Source: Liolophura sinensis | Taxonomy: Eukaryota; Mollusca; Polyplacophora; Chitonida; Chitonidae | Direction: 5' to 3' | DNA length: 64,000 nt | Assembly: GCF_032854445.1 (NCBI RefSeq) | Contig: NC_088295.1 | Coordinates: 50,889,385-50,953,384, forward strand | Shown here: one piece after another, positions 1 to 64,000 of the stretch | Position numbering within the stretch: position 1 is the first letter of the stretch | How the letters are laid out: every line of letters starts with the position of its first letter | Notes under the pieces: generated by a model | What the model saw: only the letters and a program-made list of their open reading frames with translations | Database searches by the model: none | What the model was told of the DNA's origin: nothing | Translations under genes and position numbers: made by a program

Positions 1-804
1 AACCTTTGAAAGTTCTGATGACCTACATAGGGTTTTGCCAAAACCATAATTGGCAATGTCCAAGCACAGTCATCTGTAATCTTCATCTTTTTTGACGGAT
101 ATGATATAATCAAGCCTTGAGCTCTATTATTCGCACTATTTTCATATCGTTCCAACTTGTAAATGACAAAGCTCTTGCAAAGTATCTAGACCTAATCGAT
201 AAATATCACAGGAGAAGTTGGATTGTCTGGAGAATGGTTGTGAGTTGGTTAATGGAGTGGACTGATCGAGCTAATTGAACAATGCATGATTTGGCGTGTT
301 TAGCACATTTAGTGATTATGGTTTATATAGATTTGTTCATGTGCGCACGATGCTCCAAAGCTGTAACATCAATGACAGTTTAAAATAGAATCACAAGTTT
401 TGCTTCCACATCTCGCCAAGTTCACCATTCACTTGGCAATGCATCTTACGGCGCTTTCTCACTAAAGCCCAAATAGGTTTTATAAATTGCAATTAACACC
501 GTTGTGAGTTTTTTTTTACCTAATTTCACTTAAGCTCTGGCTCTAGGGGTGTTACTCTATGGGCGTCGAGATTACTCTGACGATAGGTGTGGCAAAGATT
601 TTGTTTGGCCAATAATGGCTCTCCAAATCAACGTTAATGCCTGATGCAGTTACCTGCCCATGTGAAATATATCTGGCAATCCTTGGCCGAACAAAATTTT
701 GCCAAACCTAACGTCAGAGCAAAATCGTCGAAGCTAAAGATCCCATAAACGTTGTACAGTATCTTCTTCTATTGTCTTCACTAATATTTAGTATTAAATT
801 GCAG
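1..804 (+). other. Intron of the CUB-domain gene, no exon recognised
   Basis: No convincing open frame is seen. The stretch ends in an acceptor (AAATTGCAG, AG at 803-804) that opens the CUB-like exon, so at least its right part is intron. It contains the imperfect inverted repeat listed separately. Any earlier exons, including the signal peptide, must lie further left. Confidence 0.5.
556..747. repeat. Imperfect inverted repeat, foldback/MITE-like
   Basis: The left arm (about 563-612) and right arm (about 681-734) are reverse complements at most positions. Both arms carry CTCTGACG, a TTGGCAAA-like stretch, ATTTTGTT and GGCCAA, in mirrored order. They are separated by about 68 nt. The outer bases TATGGG (559-563 region) and CCCATA (741-746) extend the pairing. 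This is seen directly in the sequence. Calling it a MITE is inference, because no target-site duplication was identified. Confidence 0.5.
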
Positions 805-3800
805 AAAAAATTGTGAGCGAATTCTGTGTGGATAGTACCTACACTGACAGTCAGCTATACATCAGTAGCGCCGCCTATCCATCCTCCATGTCGGGAGATA
901 ACTCTTCATGCAATTGCCTGGTTACGGCTGGAAGGGATACCAGAGTTAACATCAGCATACAAGCAATAGACGTCTTATTCACAGGGGTCGGATACCGGCC
1001 TCGGAAATGTGAACAGAAATTGATGATTAAATCGGATGAAGAACCAGATGAGAACTTTTCTCTGGACTGCAACGACCAGAAAATGTATGGTTACCGAGAA
1101 GTATTCAGTGGAAGAGGGAACAAATGGCTTCTCACTTTGTACAGTCATCCCGTCTCGGACCGGGGAAGAGTGTGGCTGGCGGTCAAAGGTCAGTGTCGAA
1201 GCCCATATGTATATAACCAGTTACCGCTGTGACAATGTTCGTTGATTTAGGTACATTTTTATTGTTAACAATTGATAAATATATAGCGAGTCAGAATAAG
1301 TAATGCATATAAGCGTGTATTACTGTTTTGGGGCGAATAGTTTCATATAAATTCTTGGCTAATATTGTATTGGGCATTGGTCAAAGAGGGCTGATTGACT
1401 TGCTCAAAAACAGCAGATATTTAAGTCAACTGATTTTCGTTACAGACTGGGACTAATTACTCAGTAACGTTGTCATCATCCCCACCTTAGTTTGACGCAA
1501 GACAGCCACTGACCTACTTTAGACGACAGCGAATGATCTACCTCAAGGGTTCGAAAACTAGCCCAAGAAAATGTTCCACTCCGAATATTGTATCAAATAC
1601 ATTTTTTTTTTTTTGGATAATTTAAACAATGACATATTAAACTTGGCTATGGAGCACAGTAATTTGTTAAGTTTCTTTCTACTTACTGGGGTTTTTTTCG
1701 CAAAGGTTTTACAACTTTATGGTGGGTTAATACACTACCAGCAGTTATTAAGACATTACTAGTTCTGCACTGGTGTTCACATGTGCTCCGGTGAAAGTCA
1801 AGGCCATAAGGAACTGTTTGCCAAGATTAGCCGGTTCGTTCATGTCGAAGCCAAAGATCGACCGTCCAGCTGAATTCCCACCCATGGTTCCTCCATTTGA
1901 GAATTCCGCAGGTGTCGCGGCCGTCTTAACCTAGGCCTTACCATGTTTCCTCAGACAGCGCCGCCAGACATGTCCCCGTGCAGCTAAGGGCTGTATCGTA
2001 TTCAATCAATCATTTATGAGTTCACGGCCTTGATCCGTCTGTCCCTTCAGCCACAGACAATAAGCACAGACTGACGGTACGCTGTGGGCCATCCGTGCAG
2101 TGGAACGAATACCAGCCGGCCAAAATACCGGGAATAGACGAAAGCACGAGGAGATACATTGGCATAGGTAAATATTTAGCAGACGTGGAATTGTAAAGTG
2201 ATCAGGGATTTCACCTGACTTAAAGGCAGACGTTTGATTTTAAAGTATGCCGTAATGCTTCTTTCATTACAACGCTTATTTTATTAGAACGCTTCAATCT
2301 GTTTCTCTGTGTCAATCATATACTTAGATCGTTCTGCTTCCAATTACAAAATCAATATGGTACTTCGATATACGATGTTCCTTTGCCTATATAAGTGGAG
2401 AGGTAAAGTACTTGTCGACAGTGGCCTCCGTGGCCGAGGGGTGTTAGCACGTCAGCGCGCGCAATGATTCGGGAGAACACCTACATCCCCCACCCCCACC
2501 CACCCCGGGTCTCCCAGTCCAGCTCATGCTTTCTTCCTGTCTGGGAAGGTCCGCCAGCAACCTGCGGATGGTCGTGGGTTGTACCCCGCTCTCGCCATAA
2601 TTTTGGCCGTAGGACTATAAGTGAAATATTCTTGAGGACGGTGTAAAACACCGCTCAAATAAATAAATAAATAAATAAATACATACTAGTCGGCACAGTG
2701 TCAGTACACACTGTCTCTGTAGTCGACAAAATCTTGTTTTTTTTTTTAATCGCGATCGAGTGAGATAACCTTGTAAATATTTCAGCAATGCCACCGGTAT
2801 GCTTCTAGGATACCCGTCATAAATAAAATAATGCTGAAATTGACTGTTTGTTTGAAATCGTGTTGTTTTCACGAAGATCGTGCTCACCATGCTCACATAG
2901 TAAACATGTTAAGCCAACAACCCAATGAATGAATAAATGAATGAGGCCATGCAGTTCGTATGTAAAAATCATATCATTTTGTCTTATGGACCAAAGAATG
3001 CGTCACGTAAAAAATATGTAGAAAGCTTATGATGCTATTTTAGCTATACCTTTTCGCATTTTACCACTTTTTCTAGCGCCAGTAAGTCATTCAAAACCAT
3101 TACAGCAGGCAGCTTCAGTGTCTTGGCCACTGTTTTCTTTCAGGAATCTTGGCGGGATGTGCCTTAGCCGTGTGCGTGTTTGTTGTCCTGATTGTCATGG
3201 CCATTAGCTGGCAGTGTCGCATTATCAGGTATGTATTGATGTATAGCCTAAAGTAGGTCTTTTCTTTAAATATTTATACAACACTTACCAACGGACACTG
3301 GAGACAAAATTGCTACAAATAGTATGTGGCCCTGGAATATGTATTCTGCAGGTATATAAGAGTTGAAGCTGCGGTATTTTTAACAAAGTGGACCCCACTA
3401 ATAGTGGTCGCAGTGAGACTATCATAGAATCTGAAACCGTGCTCCGCCTTATAGGCCTACGTTAATCAGGTGCAAAACGTCAGTGTATGGTCTGTATGCA
3501 GACAAGTACAGCGACGTCATTGCGTTACTATGTTGTACGGTATTAAGGGTAGTTTATAACATGGGGGAGCTTCGTACAGAGAGACCAAGAATTATCGGAC
3601 GCAAAAACAATGGCCATTTCGGAAAAACACACGAGAACGATACATTCACCATCTTATAGACGTGATCTTGAATCTCAGGGGGTCCTGGTATGATGGGTGG
3701 CTGACGTCTTCTAACCTCTACATGGTACATGTTTTAACGTGGACAATGCCGTTCCGTCCCTGTGTGTTCAAGTCCTGCTCATGCTGGCTTTCCGTCTGGC

Positions 3801-4744
3801 CGTACTATCAGCAACCTGTGGATGGTTGTGGGTTTCTCTCGGGCACTGCCAATCAAATTACACAACTGGCTATGTAGTTAACTGCACATGAGGCCTAAGT
3901 TTTGTGACGACGTTTCCTAAATTCAACTAAATGAAGCCGGGTTCTCCGAGGAAGTGCTCTGGTGGTATTTCTGACAGCTGTGGCATGGATTCCGTGCTGA
4001 TATGTCCAAAATAATGTCTAAAGCTCAGCTAAAATTTCAGGAAAGACAGGCCGGATCTCACAGGTGATGATTTTTTTTTATTTTGGTTAAAACGGCGTTA
4101 CCTTTGTAAGTTTGTTTGGTATCACTATGCATGAATATTTCTGTTACAGCCGCAAATCGCAGAAGGAGGACAAAATGAAGACAGGAAGCTCGAATGACAC
4201 GAGCCCAATGTCACCGGAAAAACAACCGCCAGAAGGAGATCCCAGCAGCTATCACTCCAACACACTGCCTCAGCATAAACCTCCCAACAATAAAAGGGGC
4301 AGGAAGTCTTCCAAAGCCTCCTACAACACTGTTCCTAGGAACATGGAAAGTCGCAAAAATGAAGATATGGGTCCAATGAAATCGTTCCGAAGTACGGACA
4401 GCTTCTCACAAGCAATGGCTGCGTCTTCGCAGCAGGAGTTTCTTCCGGACTACAGTGTTCCGCCGCCGCCGCCGCCTAGCGGTCTGTACGAGAACATCTG
4501 CATGAGCTCGGCCACGTTTCCTCGCGGACGTCCACTGGTGCACGATCCATACGCTCAGTACTATGCATCAATACAACCGCGTGCTCAAGGCTCACACGAA
4601 GCCAGGAACCAGGCCACGAGCACGCCCTGGGAACCGTACGGGGACAACGCTGCGGACGACGAAGAGTGGCCTCCCCCTTACGTTCCCGAGGAGAACCCTG
4701 CAGCAGAAAATACAACGCACGAGTCAGTACATTACCACCACTAA
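805..4744 (+). CDS. CUB-domain single-pass membrane protein with PPxY tail (3' part)
   Basis: Three exons join in frame: 805-1188, 3144-3228 and 4150-4744 (stop TAA). They give 353 residues; the protein start is outside the window. Exon 805-1188 looks like a CUB domain. It has FC, then 28 residues on SCNC, with an intervening I-S-S-A-A-Y-P like the family's I-x-SP-x-YP. A second Cys pair follows (RKC and LDC, about 20 apart), and it ends GRVWLAVKG. Exon 3144-3228 encodes one hydrophobic helix (ILAGCALAVCVFVVLIVMAI) followed by basic residues, so the topology is probably type I. The last exon is a hydrophilic Ser/Pro-rich cytoplasmic tail with a PPPPPP run, LYENI, and PPPY near the C-terminus. 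PPPY fits the PPxY motif bound by WW domains. Donors are GTCAGT and GTATGT; acceptors are TTTCAG and TTACAG. I do not recognise an ortholog, so the function (surface receptor or adaptor) is inference. Confidence 0.72.
2421..2683 (+). mobile_element. tRNA-derived SINE, family A, near full length
   Basis: The element starts with a tRNA-like head (GGCCTCCGTGGC, diverged A box). It continues with the family body (CCAGTCCAGCTCATGC, CAACCTGCGGATGGTCGTGG) and the conserved end AAGTGAAATATTCTTGAG...GGTGTAAAACACC, and closes with an (AAAT)n tail. It lies in the intron between the CUB and transmembrane exons. No clear target-site duplication was found, so it is probably an older copy. Confidence 0.8.
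3745..3860 (+). mobile_element. SINE family A, truncated fragment
   Basis: It shares the family A middle section (GTTCAAGTCCTGCTCATGC, GCAACCTGTGGATGGTTGTG) but lacks the head and the 3' tail. It sits in the intron just before the cytoplasmic-tail exon of the CUB gene. Confidence 0.7.
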
Positions 4745-6719
4745 CTGGGGCCATTTGCCTGCAGAAAGGAACATTTAAGTGTCACTCCTAGATTAGTGTG
4801 GTGAATGGACGAAGTTTACACTCAACAGTAGTGCCCATGGTTTACACCCAAGGGTACATGCTCAAGCTCAAGCTGTTTTTGGAAGGTTTCTATTCCAAAG
4901 CCTGCTCTCCAAATCGTACAAGCGTTCGGGTAGCCTAACCAATTTATTTTTAACCATTTTTTTCTAATCGACCATCTCTTGTTACTTTTTCGACACACAG
5001 AAATCAACAATCTTGTGTCACTGCAGGTATTGTCAGTTATTTGCAAGTCATGAACACTGTGTGAAATAATGCGGCGATTGAATGCTTATATAGTGCTACC
5101 GAACAGAGAAAAGAAGTAACACTGATCAATAATAAATAATGGTTTACTGGGACCCTGAAGTCTGGTGAAAGAGATGAAAGACGTTGCCTAAATCATTAAA
5201 AGTAATGTTTCTTCTGGCCGAAGATAAAGAAGTTCAAATTGACGTATGTGAAACAATGCTTGGGTACATTGTTCAGAAAAGTTGGAAATAGTGTTTATAC
5301 GATGGATTCCTTCTACTCTTTCCTGACTGACTATCGAGTGTTTCGTATTACCGTCTCATGTGAAACTTGCTTACTCTGCGCCGAAACCATACCGTTACCA
5401 TCGCTCGTTCATTGCCTCTCGCTTATACTGGTGCGCGCACAGTGTTTGTCACTCCATGTATCATCTGTGAATGCACATCCCAGTTTCAGTTTAAAAGCTT
5501 TGTGTGTTGTAACTGTGGTATGTCTGATTTAGAATGAAGCCCAAAGCTGGTATTCAGAGGACTTTTCACATACTGGATATAGAGAAACGCTGAAGAGTCG
5601 CACAGATTGCAAGTTGAATGTTGGTGTAGATACTTATCTGTGATCAGCCAAATGTGGACCGATGGACATTTCATGTGTGTCTGACATCAGCGAAAATCAA
5701 CAGCTCACTCTTACCTGTTGTTGTATAGAGACTCGCTCATCGTATCACCAGTTGTTAAGAAGTCGATGCAGGATTATACAGTTACCATGATACGATACAG
5801 AGACATACTGGACAAACAATTACCGGCTCCGAGCAAGACATGCAGAATTTCAACGTTTTTATGATGTCTCTTCAATAAGTGGTTAAAGTGCTCTCTAATT
5901 TACAGCGTAATACTGTAAACGCTGCGTAATGGTGTGTGGACATGGATATATACATACACGTGTGGTGATAGCGCTCTAGCTAGAACACGTGTGCCGTTCG
6001 AGGTGTTAATCGCACACTTGTGCTTAACTGATCTAAACACGGAGAAGAGAGGCAGCGCTACTTTATTATTGGTTTTCAGCCTCAGGTCGAGTTATGTAAT
6101 TATGTAAATGAGTGTACTTCATCACTATGCAGAATCGTACGACATTTTTATACACGTGTGCGTGAGTATAGTTACTGAGCAACTGTACATATTGTGTGCG
6201 TTTAGTTTTAGCCATACGATATCGTGCTTCCTCAGGTCACGTTCTTGTGACCGGATATATTGCCTTATACATTTAAAATTCATCGTTTATCCCATTCTCA
6301 AATATCATTATGTATGTCTTCTTTATTCTCGTTCCAAACATGAATCTGATATGAAAATATCCTCGTATATGTTTGCCTCTTAGACCTCGCTGGGCGAGTT
6401 ATATCTGATTTGCTTTCCGTCGAGGCCATAATATAGATGCGTTGGAGGAAGAATGAGACGGTAGATATTAATACTCGAAGCTTTGTGAGTAAACTCGAAG
6501 CAGTGTAAACTTAGAAGTACACCTCTGTTTAAATTCATGTCAAAAGCAAGATAATTATGATCGAATTCCGTGTTGGCAAAGTGTACCTCATTTTGTTTAT
6601 GAGTGCTCATCAAAGGGCTGGTACAGTCTGCACTTGCACTCGTAACAGAAAACATAAGGCGGTTTAGGATTGAAACACGCATATCAGTGTAGTATAAACC
6701 AAGATGCCAAATTGCACTC

Positions 6720-6935
6720 TACATGTAGAGCCAAAATAAAAGTTAACGCTGGCTCGCGGCTTGCACAAAGACCTACGGTACGTGTAGAGCCAAAGTGCTA
6801 GTTTGTACTGGCTCGCCACTTGCAAATAGGCCTACGTGTTACGCGAAGAGCTAAATGCTAGTTTGTTCTGGCTCACTGCTTGCACCTGCATTTACATCTA
6901 AAATGACAGTTTACATAATGACTCACCATTTGCTT
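6720..6935. repeat. Three degenerate copies of a ~62-bp unit
   Basis: Each copy runs from AGAGCCAAA or AGAGCTAAA through CTAGTTTGT or AAGTTAACG to CTGGCTC and CTTGCA. The copies start near 6727, 6786 and 6848. They are well diverged, so this is an old local amplification. Confidence 0.6.
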
Positions 6936-8097
6936 ACATGTGGTTGTTATTTTTGTTATTTGTCGTACGGCGAACCTATTACCACACAAGTTACTTTTGT
7001 GTCATATAATTGAAATTCCTTAGTTTTTTTTTTCTATATATATGACTTGCATTCTTTGTAACTATGCCGGAAGAGCTCTGATATATGTGGTGTGGACCAC
7101 GTAATTCACTCCTCATTCAGCATGGAATAAAAGTAGTGACTAAAATTATTTTAAAGAGGATCAGAGTTAGAAATATCATACAAGATCTCATCCAGACTGG
7201 CAATTTGTGTGTTCAGTCATGTGTAATAACTTCATGCCTAGCTTAATCTTGCACAGAAAACCACCCCACGTGTATAATCCAGTCAAAGGTGTTTCGAATG
7301 ACTGACAGTCTATAGACAAGTGCATTTGAAGGTATGAGTCAAAGTCGATACGAAGAAGAATCACCCAGTTGTCACTTTTGAGTTTTCCTGCACATGTGTA
7401 GTTACGCATAGGAAATGTACATGATATTGTGTAATGAGCAAGTAAATGCCAGTACATAAGGCCATGGATGGGTAGATAATACTTTTATTGATTTCACTTC
7501 TTTAATAATGGGTCTACTCTGTCTATAATACAAACAATTTATATTGTTTGGAATGTAATTAATTTCGATGTTTAGCACAGACTCATAGTCAGCCTTTCAG
7601 TCATGCAGCCTTTCACATCGGAGTCAACAATTACGTCACTCACCTAATGTACGACACTTCTCCATGCATGTATTTGTCTATCTGCGAGGCAATCCGTGAT
7701 GTGTACTGTAGGGTTTTGTAGCGATTTTAGATGGATTGTTACTGATCCTTTATGAAAAAGACTTAATGCAAAATACTGATGTCAACGAAATATTTGAAAG
7801 AGACTCGATAGTAAATATAACAATTATGTGTTTATCAAACAGCCCACCAACTCGAATGCGCCATATCCTCGTAACTATATATATATACATTAGCGAGCAC
7901 GCACGCGTTGTCACCTGTTCTTAATTTTTAGACATTTAAAGGACATTTCTTGATTAAAGGAATGTATTGATGGTCAAAGGATGATTTCTGTACATCATTG
8001 TACATCTTGTCCAAGATTGTGGATAAATTGCATCAAAACTTTTGCATGTATATAGTTTCTCGTACACATATACGTAATAGTTTTTATTATTAAAGAC

Positions 8098-8415
8098 TCA
8101 ATAGTCGTCCCAGTAAAATGAAATAATTGTTTCTGGAAGACTGTATACCCAACTGGTGGATGGAATTGATGTATATTTTTCTGTTTGTTTGTTTTTTGTT
8201 TTTTTTCACTTCCTCTCCGCTACTATACATGTATGCATGCCAAAAACCTAATGAAACCAGTACAAATCTCATATGTCTTCCCAGTAGAATGAAATAATTG
8301 TTTCTGGAAGACTGAATACCCTACTGGTGGATGGAATTGATGTATAATTTTATTCATTTCCTCTCTGCTACTATACATTTATACATACATGCCCAAAACC
8401 TGATGAAACCATTAC
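8098..8415. repeat. Direct duplication of ~170 bp
   Basis: Two near-identical copies start at about 8106 and 8278. Both contain CCCAGTAAAATG or CCCAGTAGAATG, AAATAATTGTTTCTGGAAGA, ACTGGTGGATGGAATTGATG, and a closing CCTAATGAAACC or CCTGATGAAACC. The second copy lacks the T-rich insertion present near 8185-8205. Confidence 0.75.
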
Positions 8416-9619
8416 AAGTATTGACAGTTATAAGAATTATGCAATCAGAACGTGTGTTAAAAGTAATATTTGAAATATAAAGCACTCTGGATTTCTCAGA
8501 ATTTTAAATGGAAGTGTAATATATTTATTTGCTGTGTGCATTGGTGAATAAAGACAAAGGCATCAAAGTTTTCTGTGATTCAGATAGTTTCCCTCGGTGG
8601 CACCGTGAGTCAAGGACAGTGTGTGACACAAACATTAATGGCTCGCGTGTTGTAACCAGTTATAGTAGCACTGAACCGTCTGATCAGTTTATTTGCTAGG
8701 AGCATTTGTTATACATATAGATGATTTTTTTTAGTACTATATAACCCTGAAGGACGGGAACTGCAAGGCATGAATTGCCCAATCATAGCAAATGTACCAA
8801 TACCACATCACGCGATCAAACTGGTAGCCTGCCTCTAATAATAAGAAACCGAGAGCGTACATGAACAACTATATAAAAGTCGGAGATATGATGATTATTT
8901 TTTGTTCTATAAAACAATATTTTCGGAAGATAATAAAGCTGGAAAAGAAAATTTCTCAAAGCCTAAGATAATACGACTGGTGAACTAACATTACATGGGA
9001 CGTGTGTTAATAGCGCAATGTATGGGTCAGGACAAAAAATTCCATTCACGGAGCAATATTTATCCGTCTCTTCAAAAAAAACGTTTTTTCACTGAAGCAG
9101 ACATTCCTGTCCTCACTGACATACAGACGTAATTATTTTACTTAGTAAAACAGTCGAAGAAGAAATCGAAGCCGATTTAAAAATTCACAGAATCTGAACA
9201 TCCGGTGAATTATGGGTTCGTAGGTCAAAGATACATCTTATCTTAACCTCTTGGGAACAAAGACATTTAACTAGGAAATCAACTTTATTGTTTATAACTT
9301 TTCGTGCAACCGAAGTAGCACTGTTACGTAGCATGTTATAAAATGGTTAAGGATTTCACCGCCAGGGAACAATGGGCTGATGGGCCGATCCAACCACCCT
9401 GAAAAGTTGTGGAAATCTAATTAGTTAGTGTAAAAATTAAGTCAGACATAGAACACTCAGTAAACTCTCAGTGAATTAAAGTAAATCAAGTCAAGTGGTT
9501 CTTCTCAAAAAAAAAGTGTCGTCTCCTGGTGTAATTTCAATGAAGTGCTAGGTTTGAAAAATCTCGACCAAGGGAGATCACTCTCATTGACAACTAGCTG
9601 ACAAAGTTTCCTACACCAA

Positions 9620-10020
9620 GTGAGTTGAGGAGTGAGTAAGTGCGTGCTTGGGGTGCTTCATTCTTTTGACTGAAAAATTGTTAAGTATGACGTTAAGTCA
9701 TACTTAACAATTTTTCAGTCAAAAGCATCCTTTGAGTGTATGCAATGTGCCTCCTTGTTGCAGGCCGGATTTCCACCCCTTTTATCTAGTGCTGCTTCAC
9801 TGAGACGAAATACCGGAGGCAAGAAAGGCGCCCCGCCCGAGCCATTATACTGATACGGGTCAAGCAGTCGTTGTACTATCCCATTCAAGCTGAACGCCAA
9901 GCGAGGAAGCTACAAATTCCTCTTTTAAGGTCTTAGGTATGACTCGACCCAGGATTAACCCTGGATCTACCGCCTCCAGAAGCGGACGCTCTACCAACTG
10001 TGCTATCGGGACCAGTACGG
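9620..10020 (-). mobile_element. tRNA-derived SINE, family B, with inverted 3' end
   Basis: On the - strand it reads GGTCCCGATAGCACAGTTGG (A-box-like) and AGAGCGTCCGCTTCTGGAGG, then a B-box-like ATCCTGGGTCGAGTC, the body CTTCCTCGCTTGGCGTTCAG, and a tail ending in CCCAAGCACGCACTTACTC-like repeats. The tail region is abnormal: 9663-9691 and 9697-9725 are perfect 29-bp inverted arms around a 5-nt spacer. The open frame across the body is also found in another family B copy at 31.9 kb and simply reflects shared element sequence. Confidence 0.8.
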
Positions 10021-10579
10021 GTATACCATATCTGCTGATGGCGCCGGATTTCAAACAAACTCCATTTAATACCACATGAAAGGTCATACATGTGTTGCCA
10101 ATTGCCTATTGTTGCCAGGGTCTAGAAAACAGCACAGGTATCCCTAAGGCTGGGATTGAACTGGGATGTCGTCACAGGTACCCCATTTCAAAGTCTTCTG
10201 TAGGACTCTGATCAAAAATGAACTTTGTTCACAACAAATTAAAATGATATATGATTAAAACATACACAAAGAGTAAAAGGTTTGGGCCAGAAAATTTTAA
10301 TTAGAGTGACATGATATAGAAAGTTTCCTAAAACAATACTGAAAAAAAAAAATAAAATGTCATGCAGTTTGTGCTTAAAACTGACGAAGTCAAAGGAACG
10401 GACTGCAAAGAATTGATCCTTGGCAAACCACTAAAATGGCACCCAAATATACCGCAACTTATTTCCTAATACTTATTTGATAAGAATTAACTGAATCCAA
10501 ACATTTCAATTCAAAGTTGAGATTTACAAACCATATGGTGTAAAGAATCCAGCAGCTGTCCAACATTTATTTATCACAT

Positions 10580-10708
10580 TTATTTGAATAGTGTTTTGTG
10601 CTGTACACAAGAATATTTGACCTATACAATGGCAGTCAGCACTATGGTGGGAGGAATACCGGCAGGGTTCATGTCCATCCACAGGCTGCTGGCAGATCTT
10701 TCCACACC
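10580..10708 (-). mobile_element. SINE family A, truncated (3' half)
   Basis: In reverse complement it carries the family A end (CAAATATTCTTGTGTACAGC-like), the CCACCATAGTG segment and GCCAGCAGCCTGTGGATGG. The tRNA-like head is missing. It is diverged from the other copies. Confidence 0.65.
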
Positions 10709-13539
10709 CTTCAACATTTATCAGTATGGTTCATACAAAAACAGCTTACATTCTAGAAGTATGAATGTCAATTCCATTCAGAAAATCTACAAAAATCAGT
10801 GAACATATTTTTACACACATTTTTCACTGGTCTGTTCGATGACACTAATTGTATATGTGTACAGTGCCTTTCACTACAATTCAATCACAAATTGTTCAAT
10901 ACAGAATGTATCTTATTAACTGAAAATGAACATATCACGGGTGTAACAACAAAAGGGTAGCATTTCGACAAGTGAAGTTTACAGGCTTAAAAAATAAACC
11001 TTGATTTTGTAAAGACCAAAAAAAGAAAAAAAAGAAAAAAAGATACTACAGGAGTTAAACTTACTACAGTGTAAATGGGTAGGATCTCCAGTGTTCGTAT
11101 TGTAACTTAGCACACGCCTGCATTATTCAAACATCCGCCAGTCAATATCAACTCTGTTGGCCATCACATATCCAATCCCCCACTTCAAAGCAATATTCAA
11201 GGTCTCCATCTGAACTTACATGTAATGTAACCCAATCACAGAGAGGCAGTGCTTAGAGAAATACCATGCAGTACACCTCAGTTAAAGAGGGGGTTTCTAA
11301 CATGTCTGACGTTTCCCAAGGATATATACTGGAAGACAGCAGAGATATATAATGGTAGACTTCGGTAAGCTCTGTGAAATGCATCTTTACAATATATTTC
11401 TTAAATCTGGAATGGTAATGTTTCTATATGATTAATAATAGCAGCTACATGTATAAGTGTATTTCTTTTCATAAGCTTTACAAGACATGGAAGAATAATA
11501 ACAAATGTTGAGAATACTAAAATTGAAAATATGTTCAACATGGCCCCTATACAAACAAATCTAGAAATATAAACAATAGCATTGTATAGGCTAAAAGTGG
11601 ATAAAAAATATATTGTTATCAATAAAATACGCATCCTGGGTCTAAAACAGAGTTCCTTTCTCCGAGATGAAAGTTTGAACAAAACTACATTATATGTACA
11701 TGCATGAAAATACGGCTTGAAATTTTGAAAAAAATGACATGTAAAATGGAACAAACAATCAGCAGTTGTCACTTTCACAGATTATCAAACTCATAAGCAT
11801 TAGTGTCGTGTAATTTCACTGAATTTGAAAACTGAAATCCCTCAAAATAAAGACCGTTCAAATGCTGTCTCGCGTGGGGTTAGAGGTTAAGCCTTAGGGT
11901 CAAACATTCTAAATCAGGTGTTTGAACCTTATATAAGCAGTTTTAAAAGTTCAAACCATATTTCCTGAACCTGTCAAAAATGAATAAGTATACAGTTAAC
12001 ATATCTGCTATATTTACCTATACATTTATCTTAATCACAATCTAGTTCAAAATATACAGAAAAACAGTAATCGCGATGGAAATTTTGATACTACTAGACG
12101 AAAAACAAGGACATCCCCACAAGAAAATGCCACACATGTTAAACGATGTTGTCAAAAACAAATGATGTTGCAAGCCACAGTTTTTCATACGTTCATTTAA
12201 ACATTTGTAACCATCCTTCAGACTTCTGTTTCTGTACAACTCATTCTGATTCAGCCCATTGAAACCCAGGGAGTTCTTCAGCAAATTAATGGTGACGTCT
12301 GATCCCAAGGTGAAATTCTCAGCACACATTTGTATAGCTGCAGATAATAACAGGCATGCACATGATGTACAGTGTCTACAATTCACTGCTGGTAGTACCA
12401 ACACTGTTTAAGCTTACAATGTTACATAATTATACACATATTACAGCAAGCATATCAGGACATGTCAGATGTGTATAAATACAAGTTGCACTTGTTATAT
12501 ACAATTTACATCTTTCACAACTCCATGGAATGACTACAGTATGAAGTTCATAAAAAATATGTAAACTCTGTATAAAAAAGTCAGTTCCACCTTTTAACTT
12601 GAAAACAGGAATGTGTATGATGAATAAAAGAAAATAGGTTTAAAGGGTATTACATAAAGTGAACAAAGCAGGTCTGGATATCACATCAGGTGAATGTAGT
12701 GAGAACATGTTAATATATGTCCATGGATGTTTCAAAGGCTATCATGTACACTGAGAGGATTGTCTACAAGATACAAACTCAATGCTTCTCACCTAAAAAC
12801 ATAAACATCATATATCAAACTATCGCCAAATCTGTGTGATCACTGTACCCAGGCATTTCTTGGAGCCCTTCCATGCTCAGAGTAATTCTTTCTTTTCTGA
12901 ATTCTTCTCTGATGCTATGCTTAGTCAAATTCTTTCCAAAACGTAAGATTTTTCTCAAAAAAGTGTGTGGATTCCCGTGTTCTACATCAAGTTACATAAT
13001 ATGGAAGCCCTCCTTGTACCCCTAAATTTGCTGAAATCTCAAATTCAGCGACAGTCCTAAGTGTGTTTTTATGGGAGAAGACCGAGTCACTTCATGACCC
13101 AAGGACATTAACATGAAAATATTTCAAAACATGAATACCGGCATATGCACAAATAGTAATGCATTGAAAAGCTATGGTGTAGGTACAGTACAAAAACGAA
13201 AGTAAGTCTTAGCTACAGTAAGTCTACTCCGAATACACTTTTAAAATTAGTTTGAAATAGTTTATACATGTACATTTAGGTGACAGGGTACAAAAAATCA
13301 GAGTCAGCCCAAAAAGATGTTAGAAAAATGTCCCCATGCTGTTTTGTGAGTGGCTATTAAGTAGGAAGTCAGAAGGTAAGTGTTACATCTGTAATAGAAG
13401 GATTCAAATGTAGACCCTGGGTATTAAAAATCTACATATTAACTTTCAACACAGGATTTTGTGAGAATGTGAATTGAAAACAATGCAGCAAAACAATGAA
13501 ACAAAACAATGGCTACATCGCACAACAAAAATATAAGCA

Positions 13540-13576
<37 letters not shown>

Positions 13577-14572
13577 TATTTTACCAAGTTTCAGTTAATC
13601 CAGTTTACATTGTGGATGCTTTTCTCAATAAAGTTCATGGGGTAATTGTGCAAATTACATGCAGCAATGCGTCAAAAATTCGTCAAACAATTACTTAGTC
13701 GCATAAACCTTCAACTTTAGAAAACCACAGGCACAAATAGAGGTTTTTTTTCCATTGAAAACCCTCTACATGAGGTATTGTTTATGGTGGCACGCTGAAC
13801 AAACAAGTACGAATGCTGTACCTTAATGTACATTAACAACATAACGTGAAATGGGTAACATGAATTAGGATTATGGGGCTTTTTTCTTTCCATCTTTGAA
13901 AGTTTGCCTATCTGCTTTGATGTTTACCAGCCTGAATAAGTATTGAACATACAATCCCAAATATCTTTCTTACTACCCCAAAAAGTAACTCAACTAATTT
14001 TACTTGAGCCAAGAACACTAAGCTAAGCATGAAGTTATTATTAACAGAAAGTACAATAGGCTTTTCAACAGGTAATATCCCTCCCATTCCCAAAGCAACT
14101 TTAGAACAGAAATTATTTCTTAGTCCTTACAGTTGATGTACACTGACCACTTGGATTGTATCAATATCGCCTTGATCAAAACCGTGTATGGTATAAACTT
14201 CCACAATTGTGACAATGCTCCTCACTGAGTGTCCTGACTACGGGATGTGACAGCTGTATTTTTTTATAATTACTGACACTGACACAAACATATAAAAGGT
14301 CAAAATCAGGCCTATTATCCCATATTAAGAGAAAAGAAATGCACCATCATGTAAAAAAATATCAGAGCTATATAGACTTTATAATAAGGTCAAAGGAGTA
14401 ATTGTTTCAGTTAAATGTTGGTCAGAATAGCACTTCTTGGATTTGACAGCCCGCTTACATTGTTAAACATTTTCTTAACAGCTGCAGAAGAAAACAGACA
14501 AAATCATCAGTGAAGTGTGAAGCATTGCTTGACAATAATGAAGAACATACACTGTGAATTGTTCCACGTATA
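10709..14572. other. No gene recognised; possible 3'UTR of the LRR gene
   Basis: The - strand open frames at 11401-11778 and 12042-12404 begin with GTG rather than ATG. They lack any recognisable domain, signal peptide or splice context, so I do not call them. AT-rich DNA immediately left of 14573 would be the 3'UTR of the - strand LRR gene. Its end could not be placed. Confidence 0.4.
13542..13573. repeat. (TA)n microsatellite
   Basis: About 16 uninterrupted TA dinucleotides lie in AT-rich intergenic DNA. Confidence 0.95.
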
Positions 14573-15739
14573 TCACATCTGTCTCATTTGGTTGTGTACA
14601 GTGGTGTAGCCCTGGCTTTGAGGAATCAATGCCAGTGTAACTGGCTTACCCATGCAACGCTTCCATGTTTCACGTAACAGGATACGATTGTAGTACATTG
14701 CCACGATAAACATGACGATTATAACAGCAAATAACAAACCCACAACAACTCCTGTTGCATTGTAGTAGTCCCGTTTACACACCAAATCATCTAGTGACAG
14801 CTCCAGAATGGGTCGACCTTCATTCACAGTGTCAAATGCCGTAGTGCACTTTAAACTTCGCTTGTTTTGTACAGCACGACTTGCGCTATCATTCTTAAGC
14901 CAGTTGTAGAAGGGAATCATGCCACAATCACACTGGAACAGATTGTTGTCCAGGTTAAGCGTTTCCAGTTTTGACAGCTTGGTGATGTTTTGTGCCAGCT
15001 CCTCACTCAGCCACCGCAATCGATTGGATGAAAGATTGAGAATTTTCAGGGTGCTGACATGAGAGCATATGGATACATCTGTTAGCAGGTTGTTCGACAT
15101 GTCCAAGCTAACGATTTTCTCCAAGGCACAAAATGCATTGTGAGTTTCATTTGGCAGGAACCAGAATTCATTTCCTGACAGGTCTAGCTCTTCTAAGGAC
15201 TTCATCTTCTTCACTCCCAAATACCAAGCCAGCTTGACCAGGTGCAAAGTTCCATTCAACTTTTCATGAAAGGCATTTTTCAGAATCAGTTTTTTTAGCG
15301 AAGGAAGGTTTAAAAACACATGAGTATGGTTGTTAATGTGCCACTCATTATGGCTTAGTATCAGCGTTTCCAGGCCAGGCACACAATGAAATGTCTTACC
15401 ATGTATCTCGGTAATGTTGTTGCGCGACAAATCCAAGGAAACTAGCTTATTCATGCTATATGATACATCCTTACTGCAATTGCCAAATATATTTCTTGGT
15501 ATCTTATTAGTGAAGTTGTTGCCAGTGACATTTATGAACGTTAGTTCCCTGGGAAATTTCTGAAACACAGTAGTATCCTGATTAAATACCTTATCACACT
15601 GGAGTGTTGTTTTGTTGCACTCACACTTTGGGTAGTCCGTGCACGTACTGAACCCGTCCCCATTACATTTGCAAGGGCTTGGTGTCAAAATCAACACGAG
15701 CGTAACGCTAAGCACAAAACACCAACTCATACCCATCAC
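14573..15739 (-). CDS. Leucine-rich-repeat type I membrane protein, trophoblast-glycoprotein-like
   Basis: A complete 388-residue frame sits in one exon. Residues 1-25 look like a signal peptide (hydrophobic SVTLVLILTP). A Cys-rich N-terminal LRR cap follows (CKC, TC, CEC, QC; residues 23-48). About seven leucine-rich repeats cover 95-268 (LVSLDLSRNNIT, LETLILSHNEWH, LEELDLSGNEF, IVSLDMSNNLL, LKILNLSSNRL, LETLNLDNNLF). The C-terminal cap has C270, C272, C298 and C321 with the typical NLFQCDCGMIPFYNWL. A transmembrane helix lies near 329-349, followed by a short basic tail of about 39 residues ending SQGYTTVHNQMRQM. Many N-x-S/T sites suggest heavy N-glycosylation. The architecture and intronless frame fit the TPBG/5T4 group, whose vertebrate member modulates Wnt signalling. 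The assignment to that group is moderate; another small LRR adhesion protein is possible. The ATG at 15739 is chosen because the signal peptide follows at once. Confidence 0.85.
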   Translation of the reverse strand: MMGMSWCFVLSVTLVLILTPSPCKCNGDGFSTCTDYPKCECNKTTLQCDKVFNQDTTVFQKFPRELTFINVTGNNFTNKIPRNIFGNCSKDVSYSMNKLVSLDLSRNNITEIHGKTFHCVPGLETLILSHNEWHINNHTHVFLNLPSLKKLILKNAFHEKLNGTLHLVKLAWYLGVKKMKSLEELDLSGNEFWFLPNETHNAFCALEKIVSLDMSNNLLTDVSICSHVSTLKILNLSSNRLRWLSEELAQNITKLSKLETLNLDNNLFQCDCGMIPFYNWLKNDSASRAVQNKRSLKCTTAFDTVNEGRPILELSLDDLVCKRDYYNATGVVVGLLFAVIIVMFIVAMYYNRILLRETWKRCMGKPVTLALIPQSQGYTTVHNQMRQM

Positions 15740-17346
15740 TGCCGTATTTTCAGAGTGTATCTAAACGTTGACAACAGTACGCAGTTTTTGTTCTTTATGT
15801 CCTGCTCACTTCACCAACTAAGGCACGATTAACATTTGGAAAAGTTTGCACAACTCACAAATCGTTCTGTTTCTCGCAATGCAGAAACAAGTACCCTTAC
15901 ATGTACCAAACAAGTCCGTCCTTGTTCCTTCTCCTCGAAATAAAGGAGCCTTCACTTGGTCAGTTAAAATAGAAAAGTGGAACTTTGGAAGCGAGTGTCA
16001 CCTACTTAATTAGTCGTGAAACAAAACAAAGTCTATGCTGCGATCAAATTAGAACGTTAAACATAAAAGGTAAACAATTCACATTCCGGATGTCCTTACC
16101 AATCTCCAAACAGCGCGCGTGGGGGTGGGGCAAATGTATAACCAAAACAAGAGTCCATTCATATAATGAAAAACTGCGAACGAGGACTATGCCACAGTAG
16201 ATATCCTAATATCGTACAGTGCATATTACAGAAAGAAAATATTATGCGAGATTCTGAATGTGTTATGCATTCCGAAACCATTACATGACTGGGTTGGAAT
16301 CGTTGTTTGTCATACCTTTCGGCGTTAAAATGAATCTTTCAACAGCAAAAAAGTTTGCATCTGCAAGCCAGTTAACAGGTGGACATCAAAGTTACCTCCC
16401 CTTGTCCTGGATTTAAGTGGAGGTTAGCTGTGTAGTGACCACTTTCCTGAATGTGTACACTCCCCACATATCTTCATCTAAACACTTTTCTGCCAGCAGA
16501 AGCACAGACGTGTCAAACTTAAACTTGGTTAGGTATCTAGATGGATATCGATCATTTTCATGTGCAACTCTATTTTAGAATTCTAGGTCTTATTTGTTTT
16601 ATGGTTATTCTCTGGGTTCTATTTTTTTATTCACTTGATGGCAATGATTCTCAGTGTGAGGTACAGTAGAGTTAATATTTTACTAAACCTAACACAAAAA
16701 TAGTCCTAATTAGACACAATGCAACATTAATTTATAATTATTTGTGTTTCTCACTGAATTACATCTAACATGTATTTCATCTCGGGTAGCCTAAGGGTAA
16801 CAGTTAGCTAGTGTTGCTTAAATGCTATGTATAGTTGCCTGTGTAATATGACCACACTGCAAACATTATTCATGGACTATATTTTGCAGGATACAATTTA
16901 GGAAGGTTTATTATATTTGACCACTGTTTCGTATATTACTCAGTCCAGATAATTTCAAATTAGATGACAAACAGCTCAGGGTTGAAATAAATTATGGAGT
17001 GAGTGAGTGCTAGGGGTTTAACGTCATATTTAACCATTTTTCAGTCATATGTCGATGAAATAAATTACAGAGCCATATCCCCTGGAGAAACCAGATCCAG
17101 CATAGTACATGTACCCAACAAGTAATGTTTTGATTTGCAAAGCTGCCTGTCACCATTTGTATATATGCAATTAGTGCAAAAGTGTGAAAATTTGATCATT
17201 TGGGATCCCAAAACCTCTGAACCCAAAGCCTTTTTGATACCGGTAAGGTAAGAAATGACTTGCTGGCCTTGGAAGTATCAACATCAACATAACTTTTTTT
17301 CATAGGCAGTGTAGAGGAACCAGTTAAGACAGATTTTGTGAGCCTG
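15740..17346. other. Upstream region of the LRR gene; nothing else recognised
   Basis: The sequence just right of 15739 would hold the - strand promoter and 5'UTR of the LRR gene; no clear TATA box was found. The open frame at 15985-16200 has no domain features. A family B SINE tail fragment lies at 16998-17050. Confidence 0.4.
16998..17050 (-). mobile_element. SINE family B tail fragment
   Basis: It reads GAGTGAGTGAGTGC, GGGGTTTAACGTCA and then CATTTTTCAGTCATATG. This is the reverse complement of the family B 3' end. Nothing further upstream in the element is retained. Confidence 0.7.
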
Positions 17347-17604
17347 TTATTTATTTGATTGGCGTTTTACGCCTTACTCAAAAATATTTCACATATATGA
17401 TGGCGACCACCATTATGGTGGGTGGAAACCAGGAATAGCCCAGGGGAAACCCATGACCATCCGCAGGTTGTTGACAGACCTTCTCTCGTACGGCCGCAGA
17501 GGAAGCCAGCATGAGCTGGACTTGAACTCCAGCGACCGCATTGGTGAGAGACTCCTGGGTCATTACACTGCGCTAGCGCTAACCAACTGAGCCACAGAGG
17601 CCCC
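17347..17604 (-). mobile_element. SINE family A, full length
   Basis: The reverse complement starts GGGGCCTCTGTGGCTCAGTT (tRNA A-box-like) and GGTTAGCGCTAGCGCAG. It continues through a B-box-like GAGTTCAAGTCCAGCTC, CGGCCGTACGAGAGAAGG and CAACCTGCGGATGGTCATGG to the AAAACGCCAATCAAATAAAT tail. This is the best full-length family A copy in the window. Confidence 0.88.
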
Positions 17605-19803
17605 TCCTGTGGTTATGTTTATTTATGGATTGATTGGGGCGGATTGTCAGATACAGTTGTATGTACCTGATAATATTCAGATGGCCTGACCATGCAAGCC
17701 TGAGGTTAAAAGATATATCGCCCTCAGATATTACTATACTTCCGCATTGTGAGCTGGACTCTGATCTTTCTAATGTGGGTCACCTTTTAGTAGGTCAATT
17801 TGGACTTATGTACTTTCAGATATTAAAAAATCTTTAGTTAATGCCTTATATTCCAGATTATAATGTCAAACTGTACATTATTGTAATCAGCATGCATAAG
17901 TGATTTTTTAAAAGTTTATCTTAATTTATCAGGCAATAGATGTTCCTAATTAAGGTATCCAAATGCACTCAAATTTGGTCCTGCTTTGTGTTGGATTTGA
18001 CTGATGGGAACACAAGACCTAGTCCTACACAGTATGACCATTTCATACTTCTAACTTCTAGCCAAAACAACATAACACCAAGTCATGTTGTATAAAACTA
18101 GACTTGTAGTTCAAGCTAGCTTAGGCACTATACTACTGTAGTGCTCAGCATCAGTCAAACCTACCACTTCAAAAATTTCAGTACAAAGAACTGTAACCCA
18201 TCGTTATATTTGGTATGCACCAATTCTTTAAGTTATCCAAAGTGTAACCATGCAAGACAAATTTGCAAATATGTAACGTAACTGATTTGAGTGGTACATT
18301 CACAAGGGTTGGAATGCGAAATGTGATGCAATGTGTTATAGTCCCTTCCGAAGGATAGCTTGTGCAACTTTATCATTTCTGCTGAAAAATGCAAAGCCTT
18401 CATTGACAATTGTAGACATTATGTGGTTGTATTTGAGTACACTTATCAAGAAATATCTTGCTCTTGTTAATTTCAGTAGGATTTTTCTTAGGGCCAAGTA
18501 TTAAAATAGATTGGTCCAAACACCTGAAAAAATTCTTCCAAGCAGCTAGACCTCAATGACTATGTTATTCAGAGCTACCAGAGGTGTAAGTCCATGAAGA
18601 TGACTCAGCGTACCATTTTAAAATTCTGATATTCATTTTAAAAGAGCACTGAGCTACAGTGAACGTCAGGAATTTGAAATTGCACACTTAAGTCCATCTA
18701 GATGGATTACCCCGAGGTTTAGAAAGCTGTAATTCTCAACATATATGTGACTGGTGTTTAACACTGTACTCAAGAATATTTCCCTTACATATTACAGCTG
18801 TGGTCAGCATTATGGTGGGAGGAAACTGGTCACAGCCCGGGGAAACCCCACAACCATGGACTTGAACTCACAGCGGCCGCATTGGTGAGAGGCTACTGGG
18901 TCATTACCCTGTGCTAGCGCATTAACCAAACGAGCCCCAATAACTCTCAATATATGGCTAGCTCCACAATGAATCAGAAATCTGATTTAACAATGTATAA
19001 ACATACTGTTCTGTTTGAATTTTAATACATCATCAGATCAGTTGAGCCACACTAGGAGCTAAATATATGGCATGCCTGTTTCATACCTACTCTCCTAAGG
19101 TGGAGACTGCAACCTGACAGTCTACCAAACCCTGATGAAACACCCTGCCAATCCTTGTACGAGGGATATGGAGATCGCCAATCCACCAAACTGACCAATG
19201 GAAACAAACCTACTCACACCTAGCCGAGAAAGGTGGTTATTGCTTCAGATCAGAAGTCATAGACTCCGTTGAAGAGATTGAACCACTCAATTACATGTAT
19301 GTTATAGGGTTTTGAAAGTGCCACTTAGGTATAACTCTTTAGCATGAATTGGGGATTCCGAGAATTGGATACGCGTGGAGTTAACAAATTTATTTAATTT
19401 AGTGTTCACTGGTCAAAGTTTTAATTCTTGGTTAATGAAGACACTCCACACCTCCCAATGAAAATTTGTATTTCGAAGGCTTTCAGCTTGTACAGAGCTC
19501 TCGTTGACCAACAATGATTGTGGCCATACAGTTATAGGGGTCTGTAGTAGAGTTTTATACAATGAAAATATTACACTTCACTTAATCATAAGCCTTGTAA
19601 AAAGGAGTACATTCACGTTTTAGGAACGGATCTCGTTCTCGCATGTCCAGTTACCAAATGCAGTTCGAGGAAAGATTAACTTTAAAAGCTACATATACCT
19701 CGCAATGAAAATTACCAAATCTCATATGTTGCAGTGCAAAATTCTTCTAACCAATCAGATAATCCAGTGCTAATCAGAAAGTTTCCTTCCGGGGGAAATG
19801 GTT
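17605..19803. other. Intergenic DNA between LRR gene and H2A.X
   Basis: No coding exon is supported. A family A SINE copy lies at 18751-18938. TTTATT at 19389-19394 is AATAAA on the - strand, about 460 nt past the H2A.X stop. It could end a polyadenylated H2A.X transcript. Confidence 0.45.
18751..18938 (-). mobile_element. SINE family A with internal deletion
   Basis: The 3' end (GAATATTTCCCTTACATATT... in + orientation), CATTATGGTGGGAGGAAAC, and the head (GCATTGGTGAGAGGCTACTG, GTGCTAGCGCATTAACC, GAGCCCC) are present. The central CCAGCTCATGC to CTGCGGATGG section is deleted. Confidence 0.8.
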
Positions 19804-19819
19804 GGCCCTGAGAAGGGCC
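19804..19819 (-). terminator. Histone mRNA 3' stem-loop
   Basis: The - strand reads GGCCCTTCTCAGGGCC, an exact match to the metazoan consensus GGYYYTTYTNARRRCC: a 6-bp stem with a 4-nt loop, 35 nt past the H2A.X stop. A purine-rich stretch (GGAAGGAAAC) follows about 15 nt downstream and could be the U7-binding downstream element. This predicts SLBP-dependent, replication-type 3' end processing. Confidence 0.93.
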
Positions 19820-19829
19820 TTTGGAATGG

Positions 19830-19847
19830 CAGTGCCGGCCGGCACTG
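19830..19847. repeat. 18-bp perfect palindrome in the H2A.X 3'UTR
   Basis: CAGTGCCGGCCGGCACTG lies between the H2A.X stop codon and the histone stem-loop. In RNA it could form a GC-rich hairpin, or a duplex between two molecules. No family role is known to me. Confidence 0.9.
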
Positions 19848-19854
19848 TGGTGGA

Positions 19855-20265
19855 TTAATACTCTTGTGACTGGGAGCTCTTCTTTCCTTTGCCGCCTGCA
19901 GCAGTGGTCTTCTTGGGCAGAAGGACAGTCTGGATGTTTGGCAACACACCTCCCTGGGCTATGGTTACTCCGCTTAGCAATCGGTTCAACTCCTCGTCAT
20001 TTCGTACGGCAAGCTGGAGATGGCGGGGAATGATTCTGGATTTTTTGTTGTCTCGTGCAGCATTTCCCGCCAGCTCGAGAACTTCGGCAGCCAGGTATTC
20101 CAGCACTGCAGCCAGGTAAACTGGTGCACCAGCCCCAACTCTCTCTGCGTAGTTTCCCTTTCTTAATAGACGGTGGATTCTTCCCACTGGAAACTGGAGT
20201 CCGGCCCGGGACGATCTTGTCTTAGCCTTAGCTTTGGCTTTTCCTCCTTTGCCACGTCCAGACAT
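19855..20265 (-). CDS. H2AX: Histone H2A.X
   Basis: An intronless 136-residue frame; the ATG at 20265 gives the canonical [20 protein letters not shown] start. The in-frame codons further upstream encode no H2A sequence, so the longer frame is rejected. The histone fold is typical: [60 protein letters not shown], and [13 protein letters not shown], including the acidic-patch Glu residues of EELNRLL. The C-terminus ends SSQSQEY. The SQEY tail is the hallmark of H2A.X, with Ser133 the predicted damage-kinase (ATM/ATR/DNA-PK) site that makes gamma-H2A.X; Tyr136 matches the vertebrate phosphotyrosine. The protein packages DNA in nucleosomes and marks double-strand breaks. A consensus histone stem-loop follows the stop. 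The gene is divergent from DPAGT1. Confidence 0.97.
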
Positions 20266-20591
20266 CTTGTGCTTCTCGTGCGTACCTCTGTAGGAAACAG
20301 GAAAGTCAATGCAGAATGAATCTGAAGAGGCCAGCACCGAAATTTATCTTGCCGCCAATGCTTTGTGTAATCTTCAACCAATCACAAAATTGCGCCTTTT
20401 TTCTTAGCCAATGAAATGTTAACCCTCTTGTCATATGATCAGAGCAGGTCTCGTGACTCACCGGAAATACCTCTCGGATCTTTCCGAACATTGCCGGATT
20501 TTCCCGGTAATTGTCGAACACGTTTTTCAATCGCCCACACTGTTACAACAACAACATAGGCTAATTGTGTGCAAAGCACAGACCATTAGCC
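20266..20591. promoter_or_regulatory. Divergent promoter region between H2A.X and DPAGT1
   Basis: The two start codons are 326 bp apart on opposite strands. Three CCAAT boxes (20355-20359, 20378-20382, 20408-20412) lie in the H2A.X-proximal half; CCAAT pairs are usual in histone promoters. On the - strand a TATA-like GATAAATTT sits near 20340-20348. Nearer DPAGT1 are TGACTCA (20454-20460, AP-1-like) and CCGGAAAT (20461-20468, ETS-like). ETS sites are common in bidirectional housekeeping promoters. The motifs are seen; that they drive both genes is inference. Confidence 0.7.
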
Positions 20592-23500
20592 ATGACCCTG
20601 GAAATTATGTCGGTTCCGTTCATTGCCAATGGAGCGATGGCATTTATTGGCTTCGTCTTGACTGTCACAATTATTCCAAAACTAGGAGATATGTTTATTC
20701 GTGGAAATCTGTTCGGGATTGATCAGAGCAAAGCCACGCGTACAAAAATGTAAATACACGTGTGGCAGTAACTGTGTGTATGTAGACTTGAATGTGTCTG
20801 CTCTTTCCGTTCAATCTGACGCAATCGTTCAGTATATATTCTACTTTATATCAGTGTTTAAATGCGCAAAATTTGTGGCTCTGAGTTCAGTGTTGTCATT
20901 AAAATGTCTTACCTTTAATGGAAATAAATTTTTAAGTGCGTTAGCAACTTTGATTGCTCTTCTGTCCCAAGAAATGATGCATGTAGGCCATTTTATCTTC
21001 TGAGGGAAAGCCATGTTAAAAAGTTGTGTTAAAAACGGGCCAAATAAAAATTAAAAGACGTTTCTGTGTTAAAGAAAGGAATGTTATGCAACGAAATGTT
21101 CTTAGGTCATGTAGTAGGTTGATATACCGTATCTACCATAATTTTTGTCATTATCACACTAAACATAGTAATTGAGAAAGAGAGCTACCAAAACTCTTTA
21201 CACCAAACAAACATAAATGGTTACATCATAACCCAATCTCCAATATCAGCTGTTTTATTTTTACCAAATATTGAAACTTAAGTACTTTTTCAAAATATTA
21301 AACTTTTTGACTAAACGTAGTGGCCTGTTGTTCAAATTTCAGATAGCATATAAAACAACTAATGATTTACATTTGTACAAATGCAAGAAGTTTGTAGGTA
21401 AGCCTCCACATGGTACTATTTTTCCAGTTTTGGTGAACAGTGTAGAAACTTGCCTGTTTTATTTATATAATTCATTAGCTGTAATTAAGTGTGTACCAGT
21501 ATCCAAAATGGTGGTAAATATGGGCAGAGGCATTTTTATTGTTGTTGTACCGATGCCTACATTTTTGCATTAGGCTGATAATTGAAAGTGCAGTAATGAA
21601 ACTTTGTTAAGTGCATTCTATAGACTTAAAGTTTGTTGCTTAAGATGTCTATATATATATATAACTAGGAAAAACAGAAAATATTGCGTCATTTTTACAC
21701 ATCTGGTATGTATGCACGTAATTGCATGCAATGCCAGCCATTGGTCGTAGTGTTTTTATTTGGCCAATGAAATCGATTAAGAAATTCTTGAAAAGTTGAA
21801 AATCTTGAAAGGTAAGATTATCTTTATATTGATATGTGTTGTTTTTGGGTGTTTTTTTTTAGCCTGTGTGTATTGTAACATTTTTGAAACAAATTGACTA
21901 CAAGCTAAGCGCTTCCATGTTTCAGACCAGAATCTATGGGAGTGGTTTGTGGGACAGTTTTCCTCATTGTTATGTTTCTATTCATACCTGTGCCGTTTTA
22001 CCAAGCCTTGTCTGACAAAGATGGTCAATTTCCCCACCATGAGGTAAGTGCACCTGGACAAACCAGCCCAGTAGGGCACATGTGGAGTTGGAGAAAGGGT
22101 GTCACTGGCCAGGCTATCCTCACCCTTCACTGCATCCATGGCAGCATTCTTTATGTCTTTTCCTTAGGTGCCTCCCCCCACCATCCCCTTAACACTTTTA
22201 CCATGTCCCCCACCATTTTGCTAAATGTGTGTCATAAGAGTATACCTGCACCCTTCAATACCCACCCCTTCCCACCCTTACCCTGCACACTTGCCTGAAG
22301 CAGCTGATTGTCCTCTTATTATCTTTTTACTTCAGTGTTCTACTTAAACATTGCCAAACTCTCCCCACTTCCCACTTTCCTATCCTTACCCTCCCCTCTC
22401 CTCTTTCCTTCTGTTCTGACAAAGACTGTGCCCAAGGAATAATTTAGATTCCCAGCTGTGTACACTTCCTGTTTAAGGTTCACTAATGGCCTGGATATCA
22501 TTAGCAGCAGCAAGTAACACTTTTTCCAAGATCTCAAAACCTATTTGACTTTCATAGTTATAATGTTAGATTTCAGACTAGAATACACTGACATGGAATG
22601 TTTATGCAATGACTTGTTTGTATACAATGTCTAATCCATGAGGTTAGTCCTGTATCTGCATTAAGATGTGATATCTACATATAGATAAAGGCATTTACTA
22701 TCAAATTTTACGACTGTAGATGAAATGGTTAAATATCACTGGTATAGTGCAAAAAACCATGTTCTCATTGTTTAAAGGGCCGAGTCGGCATTTCAGGAGT
22801 CCCGCAAGGTCAAGCTGATATTGAGGAGACAGGGTGAGGGCTCTGGCAAGGTTCCTGAAATGTCTTCTTGGCTTATTGTCTGTATAGAGTTGTTACTTGG
22901 GTATATTATTACAAAGAATTGCATCCGGTTATAGAAGTTTTAGGACACACAAGGCGCATGTTCAACACTAGGGCCTAGGTATATTTAGATTCTCTCAATC
23001 TCACAGCTTGTGGGACTGTGATGACAAGCACTTGATGCTGCTGGTGGGTCCATTTGCACAACTTAATGTACGCTGAAGACCACATTTGTTACCATCCGTA
23101 TAGTGTACATGGTGGCAAATTACGCCTGGTCAGTAATGTATCAGATGTTGGTGGTTTACCCCAGGTACTCGGGTTTCCCCCACCCATGAAACTGACAGCC
23201 ATCACATGAGTGAAAAAGCCTTGAGTATGTTTTTTTTAACAATGGTCAAGTTTTGATGATGAATTTTGTGTGACTGTTTGTTTTCAGTATGTGGAATACA
23301 TCACGGCCTTGCTGTCTATCTGCTGTATGATATTGCTTGGGTTTGCTGATGATGTCCTGGATCTTAAGTGGAGACACAAACTGCTCTTACCAACAGTGGC
23401 CTCCCTCCCTCTCCTCATGGTCTACTTTGTCAACTTCAATTCCACAATCATTATTATTCCCAAGCCGTTTAGGCTTCTGTTGGGCTTCGATCTAGATTTG

Positions 23501-26500
23501 GGTAAGATTATGCACACAGTTATCACAGCTTTTAATTAATAAGGCTGAAGATTTGTGTAATTCAGTTATGGACAAATTCAATATTCCAAGCTGAAGATCC
23601 AATCTGACCTCCATCATGTGAGCATTATGGTTTAAGTCAAAAATTCTTGAGTATGTACAGCATTAAATACCAAAGAATAAAATAAATAAATCGACATGAA
23701 AAGTATCTTTTAGTCCATTAACTTCTAAGCTCTAGTATTTCATGTTTTCAGGTCCATGTAGTTTATGACCATAGGAATTTAATACATCTCCACGACAACA
23801 GTGGAGCAAACCAGACACCCTGGTCCATATCTAACAGAGTGGGTTAAGTTTCAGAGTTATGCCCCTTGAATTCCGGATCTGTCTCGCATAATCTCGGTTT
23901 ACCAAACGTTGATAAATGAGACTTGATATCACTTCATATTCATACACATCACTTCTTTTCCCAGTAAACATTGAAATGAAAAAAAAAATGTCGAACATAT
24001 GTAGTTATTGTACAATTTCTATTAAAATTTGATGATTGCCTGTCATGTTATTATTGTTATGTTGTAGGACTTTTGTATTATGTGTATATGGGAATGCTGG
24101 CAGTTTTCTGTACAAATGCTATCAACATTTACTCTGGTATTAATGGCCTGGAGAGTGGCCAGTCTTTTGTGATTGCTGTCTCTGTTCTCATCTTTAATAT
24201 CATTGAGCTATCAGGTAAGGATCGCATGAAACTAAAACTTTAGAGAAAAGAAAGCTCTGAGATCAGTTATACCGGAAATGCGTGTTTTCTCCATAGCAAC
24301 ATGTTTTAAGTTTTTCGTATTCTTGTTAAGCAACTCTAAGGCTCCAAAAGCAGAATGACAAACAAAGACTTTGCCCCCTTGCAGAGCTGCCATGTATGGC
24401 TCAAAGCCTAATGGCTGTAATAAGAAATGTTTTCCTTTGGGCAATGAGAAGGCAGTTCTGGCAACCTTTTATGTTACTGGTTCAGTTATTTGCACATAAG
24501 TCTTAGCCAGTCTGAAACCAGTCTTAGCGGACATGCTCCAGTAAACACAGTAAGTTTTAGTGAACTCTTTGTTCCGTTGAAGGTTGTAACAATATTACCT
24601 CCATGCACTGAAGAGCTAATAATTAGACATAATTGCTTTTTTTGAGTTTTGGCTGAAAACAGCTGCTCTCATTAGTCACTTAAAATAAATCATCAAAATA
24701 TCACAAATATGATTGTTAGAGCCCTTAGACATTCTGATTTGTTCCTTTTTTTTATAAGAATTGTGTCTTGCAATGTTAAGATCAGGAAAAAATGTTGAAA
24801 TAAAAGTTGCCCACACCTCTCCACACCCTTGAAATTTACCTGAAATAGATAAATATTTCACTGTCATGGATTTGAATGTACAACACTGCCATTATTGCAC
24901 TTCCATTAAAATCTGTTACCTTGTGATTTTGTTCATGCAGGATATTCAAAATATGCAAGGAGAAGGTTGTGAAATTATGTGTTAATTAAACAAATGGACA
25001 TTTTTCCTGTGGCCAATACCCCCGAGTAGTAATCAGTGGTTTAGACTGGTCTCACCAGCTTCCTCCACCCTGTAAAATTGGCCGACATCATACAGTGAAA
25101 AATTTTTGAGTATGGTGATAAACAAGGAAACAAATAGATAAATGATTCAAATTGCGGTCATTGATTTCTCTGAATCTGTGTTTTATATCCAATTTTAGGG
25201 GACCATAAACAGGCTCATCAGTTTTCCATTTTTTTCATGATGCCATTTCTAGCAGTGAACAGTGCATTGCTGTACCACAACTGGTAAGTACAACTCCGAT
25301 TATAGGCTAGATGTTTGTCACCATGGGATTCCATGAATTCCACGATTGACGAGTGCTCAAAGACTGTCTTATGTTCAAATGCAACTCCCACTGCCTGGAC
25401 CACAGCTTTACATCAGAGATATGCTGTATGGAATATTTTTAAGTATGGCTTCTAGACAGATGTAAATTCTGTACAAAAATAATTTTCCCTGTGGTCTGAA
25501 GCACAGTACTGAAGGTATATACAGCCCTTGTCCACTGATTTGGGGTTGGCAAATCCAGCTGCCTGAGAAAAGACAGTAGCTTAAGGGTTACCTCAGGTGT
25601 GAAGATTGCTGGCAGGAAATAACATTTAAACCTGACCAGTTACACAACAGAAACACCAGACAAGTGTACCGATCTGAGAAGTGTGATTTGAATATGTTCC
25701 TGACACAAATGTAACATTTCTTATATTTAACAGTTTTATTGATTTAACATTTTGAAATCTATTTACAGTTGTCAACCAGTTGTGTTGATATAATTCCCAA
25801 TGATCTATCAGGGCACAAATCATTGCACTACCTATGTTTTCATCTGTGAAATCGTGTGGTCATCATGAAGTGCAGTAATCTGACATTGAACCAGTGTGTT
25901 TATGGTACACTTACAGTTTTAGTAATCAGTTATCAGTTATTATTGTTGTTAACTCTGTGAATTATTTCTGTATATTTGTAGCTTCCATTTCATTTCCATG
26001 AAATCATTTTCCTCTGTCTTTTATGTTGTTTTTCCTCTCATACAGGTACCCATCAAAAGTTTTTGTTGGCGACACATTTTGTTATTTTTCTGGGATGACC
26101 TTTGCAGTTGTTGCCATATTGGGGCATTTTAGCAAGACGATGTTGCTGTTTTTTATACCCCAGGTGTTGAATTTCATCTACTCTGTACCTCAACTGTTTA
26201 AATTTGTGCCCTGTCCAAGACATCGTTTACCGAGGTGAGCATAAGCATATCGATTAAAAATTTCATAACATACAAAAAGGGAACAGAACTGTCCAGAGAC
26301 TGGATGGAAGAAAGTTGTGGTTTGGTTCCTACCTCATTTTGTGATGGTGTCACACATGTCAGAGTGACTTGATGGGGTGTCATGTTTGGTGTCACACACA
26401 ATGCCATTGTGAATAGGTGAGATGTCTTGTGTGGTGTCATTGTTACTGGGTAGGGTGATGTCATTGTCACTGGGTAGGGTGTCCTATGTGATGTCACACA

Positions 26501-28516
26501 TGATGTCAATTGTCAGTTAACAATTACATGTTGATGATGTGCTAGATGAAGTGATTAAGGTAGTAGTGAGATGTATATACAGTAGCTCTGTGAAGTTTCT
26601 GTGGCCCAGGGGCTTAGCATGCCAGCACGGCGCAGTGACCCAGGAGCCTCTCACCAATGCAGTCTATGTGAGTTCAAGTCCAGCTCATGCCAACTTCTTC
26701 TCCGGCCGTTTGTGGGAAGGTCTGCCATCAAGGTTCCTCCCACCATAATGCTAGCCAGTGTCATAAGTGAAATATTTGTGAGTATGGCGTAAGACACAAA
26801 TCAAATAAATAAGTTCTATTAATTAAATCCAAAAGTCCTTTAATGCATGAACTTTTGGAAACCTGAGCAGTAGTTGAAATTTGCGCTGTGAAAAGTACGA
26901 AAGTGTAGCTTTGTGGTAATTCCTTGTCAGAAAAAGGAAAAAAAAGGAAGAAAAAAAGAGCAAAAATATTGATACAAAATGGACAGCTTTTCAGTTTCTC
27001 TTACTAGGTGACAACTGTTAATTTTGATTACCACTACAAGAAATGTAACAATGGTTGTACTTTTTCTAATGCCAGTGTGCTGTGTGTGTATTTATGTGTG
27101 CCTTCATTGTTGTTGTTCACTCTTACCCTTAGTGGTACTGCATTATGTCTTGTGTGTACTGTGTGTGTATTTAAGTGTGCCTTCATTGTTGTTGTTCACT
27201 CTTACCCTTAGCGGTACTACATTATCTCTTGTGTGTACTGTGTGTGTATTTATGTGTGCCTTCGTTGTTGTTCACTCTTATCAGTAGCAGTACTGCATTA
27301 TCTCTTGTGTGTACTGTGTGTGTATTTATGTGTGCCTTCGTTGTTCTCTCTTATCAGTACTGGTACTGCATTATCTCTTGTGTGTACTGTGTGTGTATTT
27401 ATGTGTGCCTTCGTTGTTGTTCACTCGTATCAGTAGCAGTACTGCATTATCTCTTGTGTGTACTGTGTGTGTATTTATGTGTGCCTTCGTTGTTGTTCAC
27501 TCTTATCAGTAGCGGTACTGCATTATCTCTTGTGTATTGTTATTTTCCAGATATAATGCAAAGACAGACCAAGTTGGAATTAGTACCACAAGATTCAGAT
27601 TAAAAGATGTTTCGTTACTTGGCCGGCTGTTTGTCTGGTTGTACAGCACCCTCAGACTTATCCATATCAAACACGATGTGGGAGAAAATCAGGAGTATGT
27701 CGAGTGCAGCAATTTTACAGTCATCAATCTGCTTTTAATATTCACCGGCCCAAAACATGAACGTTCTGTGGTATTAATTCTTTTAGGATTTCAGGTTTGT
27801 ATTTTATGGACTGTTTTGTCAAATAGTAAGTGACATTTGCAAAATTCAATTATAAGACCTGTCCAAGAGTCACTTACAAAATTCAATTATAAGACAATTA
27901 TAAGGCCTGTCCAAGACATTCATGAGGTGAAGGCTCACACTCAGCCCTGGACAGGCCTCTTTTTAGATTTTCCCCTTTTACTGCTTGTGGGGCCTTTGGT
28001 GACAAAAAGTGGCCGATGTTTATTTGGCCATTTGCCCAGTCTTTGTACCTGTCTTTCATTTTTACATTGAGCATATCTATATATATATATATATATATAT
28101 ATCCTATACGTCTTATTTGGTAAAGTTGGTTAGTAACTTGTCACAGGCCAGAGGTTTATGTTTGGCACCTGGGTTTCCTCCACTTATGGAACTGACAACC
28201 GTAATAGAGGTAAACAATTCTCTAGTATGGAGTTTTACAACAGTAAAGTAAAGAAATCAATACAGGGTGAAGAATTCGCATAGTCAAATGACGTATGTAC
28301 ATGCGTTAAAAATCGCGAGCCATTGACTGTTGGTGTTTTACCATGGTATTAATGATGACACTTTACATGGACATCATTTGTACGTATTTGTATTGACCAT
28401 AAGTAAAATGGTTTATGGTAACATCTTCTTTTGGCTTTTTTTTTTTTCAGGTTTTTTGCAGTGTTCTGGCATTCTTGATACGCTACCAGTTAGCAAGGCT
28501 TTTCTATGACGTATAA
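20592..28516 (+). CDS. DPAGT1: UDP-GlcNAc:dolichyl-phosphate GlcNAc-1-phosphotransferase
   Basis: Eight exons: 20592-20749, 21926-22043, 23288-23501, 24068-24214, 25199-25283, 26046-26234, 27551-27794 and 28451-28516. All introns are GT-AG and the frame is kept throughout, giving 406 residues (human about 408). The enzyme transfers GlcNAc-1-phosphate from UDP-GlcNAc to dolichyl phosphate in the ER membrane, the first and tunicamycin-sensitive step of N-glycan precursor synthesis. It is a polytopic protein of the MraY/WecA superfamily. Visible signatures are FPHHE (88-92), [19 protein letters not shown] with the Asp pair at 113-114, [18 protein letters not shown] (178-195), [20 protein letters not shown] with Asp250 matching the family's catalytic-site Asp, [11 protein letters not shown], and the CPRHRLPR loop (297-304) expected to bind the UDP-sugar. 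The C-terminus ends RLFYDV as in vertebrates. The ATG at 20592 is chosen; another in-frame ATG at 20607 is possible. Introns carry SINE fragments and a 76-bp minisatellite, but the coding frame is intact. Confidence 0.97.
23110..23232 (+). mobile_element. SINE family C fragment in DPAGT1 intron 2
   Basis: GGTGGTTTACCCCAGGTACT, CGGGTTTCCCCCACCCATGA, AACTGACAGCCATCAC and GTGAAAAAGCCTTGAGTATG match other copies at 25.0, 28.1, 31.6 and 60.1 kb. The shared end resembles family A, with GTGAAAAATTCTTGAGTATGGCG in place of GTGAAATATTCTTGAG. Confidence 0.6.
25038..25144 (+). mobile_element. SINE family C fragment in DPAGT1 intron 4
   Basis: TTCCTCCACCCTGTAAAATT, GCCGACATCATACAGTGAAA and TTTTTGAGTATGGTG are followed by an AAACAAATAGATAAATG tail. 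This is a diverged copy. Confidence 0.6.
26600..26813 (+). mobile_element. SINE family A in DPAGT1 intron 6
   Basis: The head (GTGGCCCAGGGGCTTAGCAT, CAGTGACCCAGGAGCCTCTC), B-box-like GAGTTCAAGTCCAGCTC, and tail (AAGTGAAATATTTGTGAGTA, CAAATCAAATAAATAAG) are present. A central segment is deleted after GTCTGCCATCAAGG. Confidence 0.85.
27070..27535. repeat. ~76-bp minisatellite, six copies, in DPAGT1 intron 6
   Basis: The unit contains GTACTGCATTATCTCTTGTG, TGTACTGTGTGTGTATTTAT, and GTGTGCCTTCGTTGTTGTTC. The copies differ by short indels (72-79 bp), which shift the reading frame. The array ends 15 bp before the acceptor of exon 7, so it abuts the polypyrimidine tract. Open frames across it are repeat artefacts. 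Confidence 0.9.
28077..28102. repeat. (TA)n microsatellite in DPAGT1 intron 7
   Basis: About 13 TA repeats lie just before a family C SINE fragment. Confidence 0.95.
28139..28260 (+). mobile_element. SINE family C fragment in DPAGT1 intron 7
   Basis: CACCTGGGTTTCCTCCACTT, ATGGAACTGACAACCGTAAT and CTCTAGTATGGAGTTTTACA correspond to the family C end. The tail has decayed. Confidence 0.55.
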
Positions 28517-29055
28517 TGGGTTTGCTAGATTTGTTGGATTAAAGTATAAAATCAAAATGCTTTGTCTCACTGATAGATCACGCATCTGTTGATTCATTAT
28601 AACATGTATACAAAATTGATAAGCATCCACTAGGATGTATTTTTGTATGTTTTGTGCGTACATCACTGACAGTGACTTGCTCATCTGATTGGTGTTGATA
28701 CCTGAAAACTCAGACCATATGTAACGTGAGAACTTAGGCTTTATAAAGCTCATCCAAAAGATTTCTTTTAAAGGATTTCAATTTACCATGTATCTTAAAG
28801 TACAGGGGTACTTACTGGAGAAGATAACATTTATTTTATTTATTTTATTGATCTTATACACCATGTTATACATTACTTATGTACTTGTATATAGCAGATG
28901 TTAGGTTTATGCGTAGAGGACATGTTAAGCATCGGGGTAAACCATAGCACCTTATCTTTGACAAGTCTTCTATCTGCAATCTGTAACAGTAGGGAATGGT
29001 AACATGCAGCCATAATGCCTAGTCGTCTTTCTGAGAGTCATCTTGCACACTGAGT
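28517..29055 (+). other. DPAGT1 3'UTR and downstream DNA
   Basis: ATTAAA at 28538-28543, only 22 nt past the stop, is the nearest polyadenylation-signal variant. No canonical AATAAA is seen in the next 500 nt. No other coding content is visible. Confidence 0.4.
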
Positions 29056-29440
29056 TATATTTCAGTAAACTGAAATTCTATATGTAATCGTTAATGGCTA
29101 TTTCAGTGAACTGAAATTCAATATGTAATCATTAATGGCTATTTCAGTAAACTGAAATTCTATATGTCATCATTAATGGCTATTTCAGTAAACTGAAATT
29201 CTATATGTCATCATTAATGGCTACTTCAGTAAACTGAAAGTCTATATGTAATCATTAACGGCTGTTTCAGTAAACTGAAAGTCTATATGTAATCATTAAT
29301 GGCTATTTCAGTAAACTGAAAGTCTGTATGTAATCATTAATGGCTGTTTCAGTAAACTGAAAGTCTATATGTAATCATTAATGGCTGTGTCAGTATGCTG
29401 AAATTCTATATGTAATCAGTAGTGGCTATTTCAGTTCTTA
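29056..29440. repeat. 41-bp minisatellite, about nine copies
   Basis: Each unit holds TTTCAGTAAACTGAAA, a hairpin with 6-bp arms (TTTCAG/CTGAAA), followed by a TCTATATGTAATCATTAATG segment. Substitutions group into TTC- and GTC-type copies after the hairpin. The ends are more diverged than the middle. Confidence 0.92.
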
Positions 29441-30567
29441 TATCCTGGGACCTATTTCAGAAAGTCGTTTCTGGGTGAAGTCAAAATGCGAAACCTTGTC
29501 ACAAAGTTTATTTTTTGGTACTGGAAATTGACATTTTCACACGTTGACGATGGGGTCAAAATGTTATTTTCTAAGCCCCCAAATCAAGCTCTAAACTTGT
29601 GTTTCAGATTTTTACCGAAGTTAGAAATTGTTTTATGTAACCGACCCCAGTTGTGGAAGCTTCATTACATTCTTCTTCATGTGCATGGATTTGGAAGAAA
29701 TTCAAATAATTTTGCAGCATATTTAAATATATTCTTTTGAATTGTTGAAGAAATTGAAGTTTGATGGCTCACATGTTTTTCTCCATTTTTGGTTACAGTT
29801 AAGTTTTACATTTGAATATTTGGGCCTTTATGATTTCAAAAAAACTTCTTTACCACAAATATTATTCGCCAAAAAAACTGTCCGAAATCATCACGTCCTC
29901 CTAGGTTATTTTCACAAGGTCTGACTTTGATTTCTGTCTGAACTTCAGATCGATTAAAAACGTGATGCTTTGATGAAGTGAACCAAAAACATTGCATCCA
30001 ACAGCATTCAAATATTAGTGTACAAAAATTCAATTTCTTACTTATCACTGTCTTTCACCATTGACTTGACAGTTCATGCCGATACCACATATGTTTTGAT
30101 ATCCCTGCATTTCGAATTGTCATAGATTTGTATTAGCATAATATTTCTTACATGTTCTTCAGAGTGTAAAGAATGTGTTCTAAATTATCTTTCACGGTTT
30201 GTATCGTGTAAAACCTGGCAAAGGCCCTGCAAGCATGGGAGGTCGTTTTGATGAATGACACATGTGATACATCACTGTAAAGTCATACCATTTACAGAGG
30301 TGAAGTTTTTTTTGTATTTTTTCTTTTTTTGTAATATTGGGGGTTTTTTGTTGGTTTTTTTTTTTTTTTTTTTTTTTTACATATTTGCCGTTGAGTATTA
30401 CCGATACATTAGTGCTTTTAGAAAACTGAAGAAATACCAAGGCAAAACATTTCACTTGTCCTTAAAATGTACAAGGGATTGTTAATCGCTATCACAACCG
30501 GTGAATGAAACATGCTCAAAACATATTTGATGACATAAGGCATTTTCATTTGACTGACTGTGTAAAG
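29441..30567. other. No gene recognised
   Basis: AT-rich DNA with T-runs near 30307-30378. The open frames at 29486-29740, 29742-29924 and 30255-30485 lack splice context, domains and good starts. Confidence 0.4.
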
Positions 30568-30581
30568 AAATTAATTTATTG

Positions 30582-30766
30582 CGGTCGCTGTGAGTTCAAG
30601 TCCAGCTCATGCTGGCTTCCTCTCCTGCCATATGTGGGAAGGTCTTCCAGCAACCTGCGGATGGTCGTGGGTGTCCCCCGGTTTCCGCCCACCATAATGC
30701 TGGCCGCCGTCGTATAAGTGAAATATTCTTGAGTACGGCGTAAAACACCAATGCAAAAAAAAAAAA
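30582..30766 (+). mobile_element. SINE family A, 5'-truncated, with 14-bp target-site duplication
   Basis: The copy starts inside the tRNA-like part (CGGTCGCTGTGAGTTCAAGT), carries the whole body and tail, and ends in a long A run. AAATTAATTTATTG flanks it on both sides (30568-30581 and 30767-30780). That is direct evidence of target-primed insertion. The clean duplication and close match to other copies suggest a fairly recent event. Confidence 0.9.
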
Positions 30767-31235
30767 AAATTAATTTATTGTAATGGCTGTGTTTACCCTG
30801 TAGGTGATCATGAATGAATTTTCCATAACTATGGATAGTAGTTTAGGAGGAATGAACTTGTTTTCGTAACATTTGAAAATCACATGCACTGAACTATCTG
30901 TACCTTGGTGTATATAAAGGGAATGAAAAAAATCAATAATGTTCTTGTCTGCTTCCTGGATAGGCGCTTAGGCAGGATATTTGGCCAGGCATGGCTTGCC
31001 CAATATGGTGTTTCCAATGACCACGTGAGGTGTCATGATGAAAATCATGGCATGGCAGTCCAGTGAGGCAGCATTTTGTACACATGGTAGCAGTGTGAGC
31101 AGTTCATACTACAAAGGCGCCTTCAAAACCTTTAAATTAACAATAGTGGAGACGTGTTGCAAATTGTGGATGTCGTTTTCTTTCTTGGTTAAATCATGGA
31201 AGTGCTTATACCTCCACGGTTAAATGAATGACATA

Positions 31236-31421
31236 GGGGCCTCCGTAGCTCAGTTGGTTTGCGCGCTAGCCCAGGCCCAGGAGCCTCTCACCAATGCGGT
31301 CGCTGTGAGTTCAAGCAACCTGTGGATCGTCGTGGGTTCCCCCCAGGCTGTGCCCGGTTTCCGCCGCTGTCGTATAAGTGAAATATTCTTGAGTACTGCG
31401 AAAAACACCAATCAAATAAGA
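31236..31421 (+). mobile_element. SINE family A with internal deletion
   Basis: An intact-looking tRNA head (GGGGCCTCCGTAGCTCAGTT, GGTTTGCGCGCTAGCCCAGG) and B box (GTGAGTTCAAG) run directly into CAACCTGTGGATCGTCGTGG. The segment between is missing. The tail is CACCAATCAAATAAG. Flanks GAATGACATAG and GAATGACCTATG suggest a short target-site duplication. Confidence 0.85.
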
Positions 31422-31524
31422 ATGACCTATGTTAAGCTAGAGATAGACCATGCATGCATATACATTTGCTGCCATATTTCATAATAGCTCCGACAGAACC
31501 ACCTATGTACACTGTAATGTATAC

Positions 31525-31677
31525 ATAACCTGGGGCAAACTTCCACAGTAACATAGGTGTTAAATCTTTGTGGCTTACTCATGAATCTCGGCTTTCCTCC
31601 ATCGATAAAATTGACGCCATCGCGTAAGTAAAAAACTCGTGAGTATTGCGTTATACTATAATCAACAAAGTAAATGC
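31525..31677 (+). mobile_element. SINE family C fragment
   Basis: GGGGCAAACTTCCACAGTAA, GGCTTTCCTCCATCGATAAA, ATTGACGCCATCGCGTAAGT, and AAAAACTCGTGAGTATTGCG are followed by a decayed AATCAACAAAGTAAAT tail. Confidence 0.6.
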
Positions 31678-31854
31678 ACCAATATCACTATCACTGTTCC
31701 TAGCTCCCACAAGAATTTGTGCACAACTGGTGACTATTAAGAGAATTAAAACAATAGACCTGTTATGTGGGATGAATAGAAACGAGATGAAATCATAGAT
31801 GGTGTGTAACAAAGGCCTCCATTTTGGTAAAATTCACATACCTCTATGCTGTGA

Positions 31855-32201
31855 CCGGCCCGGTTGGTCGAGCGTCCGCTTCGGGAGCGGTAGATCGAGG
31901 ATCAATCCTGGGTCGAGTCACACCTAAGGCTTTAAAAGAGGAAGTTGTCACTTCCTCGCTTGGCGTTCAGCATGAAGCGGATAGTGCAACGACTGGTTGA
32001 CTTGTATCAGTATAATGGCACGGGCGGGGCAGCTTACATGCATTCGGTAAGTCGTGTCAGTGAAGCAGCTTTAGATAAAAGAGCGGTGGAATCTGTCCTG
32101 CAACAAGGAGGTACATTACGTACACCCTAAGGATTACTTCGTCGTCATATAACTGAAAAAATTTTGAGCACGACGTTAAACCCCAAGCACTCACTCACTC
32201 C
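31855..32201 (+). mobile_element. tRNA-derived SINE family B, full length with target-site duplication
   Basis: The head is tRNA-like (CCCGGTTGGTCGAGCGTCCG; B-box-like CAATCCTGGGTCGAGTC). The body (CTTCCTCGCTTGGCGTTCAG, GGGCGGGGCAGCTTACATGC, GCAACAAGGAGGTACATTAC) and tail (ACTGAAAAAATTTTGAGCAC, GACGTTAAACCCCAAGCACT, CACTCACTC) are complete at about 347 bp. ATGCTGTGA flanks it at 31846-31854 and 32202-32210. This is the reference copy of family B in this window. Confidence 0.9.
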
Positions 32202-32544
32202 ATGCTGTGATGTAAAGGCGTAATGTTATAACTTATGGCTCACTGTTCTTTAGATAACAGACGTAGACAAACTGGTCCCTATCCTCCTTAATGAGTTAGA
32301 TGTGGTTTCAAAATGTAAGCAACCTTCTATGGTTGTATCTAAAAGTCAGATAAAACGGCCTGCACAGTAGGGTAGAATACACCGGGTTAATTCATAGCTC
32401 TGTCCACTCAGGTGGTAGTGCTATAGTGCTGAGGTGCGACACACGCGACCAAACAACAGCGAAATTTGACACTTCTCACACATGTGAGTTTAGTGCTTAC
32501 CAGTTTTTTTACAAACCATGTGACGTCATGATACTTTCGTAACA

Positions 32545-32815
32545 GATTCTTAAGGGTGTAACGGTTAGAGCGTCTGCTTCGAAGTCGGGATCAAACCCTG
32601 GTCGGGTCCTACCAAAGACATTAAAACTAGTACTTGTTGCTGTCCCGCGTGGCATTGAGGTTAGAGTAAGAACTGATATCCCCATGTGATTATAATCTGA
32701 CTGGGTGCATGGGGTGTCGGTGCTTTGCTTTGTCACAAGAAGGTTTATGTATTCACACACCTTCTCGTCTTCATATGACTGAAAAAATGTTAAGCGTGAC
32801 GTAAAAGACGCTGTA
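32545..32815 (+). mobile_element. SINE family D (tRNA-like head, B-like tail)
   Basis: The head is TGTAACGGTTAGAGCGTCTG with B-box-like CAAACCCTGGTCGGGTCC. The body (TTGTTGCTGTCCCGCGTGGC, CCATGTGATTATAATCTGAC, GTCACAAGAAGG) matches the copy at 39.84 kb and differs from family B. The tail CTTCATATGACTGAAAAAAT, GTTAAGCGTGACGTAAA is shared with family B. This suggests modular families with a common 3' end recognised by one LINE partner (inference). Confidence 0.7.
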
Positions 32816-35767
32816 CAAAATTGAGCTACTGTGCCAAAGCTTACAACCCATCCTGTTTCACAACTTTCTGCAGGAGTAGACTGAAAACACAGAAATGTAC
32901 AATCTACCATTAACGTGCGCAAAACAGACGATTACAGTACCAAAAGTGTAAGTTGTCGTTACTGCCGCTATTCTGGAGCTGCCCATTGAGCAGTTTCGTT
33001 TTTTTCCATGACTTGAAATCAGAATGACCTCTTTGGTAGACGGGGTCATTCCTTGAATTTCAGCTTCTGTAATTTAACATCAGACAGCTCCAGGCTCTTC
33101 CATCATGGAGGAAATTGTCATCTCTGAGTTTATTTTCAGGCCTGTTTAATTTAATGGTGTACGTTAGCTATGCTGTGTTACATGGGCATATCCCTTATAA
33201 GTAAAAATCTGTGAATATTGTTCAATGTATAAGAAGGAAATTCAGCGTATGGTGGTAATTTTCATTACGAGAAATAAGGCAGTGAGACTGGGCTTTGACC
33301 CATAGCTGATTGAATAAATGGGTCGAAAATTTGACAAACAATTTTACAATGTACAATTTTGAAACATCAGTGTATAACACCGGTTGTGTATGGACACTTG
33401 TCGCATGTTGGTCGCTGAAGAGTTGAAGTCGCCTCAACGGTTTGATTTTTTCGGTGCTGACGGATTGTTATTTGTAAGAGGTGATACCTTCTCGAACAGC
33501 ATGTGATTACTTGACTGGTAGATTATAGGACTGCGTGAGCATGCGTGACTTCTGTCTGAAACATTCCTAGCATCTGCGCACTTAACAACCTTGTAGTAAC
33601 TGTACACAAACTGTATCAGTATCAGTGTACCAACCAGTGTCATATAAACCTGGATTTTTTTTATATTTTAAAAACGATATTGGCTTGTAAGCTTTTCTCA
33701 TTTCAGTTCCTTTTGCATTTTTTTTAATTAGGAAGAACAAATGTAGAAAACTCACGAATTTATTTTTCTACCAGATTCCAATAAAGCTAGCATAGACATT
33801 GTTCTTGAATGACTCCCGATTATCTTAAAATCTTTTTTAAACCTGATGGGAAAATAGTGATGTGTGAAATAGCGTTGATACGAGTCAGCTAAATCATTCA
33901 GGAAGTAATATTCGAAAGATATTTGTTATTTGCTGTAGACTTTGGTAGATCGATAGTCTGTTCGATATGCGCACGATGGACCGAACAGAGAGTATGGGAA
34001 GTGAAGGGATAAGCACATAAAACTACAACACGTGTTTGTCCTTCAAGTTTAATGCTCGAACAGTGCTGACAACTTGCTCTTGCACAGTTTTGAAAATACT
34101 TTCCTGTTAGAAACTGTACAGAAGCAATCAGACTGTGAAGTCCAGTTAACTTTCAAATGAGTTCCATACACATTAATGTAGTCCCACGTCAGTGTAGTCC
34201 CACGTCAGTACAGTTCAATGAATGTGTAGTTCCGCGTCAGTGAAGTTCAATGTAACCGTAGTTCCACGTCATTGTGCATAATTCCACGTCAGACTTATTC
34301 CACGTAAATAATTGCAAAAGAGTTCTTCCTCGGCAAGACATTTACAGTCTCATCTTTTTTGTGACCAGTAAAAGCATTCTGATCATATGCATATCAAGTA
34401 ACGAAAAGGATAATGAAGATTGTTTTGACAAATATATTTTCTTAAATGCGACACGTATAACTACACTATCAAGAAATTTCGAGGACACTGAATAATGAAA
34501 GGCTGTCACGGCTAATTTCAGTTTCAGATCTTGCAGTGCATTAACCGCTGTATTTTTTTATTTTTAAATTAATTTGTGTAGTGTGTGAGATATTGGATAA
34601 AGACGGACGCTTAGTGGATTATGATTTCAATGCAGAGTTTAATCAAATATGTGCAGTCAGCGCCTGTACAGCATATTTCTTCAAATGTACAGGTGTGTAG
34701 ATATAGGCCTACTTCAGAATTTTTAGTGTTCATGCCTTGGGGGTTGAGCAGGTTGGATATGTAGGGGCAAAAGCTGTCAGGTATGAGGAAAAGGAAGAAA
34801 GGTGGCTACAGATATCTGCGAGCCGAAAGTACACCCGAGTTTGGTCAAATAACGTGATGGGGAGTTTTGAGGGACGAGATGCTGGGAGCTGTGTGGAACA
34901 CAGTTGCCCTGTTTTATGTAGATATTGATCCCTGTTTCAAGTAAACACAGGTGGCAAAGATAAACTGTAATTACACGCTTTTCATTTGAAGACGTTCGAT
35001 ATAAATAGTTTGCTTTTTCACTTAGCCGAGATTGGTTAGAGCTGAGAGCGGCAAGTTTGCATCGCCCGTGTTCTAGCCAGCGCGTCCGGGTTGACCCGTT
35101 CACGTTGACACAGCAGCCTCGTGCAATCAGAAAAGGTGCGGAGCTGTCGTGCCTTTCTTAGCACTTTCGCAGGATTAATTATTTCGCTTTATGTCAAAAT
35201 TCTGAAGTATACGAATCTAACGGTGGGCAAAGATCTCAGTATATCAATTTTATTTTGATCAAGCAAGGCTGGGAAGTGCGTGTGCATAACAAACTGAACA
35301 TCAAGTGCGTCCGTTCTTCAAAGGGCAGTTTTCATTGAGGAAGTCGGCAAAGACGCTGGCTTTTATCATCAGCCGTGATAATATCGGTAACAGCCTGAAC
35401 GAGATCTCGTGGAGATAGTGTACAGTTTTGCTACATCTGGAATAACCAAATACCTAAGTTCTCGGAGCAGGTGAGTTTGTTTGCAGGTGAATATTTAGTG
35501 TGTGAAGTTTCTGTTTTTGGCTTTCCTTGTCAAAGTGATGTGGACGGAATATCTTTGGTTAAAACCCTTATTATAATTCTGACATTATGTGGCAGACATA
35601 TGGCTAGCCACACCTTCGTAACATTATTCAGATTTCAAGCACTAAAAGAGTGCTATAGCGTGTGTCGTAAGACAGGGAGCAAAATCGGATGATCCTTGCC
35701 TAAGTCTATAACAACAGATGTTTGTCACCTTCACAACCCGACGCAGTTTTTACTGGGTGGTGCATTT
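32816..35767. other. No gene recognised
   Basis: No coding exon is supported. Around 35100-35470 the DNA is less AT-rich and ends in CGGAGCAG followed by GTGAGT, a good donor. A non-coding first exon there is conceivable but unsupported. The open frames at 33434-33643, 34274-34495, 34737-34928 and 34777-35103 have no features. Confidence 0.35.
34160..34310. repeat. Short degenerate tandem repeat around CCACGTCAG
   Basis: CCACGTCAGT or CCGCGTCAGT recurs about every 20-35 nt with TGTAGT and CAATG between copies (five to six copies). Confidence 0.6.
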
Positions 35768-35780
35768 AATATACGCACTG

Positions 35781-35924
35781 GGTCTGCTAGCAACCTGCGG
35801 ATGGTTGTGGGTTTCCCCCGGGCTCTGCCCGGTTTCCACCCACCATAATGCTGGCCGCCGTCGTATAAGTGAAATATTCTTGAGTACGGCGTAAAACACT
35901 AATCAAATAAATAAATAAATAAAT
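35781..35924 (+). mobile_element. SINE family A, 5'-truncated, with target-site duplication
   Basis: It starts near CAACCTGCGGATGGTTGTGG and ends in a six-unit AAAT tail. The flanks AATATACGCACTG (35768-35780) and AATACACGCACTG (35925-35937) match at 12 of 13 bases, marking the insertion duplication. Confidence 0.9.
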
Positions 35925-35937
35925 AATACACGCACTG

Positions 35938-37985
35938 TGAATATCCATGCGTTACCTGCGCGATGGCGACTCGGTTCTGAGCAGAATTGACCATTTTTCT
36001 CGTGCAATACATGAACAATACGCTAAACACGTTTGCCTTCAAAACAACATCGCAAAGGCAACAGTAAAGTACCGGTACACAGCATGTGCCTGAGTTACCT
36101 TTGGCCAAAAGGTTAATATCCGTTACGATCATTTGGATCGAACAAAGTGTCCCATCAGCCTGTCAGGATGAGATTATAATTTTTTGTGGGACTCCAATGG
36201 TTTCTAATCTGCGTCATCTCTGATGACAAAGATTTCGGCAATTTCACCCTTTTGTGCAAAAAACACATACTACTTTTGGTAAAAGTTAACGTAACCCTTA
36301 TGACTGAAAGTAATGATCCTATACTGAGAGAATGAAATGGCAAAAAAAAAATTTTTAGGACACCAGAAAACGAAATTGCTATAAACTGAGCCGTGATTTG
36401 TTGCCGATATCAACACAAGCTTTAAATCCATGACCATGTATACGTTTGAAATTCAGTTGTATTAAGTTCAATACCATACAGCATGAAACTAAAGGCCAGC
36501 AGTCACTTTGCCTTATAATGTCGTAAAGAATCAAAGCCATTTTTTTATATTTGTTTTTATAATGCATGTACTTGTGCGCATTAAAAGATAGTGGTTTAAA
36601 ATAAATTTCATAATGTCCGTCAGTTGAAATTGTGAAATGCATATTTATAATATTGATAGTGCCAATATATTAAGCTGCGATTAAAGAAGAGGAAATACCA
36701 TTGGTAGACTCTAGACGGGGAAAGTTGTTGGTGTTAGACATTTGTTTCTAAACTGAGTTTTAGGAACCTTAGCTCAAATACCTTTTTTAATAGTAGGATA
36801 TTGTGTAAAATACTAATATGGATTTTTCAGTGTTTAAATATATATTTAATCTCCCCACGAGCTATGGTAAGAATCACTGGAAGCATTTTTACCAGATTAT
36901 ATGATAGATTTTATTTTAAATAGCGATCCATAGCTGTGTACTTATGAGTTTAACCCGAAAATGAAACGCATTATTACTGTAACTAAAGCAAACGATGAAG
37001 ACGGTCACGCTGAAAACAGCAGCAGTCAGTGGTTTGCAATAATCTAACGCAGATACAGTCCGTCCACTTGTGGAACGGACAAACGCACTTGTGGACGTGT
37101 CAAATAAAAAAAATTAACACACGAGTGTATCTGCCATCTCCTGAAAGAATGAAAATCGCTTTCTGGCGTTCTTGGTAATGACCTTGTTGTGTATTGAACC
37201 CGGACTTCGGCATGTCTGTCAAACGCTTTAATATTGAAGTGTTAACATACACTTAATTATTTCAGTGTAACGGTGTATTATTGAGCTCCAATTTGTTGTG
37301 CAATGAACGACGACTGAAGTGTTTGACGATTTAATCATTGTATATGTTAACATTTGATTCTGACATCACTGAAAACTGTCGAATGCCTTCTCTGTTGCAC
37401 ACGTTCAGGTTTGTTTCATACGGTTGAGTTTTTATGGGGATTGGTTTTAAAGACTGACTGCCGATTTGGAATTCCCTTTGTTTGACTTTGTGATGATCTG
37501 AGTTAGCGAATGTTGACCCTGGAAGGCTGGCATATACTGATCGGCGTTAGAATTGATATAGGACAGTCTTGATATGGCTTCAACACTGAACATACACTTG
37601 CGCACAAATATCTTCTGTTGTGGCTGTAATTGTATTCATTACGGATCGGAATTTGTTTTGGCTTTGGAAAAATTTAACATATTTAACCGCATATTCAAAA
37701 TTGATGAATTGGGCTGGCCTTGTTTTCATGTATTGATAATTTTACTTACTCATGGGAAGTTTGATTGGCTTTTTTTCTCTGAAGTTTGCTGGTAAAATGG
37801 GAGTGAAAAGGGATCGTTTACCCTGGAAGGTAAACCATGCCTTGGCCATTTTGTAAGGATAATGCCAAACCGCCTTTTAAGACACCATAATTTTCGAGTA
37901 CAAACAATAAAATGTTTCCTCTAACCCGGCTTTTTATACGATAATTAACTTCAAATTCACCATGATATATCATTCAAACCTGCAG
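35938..37985. other. No gene recognised
   Basis: AT-rich DNA. The ATG frame at 37574-37795 (73 codons) shows no domain, signal peptide or splice signal and is not called. Confidence 0.4.
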
Positions 37986-37989
37986 AATA

Positions 37990-38290
37990 ATAACATTTGT
38001 CAGCATGTCTGTTCTGCGCAATAAGTACTGTCAGACATGTCTGTGCAGGGTACTCAGACATGTCTATTCTGTGGTAATAACTAATGTTAGACATGTCTAT
38101 TCTGTGTAATAAGTACTGTCAGACATGTCTATTCTGTGTAGTAAGTACTCAGTCATGTCTATTCTGTGTAATAAGTACTGCCAGACATGTCTGTTCTGTG
38201 TAATAAGCACTGTCAGACATGTCTATTCTGTGTAATAAGTACTGTCAGGCATGTCTATTCTGTGTAATAACATCTGTGAATATGCCTGTT
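37990..38290. repeat. ~32-bp minisatellite carrying the palindrome AGACATGTCT
   Basis: About nine units of the type TAATAAGTACTGTC, AGACATGTCT, ATTCTGTG. Exact AGACATGTCT occurs at 38033, 38056, 38089, 38121, 38183 and 38215, and near-matches (AGTCATGTCT, AGGCATGTCT) in others. Degenerate units continue to about 38450. Confidence 0.9.
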
Positions 38291-38499
38291 ATGGGTAATA
38301 ACAACTCTCAGACGATGTCTCTTCTGAATAATAACATCTCTCACTACGCCTATTCTGCGTAATAACAACGATCAAACTTGCCTATTCTGCGTAATAACAC
38401 ACCTGCCAGACAAATCTTTCCGTATTTCGTGTATTAGCATCTGTTGGATAAGTCTCTAACATGCAGTATCATTCGGCGTTCACGGCCATCCCCCATATT

Positions 38500-39400
38500 A
38501 GCTTCAGTCAAACACTCCCGTCCTATGTTATAGCACCCCACCTATCACGTAGGAGCATGTCAGATACTACTTTTTCATGTACTAACGTGCCATACATGTC
38601 TGCCGCGTCTTGTACATGTCAGATACGTCTCTCCTGTGGTAGCATGTCATACTTTTATGTCTCTTTTACACAGTCTCATCTGTCAAACACGTCTCTCCCA
38701 CGGAGTAGTATCTGTCTCGCACATCTTTTTCACCTAGTAACATCTGTTAGACTCGTCTTTCCCACAGAGTATCTCTCGCACATCTTTTTCACCTAGTAGC
38801 ATCTGCCAGACATGTCTCTCCCACGAAGTAGTATCTGTCTCGCACATCTCTTCAACATAGTAGCATCTGTCTCGCACATCTCTTCCACGTAGTCGCATCT
38901 GTCAGACACGTCTCTCCCACGGAGTAGTATCTTTCTCACACATCTTTTCCACGTAGTAGCATCTGTTAGACTAGTCTTTCCCACGGAGTATCTGTCTCGC
39001 ACATCTTTTTCACCTAGCAGCATCTGCCAGACACGTCTCTCCCACGAAGTAGTATCTGCACATCATTTCAACATAGTAGCATCTGTTTCGCGCATCTCTT
39101 CCACGTAGTCGCATCTGTCAGACACGTCTCTCCCACAGAGTAATATCTGTCTCACGCACATTTTCCATTAGTAACATCTGTTAGACTCGTCTCTCTCACG
39201 GAGTAGTATCTGTCTCGCACATCTCTTCCACGTGGTTGCATCTGTCAGACACGTCTCTCCCACGAAGTAGCATCTGTCTCGCACATCTCTTCCACGTAGT
39301 CGCATCTGTCAGACACGTCTCTCTCATGTAGTGGCATTAGTAGCACACGTCTCTCCTGCTTAGTAGCGTTATGTCAGACACGGTTTCTTTCTGCGTACAG
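38500..39400. repeat. ~64-bp minisatellite
   Basis: The unit contains CATCTGTCAGACACGTCTCT, CCCACGGAGTAGTATCTGTC and TCGCACATCTCTTCCACGTA. About 12 copies with indels; the left half is more diverged. Long frames on either strand here are repeat artefacts. Confidence 0.88.
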
Positions 39401-39540
39401 TCAGTCACACACGTCGATCAACCATGAAGTATTATTTGTCACAGACGTCTCTCCTGGTAACATCTCTTAGATACGTCACTCCCGCATAGCATGACCTGCC
39501 ACACTCATCTGCCCCACTAGGAAGTATATGTCAAACATCT

Positions 39541-39670
39541 TTCCCCCACATATTTGTGTATTTATTTATTTAACACTGGTTTGACGTAACACTCAAGAAT
39601 TTTTCACTTGTAAGGTGGTGGCCAGTTTAACATGTGGAACAAACGGGAGTACCAAGCTTAAACCACCGAC
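39541..39670 (-). mobile_element. SINE family C copy
   Basis: The reverse complement reads GGTGGTTTAAGCTTGGTACT, AACTGGCCACCACCTTACAA and GTGAAAAATTCTTGAGTGTT, ending in AAATAAATAAATACAC. It separates the 64-bp and 37-bp arrays together with the next element. Confidence 0.7.
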
Positions 39671-39837
39671 CTTTGTCAAGCTACTGGAAAACTTTCTCAG
39701 ATGTAACGTATATACATGCACGCCATATTGGTGCTAGACACGTGAACTGAGCTACGAGCATCTTCGACCGCCAAGGCCCTGCAAGCAAAGACAGCGGGGG
39801 AATCTACAAATTATCTGTTCAACATTCCCTAATCGTT

Positions 39838-40400
39838 TCAGTGGCCCCTGGTTAGAGGCGTCCGCCTCGAGATCGAGAGATCCGAGGTCTAGGGTCATAT
39901 AATGACTTTAAAAAATGCTAATCGTCGCTGTCTCGTTTGGATCTCAGCGCTGAGAGGTTAAACCAAGGAAACGGAACTGGTTGTCCCGGTGTCAGTATAA
40001 TGTGATTGGGTGAGGTTTCATGTCTGTTGTCTTCGGCATAATACCTTAGTGACGGCAGCTAGCACTTTTACGGTATGGACGAGCCCTGCCACAAGAAGAC
40101 ACGGTATGTCACAATTAAGACTTTAAAAGAGGAAGTTGTAACTTCCTCGCTTGGCGTTCAACATGAAGGGGATAGTGCAACAACTGTTTGACCCGTATCA
40201 GTATAATTGGCTCGGGCGGGGCGGCTTACTTGCCTTCGGTAAGTTGTCTCAATGAAGCACCACTAGATAAAAGAGCGGTGGAAATCCGTCCTGCAACAAG
40301 GAGGCACATGGCATGCACTCTAAGGATTCCTTCGTCGTCATATGACTGAAAAATTGTTTAAGTGCGACGTTAATCCCCCAAGCACTCACTCACTCACTAC
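39838..40400 (+). mobile_element. Composite SINE: family D head/body joined to family B body/tail
   Basis: 39838-40107 matches family D (CCTGGTTAGAGGCGTCCGCC, GTCGCTGTCTCGTTTGGATC, GTCAGTATAATGTGATTGGG, GCCACAAGAAGACACGG). It stops before a tail. From 40108 family B body follows without a tRNA head (AAGACTTTAAAAGAGGAAGT, CTTCCTCGCTTGGCGTTCAA, GGGCGGGGCGGCTTACTTGC). Its normal tail is GTTTAAGTGCGACGTTAA and CACTCACTCACTCAC. Nested insertion or template switching could explain the junction. Confidence 0.75.
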
Positions 40401-41250
40401 TAATACCTGTCACACACGTTTATAGTATCTCACTTACTAACACCTGCCACCCACGTCTATAGTATCTCACTTACTGACATCTGTCACACACGTCCGTATA
40501 ATATTCCATTTACTAACATGTATCACATACCTCTATAGTATCCCACTTACTAACACCTGCCACCCACGTCTATAGTATCTCACTTACTGACATCTGTCAC
40601 ACACGTCCGTATAATATTCCATTTACTACCATCTATCACATACCTCTATAGTATCCCACTTACTAACATCTATCACACACGTCTATAGTATCCCACTTAC
40701 TAACATCTGTCACATACGTCTGTTGTATCCCACTTACTAACATCTGTCACATACCTCTGTAGTATCCCACTTACTAACATCTATCACACACGTCTATAGC
40801 ATCCCACTTACTAACATCTGTCACATACGTCTATTGTATCCCACTTACTAACATCTGTCACATACCGCTATAGTATCCCACTTACTAACATCTATCACAC
40901 ACGTCTATAGTATCCCACTTACTAACATCTGTCACATACGTCTATTGTATCCCACTTACTAACATCTGTCACATACCTCTATAGTATCCCACTTACTAAC
41001 ATCTATCACACACGTCTATAGTATCCCACTTACTAACATCTGTCACACACGTCTGTAGTATTCCACTTACTAACATCTGTCACACACGTCTATAGTATTC
41101 CACTTACTAACATCTGTCACACACGTCTATAGTATTCCACTGACTAGTACTGGTCACACACGTCTATAGTATCCCACTTACTAACATCTGTCACGGACGT
41201 CTATAGTATCCCACTTATTAACATCTGTCACACACGTCTATGTCTGTTGA
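40401..41250. repeat. 37-bp minisatellite with 111-bp higher-order unit
   Basis: About 23 copies built from CATCTGTCACACACGTCTAT, AGTATCCCACTTACTAA. In the middle, three unit types alternate (CACACGTCTATAG, CATACGTCTATTG, CATACCTCTATAG). CACATACGTCT recurs at 40711, 40822 and 40933, exactly 111 bp apart. Confidence 0.93.
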
Positions 41251-41794
41251 AAAGACGTTATGAAACTTTTGAGACTAACTTTGTGTACGCATTGTTGTAA
41301 GTACACTTGTTGTTTTATTTGATTAGGACTTTACTTAGTGTGCACTTTGCGACATGTTTCATTCATATATGTAAGAAAATAACTGGAGTTTTTTTGTAAA
41401 GATCTGAATCAACGTTTAGGCTGTAACTGATATCGTATAACTGATAAATACACCGTTTTAATTACAGCTTTTTATGTATATGTAAGAAATAATGATAGCT
41501 GAACATCTGTGGTAGTGGAATGAACTGAAATACGTGCATAATTAAGTCTGTCATATTTTTCTCTCAGAATCTTTTAACCACAATTTTTTAAATATCTAGA
41601 GGTTTTAAAGGCGACTTGTTTTCTACCCTGCAGTATTTTCATCAAAATAGGCGACGGGTAGATTGGTATGTTCACTCATGGCAGCTATATCGTCGCCGAT
41701 CATCAGACGGATAATGTATGTTCGTTGTAAGGTCTACTGATGAACTACCTAATACATTTGGCTGTTGACAGAGTGGTATATGGCTGGCGATTAG

Positions 41795-41956
41795 GTGCCA
41801 GACTCTTCGAACCACCTTATCCTCAAACCATCATCCGTTAAAGTGGTTCCCATGGTAATGACAGGGCACATTTTTGTCGACCGAACGGATTACCCCGTCC
41901 CTGATAACGGATTCGTCATCGCTCAGGGAACGGACTTAACAATAGATTTTTGGAGG
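41795..41956 (+). other. Possible internal coding exon, unrecognised protein
   Basis: Open frame between an acceptor-like GATTAG (AG at 41793-41794) and a donor-like GAGG followed by GTAAGA. It would encode 54 residues including GHIFVDRTDYPVPDNGFVIA and QGTDLTIDFWR. The mix of residues looks protein-like and not low-complexity, but I recognise no family. The polypyrimidine tract is weak, and a better acceptor at 41771 puts a stop in this frame. Confidence 0.22.
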
Positions 41957-42253
41957 GTAAGATGGCTCGAATCCCGTAGTAGAATGTTTAGCATTAGTAT
42001 CGGTGTTGTACACGAAAAGTGTTAATCCATATACTGATAATATTGCATTTTTGCCGATCTCAAATGATTCAAACACATTGTCTTTGAAAACAATGTGTTT
42101 TGTTTGTTTCACCTGGCACAGAAATGTTTGTTTCACCTGGGCACAAAAATCCCTCGGACATTAATCACCTCGTGCTACTGATTGGTAATTATCCAGTCAT
42201 TGATCAGCTCAGTATATACGTAAATCATGTTTGATTACGCAACACATTTGCAG

Positions 42254-42528
42254 TCAAATCCTGCCTCGAAATGTCTGTTTGTTTGATTCGTAATGTTATC
42301 GATTTATGTCCTAATATGTTATGCCTCAGACATACACGGGAAATGACTAACCTCGCGTTTTCACCCTCCATATTAGCCGTCAAACATATGTCTATATATT
42401 CCTTCCAAATCCAATACCAAGGCAAATGTCAAGAGGCGTTCGTTATGTGTAATTTCAGCCTTTCGGATTATCGCTGTAACGACACGCCTGATAACAATTG
42501 CGATTATATCAACACTAGCTCAGCATAA
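42254..42528 (+). other. Possible terminal coding exon, unrecognised protein
   Basis: Open from an acceptor ACATTTGCAG (AG at 42252-42253) to TAA at 42526. The C-terminal part is Cys-rich (YQGKCQEAFVMCNFSLSDYR, CNDTPDNNCDYINTSSA) with an N-glycosylation-like NFS and NTS, as in secreted proteins. Its phase needs one base from the preceding exon, while the 41795-41956 segment ends in phase 0, so the two do not join directly. Confidence 0.2.
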
Positions 42529-43239
42529 TTTCGTACATACGTACGACGCGAGGCCACCGCTATATCTTTTATTTGGCCCCCAGAAAACACACTCTCTCGG
42601 AAAACAAGATGTGTAAAAATCACCAGGCTAATCAGGATTAGTCAATATTTGATGAGTTCGAACAGCTGAAGTGGGAGCCGCGTTCAGTCGTCTACATGAG
42701 ACCACAGTTATCACTGCCCGGCCGACGAATCACACAGAACGAAATTTGGAATTCGATACTATAATGTGGTAGATTTTCAAACCTCGCTAAGCTGACGGCT
42801 TATATAGATTTTTATGTTGAGTTTTGTTTTTCTGAATCTCACACTATGGTCAAAACGTTTTTCTTGCTTCCTCATCACGATGTCATGCTCAGCAGTTTGA
42901 ATCACATTTTGAATTTGTACTTGTTGGCCTAAAAACTTGACCGTGTGTGGGGCTGATCTTGCACTTTGAAATGTGGGACGTGTGAGGGACACGCAGAAAA
43001 AGCTTGTTCCCTTTTCCGCTATAAGTCGAGCTAATTTTTTTTCTGTATAGGTGATCCTCAGTAGCATACTGAAGGACTAGGGGACGGACTGAGGAGCTTA
43101 CCAAACATCAATCAAGCTAAAACTTGCGTGGGTGGGGACCCAACCTTGGGAAGTTAAAAGGTGAGTGAAAACAGTGATGTTTGTATTGAACATGCACTAC
43201 TAGCAAAACACAAGATAGCTGAAGTAAATGCGCAGTTTA

Positions 43240-43300
43240 TGAGTATGCTCGGGGTATAACGTGGTACTTAACAATTTTGCAGTCATATGACAAGGAGCGG
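43240..43300 (-). mobile_element. SINE family B tail fragment
   Basis: TATGCTCGGGGTATAACGTG, GTACTTAACAATTTTGCAGT and CATATGACAAGGAG match the inverted family B end. Confidence 0.6.
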
Positions 43301-43484
43301 AGTTTTTAAAAGCCCTGAGAAACATATCTGCAATTCAAATGACTCTTTTGGGTTTCGAACTCGTAGAATAGCAGGTAAATGTGTTGTAGCACATTTTGAT
43401 TGATTCACTGGTAACATTCATCATACCTTCAGTGCTACTCTGGTTTGGCTTCATGTGCACTTGACCCTGGCGTATAGCATGCAG
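43301..43484. other. No feature recognised
   Basis: Nothing beyond weak SINE-like similarity is seen. Confidence 0.3.
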
Positions 43485-43600
43485 GCTCTGTGGGTTTCCC
43501 CGGGTTCTGTCCTGTTTCCTTCCATTATAATGCTGGCAACCGTAGTATAAGTGAAATATTCTTGAGTACGGCGTAAAACACCAATGAAATAGATAAAGAA
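43485..43600 (+). mobile_element. SINE family A, 3' half
   Basis: CTCTGTGGGTTTCCCCGGGT, CCATTATAATGCTGGCAACC, AAGTGAAATATTCTTGAGTA and CGGCGTAAAACACCAATGAA are present. The head is missing. Confidence 0.85.
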
Positions 43601-44144
43601 ATATAACAGGTTTGAAACCATCCCTCGTCAGAAGGCTTGACAGGTCCTTGGTTAAGGGCGCTGGTTTTCACTGGATCTTTCGGCTTTCTACAAGCATAAA
43701 CTGCACCTTTGTTCTATATTATAGAACAATGTTTAAGCGAAATACATGCACCAATAAATTAAATGAATCGTTTCCGAATACTTCATACGTTGAAATATGG
43801 AAGGGAGAAAAGTGTGAAAATAAACATGTGGGTACAAGGTGGACGGCCAAAGTCATCCACAGAATAGCATCGTGTCGACTGGTCCATTCGCTATAGCGTC
43901 TTTTTTTTCACAAGTGACCGGCATGGGACCAGTGACGTCTCTTGTTCAAATCCAGGCCGAGGGTGGTATTTTTCTCCGAACACTATCCAGTTTCCTCCTC
44001 CGACAACCTTGTAGATAAATAAAAGTACATCATGTTTGTAAAGTTTAGAATCGTAATAATCACCAATGTTTTTTGGTAGAATGATTATTAATGTACTGTG
44101 TGATTAAGGAATATTTAACCGATTGACCTATTTCCAGGAAATAT

Positions 44145-44400
44145 AGAATGAGTGAATGTATGCTTGAGGTTTAACACTGTAATTAACAATTTTTCAGTCA
44201 TGTGACGACAAGGAGTCATTAGATGTGCTCCCTTTTGACAGGGAGCGGCCTCGATAGCACACTTAGTAGAGTGTCCGCTTCGGGAGGCGGTAGATCCAGG
44301 GTCAATCCTGGGTCGGGTCACACCTAAAGAGGAAGTTAACTTTCTTGCTTGGCGTTAAGCATGAAGGGGATAGTGTAACCACTGGTTGATCCTTATCATT
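44145..44400. mobile_element. Head-to-head family B SINE pieces
   Basis: 44145-44225 is a family B tail on the - strand (GTTTAACACTGTAATTAACA, ATTTTTCAGTCATGTGACGA). It abuts a + strand family B head and body from about 44244 (GCGGCCTCGATAGCACACTT, AGTAGAGTGTCCGCTTCGGG, GGTCAATCCTGGGTCGGGTC, CTTGCTTGGCGTTAAGCATG). The + strand piece ends near 44400 without a tail. Confidence 0.7.
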
Positions 44401-46479
44401 ATTATACTGACAACGAGTCTTGTCTCCTTGCTTCAACTTCTCAGTGCTGAGCGCCAAGCGAGGCAGAAACAGGTACCACTATTTAAGTCTTTATTATGAA
44501 CCGACCCGTTTTTGATCCCGGAAAGATAGAGAATTCATTTGTAAACAATGGATCTGTACAGCCTAAGTAAAATAACTGGTAACAATTTTAGCCCGAACCA
44601 AGTGGTTATCCCTCTAAATCCCTCTTGGATAAATCTCAGTATTCAAAACATCCCACTAGTGAAGTCACGTGATGGAGTCCAGCCTGCTGTGCATTGTGAG
44701 TTGTTTGGTTGGCACTTTCTCACTTTACACCTGCCTCACCCCAAATCCATAAACTTTATATTTTCTTACAGGTGAAATAATGATAGTTGATAATATGACA
44801 ATGTAACTGAAACCAAACCAGTGTATCGTCGATTGTTAAAGATTGAGGGTTTTTCATTTTTATTTGCTCGCACACTTTAACACGTTACTTAGCAGCTCGT
44901 TTCAAACGCTGCATTCGGTCTCAAGCCTTTGACTACTCTATAATTAACCTCTTCTCGAATCCATAATCTTTGAAACATTCAAACTTAGAGACTTGTATGT
45001 CTGCACATTGACAGATATATATCATTGTCTCCTTCATGGTTCCTTACTTATACGACGTTTCTGCATATAACGGTTGTTATCAGAGCGCGGTGAAAATTCG
45101 TGTATTCCTGGTAATTGAAGAAGACATAAAACACCGAATGGGAAATTAAAATTTTATGTCGTGAAATCTTTCTAAAGTGCCTCTTTTGGCCGTGATGCCA
45201 GCATGACTTCTTATAAGCATACATTTATTTGTTAAAATGTGTTATAGATTAAGCTACACGTAAGCCTTGAACACCGCAATTTACCGTAACATAAATGTTG
45301 TGCTTGCAGGGCCGGTGTTCTGGTAGCCGCTTTGGGATTATGACATAATCTCTGTTAGAAGGCAAATGAGTAACATACATTTGTCGCAAAATAAATAAAT
45401 AAATAAATAAATGAATAAAAAGGCCTCGAATTGGCAGGAGTTCTGCGTGGCCGTAGATTGATACTTTTTGAACATACATTGAAAGAATAAGTTGTGAAGT
45501 GCAGCGAATTGACTATCTGTATAGCGAAGAATGAAAAGACCCGGTATACCAAAGAGGTGTACTTCAGAACCTTCCTTTAGAAACAAATAAATTCAAATTC
45601 TATAATGGTTGTACACAGTAACAGAAGTAAACGCTGAATACTGGAAAACAAACTCAGTGAGGAAATTAAAATGCACACGTATTTATTTTCTGTAGGAGTT
45701 TCAAATATCTGTTGATTTAAAAATTTATTGCCTTTTTTGAGCCAATGGTAATGGATTAGATGTGACTGAGTCCATTTAATCAAACCCGTGTCCATTCAAT
45801 CGATAGTCAGGGTAAAGCAGGTCGCGTTATGAATTCCAGACGTCCGTGCGGCTGATGCTAATGTTTAGACAAAATTATTAATTGAATCAACTTTCCAAGC
45901 AGGCCCTATGCTAGAGGGGTAACAAAGTACAATGCAACTCTCTCTGGCTGTCTGTTTCAAAACAATTACGCTTTAATAAGGATTGGCCATGTGTGAAACA
46001 GAAGGAAACATCTTGCGCAACGGCCATCAGAAATGGTAAATACGATATTCAACTGCTTATGCGTGTAAATGATACCGATGCTGAATTGCACACCCATATT
46101 TGTGTGTTGCAAACACATACAGTTTTGTGTATTTTAAAGATATCATGGAGTTAAATACATAAAGTGTTTGCTCGCAGTAAGGTGTAACCCGGTGACGTGT
46201 ATTCTCACAACGATACGACCCTATTCTTGGTGGAGAGGACGCGTTTAGTTAAATTTCACGCTAGTTAATGACGTACTTGTGTCCGTTACCTTTAATTGTC
46301 TGTTATCATGCTAAATGAATACAGGCGGCCTCCTGGCTTGAGTGTACACGAAACTAAATATGCACGAAATATATATTTCTGACCTTTAACTCGTTAGGCA
46401 GTCTCGTTTTAAGGTTAATTTCTCTTTAGGTACCTGGCAAACATCATGACAAAACAGTAGCCTAGCTAGGGAGAGCTGG
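44401..46479. other. No gene recognised
   Basis: An ATG with good context at 44548 opens 75 codons, ending next to a donor-like ACAG/GTGAAA. No domain is visible and I do not call it. AAAT repeats at 45391-45420 look like a remnant SINE tail or a simple repeat. Confidence 0.35.
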
Positions 46480-46545
46480 ATTCGAGCCAGCGACCTCATT
46501 GGTCAGGTTTCGATCGGCTTTACGCTGACGAACCAGGGGCCTTGT
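46480..46545 (-). mobile_element. tRNA-like SINE head
   Basis: The reverse complement reads GGCCCCTGGTTCGTCAGCGT with a B-box-like GGCTCGAATCCAGC about 45 nt further on. No recognisable body follows. It fits a SINE head and not a functional tRNA, because no acceptor-stem pairing is apparent. Confidence 0.45.
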
Positions 46546-46795
46546 TACGTCATATAATTGCGAAGCTCTACCTTAGGCAGTGGTCTCAATTGGACTGGAC
46601 ATGTATTTATAATAACGTTGTCTTTGGGATGGCATCTTGTTAAAGCTGGATTCTGTCACACACAGAAACAACCGAAACAACCCTTGTGAGACCGGTAAAG
46701 CCACTGGCTCATGTGAGACCTAACTCTCGTCTTCTAACTGAACAAGAGAGCCCTTTCCATTAACTCATGGCAGAGCAGTGGACCTGTGTGTGTCG

Positions 46796-47970
46796 AAGCA
46801 TCATGTTCGGTTGATTCCCCGCCATCATGTTCGGGGGAGGTCACAGCATCATGTTCCGTGGCTATCGCGCCATCATGTTCGGTGGCGCTCACAACATCAT
46901 GTTCGGTGGCGCTCACAACATCATGTTCGGTGGAGCTCACAGCATCATGTTCCGTGACTGTCGCGCCATCATGTTCGGTGGCGCTCACAACATCATGTTC
47001 GGTGGCGCTCACAACTTCATGTTCGGTGGCGCTCACAACATCATGTTCCGTCGCTGTCGCGCCATCATGTTCAGTGGTGCTCACGGCATCATGCTCAGTG
47101 GCTGTCGCGCCATCATGTTCGGTGGCGCTCACAACATCATGTTCGGTCGTTGTCGCGCCATCATGTTCGGTGGCGCTCACAACATCATGTTGCGTGGCTG
47201 TCACGACATCATGTTCGGTGGCGCTCACAACATCACGTTGTGTGGCTGTCGCGCCATTATGTTCGGTGGCGCTCACATCACGTTGTGTGCCTGTCGCGCC
47301 AACATGTTCGGTGGCGCTCACAGCATCATGTTCCGTGGCTGTCGCGCCATCATGTCCGGTGACGCTCACAACATCATGTTCCGTGGCTGTCGCGCCATCA
47401 TGTTCGGTGGCGCTCACAGCATTACATTTGGTGGCTGTCGCGCCATCATGTTCGGTGGCGCTCACAACATCATGTTCGGTGGCGCTCACAACATCATGTT
47501 GCGTGGCTGTCACGCCATCATGTTCGGTGGCGCTCACAACATCACGTTGTGTGGCTGTCGCGCCATCATGTTCGGTGGCGCTCACAACATCATGTTCGGT
47601 GGCGCTCACAACATCATGTTCGGTGGCGCTCACAACATCATGTTGCGGGGCTGTCACGCCATCATGTTCGGTGGCGCTTACAACATGTTCGGTGGCGCTC
47701 ACAACATCACGTTGTGTGGCTGTCGCGCCATCATGTTCAGTGGCGCTCACAGCATTACGTTCGGTGGCTGTCGCGCCATCATGTTCGGTGGCGCTCACAA
47801 CATCATGTTCGGTGACGCTAACAACATCATGTTCGGTGGCGCTCACAACATCATGTTCGGTGGCGCTCACAACATCACGTTGTATGGCTGTCGCGCCATC
47901 ATGTTCGGTGGCTGTCGCGCCATCATGCTCGGTAGCTCTCACAGCATCATGCTTGGTGGCCGTCGCATCA
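46796..47970. repeat. 24-bp minisatellite, about 49 copies, open in three frames
   Basis: Two main unit types alternate irregularly. One would encode MFGGAHNI and the other MFGGCRAI on the + strand; the - strand reads ATEHDVVS and ATEHDGAT. Because 24 is a multiple of 3 and no unit frame contains a stop, about 400 codons stay open in two + frames and one - frame. The - frame has no ATG before the repeats end. The + ATG frame ends in a degenerate SINE tail (48000-48055), so I judge it non-coding. Confidence 0.93.
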
Positions 47971-47989
47971 TGCTAACTTCGTGGTTTTT

Positions 47990-48055
47990 CTCACTTAACG
48001 TCGCCGTTTCTGCTTTAATCACTTATATATTCTTACGTATACGGCGTTAAATCCC
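47990..48055 (+). mobile_element. Degenerate SINE tail next to the 24-bp array
   Basis: AACGTCGCCGT, TCACTTATATATTCTTACGT and ATACGGCGTTAAATCCC align with the A/C family end (CGCCGTCGTATAAGTGAAAT, ATTCTTGAGTACGGCGTTAA). Confidence 0.5.
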
Positions 48056-50130
48056 AGTTCGCAAAGGTAAATGCGAATTACTAAATTAATATTCGTGGAA
48101 GGTTCATATTTATTTGCCAATGGTTCTGATTGTATAGTTGTTGAGTACTCGATCTGCGTATGCGCTATGTGTGGTGTGCCATCATAGATAAACTAGTGCA
48201 CAAATGTGTGTTCTGGATCTCAGCAGCCTCAGACATGTAAGTGTGTTCAAATCCACAACGTGCATGGTGGCATTTAAACTTGTCATCGAATGTTGTGACT
48301 GACGGTACCTGTGAATACGACGGTTTCCTCCATATCTCTACAAATTGTGTACAAATTCGATATTCTGGCATAAACTTGTAGGAGTTCTTATGAATTTACA
48401 ATGATCATTATCAGCGAAATTACATCATCAATACAGTTTCTAATTCAAGGGCACTAGGCCGAAAATAGCACATTATGCAATCAAGGAAAATTTATAGCAT
48501 TTGCCTGTTTAGCATTTTAGCTTTCACGTAACGCTTTTGCATAGCATGACTGTGTGTACTCATTTTCCTGCGTCCCTTTTTATTCTGGCTGATTAACACT
48601 ATGACGTTGTTTACAGTTTTTTTGGTGCATTTCTTGGATTAAGATCGCGTATTTCGAAAGTGAAGGCCTTTTACCTAGGCGTTTTTAATTATAAAGCCCT
48701 ATTTACACCATTCCCCAGTTTGCTGTTTAGAAGTATCAAGAGACTTAAGTTTGTAAGGAGTTGGAGACATTCTGTTCGAAACATCACAATTCAGATGTCA
48801 GCGCAGTGAGCCTGTTTTTATGGGATCAAACAGTAATGCCTAACAATTTTCCATCACCATGAATTGGTTTTCTGGAGCAAAATTAACAAATATTCTGTGA
48901 TTTATGTGTAGTTATTTGCGATGAAAAAGACTCTTTAACATTTAGAATCTAAACCAATCAAAACCCAAAACGAGAGCAGCTATTGAGGTCCTTAGTGACC
49001 AAGAAAGGACTTGTCTCATCTACGGTGTACTCGAATGGTGTAATGGAATTGATGTGGTGTTCACTTCTTTCGTCCTCCTCGTATAACGTAGTGCGCTGTA
49101 TGTCAGTTATCAGTACGTTTACCCTCACATATGATTTTTATATTCAGGCCGAGATCCGCTTTGATCACGTGAGCTTGGCTGGTCAAAAATGGCAGGGATG
49201 TTAGGGACATATTCATATTAGAAGGTAAGTGTTTGTTTGTTTTCACACGTTCAGAGTCTTCGGATCATAAAGGTTAGTGCAAAACGAAACTACTTAAAAA
49301 TGTTTATTTCAGTACCTTCATGTTCATAATATGCATGGAAGGAAACACTGGCTGAACTGGTTCATCGGCGCAGTTTGGTCGTCCATATATCATCTCCTAA
49401 CAGTTTAGATGAGTTGACTTTTCCTGACATGTAGCAGCTAGTTTTCACTTAGATTAGGAATATTTCCTGTAAAAAGTGGTAATTGTCTCATGTACCAACA
49501 AGTAATTATTTTAATTAAGCAAAAAACTGAAATATTGTAAAAAGAATTGAAGAAAGAAAAGCCAAAAAATCCCCGGGCGGGATTATTTGATCACCGATTC
49601 TTGTTGCTGTGCTGGATAAGGAGAAAGGATTGCATGGTTTCGGAATTACATATTTAAGATTGAATACGTTGATTTAAGTAATTAGAGCCTACTTTTTAAA
49701 TTATATTAGAAAGTAAAGGAGAAACATACGATTGGGATTTTTTGCACATTTTATTTTGCTGGCGGAAAGCCTTTTTTCAAATTTTTTGCCTGAGAAACTG
49801 TTACCAAGGAAATGCTGCCGAGGAAAATGCACGTAAATGTCGTCAGTCCAAAACTCTGCTCACCTTTTTTTTTCAAAAGATGATTATAATAGTTACCAAA
49901 AACCAGGAACTCTCTGGAAGCCACGCATGGATCTTAGATCAACCATGACATCTGTTAACGTTTTACACAGTGTACAGACTTGTCACTGGTAATGCATTCC
50001 GTCTGTTTTTATCAGAACATCTGATCTGCATGACGCAGTCTGTTTTCATCCGAACACACTTGGAACTGTATATTATTTAAAGTTATTCCTTCCAAATCAA
50101 AAATGCTCGGCCTTAGTTACATGTACATTA
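48056..50130. other. No gene recognised
   Basis: Mostly AT-rich unique DNA. A pyrimidine-rich stretch before CAG at about 49148 and GAAG/GTAAGT near 49225 could bound an exon, but it would contain a stop codon in every frame. Only a last-exon reading AEIRFDHVSLAGQKWQGC survives, so it is not called. Confidence 0.35.
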
Positions 50131-50245
50131 AATTTATTTATTTATTTCTGTATTTGATCGCTGTTTTATGCCGTACTCGAGAATATTTCACTTGTACGAC
50201 GTCTGCAAGCATTATGATGATAGGAAAACGGGCAGAGCGAGGGGG
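50131..50245 (-). mobile_element. SINE family A, 3' part
   Basis: TTTATTTATTTCTGTATTTG, CGCTGTTTTATGCCGTACTC, GAGAATATTTCACTTGTACG and ACGTCTGCAAGCATTATGAT are the inverted family A end. The rest is absent. Confidence 0.75.
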
Positions 50246-50724
50246 ACAACAATTAACGATTAAAGGCGTACAGCAAGGAGAGTTAAAAACCAGATTAGTG
50301 ACGACAGTGTGATAGCTAGCAAATGGTCACACCTAACCGGTGAAATAAGGCCTCTAGTCAGTTGACCTCGGTTAGGGTTTTGTTCTAACTGTTCATGTTA
50401 ATGTAACAGCAGCAAATTACCCGCCCGTTGGTGTTTGATAACCTCACATGTCAACACATAGCAGCATCATGACGAATATATCTGCCGTTAACCCACCTGA
50501 AAAAAACACAAACAAACAGGATTTGTTTCATTGTTGTGTTTGTGGGAGAATATAGACGTTATAGACATGTAGATTGCATACTATCTTACAAAAGATCGAG
50601 GTCTTTGGAGAAAACTTTATATAAACTTTAAAGCCTAGTTGTAGGTGAATATTCATAGTCACGTGACAAAGGTGTCATGTAGACAAAAATAAGATGATAG
50701 TGTCCGAGAAATGGGGATTAAATG

Positions 50725-50845
50725 GGAGTAGGCTTCCTGCGCGTTCTGCCTGATTTCCTACTATTATAGTCCTGGTCGACGTCGTATAAGTGAGATATTC
50801 TTGAGTACGGCGTAAAACACCACTGAAATAAATAAGTACATAAAT
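50725..50845 (+). mobile_element. SINE family A, 3' part
   Basis: TAGGCTTCCTGCGCGTTCTG, GACGTCGTATAAGTGAGATA, TTCTTGAGTACGGCGTAAAA and CACCACTGAAATAAATAAG are present; the head is missing. Confidence 0.8.
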
Positions 50846-51027
50846 GGTCTTGTATTCCTTGGTTGAACCATCTTGAAATATACATACGCACGTCACTCAC
50901 CACTCAGAGTGCAGCCGTTATCTGCCTTTTTATAGAACTAACTTATCATTTAATAGTCCCTATTAATGCTCTCCGGTATTGGTAGTATTGCTAGTGGTAC
51001 TTTACAAGTTTCTATCCACGTTGTAGT

Positions 51028-51051
51028 TTATATATATATATATATATATAT
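51028..51051. repeat. (TA)n microsatellite
   Basis: About 12 TA repeats. Confidence 0.95.
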
Positions 51052-51410
51052 CTTGCTGTAAGTCATTATCATTGTCTTTTCTTTCCGCACCCAATCACTA
51101 GCTAATTTTCCCCGCTGTTTTCTAAGAAATAAGTTAATATTATATCCGCAGGGATAAAACAAGCCCCTCGGTCTTGTTCCCGTCATCTCATGTAATGATG
51201 TAAAACTTCAAAATTTGTACGGTGAAACAAATGATAAAAAAACCCAAGTAAATGTTTGCGGTCATCAGATGATACACATAGACAGACTTTAGATGATAGT
51301 GTCATAGAAATGGGCATTAAATGATAACGTTAAGAAACTGATATTAAAAACAGTGTCATGTGGACGGAAATTAAATAAAAGTGGGGATAGAAACATCAAA
51401 TGATTAAGTT

Positions 51411-51459
51411 AAGTGAAATATTCTTGAGTACGGCGTAAAACACCAATCAAAAAAAAAAA
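51411..51459 (+). mobile_element. 49-bp SINE family A end with target-site duplication
   Basis: Only the last part of the element is present (AAGTGAAATATTCTTGAGTA, CGGCGTAAAACACCAATC and an A run). TCAAATGATTAAGTT (51396-51410) and TCAAGTGATAAAGTT (51460-51474) flank it, 13 of 15 bases alike. It is therefore an extremely 5'-truncated insertion and not random similarity. Confidence 0.8.
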
Positions 51460-51579
51460 TCAAGTGATAAAGTTATGTAGGCGAAATCAGAGGGTAGTGT
51501 CATTTAAACGAGGTCAGGTAAGTATTATGCCGGCTCTTGTTGATGATAATGCGGACGAAAGTCAGATAATACTATTACG

Positions 51580-53470
51580 TTGACATATATATGATAATGT
51601 CATGTAGACGCACATTGTATGACAGCGTGTTGTTGACGAATATTAGATGACATTGTCATGTAAATGGTCATTAGATGAGTGTGAAATGTAAATGGGCATT
51701 CGATGACAGTGTCATGTAGACGGACATTCGATGACAGTGTCATGTAGACGGACATTCGATGACAGTGTTATGTAGAGGGACATTCGATGACAGTGTCATG
51801 TAGACGGACATTCGATGACAGTGTCATGTAGACGGACATTCGATGACAGTGTTATGTAGAGGGACATTCGATGACAGTGTCATGTAGACGGACATTCGAT
51901 GACAGTGTCATGTAGACGGACATTCGATGACAGTGTTATGTAGAGGGACATTCTATGACAGTGTCATGTAGAGGGACATTCGTTGGCGGTGTTATGCAGA
52001 TGGATAATGGATGACATTTTCATGTTGAAGGATATCAGCAAACAGTATCTCTCATGTATCTGGGCATTGGTGACAGTGATATTTAGTCGAACATTAGAAA
52101 AAGAATGTCCTGCACACTGGCAGTAGATGTGCAGTTTCTTGCACACGTACATTAGATGGCAGTTTCCTGCACACGTACATTAGATGACAGTGTCGCGTAA
52201 TCCGACATCAAATGTAAACGGATATTATGTGGCAGGTCGTGGTAGATTGTCATTAGGTGGTTGGGTTAAGTGATGGGCCTCAGATGATAGTGTGGTGTAG
52301 ATAGAAATTATATAATAGTGGCGCATTTTAGCAATGCAGTCGCCGTGAGTTCAAGTCCAACTCATGTTGGTTTCCCCTGCGGCAATACGTGGGAATCAAC
52401 GACATGCGGATGGTCATGAATTTCTTTGGGCTCTGCCTGGTTTCCACACCGTCGGTTAAGTGATATATTCTTGAGTACGGCGTAAAACACCTTTCCAGTA
52501 TATAAATAAATATATAATAGTAGACTGCATATCAAAAGTAGATACTAGTGTCATTTCGACTAAATAGTGTTATGTTCCCGTATATATGGGTGGCAGTGTC
52601 ATGTAATATACGTGTAATGAAGACGTACAGCATAGAGAGAAAAACCAGAGCAACGTGATAGTTGGCAAATGATCACACGCTACCGGTGAATTACGGCCTC
52701 TTGTCATAGGTTTTATTCTAATTGTTCATGTAAATGCATAAATAGTAGCAAATTACACACCTTCCACCACCTTGACTTAAGCAGAATTAGGTTAAAAAAA
52801 TGCAGTGATATTAATTGCAATTGATTACATATCACTTGTCTAGAATTACTCAAAATGCTGTGTTGTCACATTTAACTGTCATGTAGACGCTTATGAACTG
52901 ACTGGGTCATGTAGATGGGTAATAGATGACATTATCGTGTAGAAGTACATCAGAAAGCAGTGTTTCTTGTAGCCAGACTTTGATGACAGTTATCTGCACA
53001 CGAACACTGGACGACAGTGCCATGTAGCTGGACGTTAGGTGACAGTGTCATGTAGCTGGACATTAGATGACAGTGCCGTGTAGCCGGGCATTAGATGGGA
53101 GTGTCGTGTTGCCGAACATTAGAAGACAGTGTTGTGAAGCGGAACATTAGATTGACTGTGTTCTGTGGACGGACATCAGATGAAAATGTCACATCAGAAG
53201 ACCATGTCATGTAGACGAGCATGAGATGGCATTGTCTTGTAGCCGGGCATTAAAACACAGTGTTGTGTAGAGGAACATTAGATGACTATGTCGTGTTGCC
53301 GGACATTAGATGATAGTGTCGTGTAGCCGGACATTAGATTGATGGTGTTCTGTGGACGGACATCAGATGAATATGTCACGGACAAATCAGAAGACAGTGT
53401 CATGTAGCTGGACATTAGATGACAGGGTCATGTATCCGGACATTAGATGACAGCGTCATTTATGTAACCG
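51580..53470. repeat. 28-bp minisatellite, left degenerate flank
   Basis: Units of the type GGACATTCGATGACAGTG and TCATGTAGAC. Between 51700 and 51990 they are nearly identical and form an 84-bp triplet marked by GTTATGTAGAG at 51767, 51851 and 51935. Elsewhere the units are strongly diverged and mixed with unique DNA. A SINE interrupts at 52.3 kb. Confidence 0.88.
52320..52512 (+). mobile_element. SINE family A inserted in the 28-bp repeat region
   Basis: CAATGCAGTCGCCGTGAGTT, CAAGTCCAACTCATGTTGG, ACATGCGGATGGTCATGAAT, GATATATTCTTGAGTACGGC and GTAAAACACC are present. TATAATAGT at 52311-52319 and 52513-52521 may be the target-site duplication. Confidence 0.85.
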
Positions 53471-53477
53471 GATATTT

Positions 53478-53695
53478 TAATTATTTATTTCTTTTACGCT
53501 GTACTGATGAATATTTCACTTGTACGACTGGAGCCTGTATTATGGTGGAAGGAGAAACTCACGATCATCCGTAGGTTGCTGACAGACCAAAGAGAAAGCC
53601 AGCATAGACTGGACTAGAACTTGCAGCGATCGCATTACTGAGAGGCTTCGAGGTCGTTGTGATGCATTAGCGTGCTAAGCACTAGGCCACAGAAA
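53478..53695 (-). mobile_element. SINE family A, near full length, at the array boundary
   Basis: In + orientation it begins TTAATTATTTATTTCTTTTA, CGCTGTACTGATGAATATTT, passes GATCATCCGTAGGTTGCTGA and CGATCGCATTACTGAGAGGC, and ends GCTAAGCACTAGGCCACAG (inverted tRNA-like head). It separates the degenerate flank from the homogeneous core array. Confidence 0.85.
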
Positions 53696-53699
53696 CATT

Positions 53700-56230
53700 T
53701 GTTGACAGTGTCATGTTGTATGACAGTCGGTGACCGAGCCATGTAGTCTGACATTAGGTGACAGTGCTATGTAGTCTGACATTAGGGGCTGTGCTATGTA
53801 GTCTGACATTAGGTGACAGTATAATGTAGTCTGACATTTGGTGACAGTATAATGTAGTCTGACATTAGGTGACAGTGTAATGTTGTCTGACATTAGGTGA
53901 CTGTGCTATGTAGTCTGACATTAGGTGACAGTGTAATGTTGTCTGACATTAGGTGACAGTATAATGTAGTCTGACATTAGGTGACAGTATAATGTAGTCT
54001 GACATTAGGTGACAGTATAATGTAGTCTGACATTAGGTGACAGTGTAATGTTGTCTGACATTAGGTGGCTGTGTTATGTAGTCTGACATTAGGTGACAGT
54101 ATAATGTAGTCTGACATTAGGTGACAGTGTAATGTTCTCTGACATTAGGTGACTGTGCTATGTAGTCTGACATTAGGTGACAGTGTAATGTTGTCTGACA
54201 TTAGGTGACAGTATAATGTAGTCTGACATTAGGTGGCAGTGTAATGTAGTCTGACATTCGGTGACAGTATAATGTTGTCTGACATTAGGTGACAGTGTAA
54301 TGTTGTCTGACAGGTGACTGTGCTATGTAGTCTGATATTAGGTGACAGTGTAATGTTGTCTGACATTAGGTGACTGTGCTATTTAGTCTGACATTAGGTG
54401 ACAGTATAATGTTGTCTGACATTAGGTGACAGTGTAATGTTGTCTGACATTAGGTGACATTGTAATGTAGTCTGACATTAGGTGACAGTATAATGTAGTC
54501 TGACATTAGGTGACAGTGTAATGTTGTCTGACATTAGGTGGCTGTGCTATGTAGTCTGACATTAGGTGACAGTGTAATGTTGTCTGACATTAGGTGACAG
54601 TATAATGTAGTCTGACATTAGGTGACAGTGTAATGTAGTCTGACACTAGGTCACAGTATAATGTAGTCTGACATTAGGTGACAGTGTAATGTTGTCTGAC
54701 AGGTGACTGTGCTATGTAGTCTGACATCAGGTGACTGTGTTATGTAGTCTGACATTAGGTGACAGTATAATGTAGTCTGACATTAGGTGACATTGTAATG
54801 TAGTCTGACATTAAGTGACAGTGTAATGTTGTCTGACATTAGGTGGCTGTGCTATGTAGTCTGACATTAGGTGACAGTGTAATATAGTCTGATATTAGGT
54901 GACAGTATAATGTAGTCTGACATTAGGTGGGAGTGTAATGTAGTCTGACATTAGGTGACAGTATAATGTAGTCTGACATTAAGTGACAGTGTAATGTTGT
55001 CTGACATTAGGTGGCTGTGCTATGTAGTCTGACATTAGGTGACAGTGTAATGTAGTCTGACATTAGGTGACTGTGCTATGTAGTCTGACATTAGGTGACA
55101 GTATAATGTAGTCTGACATTATGTGACAGTATAATGTAGTCTGACATTAGGTGACAGTATAATGTAGTCTGACATTAGGTGACAGTATAATGTAGTCTGA
55201 CATTCGGTGACAGTGTAATGTTGTCTGACTTTAGGTGGCTGTGCTATGTAGTCTGACATTAGGTGACAGTATAATGTAGTCTGACATTAGGTGACAGTAT
55301 AATGTAGTCTGACATTAGGTGGCAGTGTAATGTAGTCTGACATTAGGTGACAGTGTAATGTAGTCTGACATTAGGTGACAGTGTAATGTTGTCTTACATT
55401 AGGTGGCTGTGCTATGTAGTCTGACATTAGTTGACAGTGTAATATAGTCTGACATTAGGTGACAGTATAACGTAATCTGCCATTAGGTGATAGTGTAATG
55501 TAGTCTGACTTTAGGTGACGGTATAATGTAGTCTGACATTAGGTGACAGTGTAATGTTGTCTGGCATTAGGTGGCTGTGCTATGTAGTCTGACATTATGT
55601 GTAATGTTGTCTGACATTAGGTGGCTGTGCTATGTAGTCTGACATTAGGTGACTGTGCTATGTAGTCTGACATTAGGTGACAGTATAATGTAGTCTGACA
55701 TTATGTGACAGTATAATGTAGTCTGACTTTAGGTGACAGTATAATGTAGTCTGACATTAGGTGACAGTATAATGTAGTCTGACATTCGGTGACAGTGTAA
55801 TGTTGTCTGACTTTAGGTGGCTGTGCTATGTAGTCTGACATTAGGTGACAGTATAATGTAGTCTGACATTAGGTGACAGTATAATGTAGTCTGACATTAG
55901 GTGGCAGTGTAATGTAGTCTGACATTAGGTGACAGTGTAATGTAGTCTGACATTAGGTGACAGTGTAATGTTGTCTTACATTAGGTGGCTGTGCTATGTA
56001 GTCTGACATTAGTTGACAGTGTAATATAGTCTGACATTAGGTGACAGTATAACGTAATCTGCCATTAGGTGATAGTGTAATGTAGTCTGACTTTAGGTGA
56101 CGGTATAATGTAGTCTGACATTAGGTGACAGTGTAATGTTGTCTGACATTAGGTGGCTGTGCTATGTAGTCTGACATTATGTGTAATGTTGTCTGACATT
56201 AGGTGGCTGTGCTATGTAGTCTGACATTAG
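53700..56230. repeat. 28-bp minisatellite core array, about 90 copies
   Basis: The unit is GACATTAGGTGACAGTATAA, TGTAGTCT with a few recurring variants (GTGTAATGTTGTCT, GGCTGTGCTATGTAGTCT). Two adjacent blocks of 582 bp (about 55060-55641 and 55642-56223) are almost identical, including rare variants such as CATTCGG and GACATTATGTGTAATG, showing recent segmental tandem duplication. Confidence 0.95.
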
Positions 56231-57179
56231 AGTGACATTAGATGACAGCGTCATGTAGTGTGAACTTTAGATGACTGTCATATAGGTAGAAATTAGATGA
56301 AAGTGTCATATAGACTGACATTAGGCCATGGAGACATTAGGTGACAGTGCCATGCAGAAGTGCATTATCGTGCACATAGCATATCAGAAAGCGATGTCTG
56401 TCATGTAACCGGACATTTGTGATAATGATATGTAGACAAACATTAGATGACCCGCTTGCACAGAGTGGTCTACAATGTGTTCTAGCCCCAACAACTGAGT
56501 TTACAATTGATTGTAAACAATTTTACGCCGCTTGCAAACAATTATTATTAGGCAATTGTGAATTTTTGAAGTTGCAATGGCGGTCGTAAGCCAAATTTGA
56601 CGTACGTAAATGTGGCCAGTGTAAATGAACAGTGTACCGGTCAATAACTTTTCTTGTCTTCAATTTCAAAAGAGTTCATCATAATGATTCAGCAGCTAAC
56701 AACAACAGCATGTGAAAATATGCTCTTTTTGAGACAATTACATTGCATATCTTTTCAAACTGAGTCGAAAAGTACTAACCAGCACTCTATATATGGCAAG
56801 TATTTCTACTTAGCGTTAATTTTTGAGCGATTGCAAATATTTGCGACTGGCTCGACCCGATTATAATTTGGGATTGTAAGTTACAGGTATCGAAGCTTAC
56901 AATCCCTTCATGCAAGGGGGTGTCGATTATTAGCTTAGGCTATGGTCGTGATCCTACTGATTTACACTCAACTTAGTGTTACAATCCCTTTGTGCAAACG
57001 GCCCCAGTACACTGTCAGTATATGGCAGTGTCATAAAGACTGGCTGGACATTAGATCACATTGTCATATAAACGGACATTAGGTGACAGTGACATACATA
57101 CAGATGTTACATGACGTTGTCATCTAGACGGACATTAGTTACCAGTGGCATAGAAATTAACGAGCAGAGGCTTCAGCGG
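56231..57179. repeat. Degenerate 28-bp units and a unique island
   Basis: To about 56460 and from about 57010, diverged units (GACATTAGATGACAGCGTCA-like) persist. Between 56470 and 57000 lies unique DNA holding a GATTGTAAG/CTTACAATC inverted repeat (56873 and 56895). The 70-codon ATG frame at 56654-56866 shows no features and is not called. Confidence 0.6.
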
Positions 57180-57370
57180 ACGAGGCGTTTAGAGTGCCAG
57201 CGCAGTGCAATGACTCAGGAGTCTCCCATCAATGCGGTCGCCGTTAAATCGAGTCCAGCTCATGCTGCCTTCCTCTCCGGCCGTACGTGGGAAGGTCTGA
57301 CAGCAACCTAAGGATGGTCGTTGGTTTCCCCCACGGCGTAAAATACTAATCAAATCAATAAATAAATATA
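57180..57370 (+). mobile_element. SINE family A with deletion near the 3' end
   Basis: Head (GGCGTTTAGAGTGCCAGCGC), GACTCAGGAGTCTCCCATCA, CCGGCCGTACGTGGGAAGGT and GGTTTCCCCCACGGCGTAAA are present. The CACCATAATG to CTTGAGTA section is lost. The tail is AATAAATAAAT. Confidence 0.85.
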
Positions 57371-57720
57371 GACGGACTCTAGGTGACAGTGCCACTCAGA
57401 CGGGTAATAGATGACACTGTCATGTAAACGGATATTAGGTGACAAAGTCATGGAATCGGAGATGAGATGACAGTTTCGTGTAGACGGTGATTAGGTGACG
57501 GTAGACGGACTGTAGATGAATGTGCCACGCGGGTGGATATTAGACAACAGTGTCATATAGACGCACATAACATAGCAGTGTCCTGTAAATAGACATTAGA
57601 TTACAATGTCTTGTAGACAGACATTAAATTAGTGTGTTCACGAACATTGGATGACAGTGTCATGTAGACAAACATTTGTGTCGTATACACAGACATTAGG
57701 TGGCACCCATAATGACCATA
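57371..57720. repeat. 28-bp minisatellite, right degenerate flank
   Basis: Diverged units (GACATTAGATTACAATGTCT, TGTAGACAGACATT and similar) fade out to about 57720. Confidence 0.7.
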
Positions 57721-57724
57721 GAGG

Positions 57725-58150
57725 GCAGCGCCATGTGCATGAGACGTTTACTAATAATATAACCATGCCGACAAAGCCTTATGCCATGCATACTAATACA
57801 TAACCATACCGACAAAGCCTTATGACAGCATACAGGTGCTTACTTGTATATAACCATACCGACAAAGCCTTGTGACAGCACGCAGGCGCTTACTAATAAT
57901 ATCACCATACCGACAAAGCATTATGACAGCATGCAGGTGCTTACTAGTATATAACCACACCGACAAAGCCTTATGACAGCATGCATATTAATATATAACC
58001 ATGCCGACAAAGCCTTATGACAGCATACAGGCGCATAAAATAATAATATAACCATGCGGACAAAGCCTTATGACATCATACAGGTGCTTACTAATAATAT
58101 AACCATGCCGACAAACCTTTATGGCAGCATGCATACTAATAATTTAACCA
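57725..58150. repeat. ~51-bp minisatellite, eight to nine copies
   Basis: The unit holds ATATAACCATACCGACAAAG, CCTTATGACAGCATACAGGT and GCTTACTAATA. Some copies lack the last part and are about 40 bp. Confidence 0.9.
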
Positions 58151-59925
58151 TACCTATACATGACGATGGTTGACGATACTGTTCCCTTGTTTGATATATG
58201 ACAATTGGTGACGATACTATTTCCTTGTCAGATACATGACGATGGTTGACGATACTGTTTCCTTTTCAGATATATACCGATGGTTAACGATAATGATCCC
58301 TTGGCATATATATAACAATGGTTGAAGATACTGTTTACTTGTGTGATATATGACGATGGATGACGATACTGTTCCTTTGACGGATATATGACGATGGTTG
58401 ACGACACTGTTTCCTTGTTTGACATATGACGATGATTGACGATACTGTGTCATTATCAGATTTATAAGGATGGTTGACGATACTATTCCTGTGTTTGATA
58501 TATGACGATTGTTGACGATACTGTTCCCTTCACAGATATGTGACGATTGTTGGCGATACTATTTCCTTGTTTGATATATAACGATGGTTGACGATACTGT
58601 TCCCTTGTCTCATATATGACGATGGTTGACGATACTGTTGCCTTGACAGATATATGACAATGTTTGGCGATACAGTTTCCTTGCCTGGTACATGACGATG
58701 GTTGACGATACTGTTGCCTTGTCTGATATATGGCTTTGGTTGACGATACTGTTTCCGTGTCAGATATATGACGATGGTTGACGATGTTGTTTCCTTGTCT
58801 GACATATGACGATGGATGACGATACTGTTTCCTTGCCAGATATATAACGATCGTTTACGATACTGTTCCCTTGACAGATATATGATGATGTTTGGCAATA
58901 CAGTTTCCTTGTTTGATATGTGACGATGGTTGACGATACTGTTTCCTTGACAGATATATGACGATGGTTGACGATACTGTTCCTTTGTCTAACATATGAT
59001 GATGATTGACGATGCTGTTTCATTATCAGATATATAACGATGGTTGACGATACTGTTTCCTTATCAGATATATGACCATAGTTGACAATACTGTTCCCTT
59101 CACAGATATATAACGATAGTTGACGATACTGTTCCCCTGTCATATATATGACGATCGTTGACGATACTGTTCCCTTCACAGATATATGTCGATGGTTGAC
59201 GATACTGTTTTCTTGTCAGATATATAACGATAGTTGACGATACTGTTCCCTTGTCATATATATGACGATTGTTGACGATACTGTTCCCTTCACAGATATA
59301 TGTCGATGGTTGACGATACTGTTCAATTGTCAGATATATAACGATAGATGACAATGATGTTCCCTTGTCATATATATGACGATGGTTGAAGATACTGTTT
59401 CCTTGCCTGATATATGACGATGGTTGACGATACTGTTCACTTGACAGATATATAACGATGGTTGACGATACTGTTTCCTTGTCAGATACATGACGATGGT
59501 TGATGATACTGTTCCTATGTTTGATATATGACCATTGTTGACGATACTGTTCCTTTCACAGATATATGACGATTGTTGGCGATACTGTTTCTTTGTTTGA
59601 TATATAACGATGTTTGACGATACTGTTTCCTTATCAGATACATGACGATGGTTGACGATACTGTTCCTGTGTTTCATATATGACGATGGTTGACGATACT
59701 GTTTCCTTGTCAAATATATGACGATGTTTGGCGATACAGTTTCCTTGCCTGATATAGGGCGATTGTTGACGATACTGTTCCTTGTCAGATATATGACGAT
59801 GGTTGGTGATACTGTCTCCTTGACAGATACATGACGATGTTTGGCGATACTGTTTCCTTGACAAATATATGACGATGATTATCGATACTGTTCCCTTGTA
59901 TGATATTTAACGATCTTGTCATGTT
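58150..59925. repeat. 38-bp minisatellite, about 46 copies
   Basis: The unit is GACGATGGTTGACGATACTG, TTCCCTTGTCAGATATAT with frequent single-base variants. On the - strand three units (114 bp) give a 38-residue periodic reading with motifs such as KQYRQPSSY and NSIVNHRHIS. These open frames follow from the repeat and not from a gene. Confidence 0.95.
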
Positions 59926-60039
59926 ACAAGCAGATCACTATTTGTGAGGGCTTTGTTGTGGCTGTTTGTGTTTGTTTAAACATTGTCTTTAACGTTATCA
60001 TTCAACTGTATCGTGTATATATGTTTACGTCACGTGTGT

Positions 60040-60204
60040 GAAAACTTGACAAAGATCGGTGGTTTATCGCGAGCATATTTTCTCCATCCATAAAGCAGAC
60101 CGCCACCGTGTGATCAAAAAATATTTTCGAGTATGGCGTTAAGCAACAATCAAATAAATAAGTATATAAATAAATAAACAAATAATGAATAAATAAAAGC
60201 GTCT
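60040..60204 (+). mobile_element. SINE family C end between two arrays
   Basis: GGTGGTTTATCGCGAGCATA, TTTTCTCCATCCATAAAGCA, ACCGCCACCGTGTGATCAAA, ATTTTCGAGTATGGCGTTAA and an AAATAAAT tail are present. Confidence 0.7.
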
Positions 60205-63200
60205 AACAACAAATTACAAAACACTAGGCAATTAGCGACAGGCCATGATAGCGTCTAGGGAAAAACTATTGTTCATAGCAGCTGGCGACTGGTTATAGTT
60301 GTGTACGTATAACGACAATCTACTGCTTCGGGCAGGTAGCTATTAAAACGATTGTGAAAGACTACTGCTCATAACAACTAAGGACAGGCTATAAAAAAGA
60401 CTGTCACAGACGATACTCTTACCTTGTCTGATATATGACGTTGGTTCAGGATACTCTTTTCTTGTCTCATATATGACGATGATTGACGATACTGTTCCCT
60501 TCACACATACATACTTCACAGTTTCCTTGTCTGGCATATGACTACTCATAACAACTAGGAACAGGCTATAAAAACGACTGTGACAGACTGCTGCTTATAG
60601 CAACTTACGACAGGCTATAAAAACGACTGTGACAGACAAATGCTCAAAGCAGCTAAGGACAGGCTATTAAAACGACTGTGACACACTGTTGCTCATAGCA
60701 ACTAAGGACAGGCCAGAAAAAACGACTGTGACAGACTACTTCTCATAACAACTTAAGGCAGGCTATTAAAACAACAGTGACAGAATATTGCTCATAACAG
60801 CTGAGGACAGGCTATAAAAACGACCGTGACAGACTACTGCTCATAACAGTTAAGGGCAATCTCTGTACACGATTGTGACTGCTCCTCATAAGGACTAAAG
60901 ACAGGCTATAAAAACGTTTGTGACAGACTACTGCTCATACCAACTAAGGACAGACTACAAAAACGACCGTGACAAACTGTAGCTTATAACAACTAAGGGC
61001 AATCTGTATAAAGGGTTGTGACATACTGCTGCTCATAAGGACTAAGGACAGGCTATAAAAACGTTTGTGACAGACTACTGCTCATAACAACTAAGAACAG
61101 GCTACAAAAACGACTGTAACAAACTGCTGCTCATAACAACCAAGGACAGGCTATGAAAACGACCCTGACGGACTACTCCTCATAACAATTAAGGGCAATC
61201 TATATACACGATTGTGACTGCTGCTCAGTACGATTAAGGACAGATTATAAAAACGACTGTGACAGACTACTGCTGATAACAACTAAGGGCAGGCTATAAA
61301 AACGACGGTGACAGACAAATGCTCAAAGCAGCTAAGGACAGCCTATAAAAACGACTGTGACACACTGTTGCTCATAGCAACTAATGGCAGGCTATAAAAA
61401 CGACTGCGACATACTACTGCTCTTAGCAACTAAGGACGGAAATAAGAACGACTGTGACAAACTGCTGTTCATAGCGACTAAGAGCAGGGTACAAAAATTA
61501 ACTATGACAGACTACTGCTCATAACAACTCTAGACAGGCTATAAAATCGACCGTGACAGACTACTGCTCATAGCAACTAAGAGCAATCTATATAAACGAT
61601 TGTGATAAACTGCTGCTCTTACCAACTAAGGACAGACTATGAAAACGATTGTGACAGACAAATGCTCAAAGCAGCGAAGGACAGGTTACAAAAACGACTG
61701 TGACACACTGCTGCTCATAGAAATTAAGGGCAGGCTATAAAAACGGCTGTGACAGACTACTGGTCATAACGACTAATAATAGGCTATAAAAACGACTGTG
61801 ACAGGTTATAAAAACGTTTGTGACAGATTACTGCTCATAATAACTAAGGGGAGGCCATGCAAACGACTGTGATAAACTACTGTTCATAACAACTAAGGGC
61901 AGGCTACAAAACGACCGTGAAAAACTAATGCTCATAACAACTAAGCACAGGCTATAAAAACGACCGTGACAAACTGCTGCACATGAAAGCTGAGGACAGG
62001 CTATTAAAACGACCGTGACAGACTACTGCTTATAACGACTAAGGACAGGGTTTTAAAACCAACTGCGAGAAAATACAGCTCATTGGGACTAAGGACAGGT
62101 TATAAAACGACTGTGACAGTCCACTGTTCAAAATGACGAAGGACAGGCTACTAAAACAACTGTGACAGACTACTGCTCAAAGCAACTAAGGAAAGGCCAT
62201 CAAACGACTGTGGCGGACAAATGATCAAAGCAACTAAGGACAGGCTATATAAATATTTGTGATAGACTACTGCTCACAACAACAAAGGTCAGCCTACAAA
62301 AACGACTGTGATAAACTTCTACTCATGACAACTGAAGACAGGCTATAAAACGACCGTGACAAACAACTGCTCATAACAACTAAGAACAGGCCATAAAAAC
62401 GACTATGACAGACTACTGCTCATAACAACTAAGGACAGGCTACAAAAACGACTGTGATAAACTTCTACTCATGACAACTGAAGACAGGCTATAAAACGAC
62501 CGTGACAAACTGCTGCTTATAACAACGAAGGACAGGCTACGAAAACGACCGTGACAAACTGCTGCTGATAACTACTAAGGACAGGCTATAAAAACGACTG
62601 TGACAAACCACTATAAACTACTGCTCATGACAACTAAGAACAGGCTATGGACACGACTGTGACAAACTGCTGCTCATAGCAACTAAGGACAGGCTGTAAG
62701 AACGACTGTGATAGGTTATGAAAACGATTGTGACAAACTACTGCTCATAACAACTAAGGACAAGCTACAAAAATGACCGTTACAAACTAACACTCATAAC
62801 AACTAAGCACAGGCTACAAAAACGACCGTGACAAACTGCTGCTCATGAAAGCTGAGCAAAGGCTATTTAAACGACGGTGACAAACTACTGCTTATAACGG
62901 CTAATGACAGGGTTTTAAACCAACTGCGAAAAAGTACAGATGATTATGGCTACGAACAGGTTATAAAACGACTGTGACAGTCCACTGTTCGAAATGACGA
63001 AGGACAGGCTACAAAAACGACTGTGACAAACTGCCGCTCATAACAACTAAGGACAGATTATAAAAACGACTAGGACAGACTACTGCTCATAACAACTAAG
63101 GACAGGCTATAAAAACGACTGTGACAGACAAATGCTCAAAGCAGCTAAGGACAGGCTACACAAACGACTGTGACACACTGCTGCTCATAGAAACTAAGGA

Positions 63201-64000
63201 CAGGCTACAAAAACGACTGTGGCAGACTACTGCTCATAACAACTACGGAGAGGCTATAAAAAACGACTGTGACAGGTTATAAAAACGTTTGTGACAGATT
63301 ACTGCTCATAATAACTAAGGGGAGGCTATGCAAACGACTGTGATAAACTACTGCTCATAACAACTAAGGGCAAGCTACAAAACGACCCTGACAAACTAAT
63401 GCTCATAACAAATAAGCAAAGGTCGTTTTTATAGGCTACAAAAACGACCGTGACAAACTGCTGCTCATGAAAGCTGAGCAAAGGCTATTTAAACGACCGT
63501 GACAGACTACCGCTTATAACGACTAAGGACAGGTTTTAAAACCAACTGCGAGAAAATACAGCTCATTGGGACTAAGGACAGGTTATAAAACGACCGTGAC
63601 AGTCTACTGTTCAAAATGACGAAGGACAGGCTACAAAAACAACTGTGACACACTGTTGCTCATAACAACTAAGGAAAGGCTATAAAACGACTGTGGCAGA
63701 CAAATGCTCATGGCAACTAAGGACAGGCTATACAAACGACTGTGACACACTGCTGCTCATAGCAACTAAGGGTAGGCTATTAAAACGACTGTCACAGACT
63801 ACTGCTCATAGCGACTAAGGAAAGGCTATGAAAGCGACTGTGACAGACTACTACTCATAACAACATAGGGCAGGCTATAAAAACAACTGTGACAGACTAC
63901 TACTCATAACAACTAAAGACAAGCTATAGAAACGACCGTGACAAACTACTGCTCATAGCAACTAAGGACATGCTTTTAAAACGACTGTGACAAACTACTG
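60205..64000. repeat. 49-bp minisatellite, about 74 copies, running off the window
   Basis: The unit is GACTGTGACAGACTACTGCT, CATAACAACTAAGGACAGGC, TATAAAAAC. Copies vary in length by 1-3 nt and in many positions. A larger block recurs: ACAGGTTATAAAAACGTTTG occurs at 61801 and 63272, and AATGCTCAAAGCAGC at 61661 and 63131, so a block of about 1.47 kb was duplicated. The array continues past 64000. Confidence 0.95.
60395..60540. repeat. Island of 38-bp units inside the 49-bp array
   Basis: CTTGTCTGATATATGACGTT, GACGATGATTGACGATACTG and TTCCCTTCACACATACATAC are three to four 38-bp-type units embedded between 49-bp units. Confidence 0.85.

Follow-up and report, generated by a model that had tools for sequence, protein, structure and literature searches.

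An H2A.X-DPAGT1 gene pair common to Liolophura sinensis and human suggests a linkage from early animal evolution

In Liolophura sinensis, a gene for H2A.X, the histone variant of the DNA-damage response, and the gene for the sugar-transfer enzyme DPAGT1 are divergently oriented neighbours whose first ATGs are 326 bp apart. The adjacency of the two genes is common to human while the head-to-head layout is not, and we suggest that H2A.X and DPAGT1 have been neighbours since early animal evolution. The best reading, to which we assign a probability of roughly 75%, is an ancestral linkage followed by one inversion, with coincidence as the main rival. The window, i.e. the whole stretch of 64,000 nucleotides that was analysed, holds the following features of the pair:

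20265-19855, minus strand: H2A.X coding sequence, intronless, 136 aa plus stop, C-terminus SSQSQEY
20266-20591, unstranded: inter-ATG region of 326 bp, presumed divergent promoter
20355, 20378 and 20408, DPAGT1 sense: three CCAAT motifs, from a motif scan
from 20348, H2A.X sense: TATA-like GATAAAT, from a motif scan
20592-28516, plus strand: DPAGT1, 8 coding exons, 406 aa
20592-20749, 21926-22043, 23288-23501 and 24068-24214, plus strand: DPAGT1 exons 1-4
25199-25283, 26046-26234, 27551-27794 and 28451-28516, plus strand: DPAGT1 exons 5-8

The H2A.X reading frame is intact from the ATG at 20265 to the stop codon at 19857-19855 on the minus strand. The encoded protein has an H2A core: it matches the Pfam families Histone_H2A_C (69.6 bits) and Histone (55 bits), PDB chains named Histone H2AX align to residues 1-135 (E about 3.5e-68), and 118 of the 125 residues aligned with a canonical H2A of the same genome are identical. 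Its tail, SQEY, is a C-terminal SQ(E/D)-hydrophobic motif, the feature by which the nomenclature paper defines the H2A.X variant (PMC3380720). Thus, the H2A.X gene with a SQEY tail that the initial annotation had recognised is supported by an intact 136-aa frame and by both the Pfam and the PDB matches. Moreover, it gave the sole match to PF00125 in the 64-kb window, in agreement with the earlier description of a single histone gene outside clusters. Over 121 codons, H2A.X and canonical H2A have 54 synonymous and 5 amino-acid differences, with third positions alike in 67 of 121. This balance indicates that H2A.X is no recent duplicate of canonical H2A from the histone arrays.

The exon boundaries of DPAGT1 were chosen by eye from splice motifs and the exons then joined by script. 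The joined exons encode an uninterrupted protein of 406 aa, 7/7 introns are GT-AG, and solved DPAGT1 chains (UDP-GlcNAc--dolichyl-phosphate GlcNAc-phosphotransferase) align to residues 6-406 (E=3.6e-159), i.e. the match to a GlcNAc-1-phosphotransferase is full-length; the gene with its 8 exons is complete, as had been proposed. Because the alignment starts at residue 6, which is a Met, the true start may lie 15 bp downstream. PF00953, searched against the genome, returned two matches, both within exons of the DPAGT1 in the window, and no second DPAGT1, a missing match in such a search being no proof of absence. By eye, intron 6 contains tandemly repeated units of roughly 75-80 bp (with TGTGTGTATTTATGTGTGCCTTC) at 27080-27540, just upstream of exon 7.

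The two start codons, at 20265 on the minus strand for H2A.X and at 20592 on the plus strand for DPAGT1, face away from each other, and the coordinates, strands and 326-bp distance first reported for the pair are all correct. At least three CCAAT motifs pointing the same way were present in 2.55% of 2000 dinucleotide shuffles, or in 6.65% if either direction is allowed, both values being uncorrected for the choice of motif. The most likely role of the gap, as far as can be told from the DNA, is that of a divergent promoter. Bidirectional pairs have been described as divergent genes whose start sites are less than 1 kb apart (PMC7817982). The pair in L. sinensis resembles them in its divergent start codons, which are 326 bp apart, and differs from them in that the head-to-head layout is not common to human.

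In human, HMBS, H2AFX and DPAGT1 are covered together by FISH probe sets that span about 21 kb and are 5.2-5.3 kb apart (PMC8943813). The distal promoter of human H2AFX overlaps the DPAGT1 3'UTR, within which the SNPs at -1187 and -1420 fall, and the promoter SNP at -1654 alters DPAGT1 residue 393 (PMC5910560); because the promoter overlaps both the 3'UTR and a coding position of DPAGT1, the two human genes are on the same strand, in tandem. These two papers bear out what the initial annotation had stated, namely that the human genes are neighbours on the same strand. By contrast, the idea of a conserved head-to-head pair held only in part: its adjacency extends to human, as taken for this distant lineage from the papers and not from a genome search, while its layout does not, the genes being head-to-head here and in tandem in human. 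The published lists for chicken chr24:0-1 Mb (PMC6678660) and pig chr9 (PMC11464582) also include both genes. A cattle paper names both genes in gene sets but gives no positions for them, while a cattle chr15 list and an eccDNA list include DPAGT1 and not H2AX; these sources were set aside as evidence of adjacency. Among open-access papers naming both genes, there was no report of linkage outside vertebrates. In total, the human locus at 11q23.3 is similar to that of L. sinensis in that the genes are neighbours and in that H2AFX, too, is located away from histone clusters and carries a 3' stem-loop (PMC8943813, PMC5910560, PMC7807067); it differs in that the 3' end of DPAGT1 is at the H2AFX promoter, whereas in L. 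sinensis the 5' ends face each other.

We propose that H2A.X and DPAGT1 adjoined each other on an ancestral animal chromosome, parts of which would now be human 11q23 and C1, the contig that carries the pair; that local gene order was later scrambled while the pair was kept together; and that one gene was flipped in one of the two lineages. Such a single-gene inversion would result in the tandem order in human and the head-to-head order in L. sinensis, in which the 326-bp gap would serve as divergent promoter. A refinement that does not exclude this reading, namely that head-to-head is the ancestral layout, held by a shared divergent promoter coupling both genes and broken in vertebrates, seems rather doubtful to us. 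Divergent histone pairs are common, and the gap of 326 bp with its three CCAAT motifs in one direction would fit such a layout; however, the excess of CCAAT is weak. Moreover, it is the 3'UTR of human DPAGT1, and not its promoter, that overlaps the distal promoter of H2AFX (PMC5910560) and, therefore, a shared promoter is not needed for the linkage to persist. Because human keeps the pair without facing promoters, promoter sharing is not a general reason for the linkage; the genes may instead have stayed together by chance or because one of them contains regulatory DNA.

An ancestral linkage with local scrambling predicts that vertebrate neighbours of the pair lie on the same chromosome at a distance. 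Nine genes listed together with the pair for chicken or pig were sought in the L. sinensis genome, and eight were placed. HMBS, SRPRA, CENATAC, CBL and RPS25 are on C1, about 19-43 Mb from the window; VPS11 and STT3A are on C3, a contig of 27.5 Mb, and BCL9 is on C6, i.e. three of the eight placed neighbours are off C1. VPS11 and BCL9 were placed by one match each, and vertebrate BCL9 and BCL9L may share a single invertebrate counterpart. STT3 copies are present on both C1 and C3; the exon on C3 is clearly closer to STT3A (119 vs 97 bits) and, therefore, STT3A was counted against C1, while the exon on C1 is slightly closer to STT3B (56 vs 53 bits). C2CD2L, which in human adjoins DPAGT1 on the side away from H2AFX, had no match in the family search of the genome, in which the controls were silent too, making this result uninformative; the controls were prokaryotes, and silence was expected for VPS11, SRPRA, CENATAC, CBL and BCL9.

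C1 accounts for 96.4 of 609.5 Mb, i.e. 15.8% of the genome, and the presence on it of five of eight placed neighbours has P=0.0036 against this expectation from size only, a value that is indicative, the genes having been picked with results in view. Thus, the pair probably belongs to the linkage group that corresponds to human 11q23, with the other local order scrambled: HMBS, which is in the same region as the pair in human, is 30 Mb distant in L. sinensis. The two neighbours on C3 suggest that parts of two ancestral chromosomes are combined in the vertebrate region. This pattern is the predicted one, and a single pair still touching stands out in it.

None of the other human 11q23 neighbours was recognised in the window among 16 ORFs searched with Pfam, or by eye among the long ORFs in 10 kb on each flank, which counts against ancestry, as do the neighbours placed off C1; the 10 kb on the right flank contain no ORF of 85 codons or more. 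The Pfam set consisted of 16 of the many ORFs listed for the window plus four ORFs beside a second H2A.X gene described below. Sensible matches in the window were those of H2A.X, a leucine-rich-repeat gene and a CUB match below threshold. Sub-threshold Avr2 and fibrinogen-binding matches were on repeat-encoded ORFs and were discounted, and NCBIfam, applied to three window ORFs, added nothing useful.

A search of the genome with the H2A.X protein gave 38 matches, of which only the gene in the window and one on contig C9 reach past query residue 127. The gene on C9 (C9:19304317-19304712) encodes a protein of 133 aa with the terminus SSQSQEL, and no histone stem-loop was found by pattern in the 2.3 kb read. 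It is flanked by an EF-hand exon on one side and by sub-threshold TPR-like exons on the other. This gene, rather than the one adjacent to DPAGT1, could be the true orthologue of vertebrate H2AX. Two H2A.X genes in one invertebrate, H2A.X.1 and H2A.X.2, are also known in Hydractinia, where one ends in SQEY and the other, with SQAY, is restricted to female germ cells; the Hydractinia genes differ in having introns and, according to the text, in being without a stem-loop, although one figure legend shows one (PMC5011920). The mussel MgH2A.X is likewise of the SQEY type and described as a functional H2A.X, and differs in that its cDNA came from polyadenylated mRNA (PMC3256202). The available sections of PMC3256202 and PMC5011920 do not name DPAGT1 as a neighbour of the mussel or Hydractinia H2A.X. 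Among the other histone genes, an array of histone-fold matches, mostly 5-10 kb apart, is located at C1:57.94-58.03 Mb, about 7 Mb from the window; most of these matches are full length and, from profile coverage, probably H3. H2A and H2B are side by side at one C7 and one C4 locus that were read.

These results bear on the rival explanation, in which H2A.X was inserted or moved beside DPAGT1 independently in this and the vertebrate lineage, like other dispersed histone genes. The opposite orientation in human (PMC5910560) is in line with this explanation, as are the two H2A.X loci in the genome, which show that H2A.X genes arise or move, and the description of H2A.X in the nomenclature paper as paraphyletic or polyphyletic (PMC3380720). 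Moreover, vertebrates are reported to have lost 84% of the microsyntenic blocks that were new in the bilaterian ancestor (PMC8851819), and retention in human would therefore be an exception, which counts against ancestry. By contrast, the probability of chance adjacency to one named gene is 0.5-2e-4 (0.5-1e-4 genome-wide for one given pair, rising to 1-2e-4 when both H2A.X loci are counted) and 3-6e-4 when a common location on C1 is taken as given, with 20,000-40,000 genes assumed; five of the eight placed neighbours are on the pair's own chromosome; and the synonymous divergence from canonical H2A argues against a recent origin. On balance, we regard independent arrival as unlikely.

A linkage younger than the protostome-deuterostome split, due either to a deuterostome source or to an origin within one branch that includes vertebrates, appears highly improbable. 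The canonical H2A and the interspersed repeats have what we take to be a lophotrochozoan appearance, which counts against it. The scores of H2A.X against PDB H2A of different animals range from 233 to 222 bits after the first match and, being nearly alike, do not decide on age. Ancestral linkage followed by one inversion therefore remains the reading that we prefer.

The 3' end of H2A.X is similar to that of canonical histone genes and contains the following features:

19819-19804, minus strand: histone mRNA 3' stem-loop, 6-bp stem and 4-nt loop UCUC, from pattern, fold and RF00032
19803-19756, minus strand: purine-rich histone downstream element and following stretch, from by-eye likeness to canonical H2A and H2B genes
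19394-19389, minus strand: AATAAA, possible poly(A) signal, about 410 bp past the stem-loop

The stem-loop consists of the 16 bases GGCCCTTCTCAGGGCC past the stop codon, and its far end is position 19804, at which the initial annotation had placed the start of the locus. In base-shuffled sequence, 0.005 occurrences of the pattern are expected per 64 kb, counting both strands. The predicted fold has -11.4 kcal/mol (z -2.5), and 5/200 shuffles fold as well. RF00032, the Rfam histone 3' UTR model, scores 32.0 bits (E=6.1e-7), which is below the gathering score of 34 and, therefore, the stem-loop is not listed at the gathering threshold. The identical 16 bases are among the human histone stem-loops listed in PMC7807067. 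For comparison, four canonical genes on C7 and C4 were read, two each of H2A and H2B. All of them carry GGCCCTTTTCAGGGCC, and their corresponding stretch is similar, by eye, to the sequence that follows the stem-loop of H2A.X.

Human H2AFX, which lies outside histone clusters, makes both stem-loop and poly(A) mRNA (PMC7807067). H2A.X in L. sinensis has the stem-loop and downstream element of such a gene with dual 3' ends, at an Rfam score below gathering; from these motifs, it would have the first 3' signal of human H2AFX and possibly the second. The AATAAA is not above chance, such motifs occurring about 0.9 times per kb on the minus strand, and a single AATAAA is thus no evidence of a poly(A) site. 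We suggest that the H2A.X mRNA would be processed in the S-phase way at the stem-loop and downstream element, and perhaps also polyadenylated. By analogy with human H2AFX, a housekeeping neighbour away from histone arrays would allow H2A.X to be expressed outside S phase. Between the H2A.X stop codon and the stem-loop, at 19830-19847, there is also an 18-base perfect palindrome, CAGTGCCGGCCGGCACTG, which folds as an RNA hairpin (11/200 shuffles fold as well). A mir-237 match was at chance level and was discounted.

Ancient gene pairs of this kind have been described. For the bilaterian ancestor, 256 new microsyntenic blocks were inferred, compared to 45-56 in shuffled genomes, with collinearity not required (PMC8851819). 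These blocks are similar to the pair in that unrelated neighbours were kept together amid scrambled order; they differ in that the study counts at least three genes, whereas two are together here (PMC8851819). H2A.X-DPAGT1 is thus plausibly a new example of such pairs. More tentatively, and as a possibility rather than a probability, the spot beside DPAGT1 may be the founding bilaterian H2A.X locus, where one gene by descent would have stayed, histone-type 3' end included, for more than half a billion years; position, and not sequence, would then show the orthology of animal H2A.X, as opposed to repeated origins. H2A.X proteins are short and very like canonical H2A, and a kept genomic position would be independent evidence on one lineage versus many, testable in any chromosome-level genome. 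If this is the case, a histone gene outside the arrays would have been kept for long at a housekeeping neighbour, with consequences for H2A.X expression outside S phase. The value of the pair would lie in this positional test of H2A.X orthology and not in a new mechanism.

Elsewhere in the window, the nearest clear gene beyond H2A.X is at 14576-15760 on the minus strand and encodes a leucine-rich-repeat protein in a single exon. Its frame spans 395 codons between stops, and a signal peptide and a membrane segment were recognised by eye. Exons of a probable membrane gene are at 798-4741 on the plus strand, including the sub-threshold CUB match, and continue just outside the window with an exon that looks lectin-like by eye. 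A long repeat at 46737-47972, in which several frames are open on both strands over about 410 codons, is probably a minisatellite and not a gene. A second minisatellite-like repeat region, with many overlapping ORFs on the minus strand, is located at 58220-60594.
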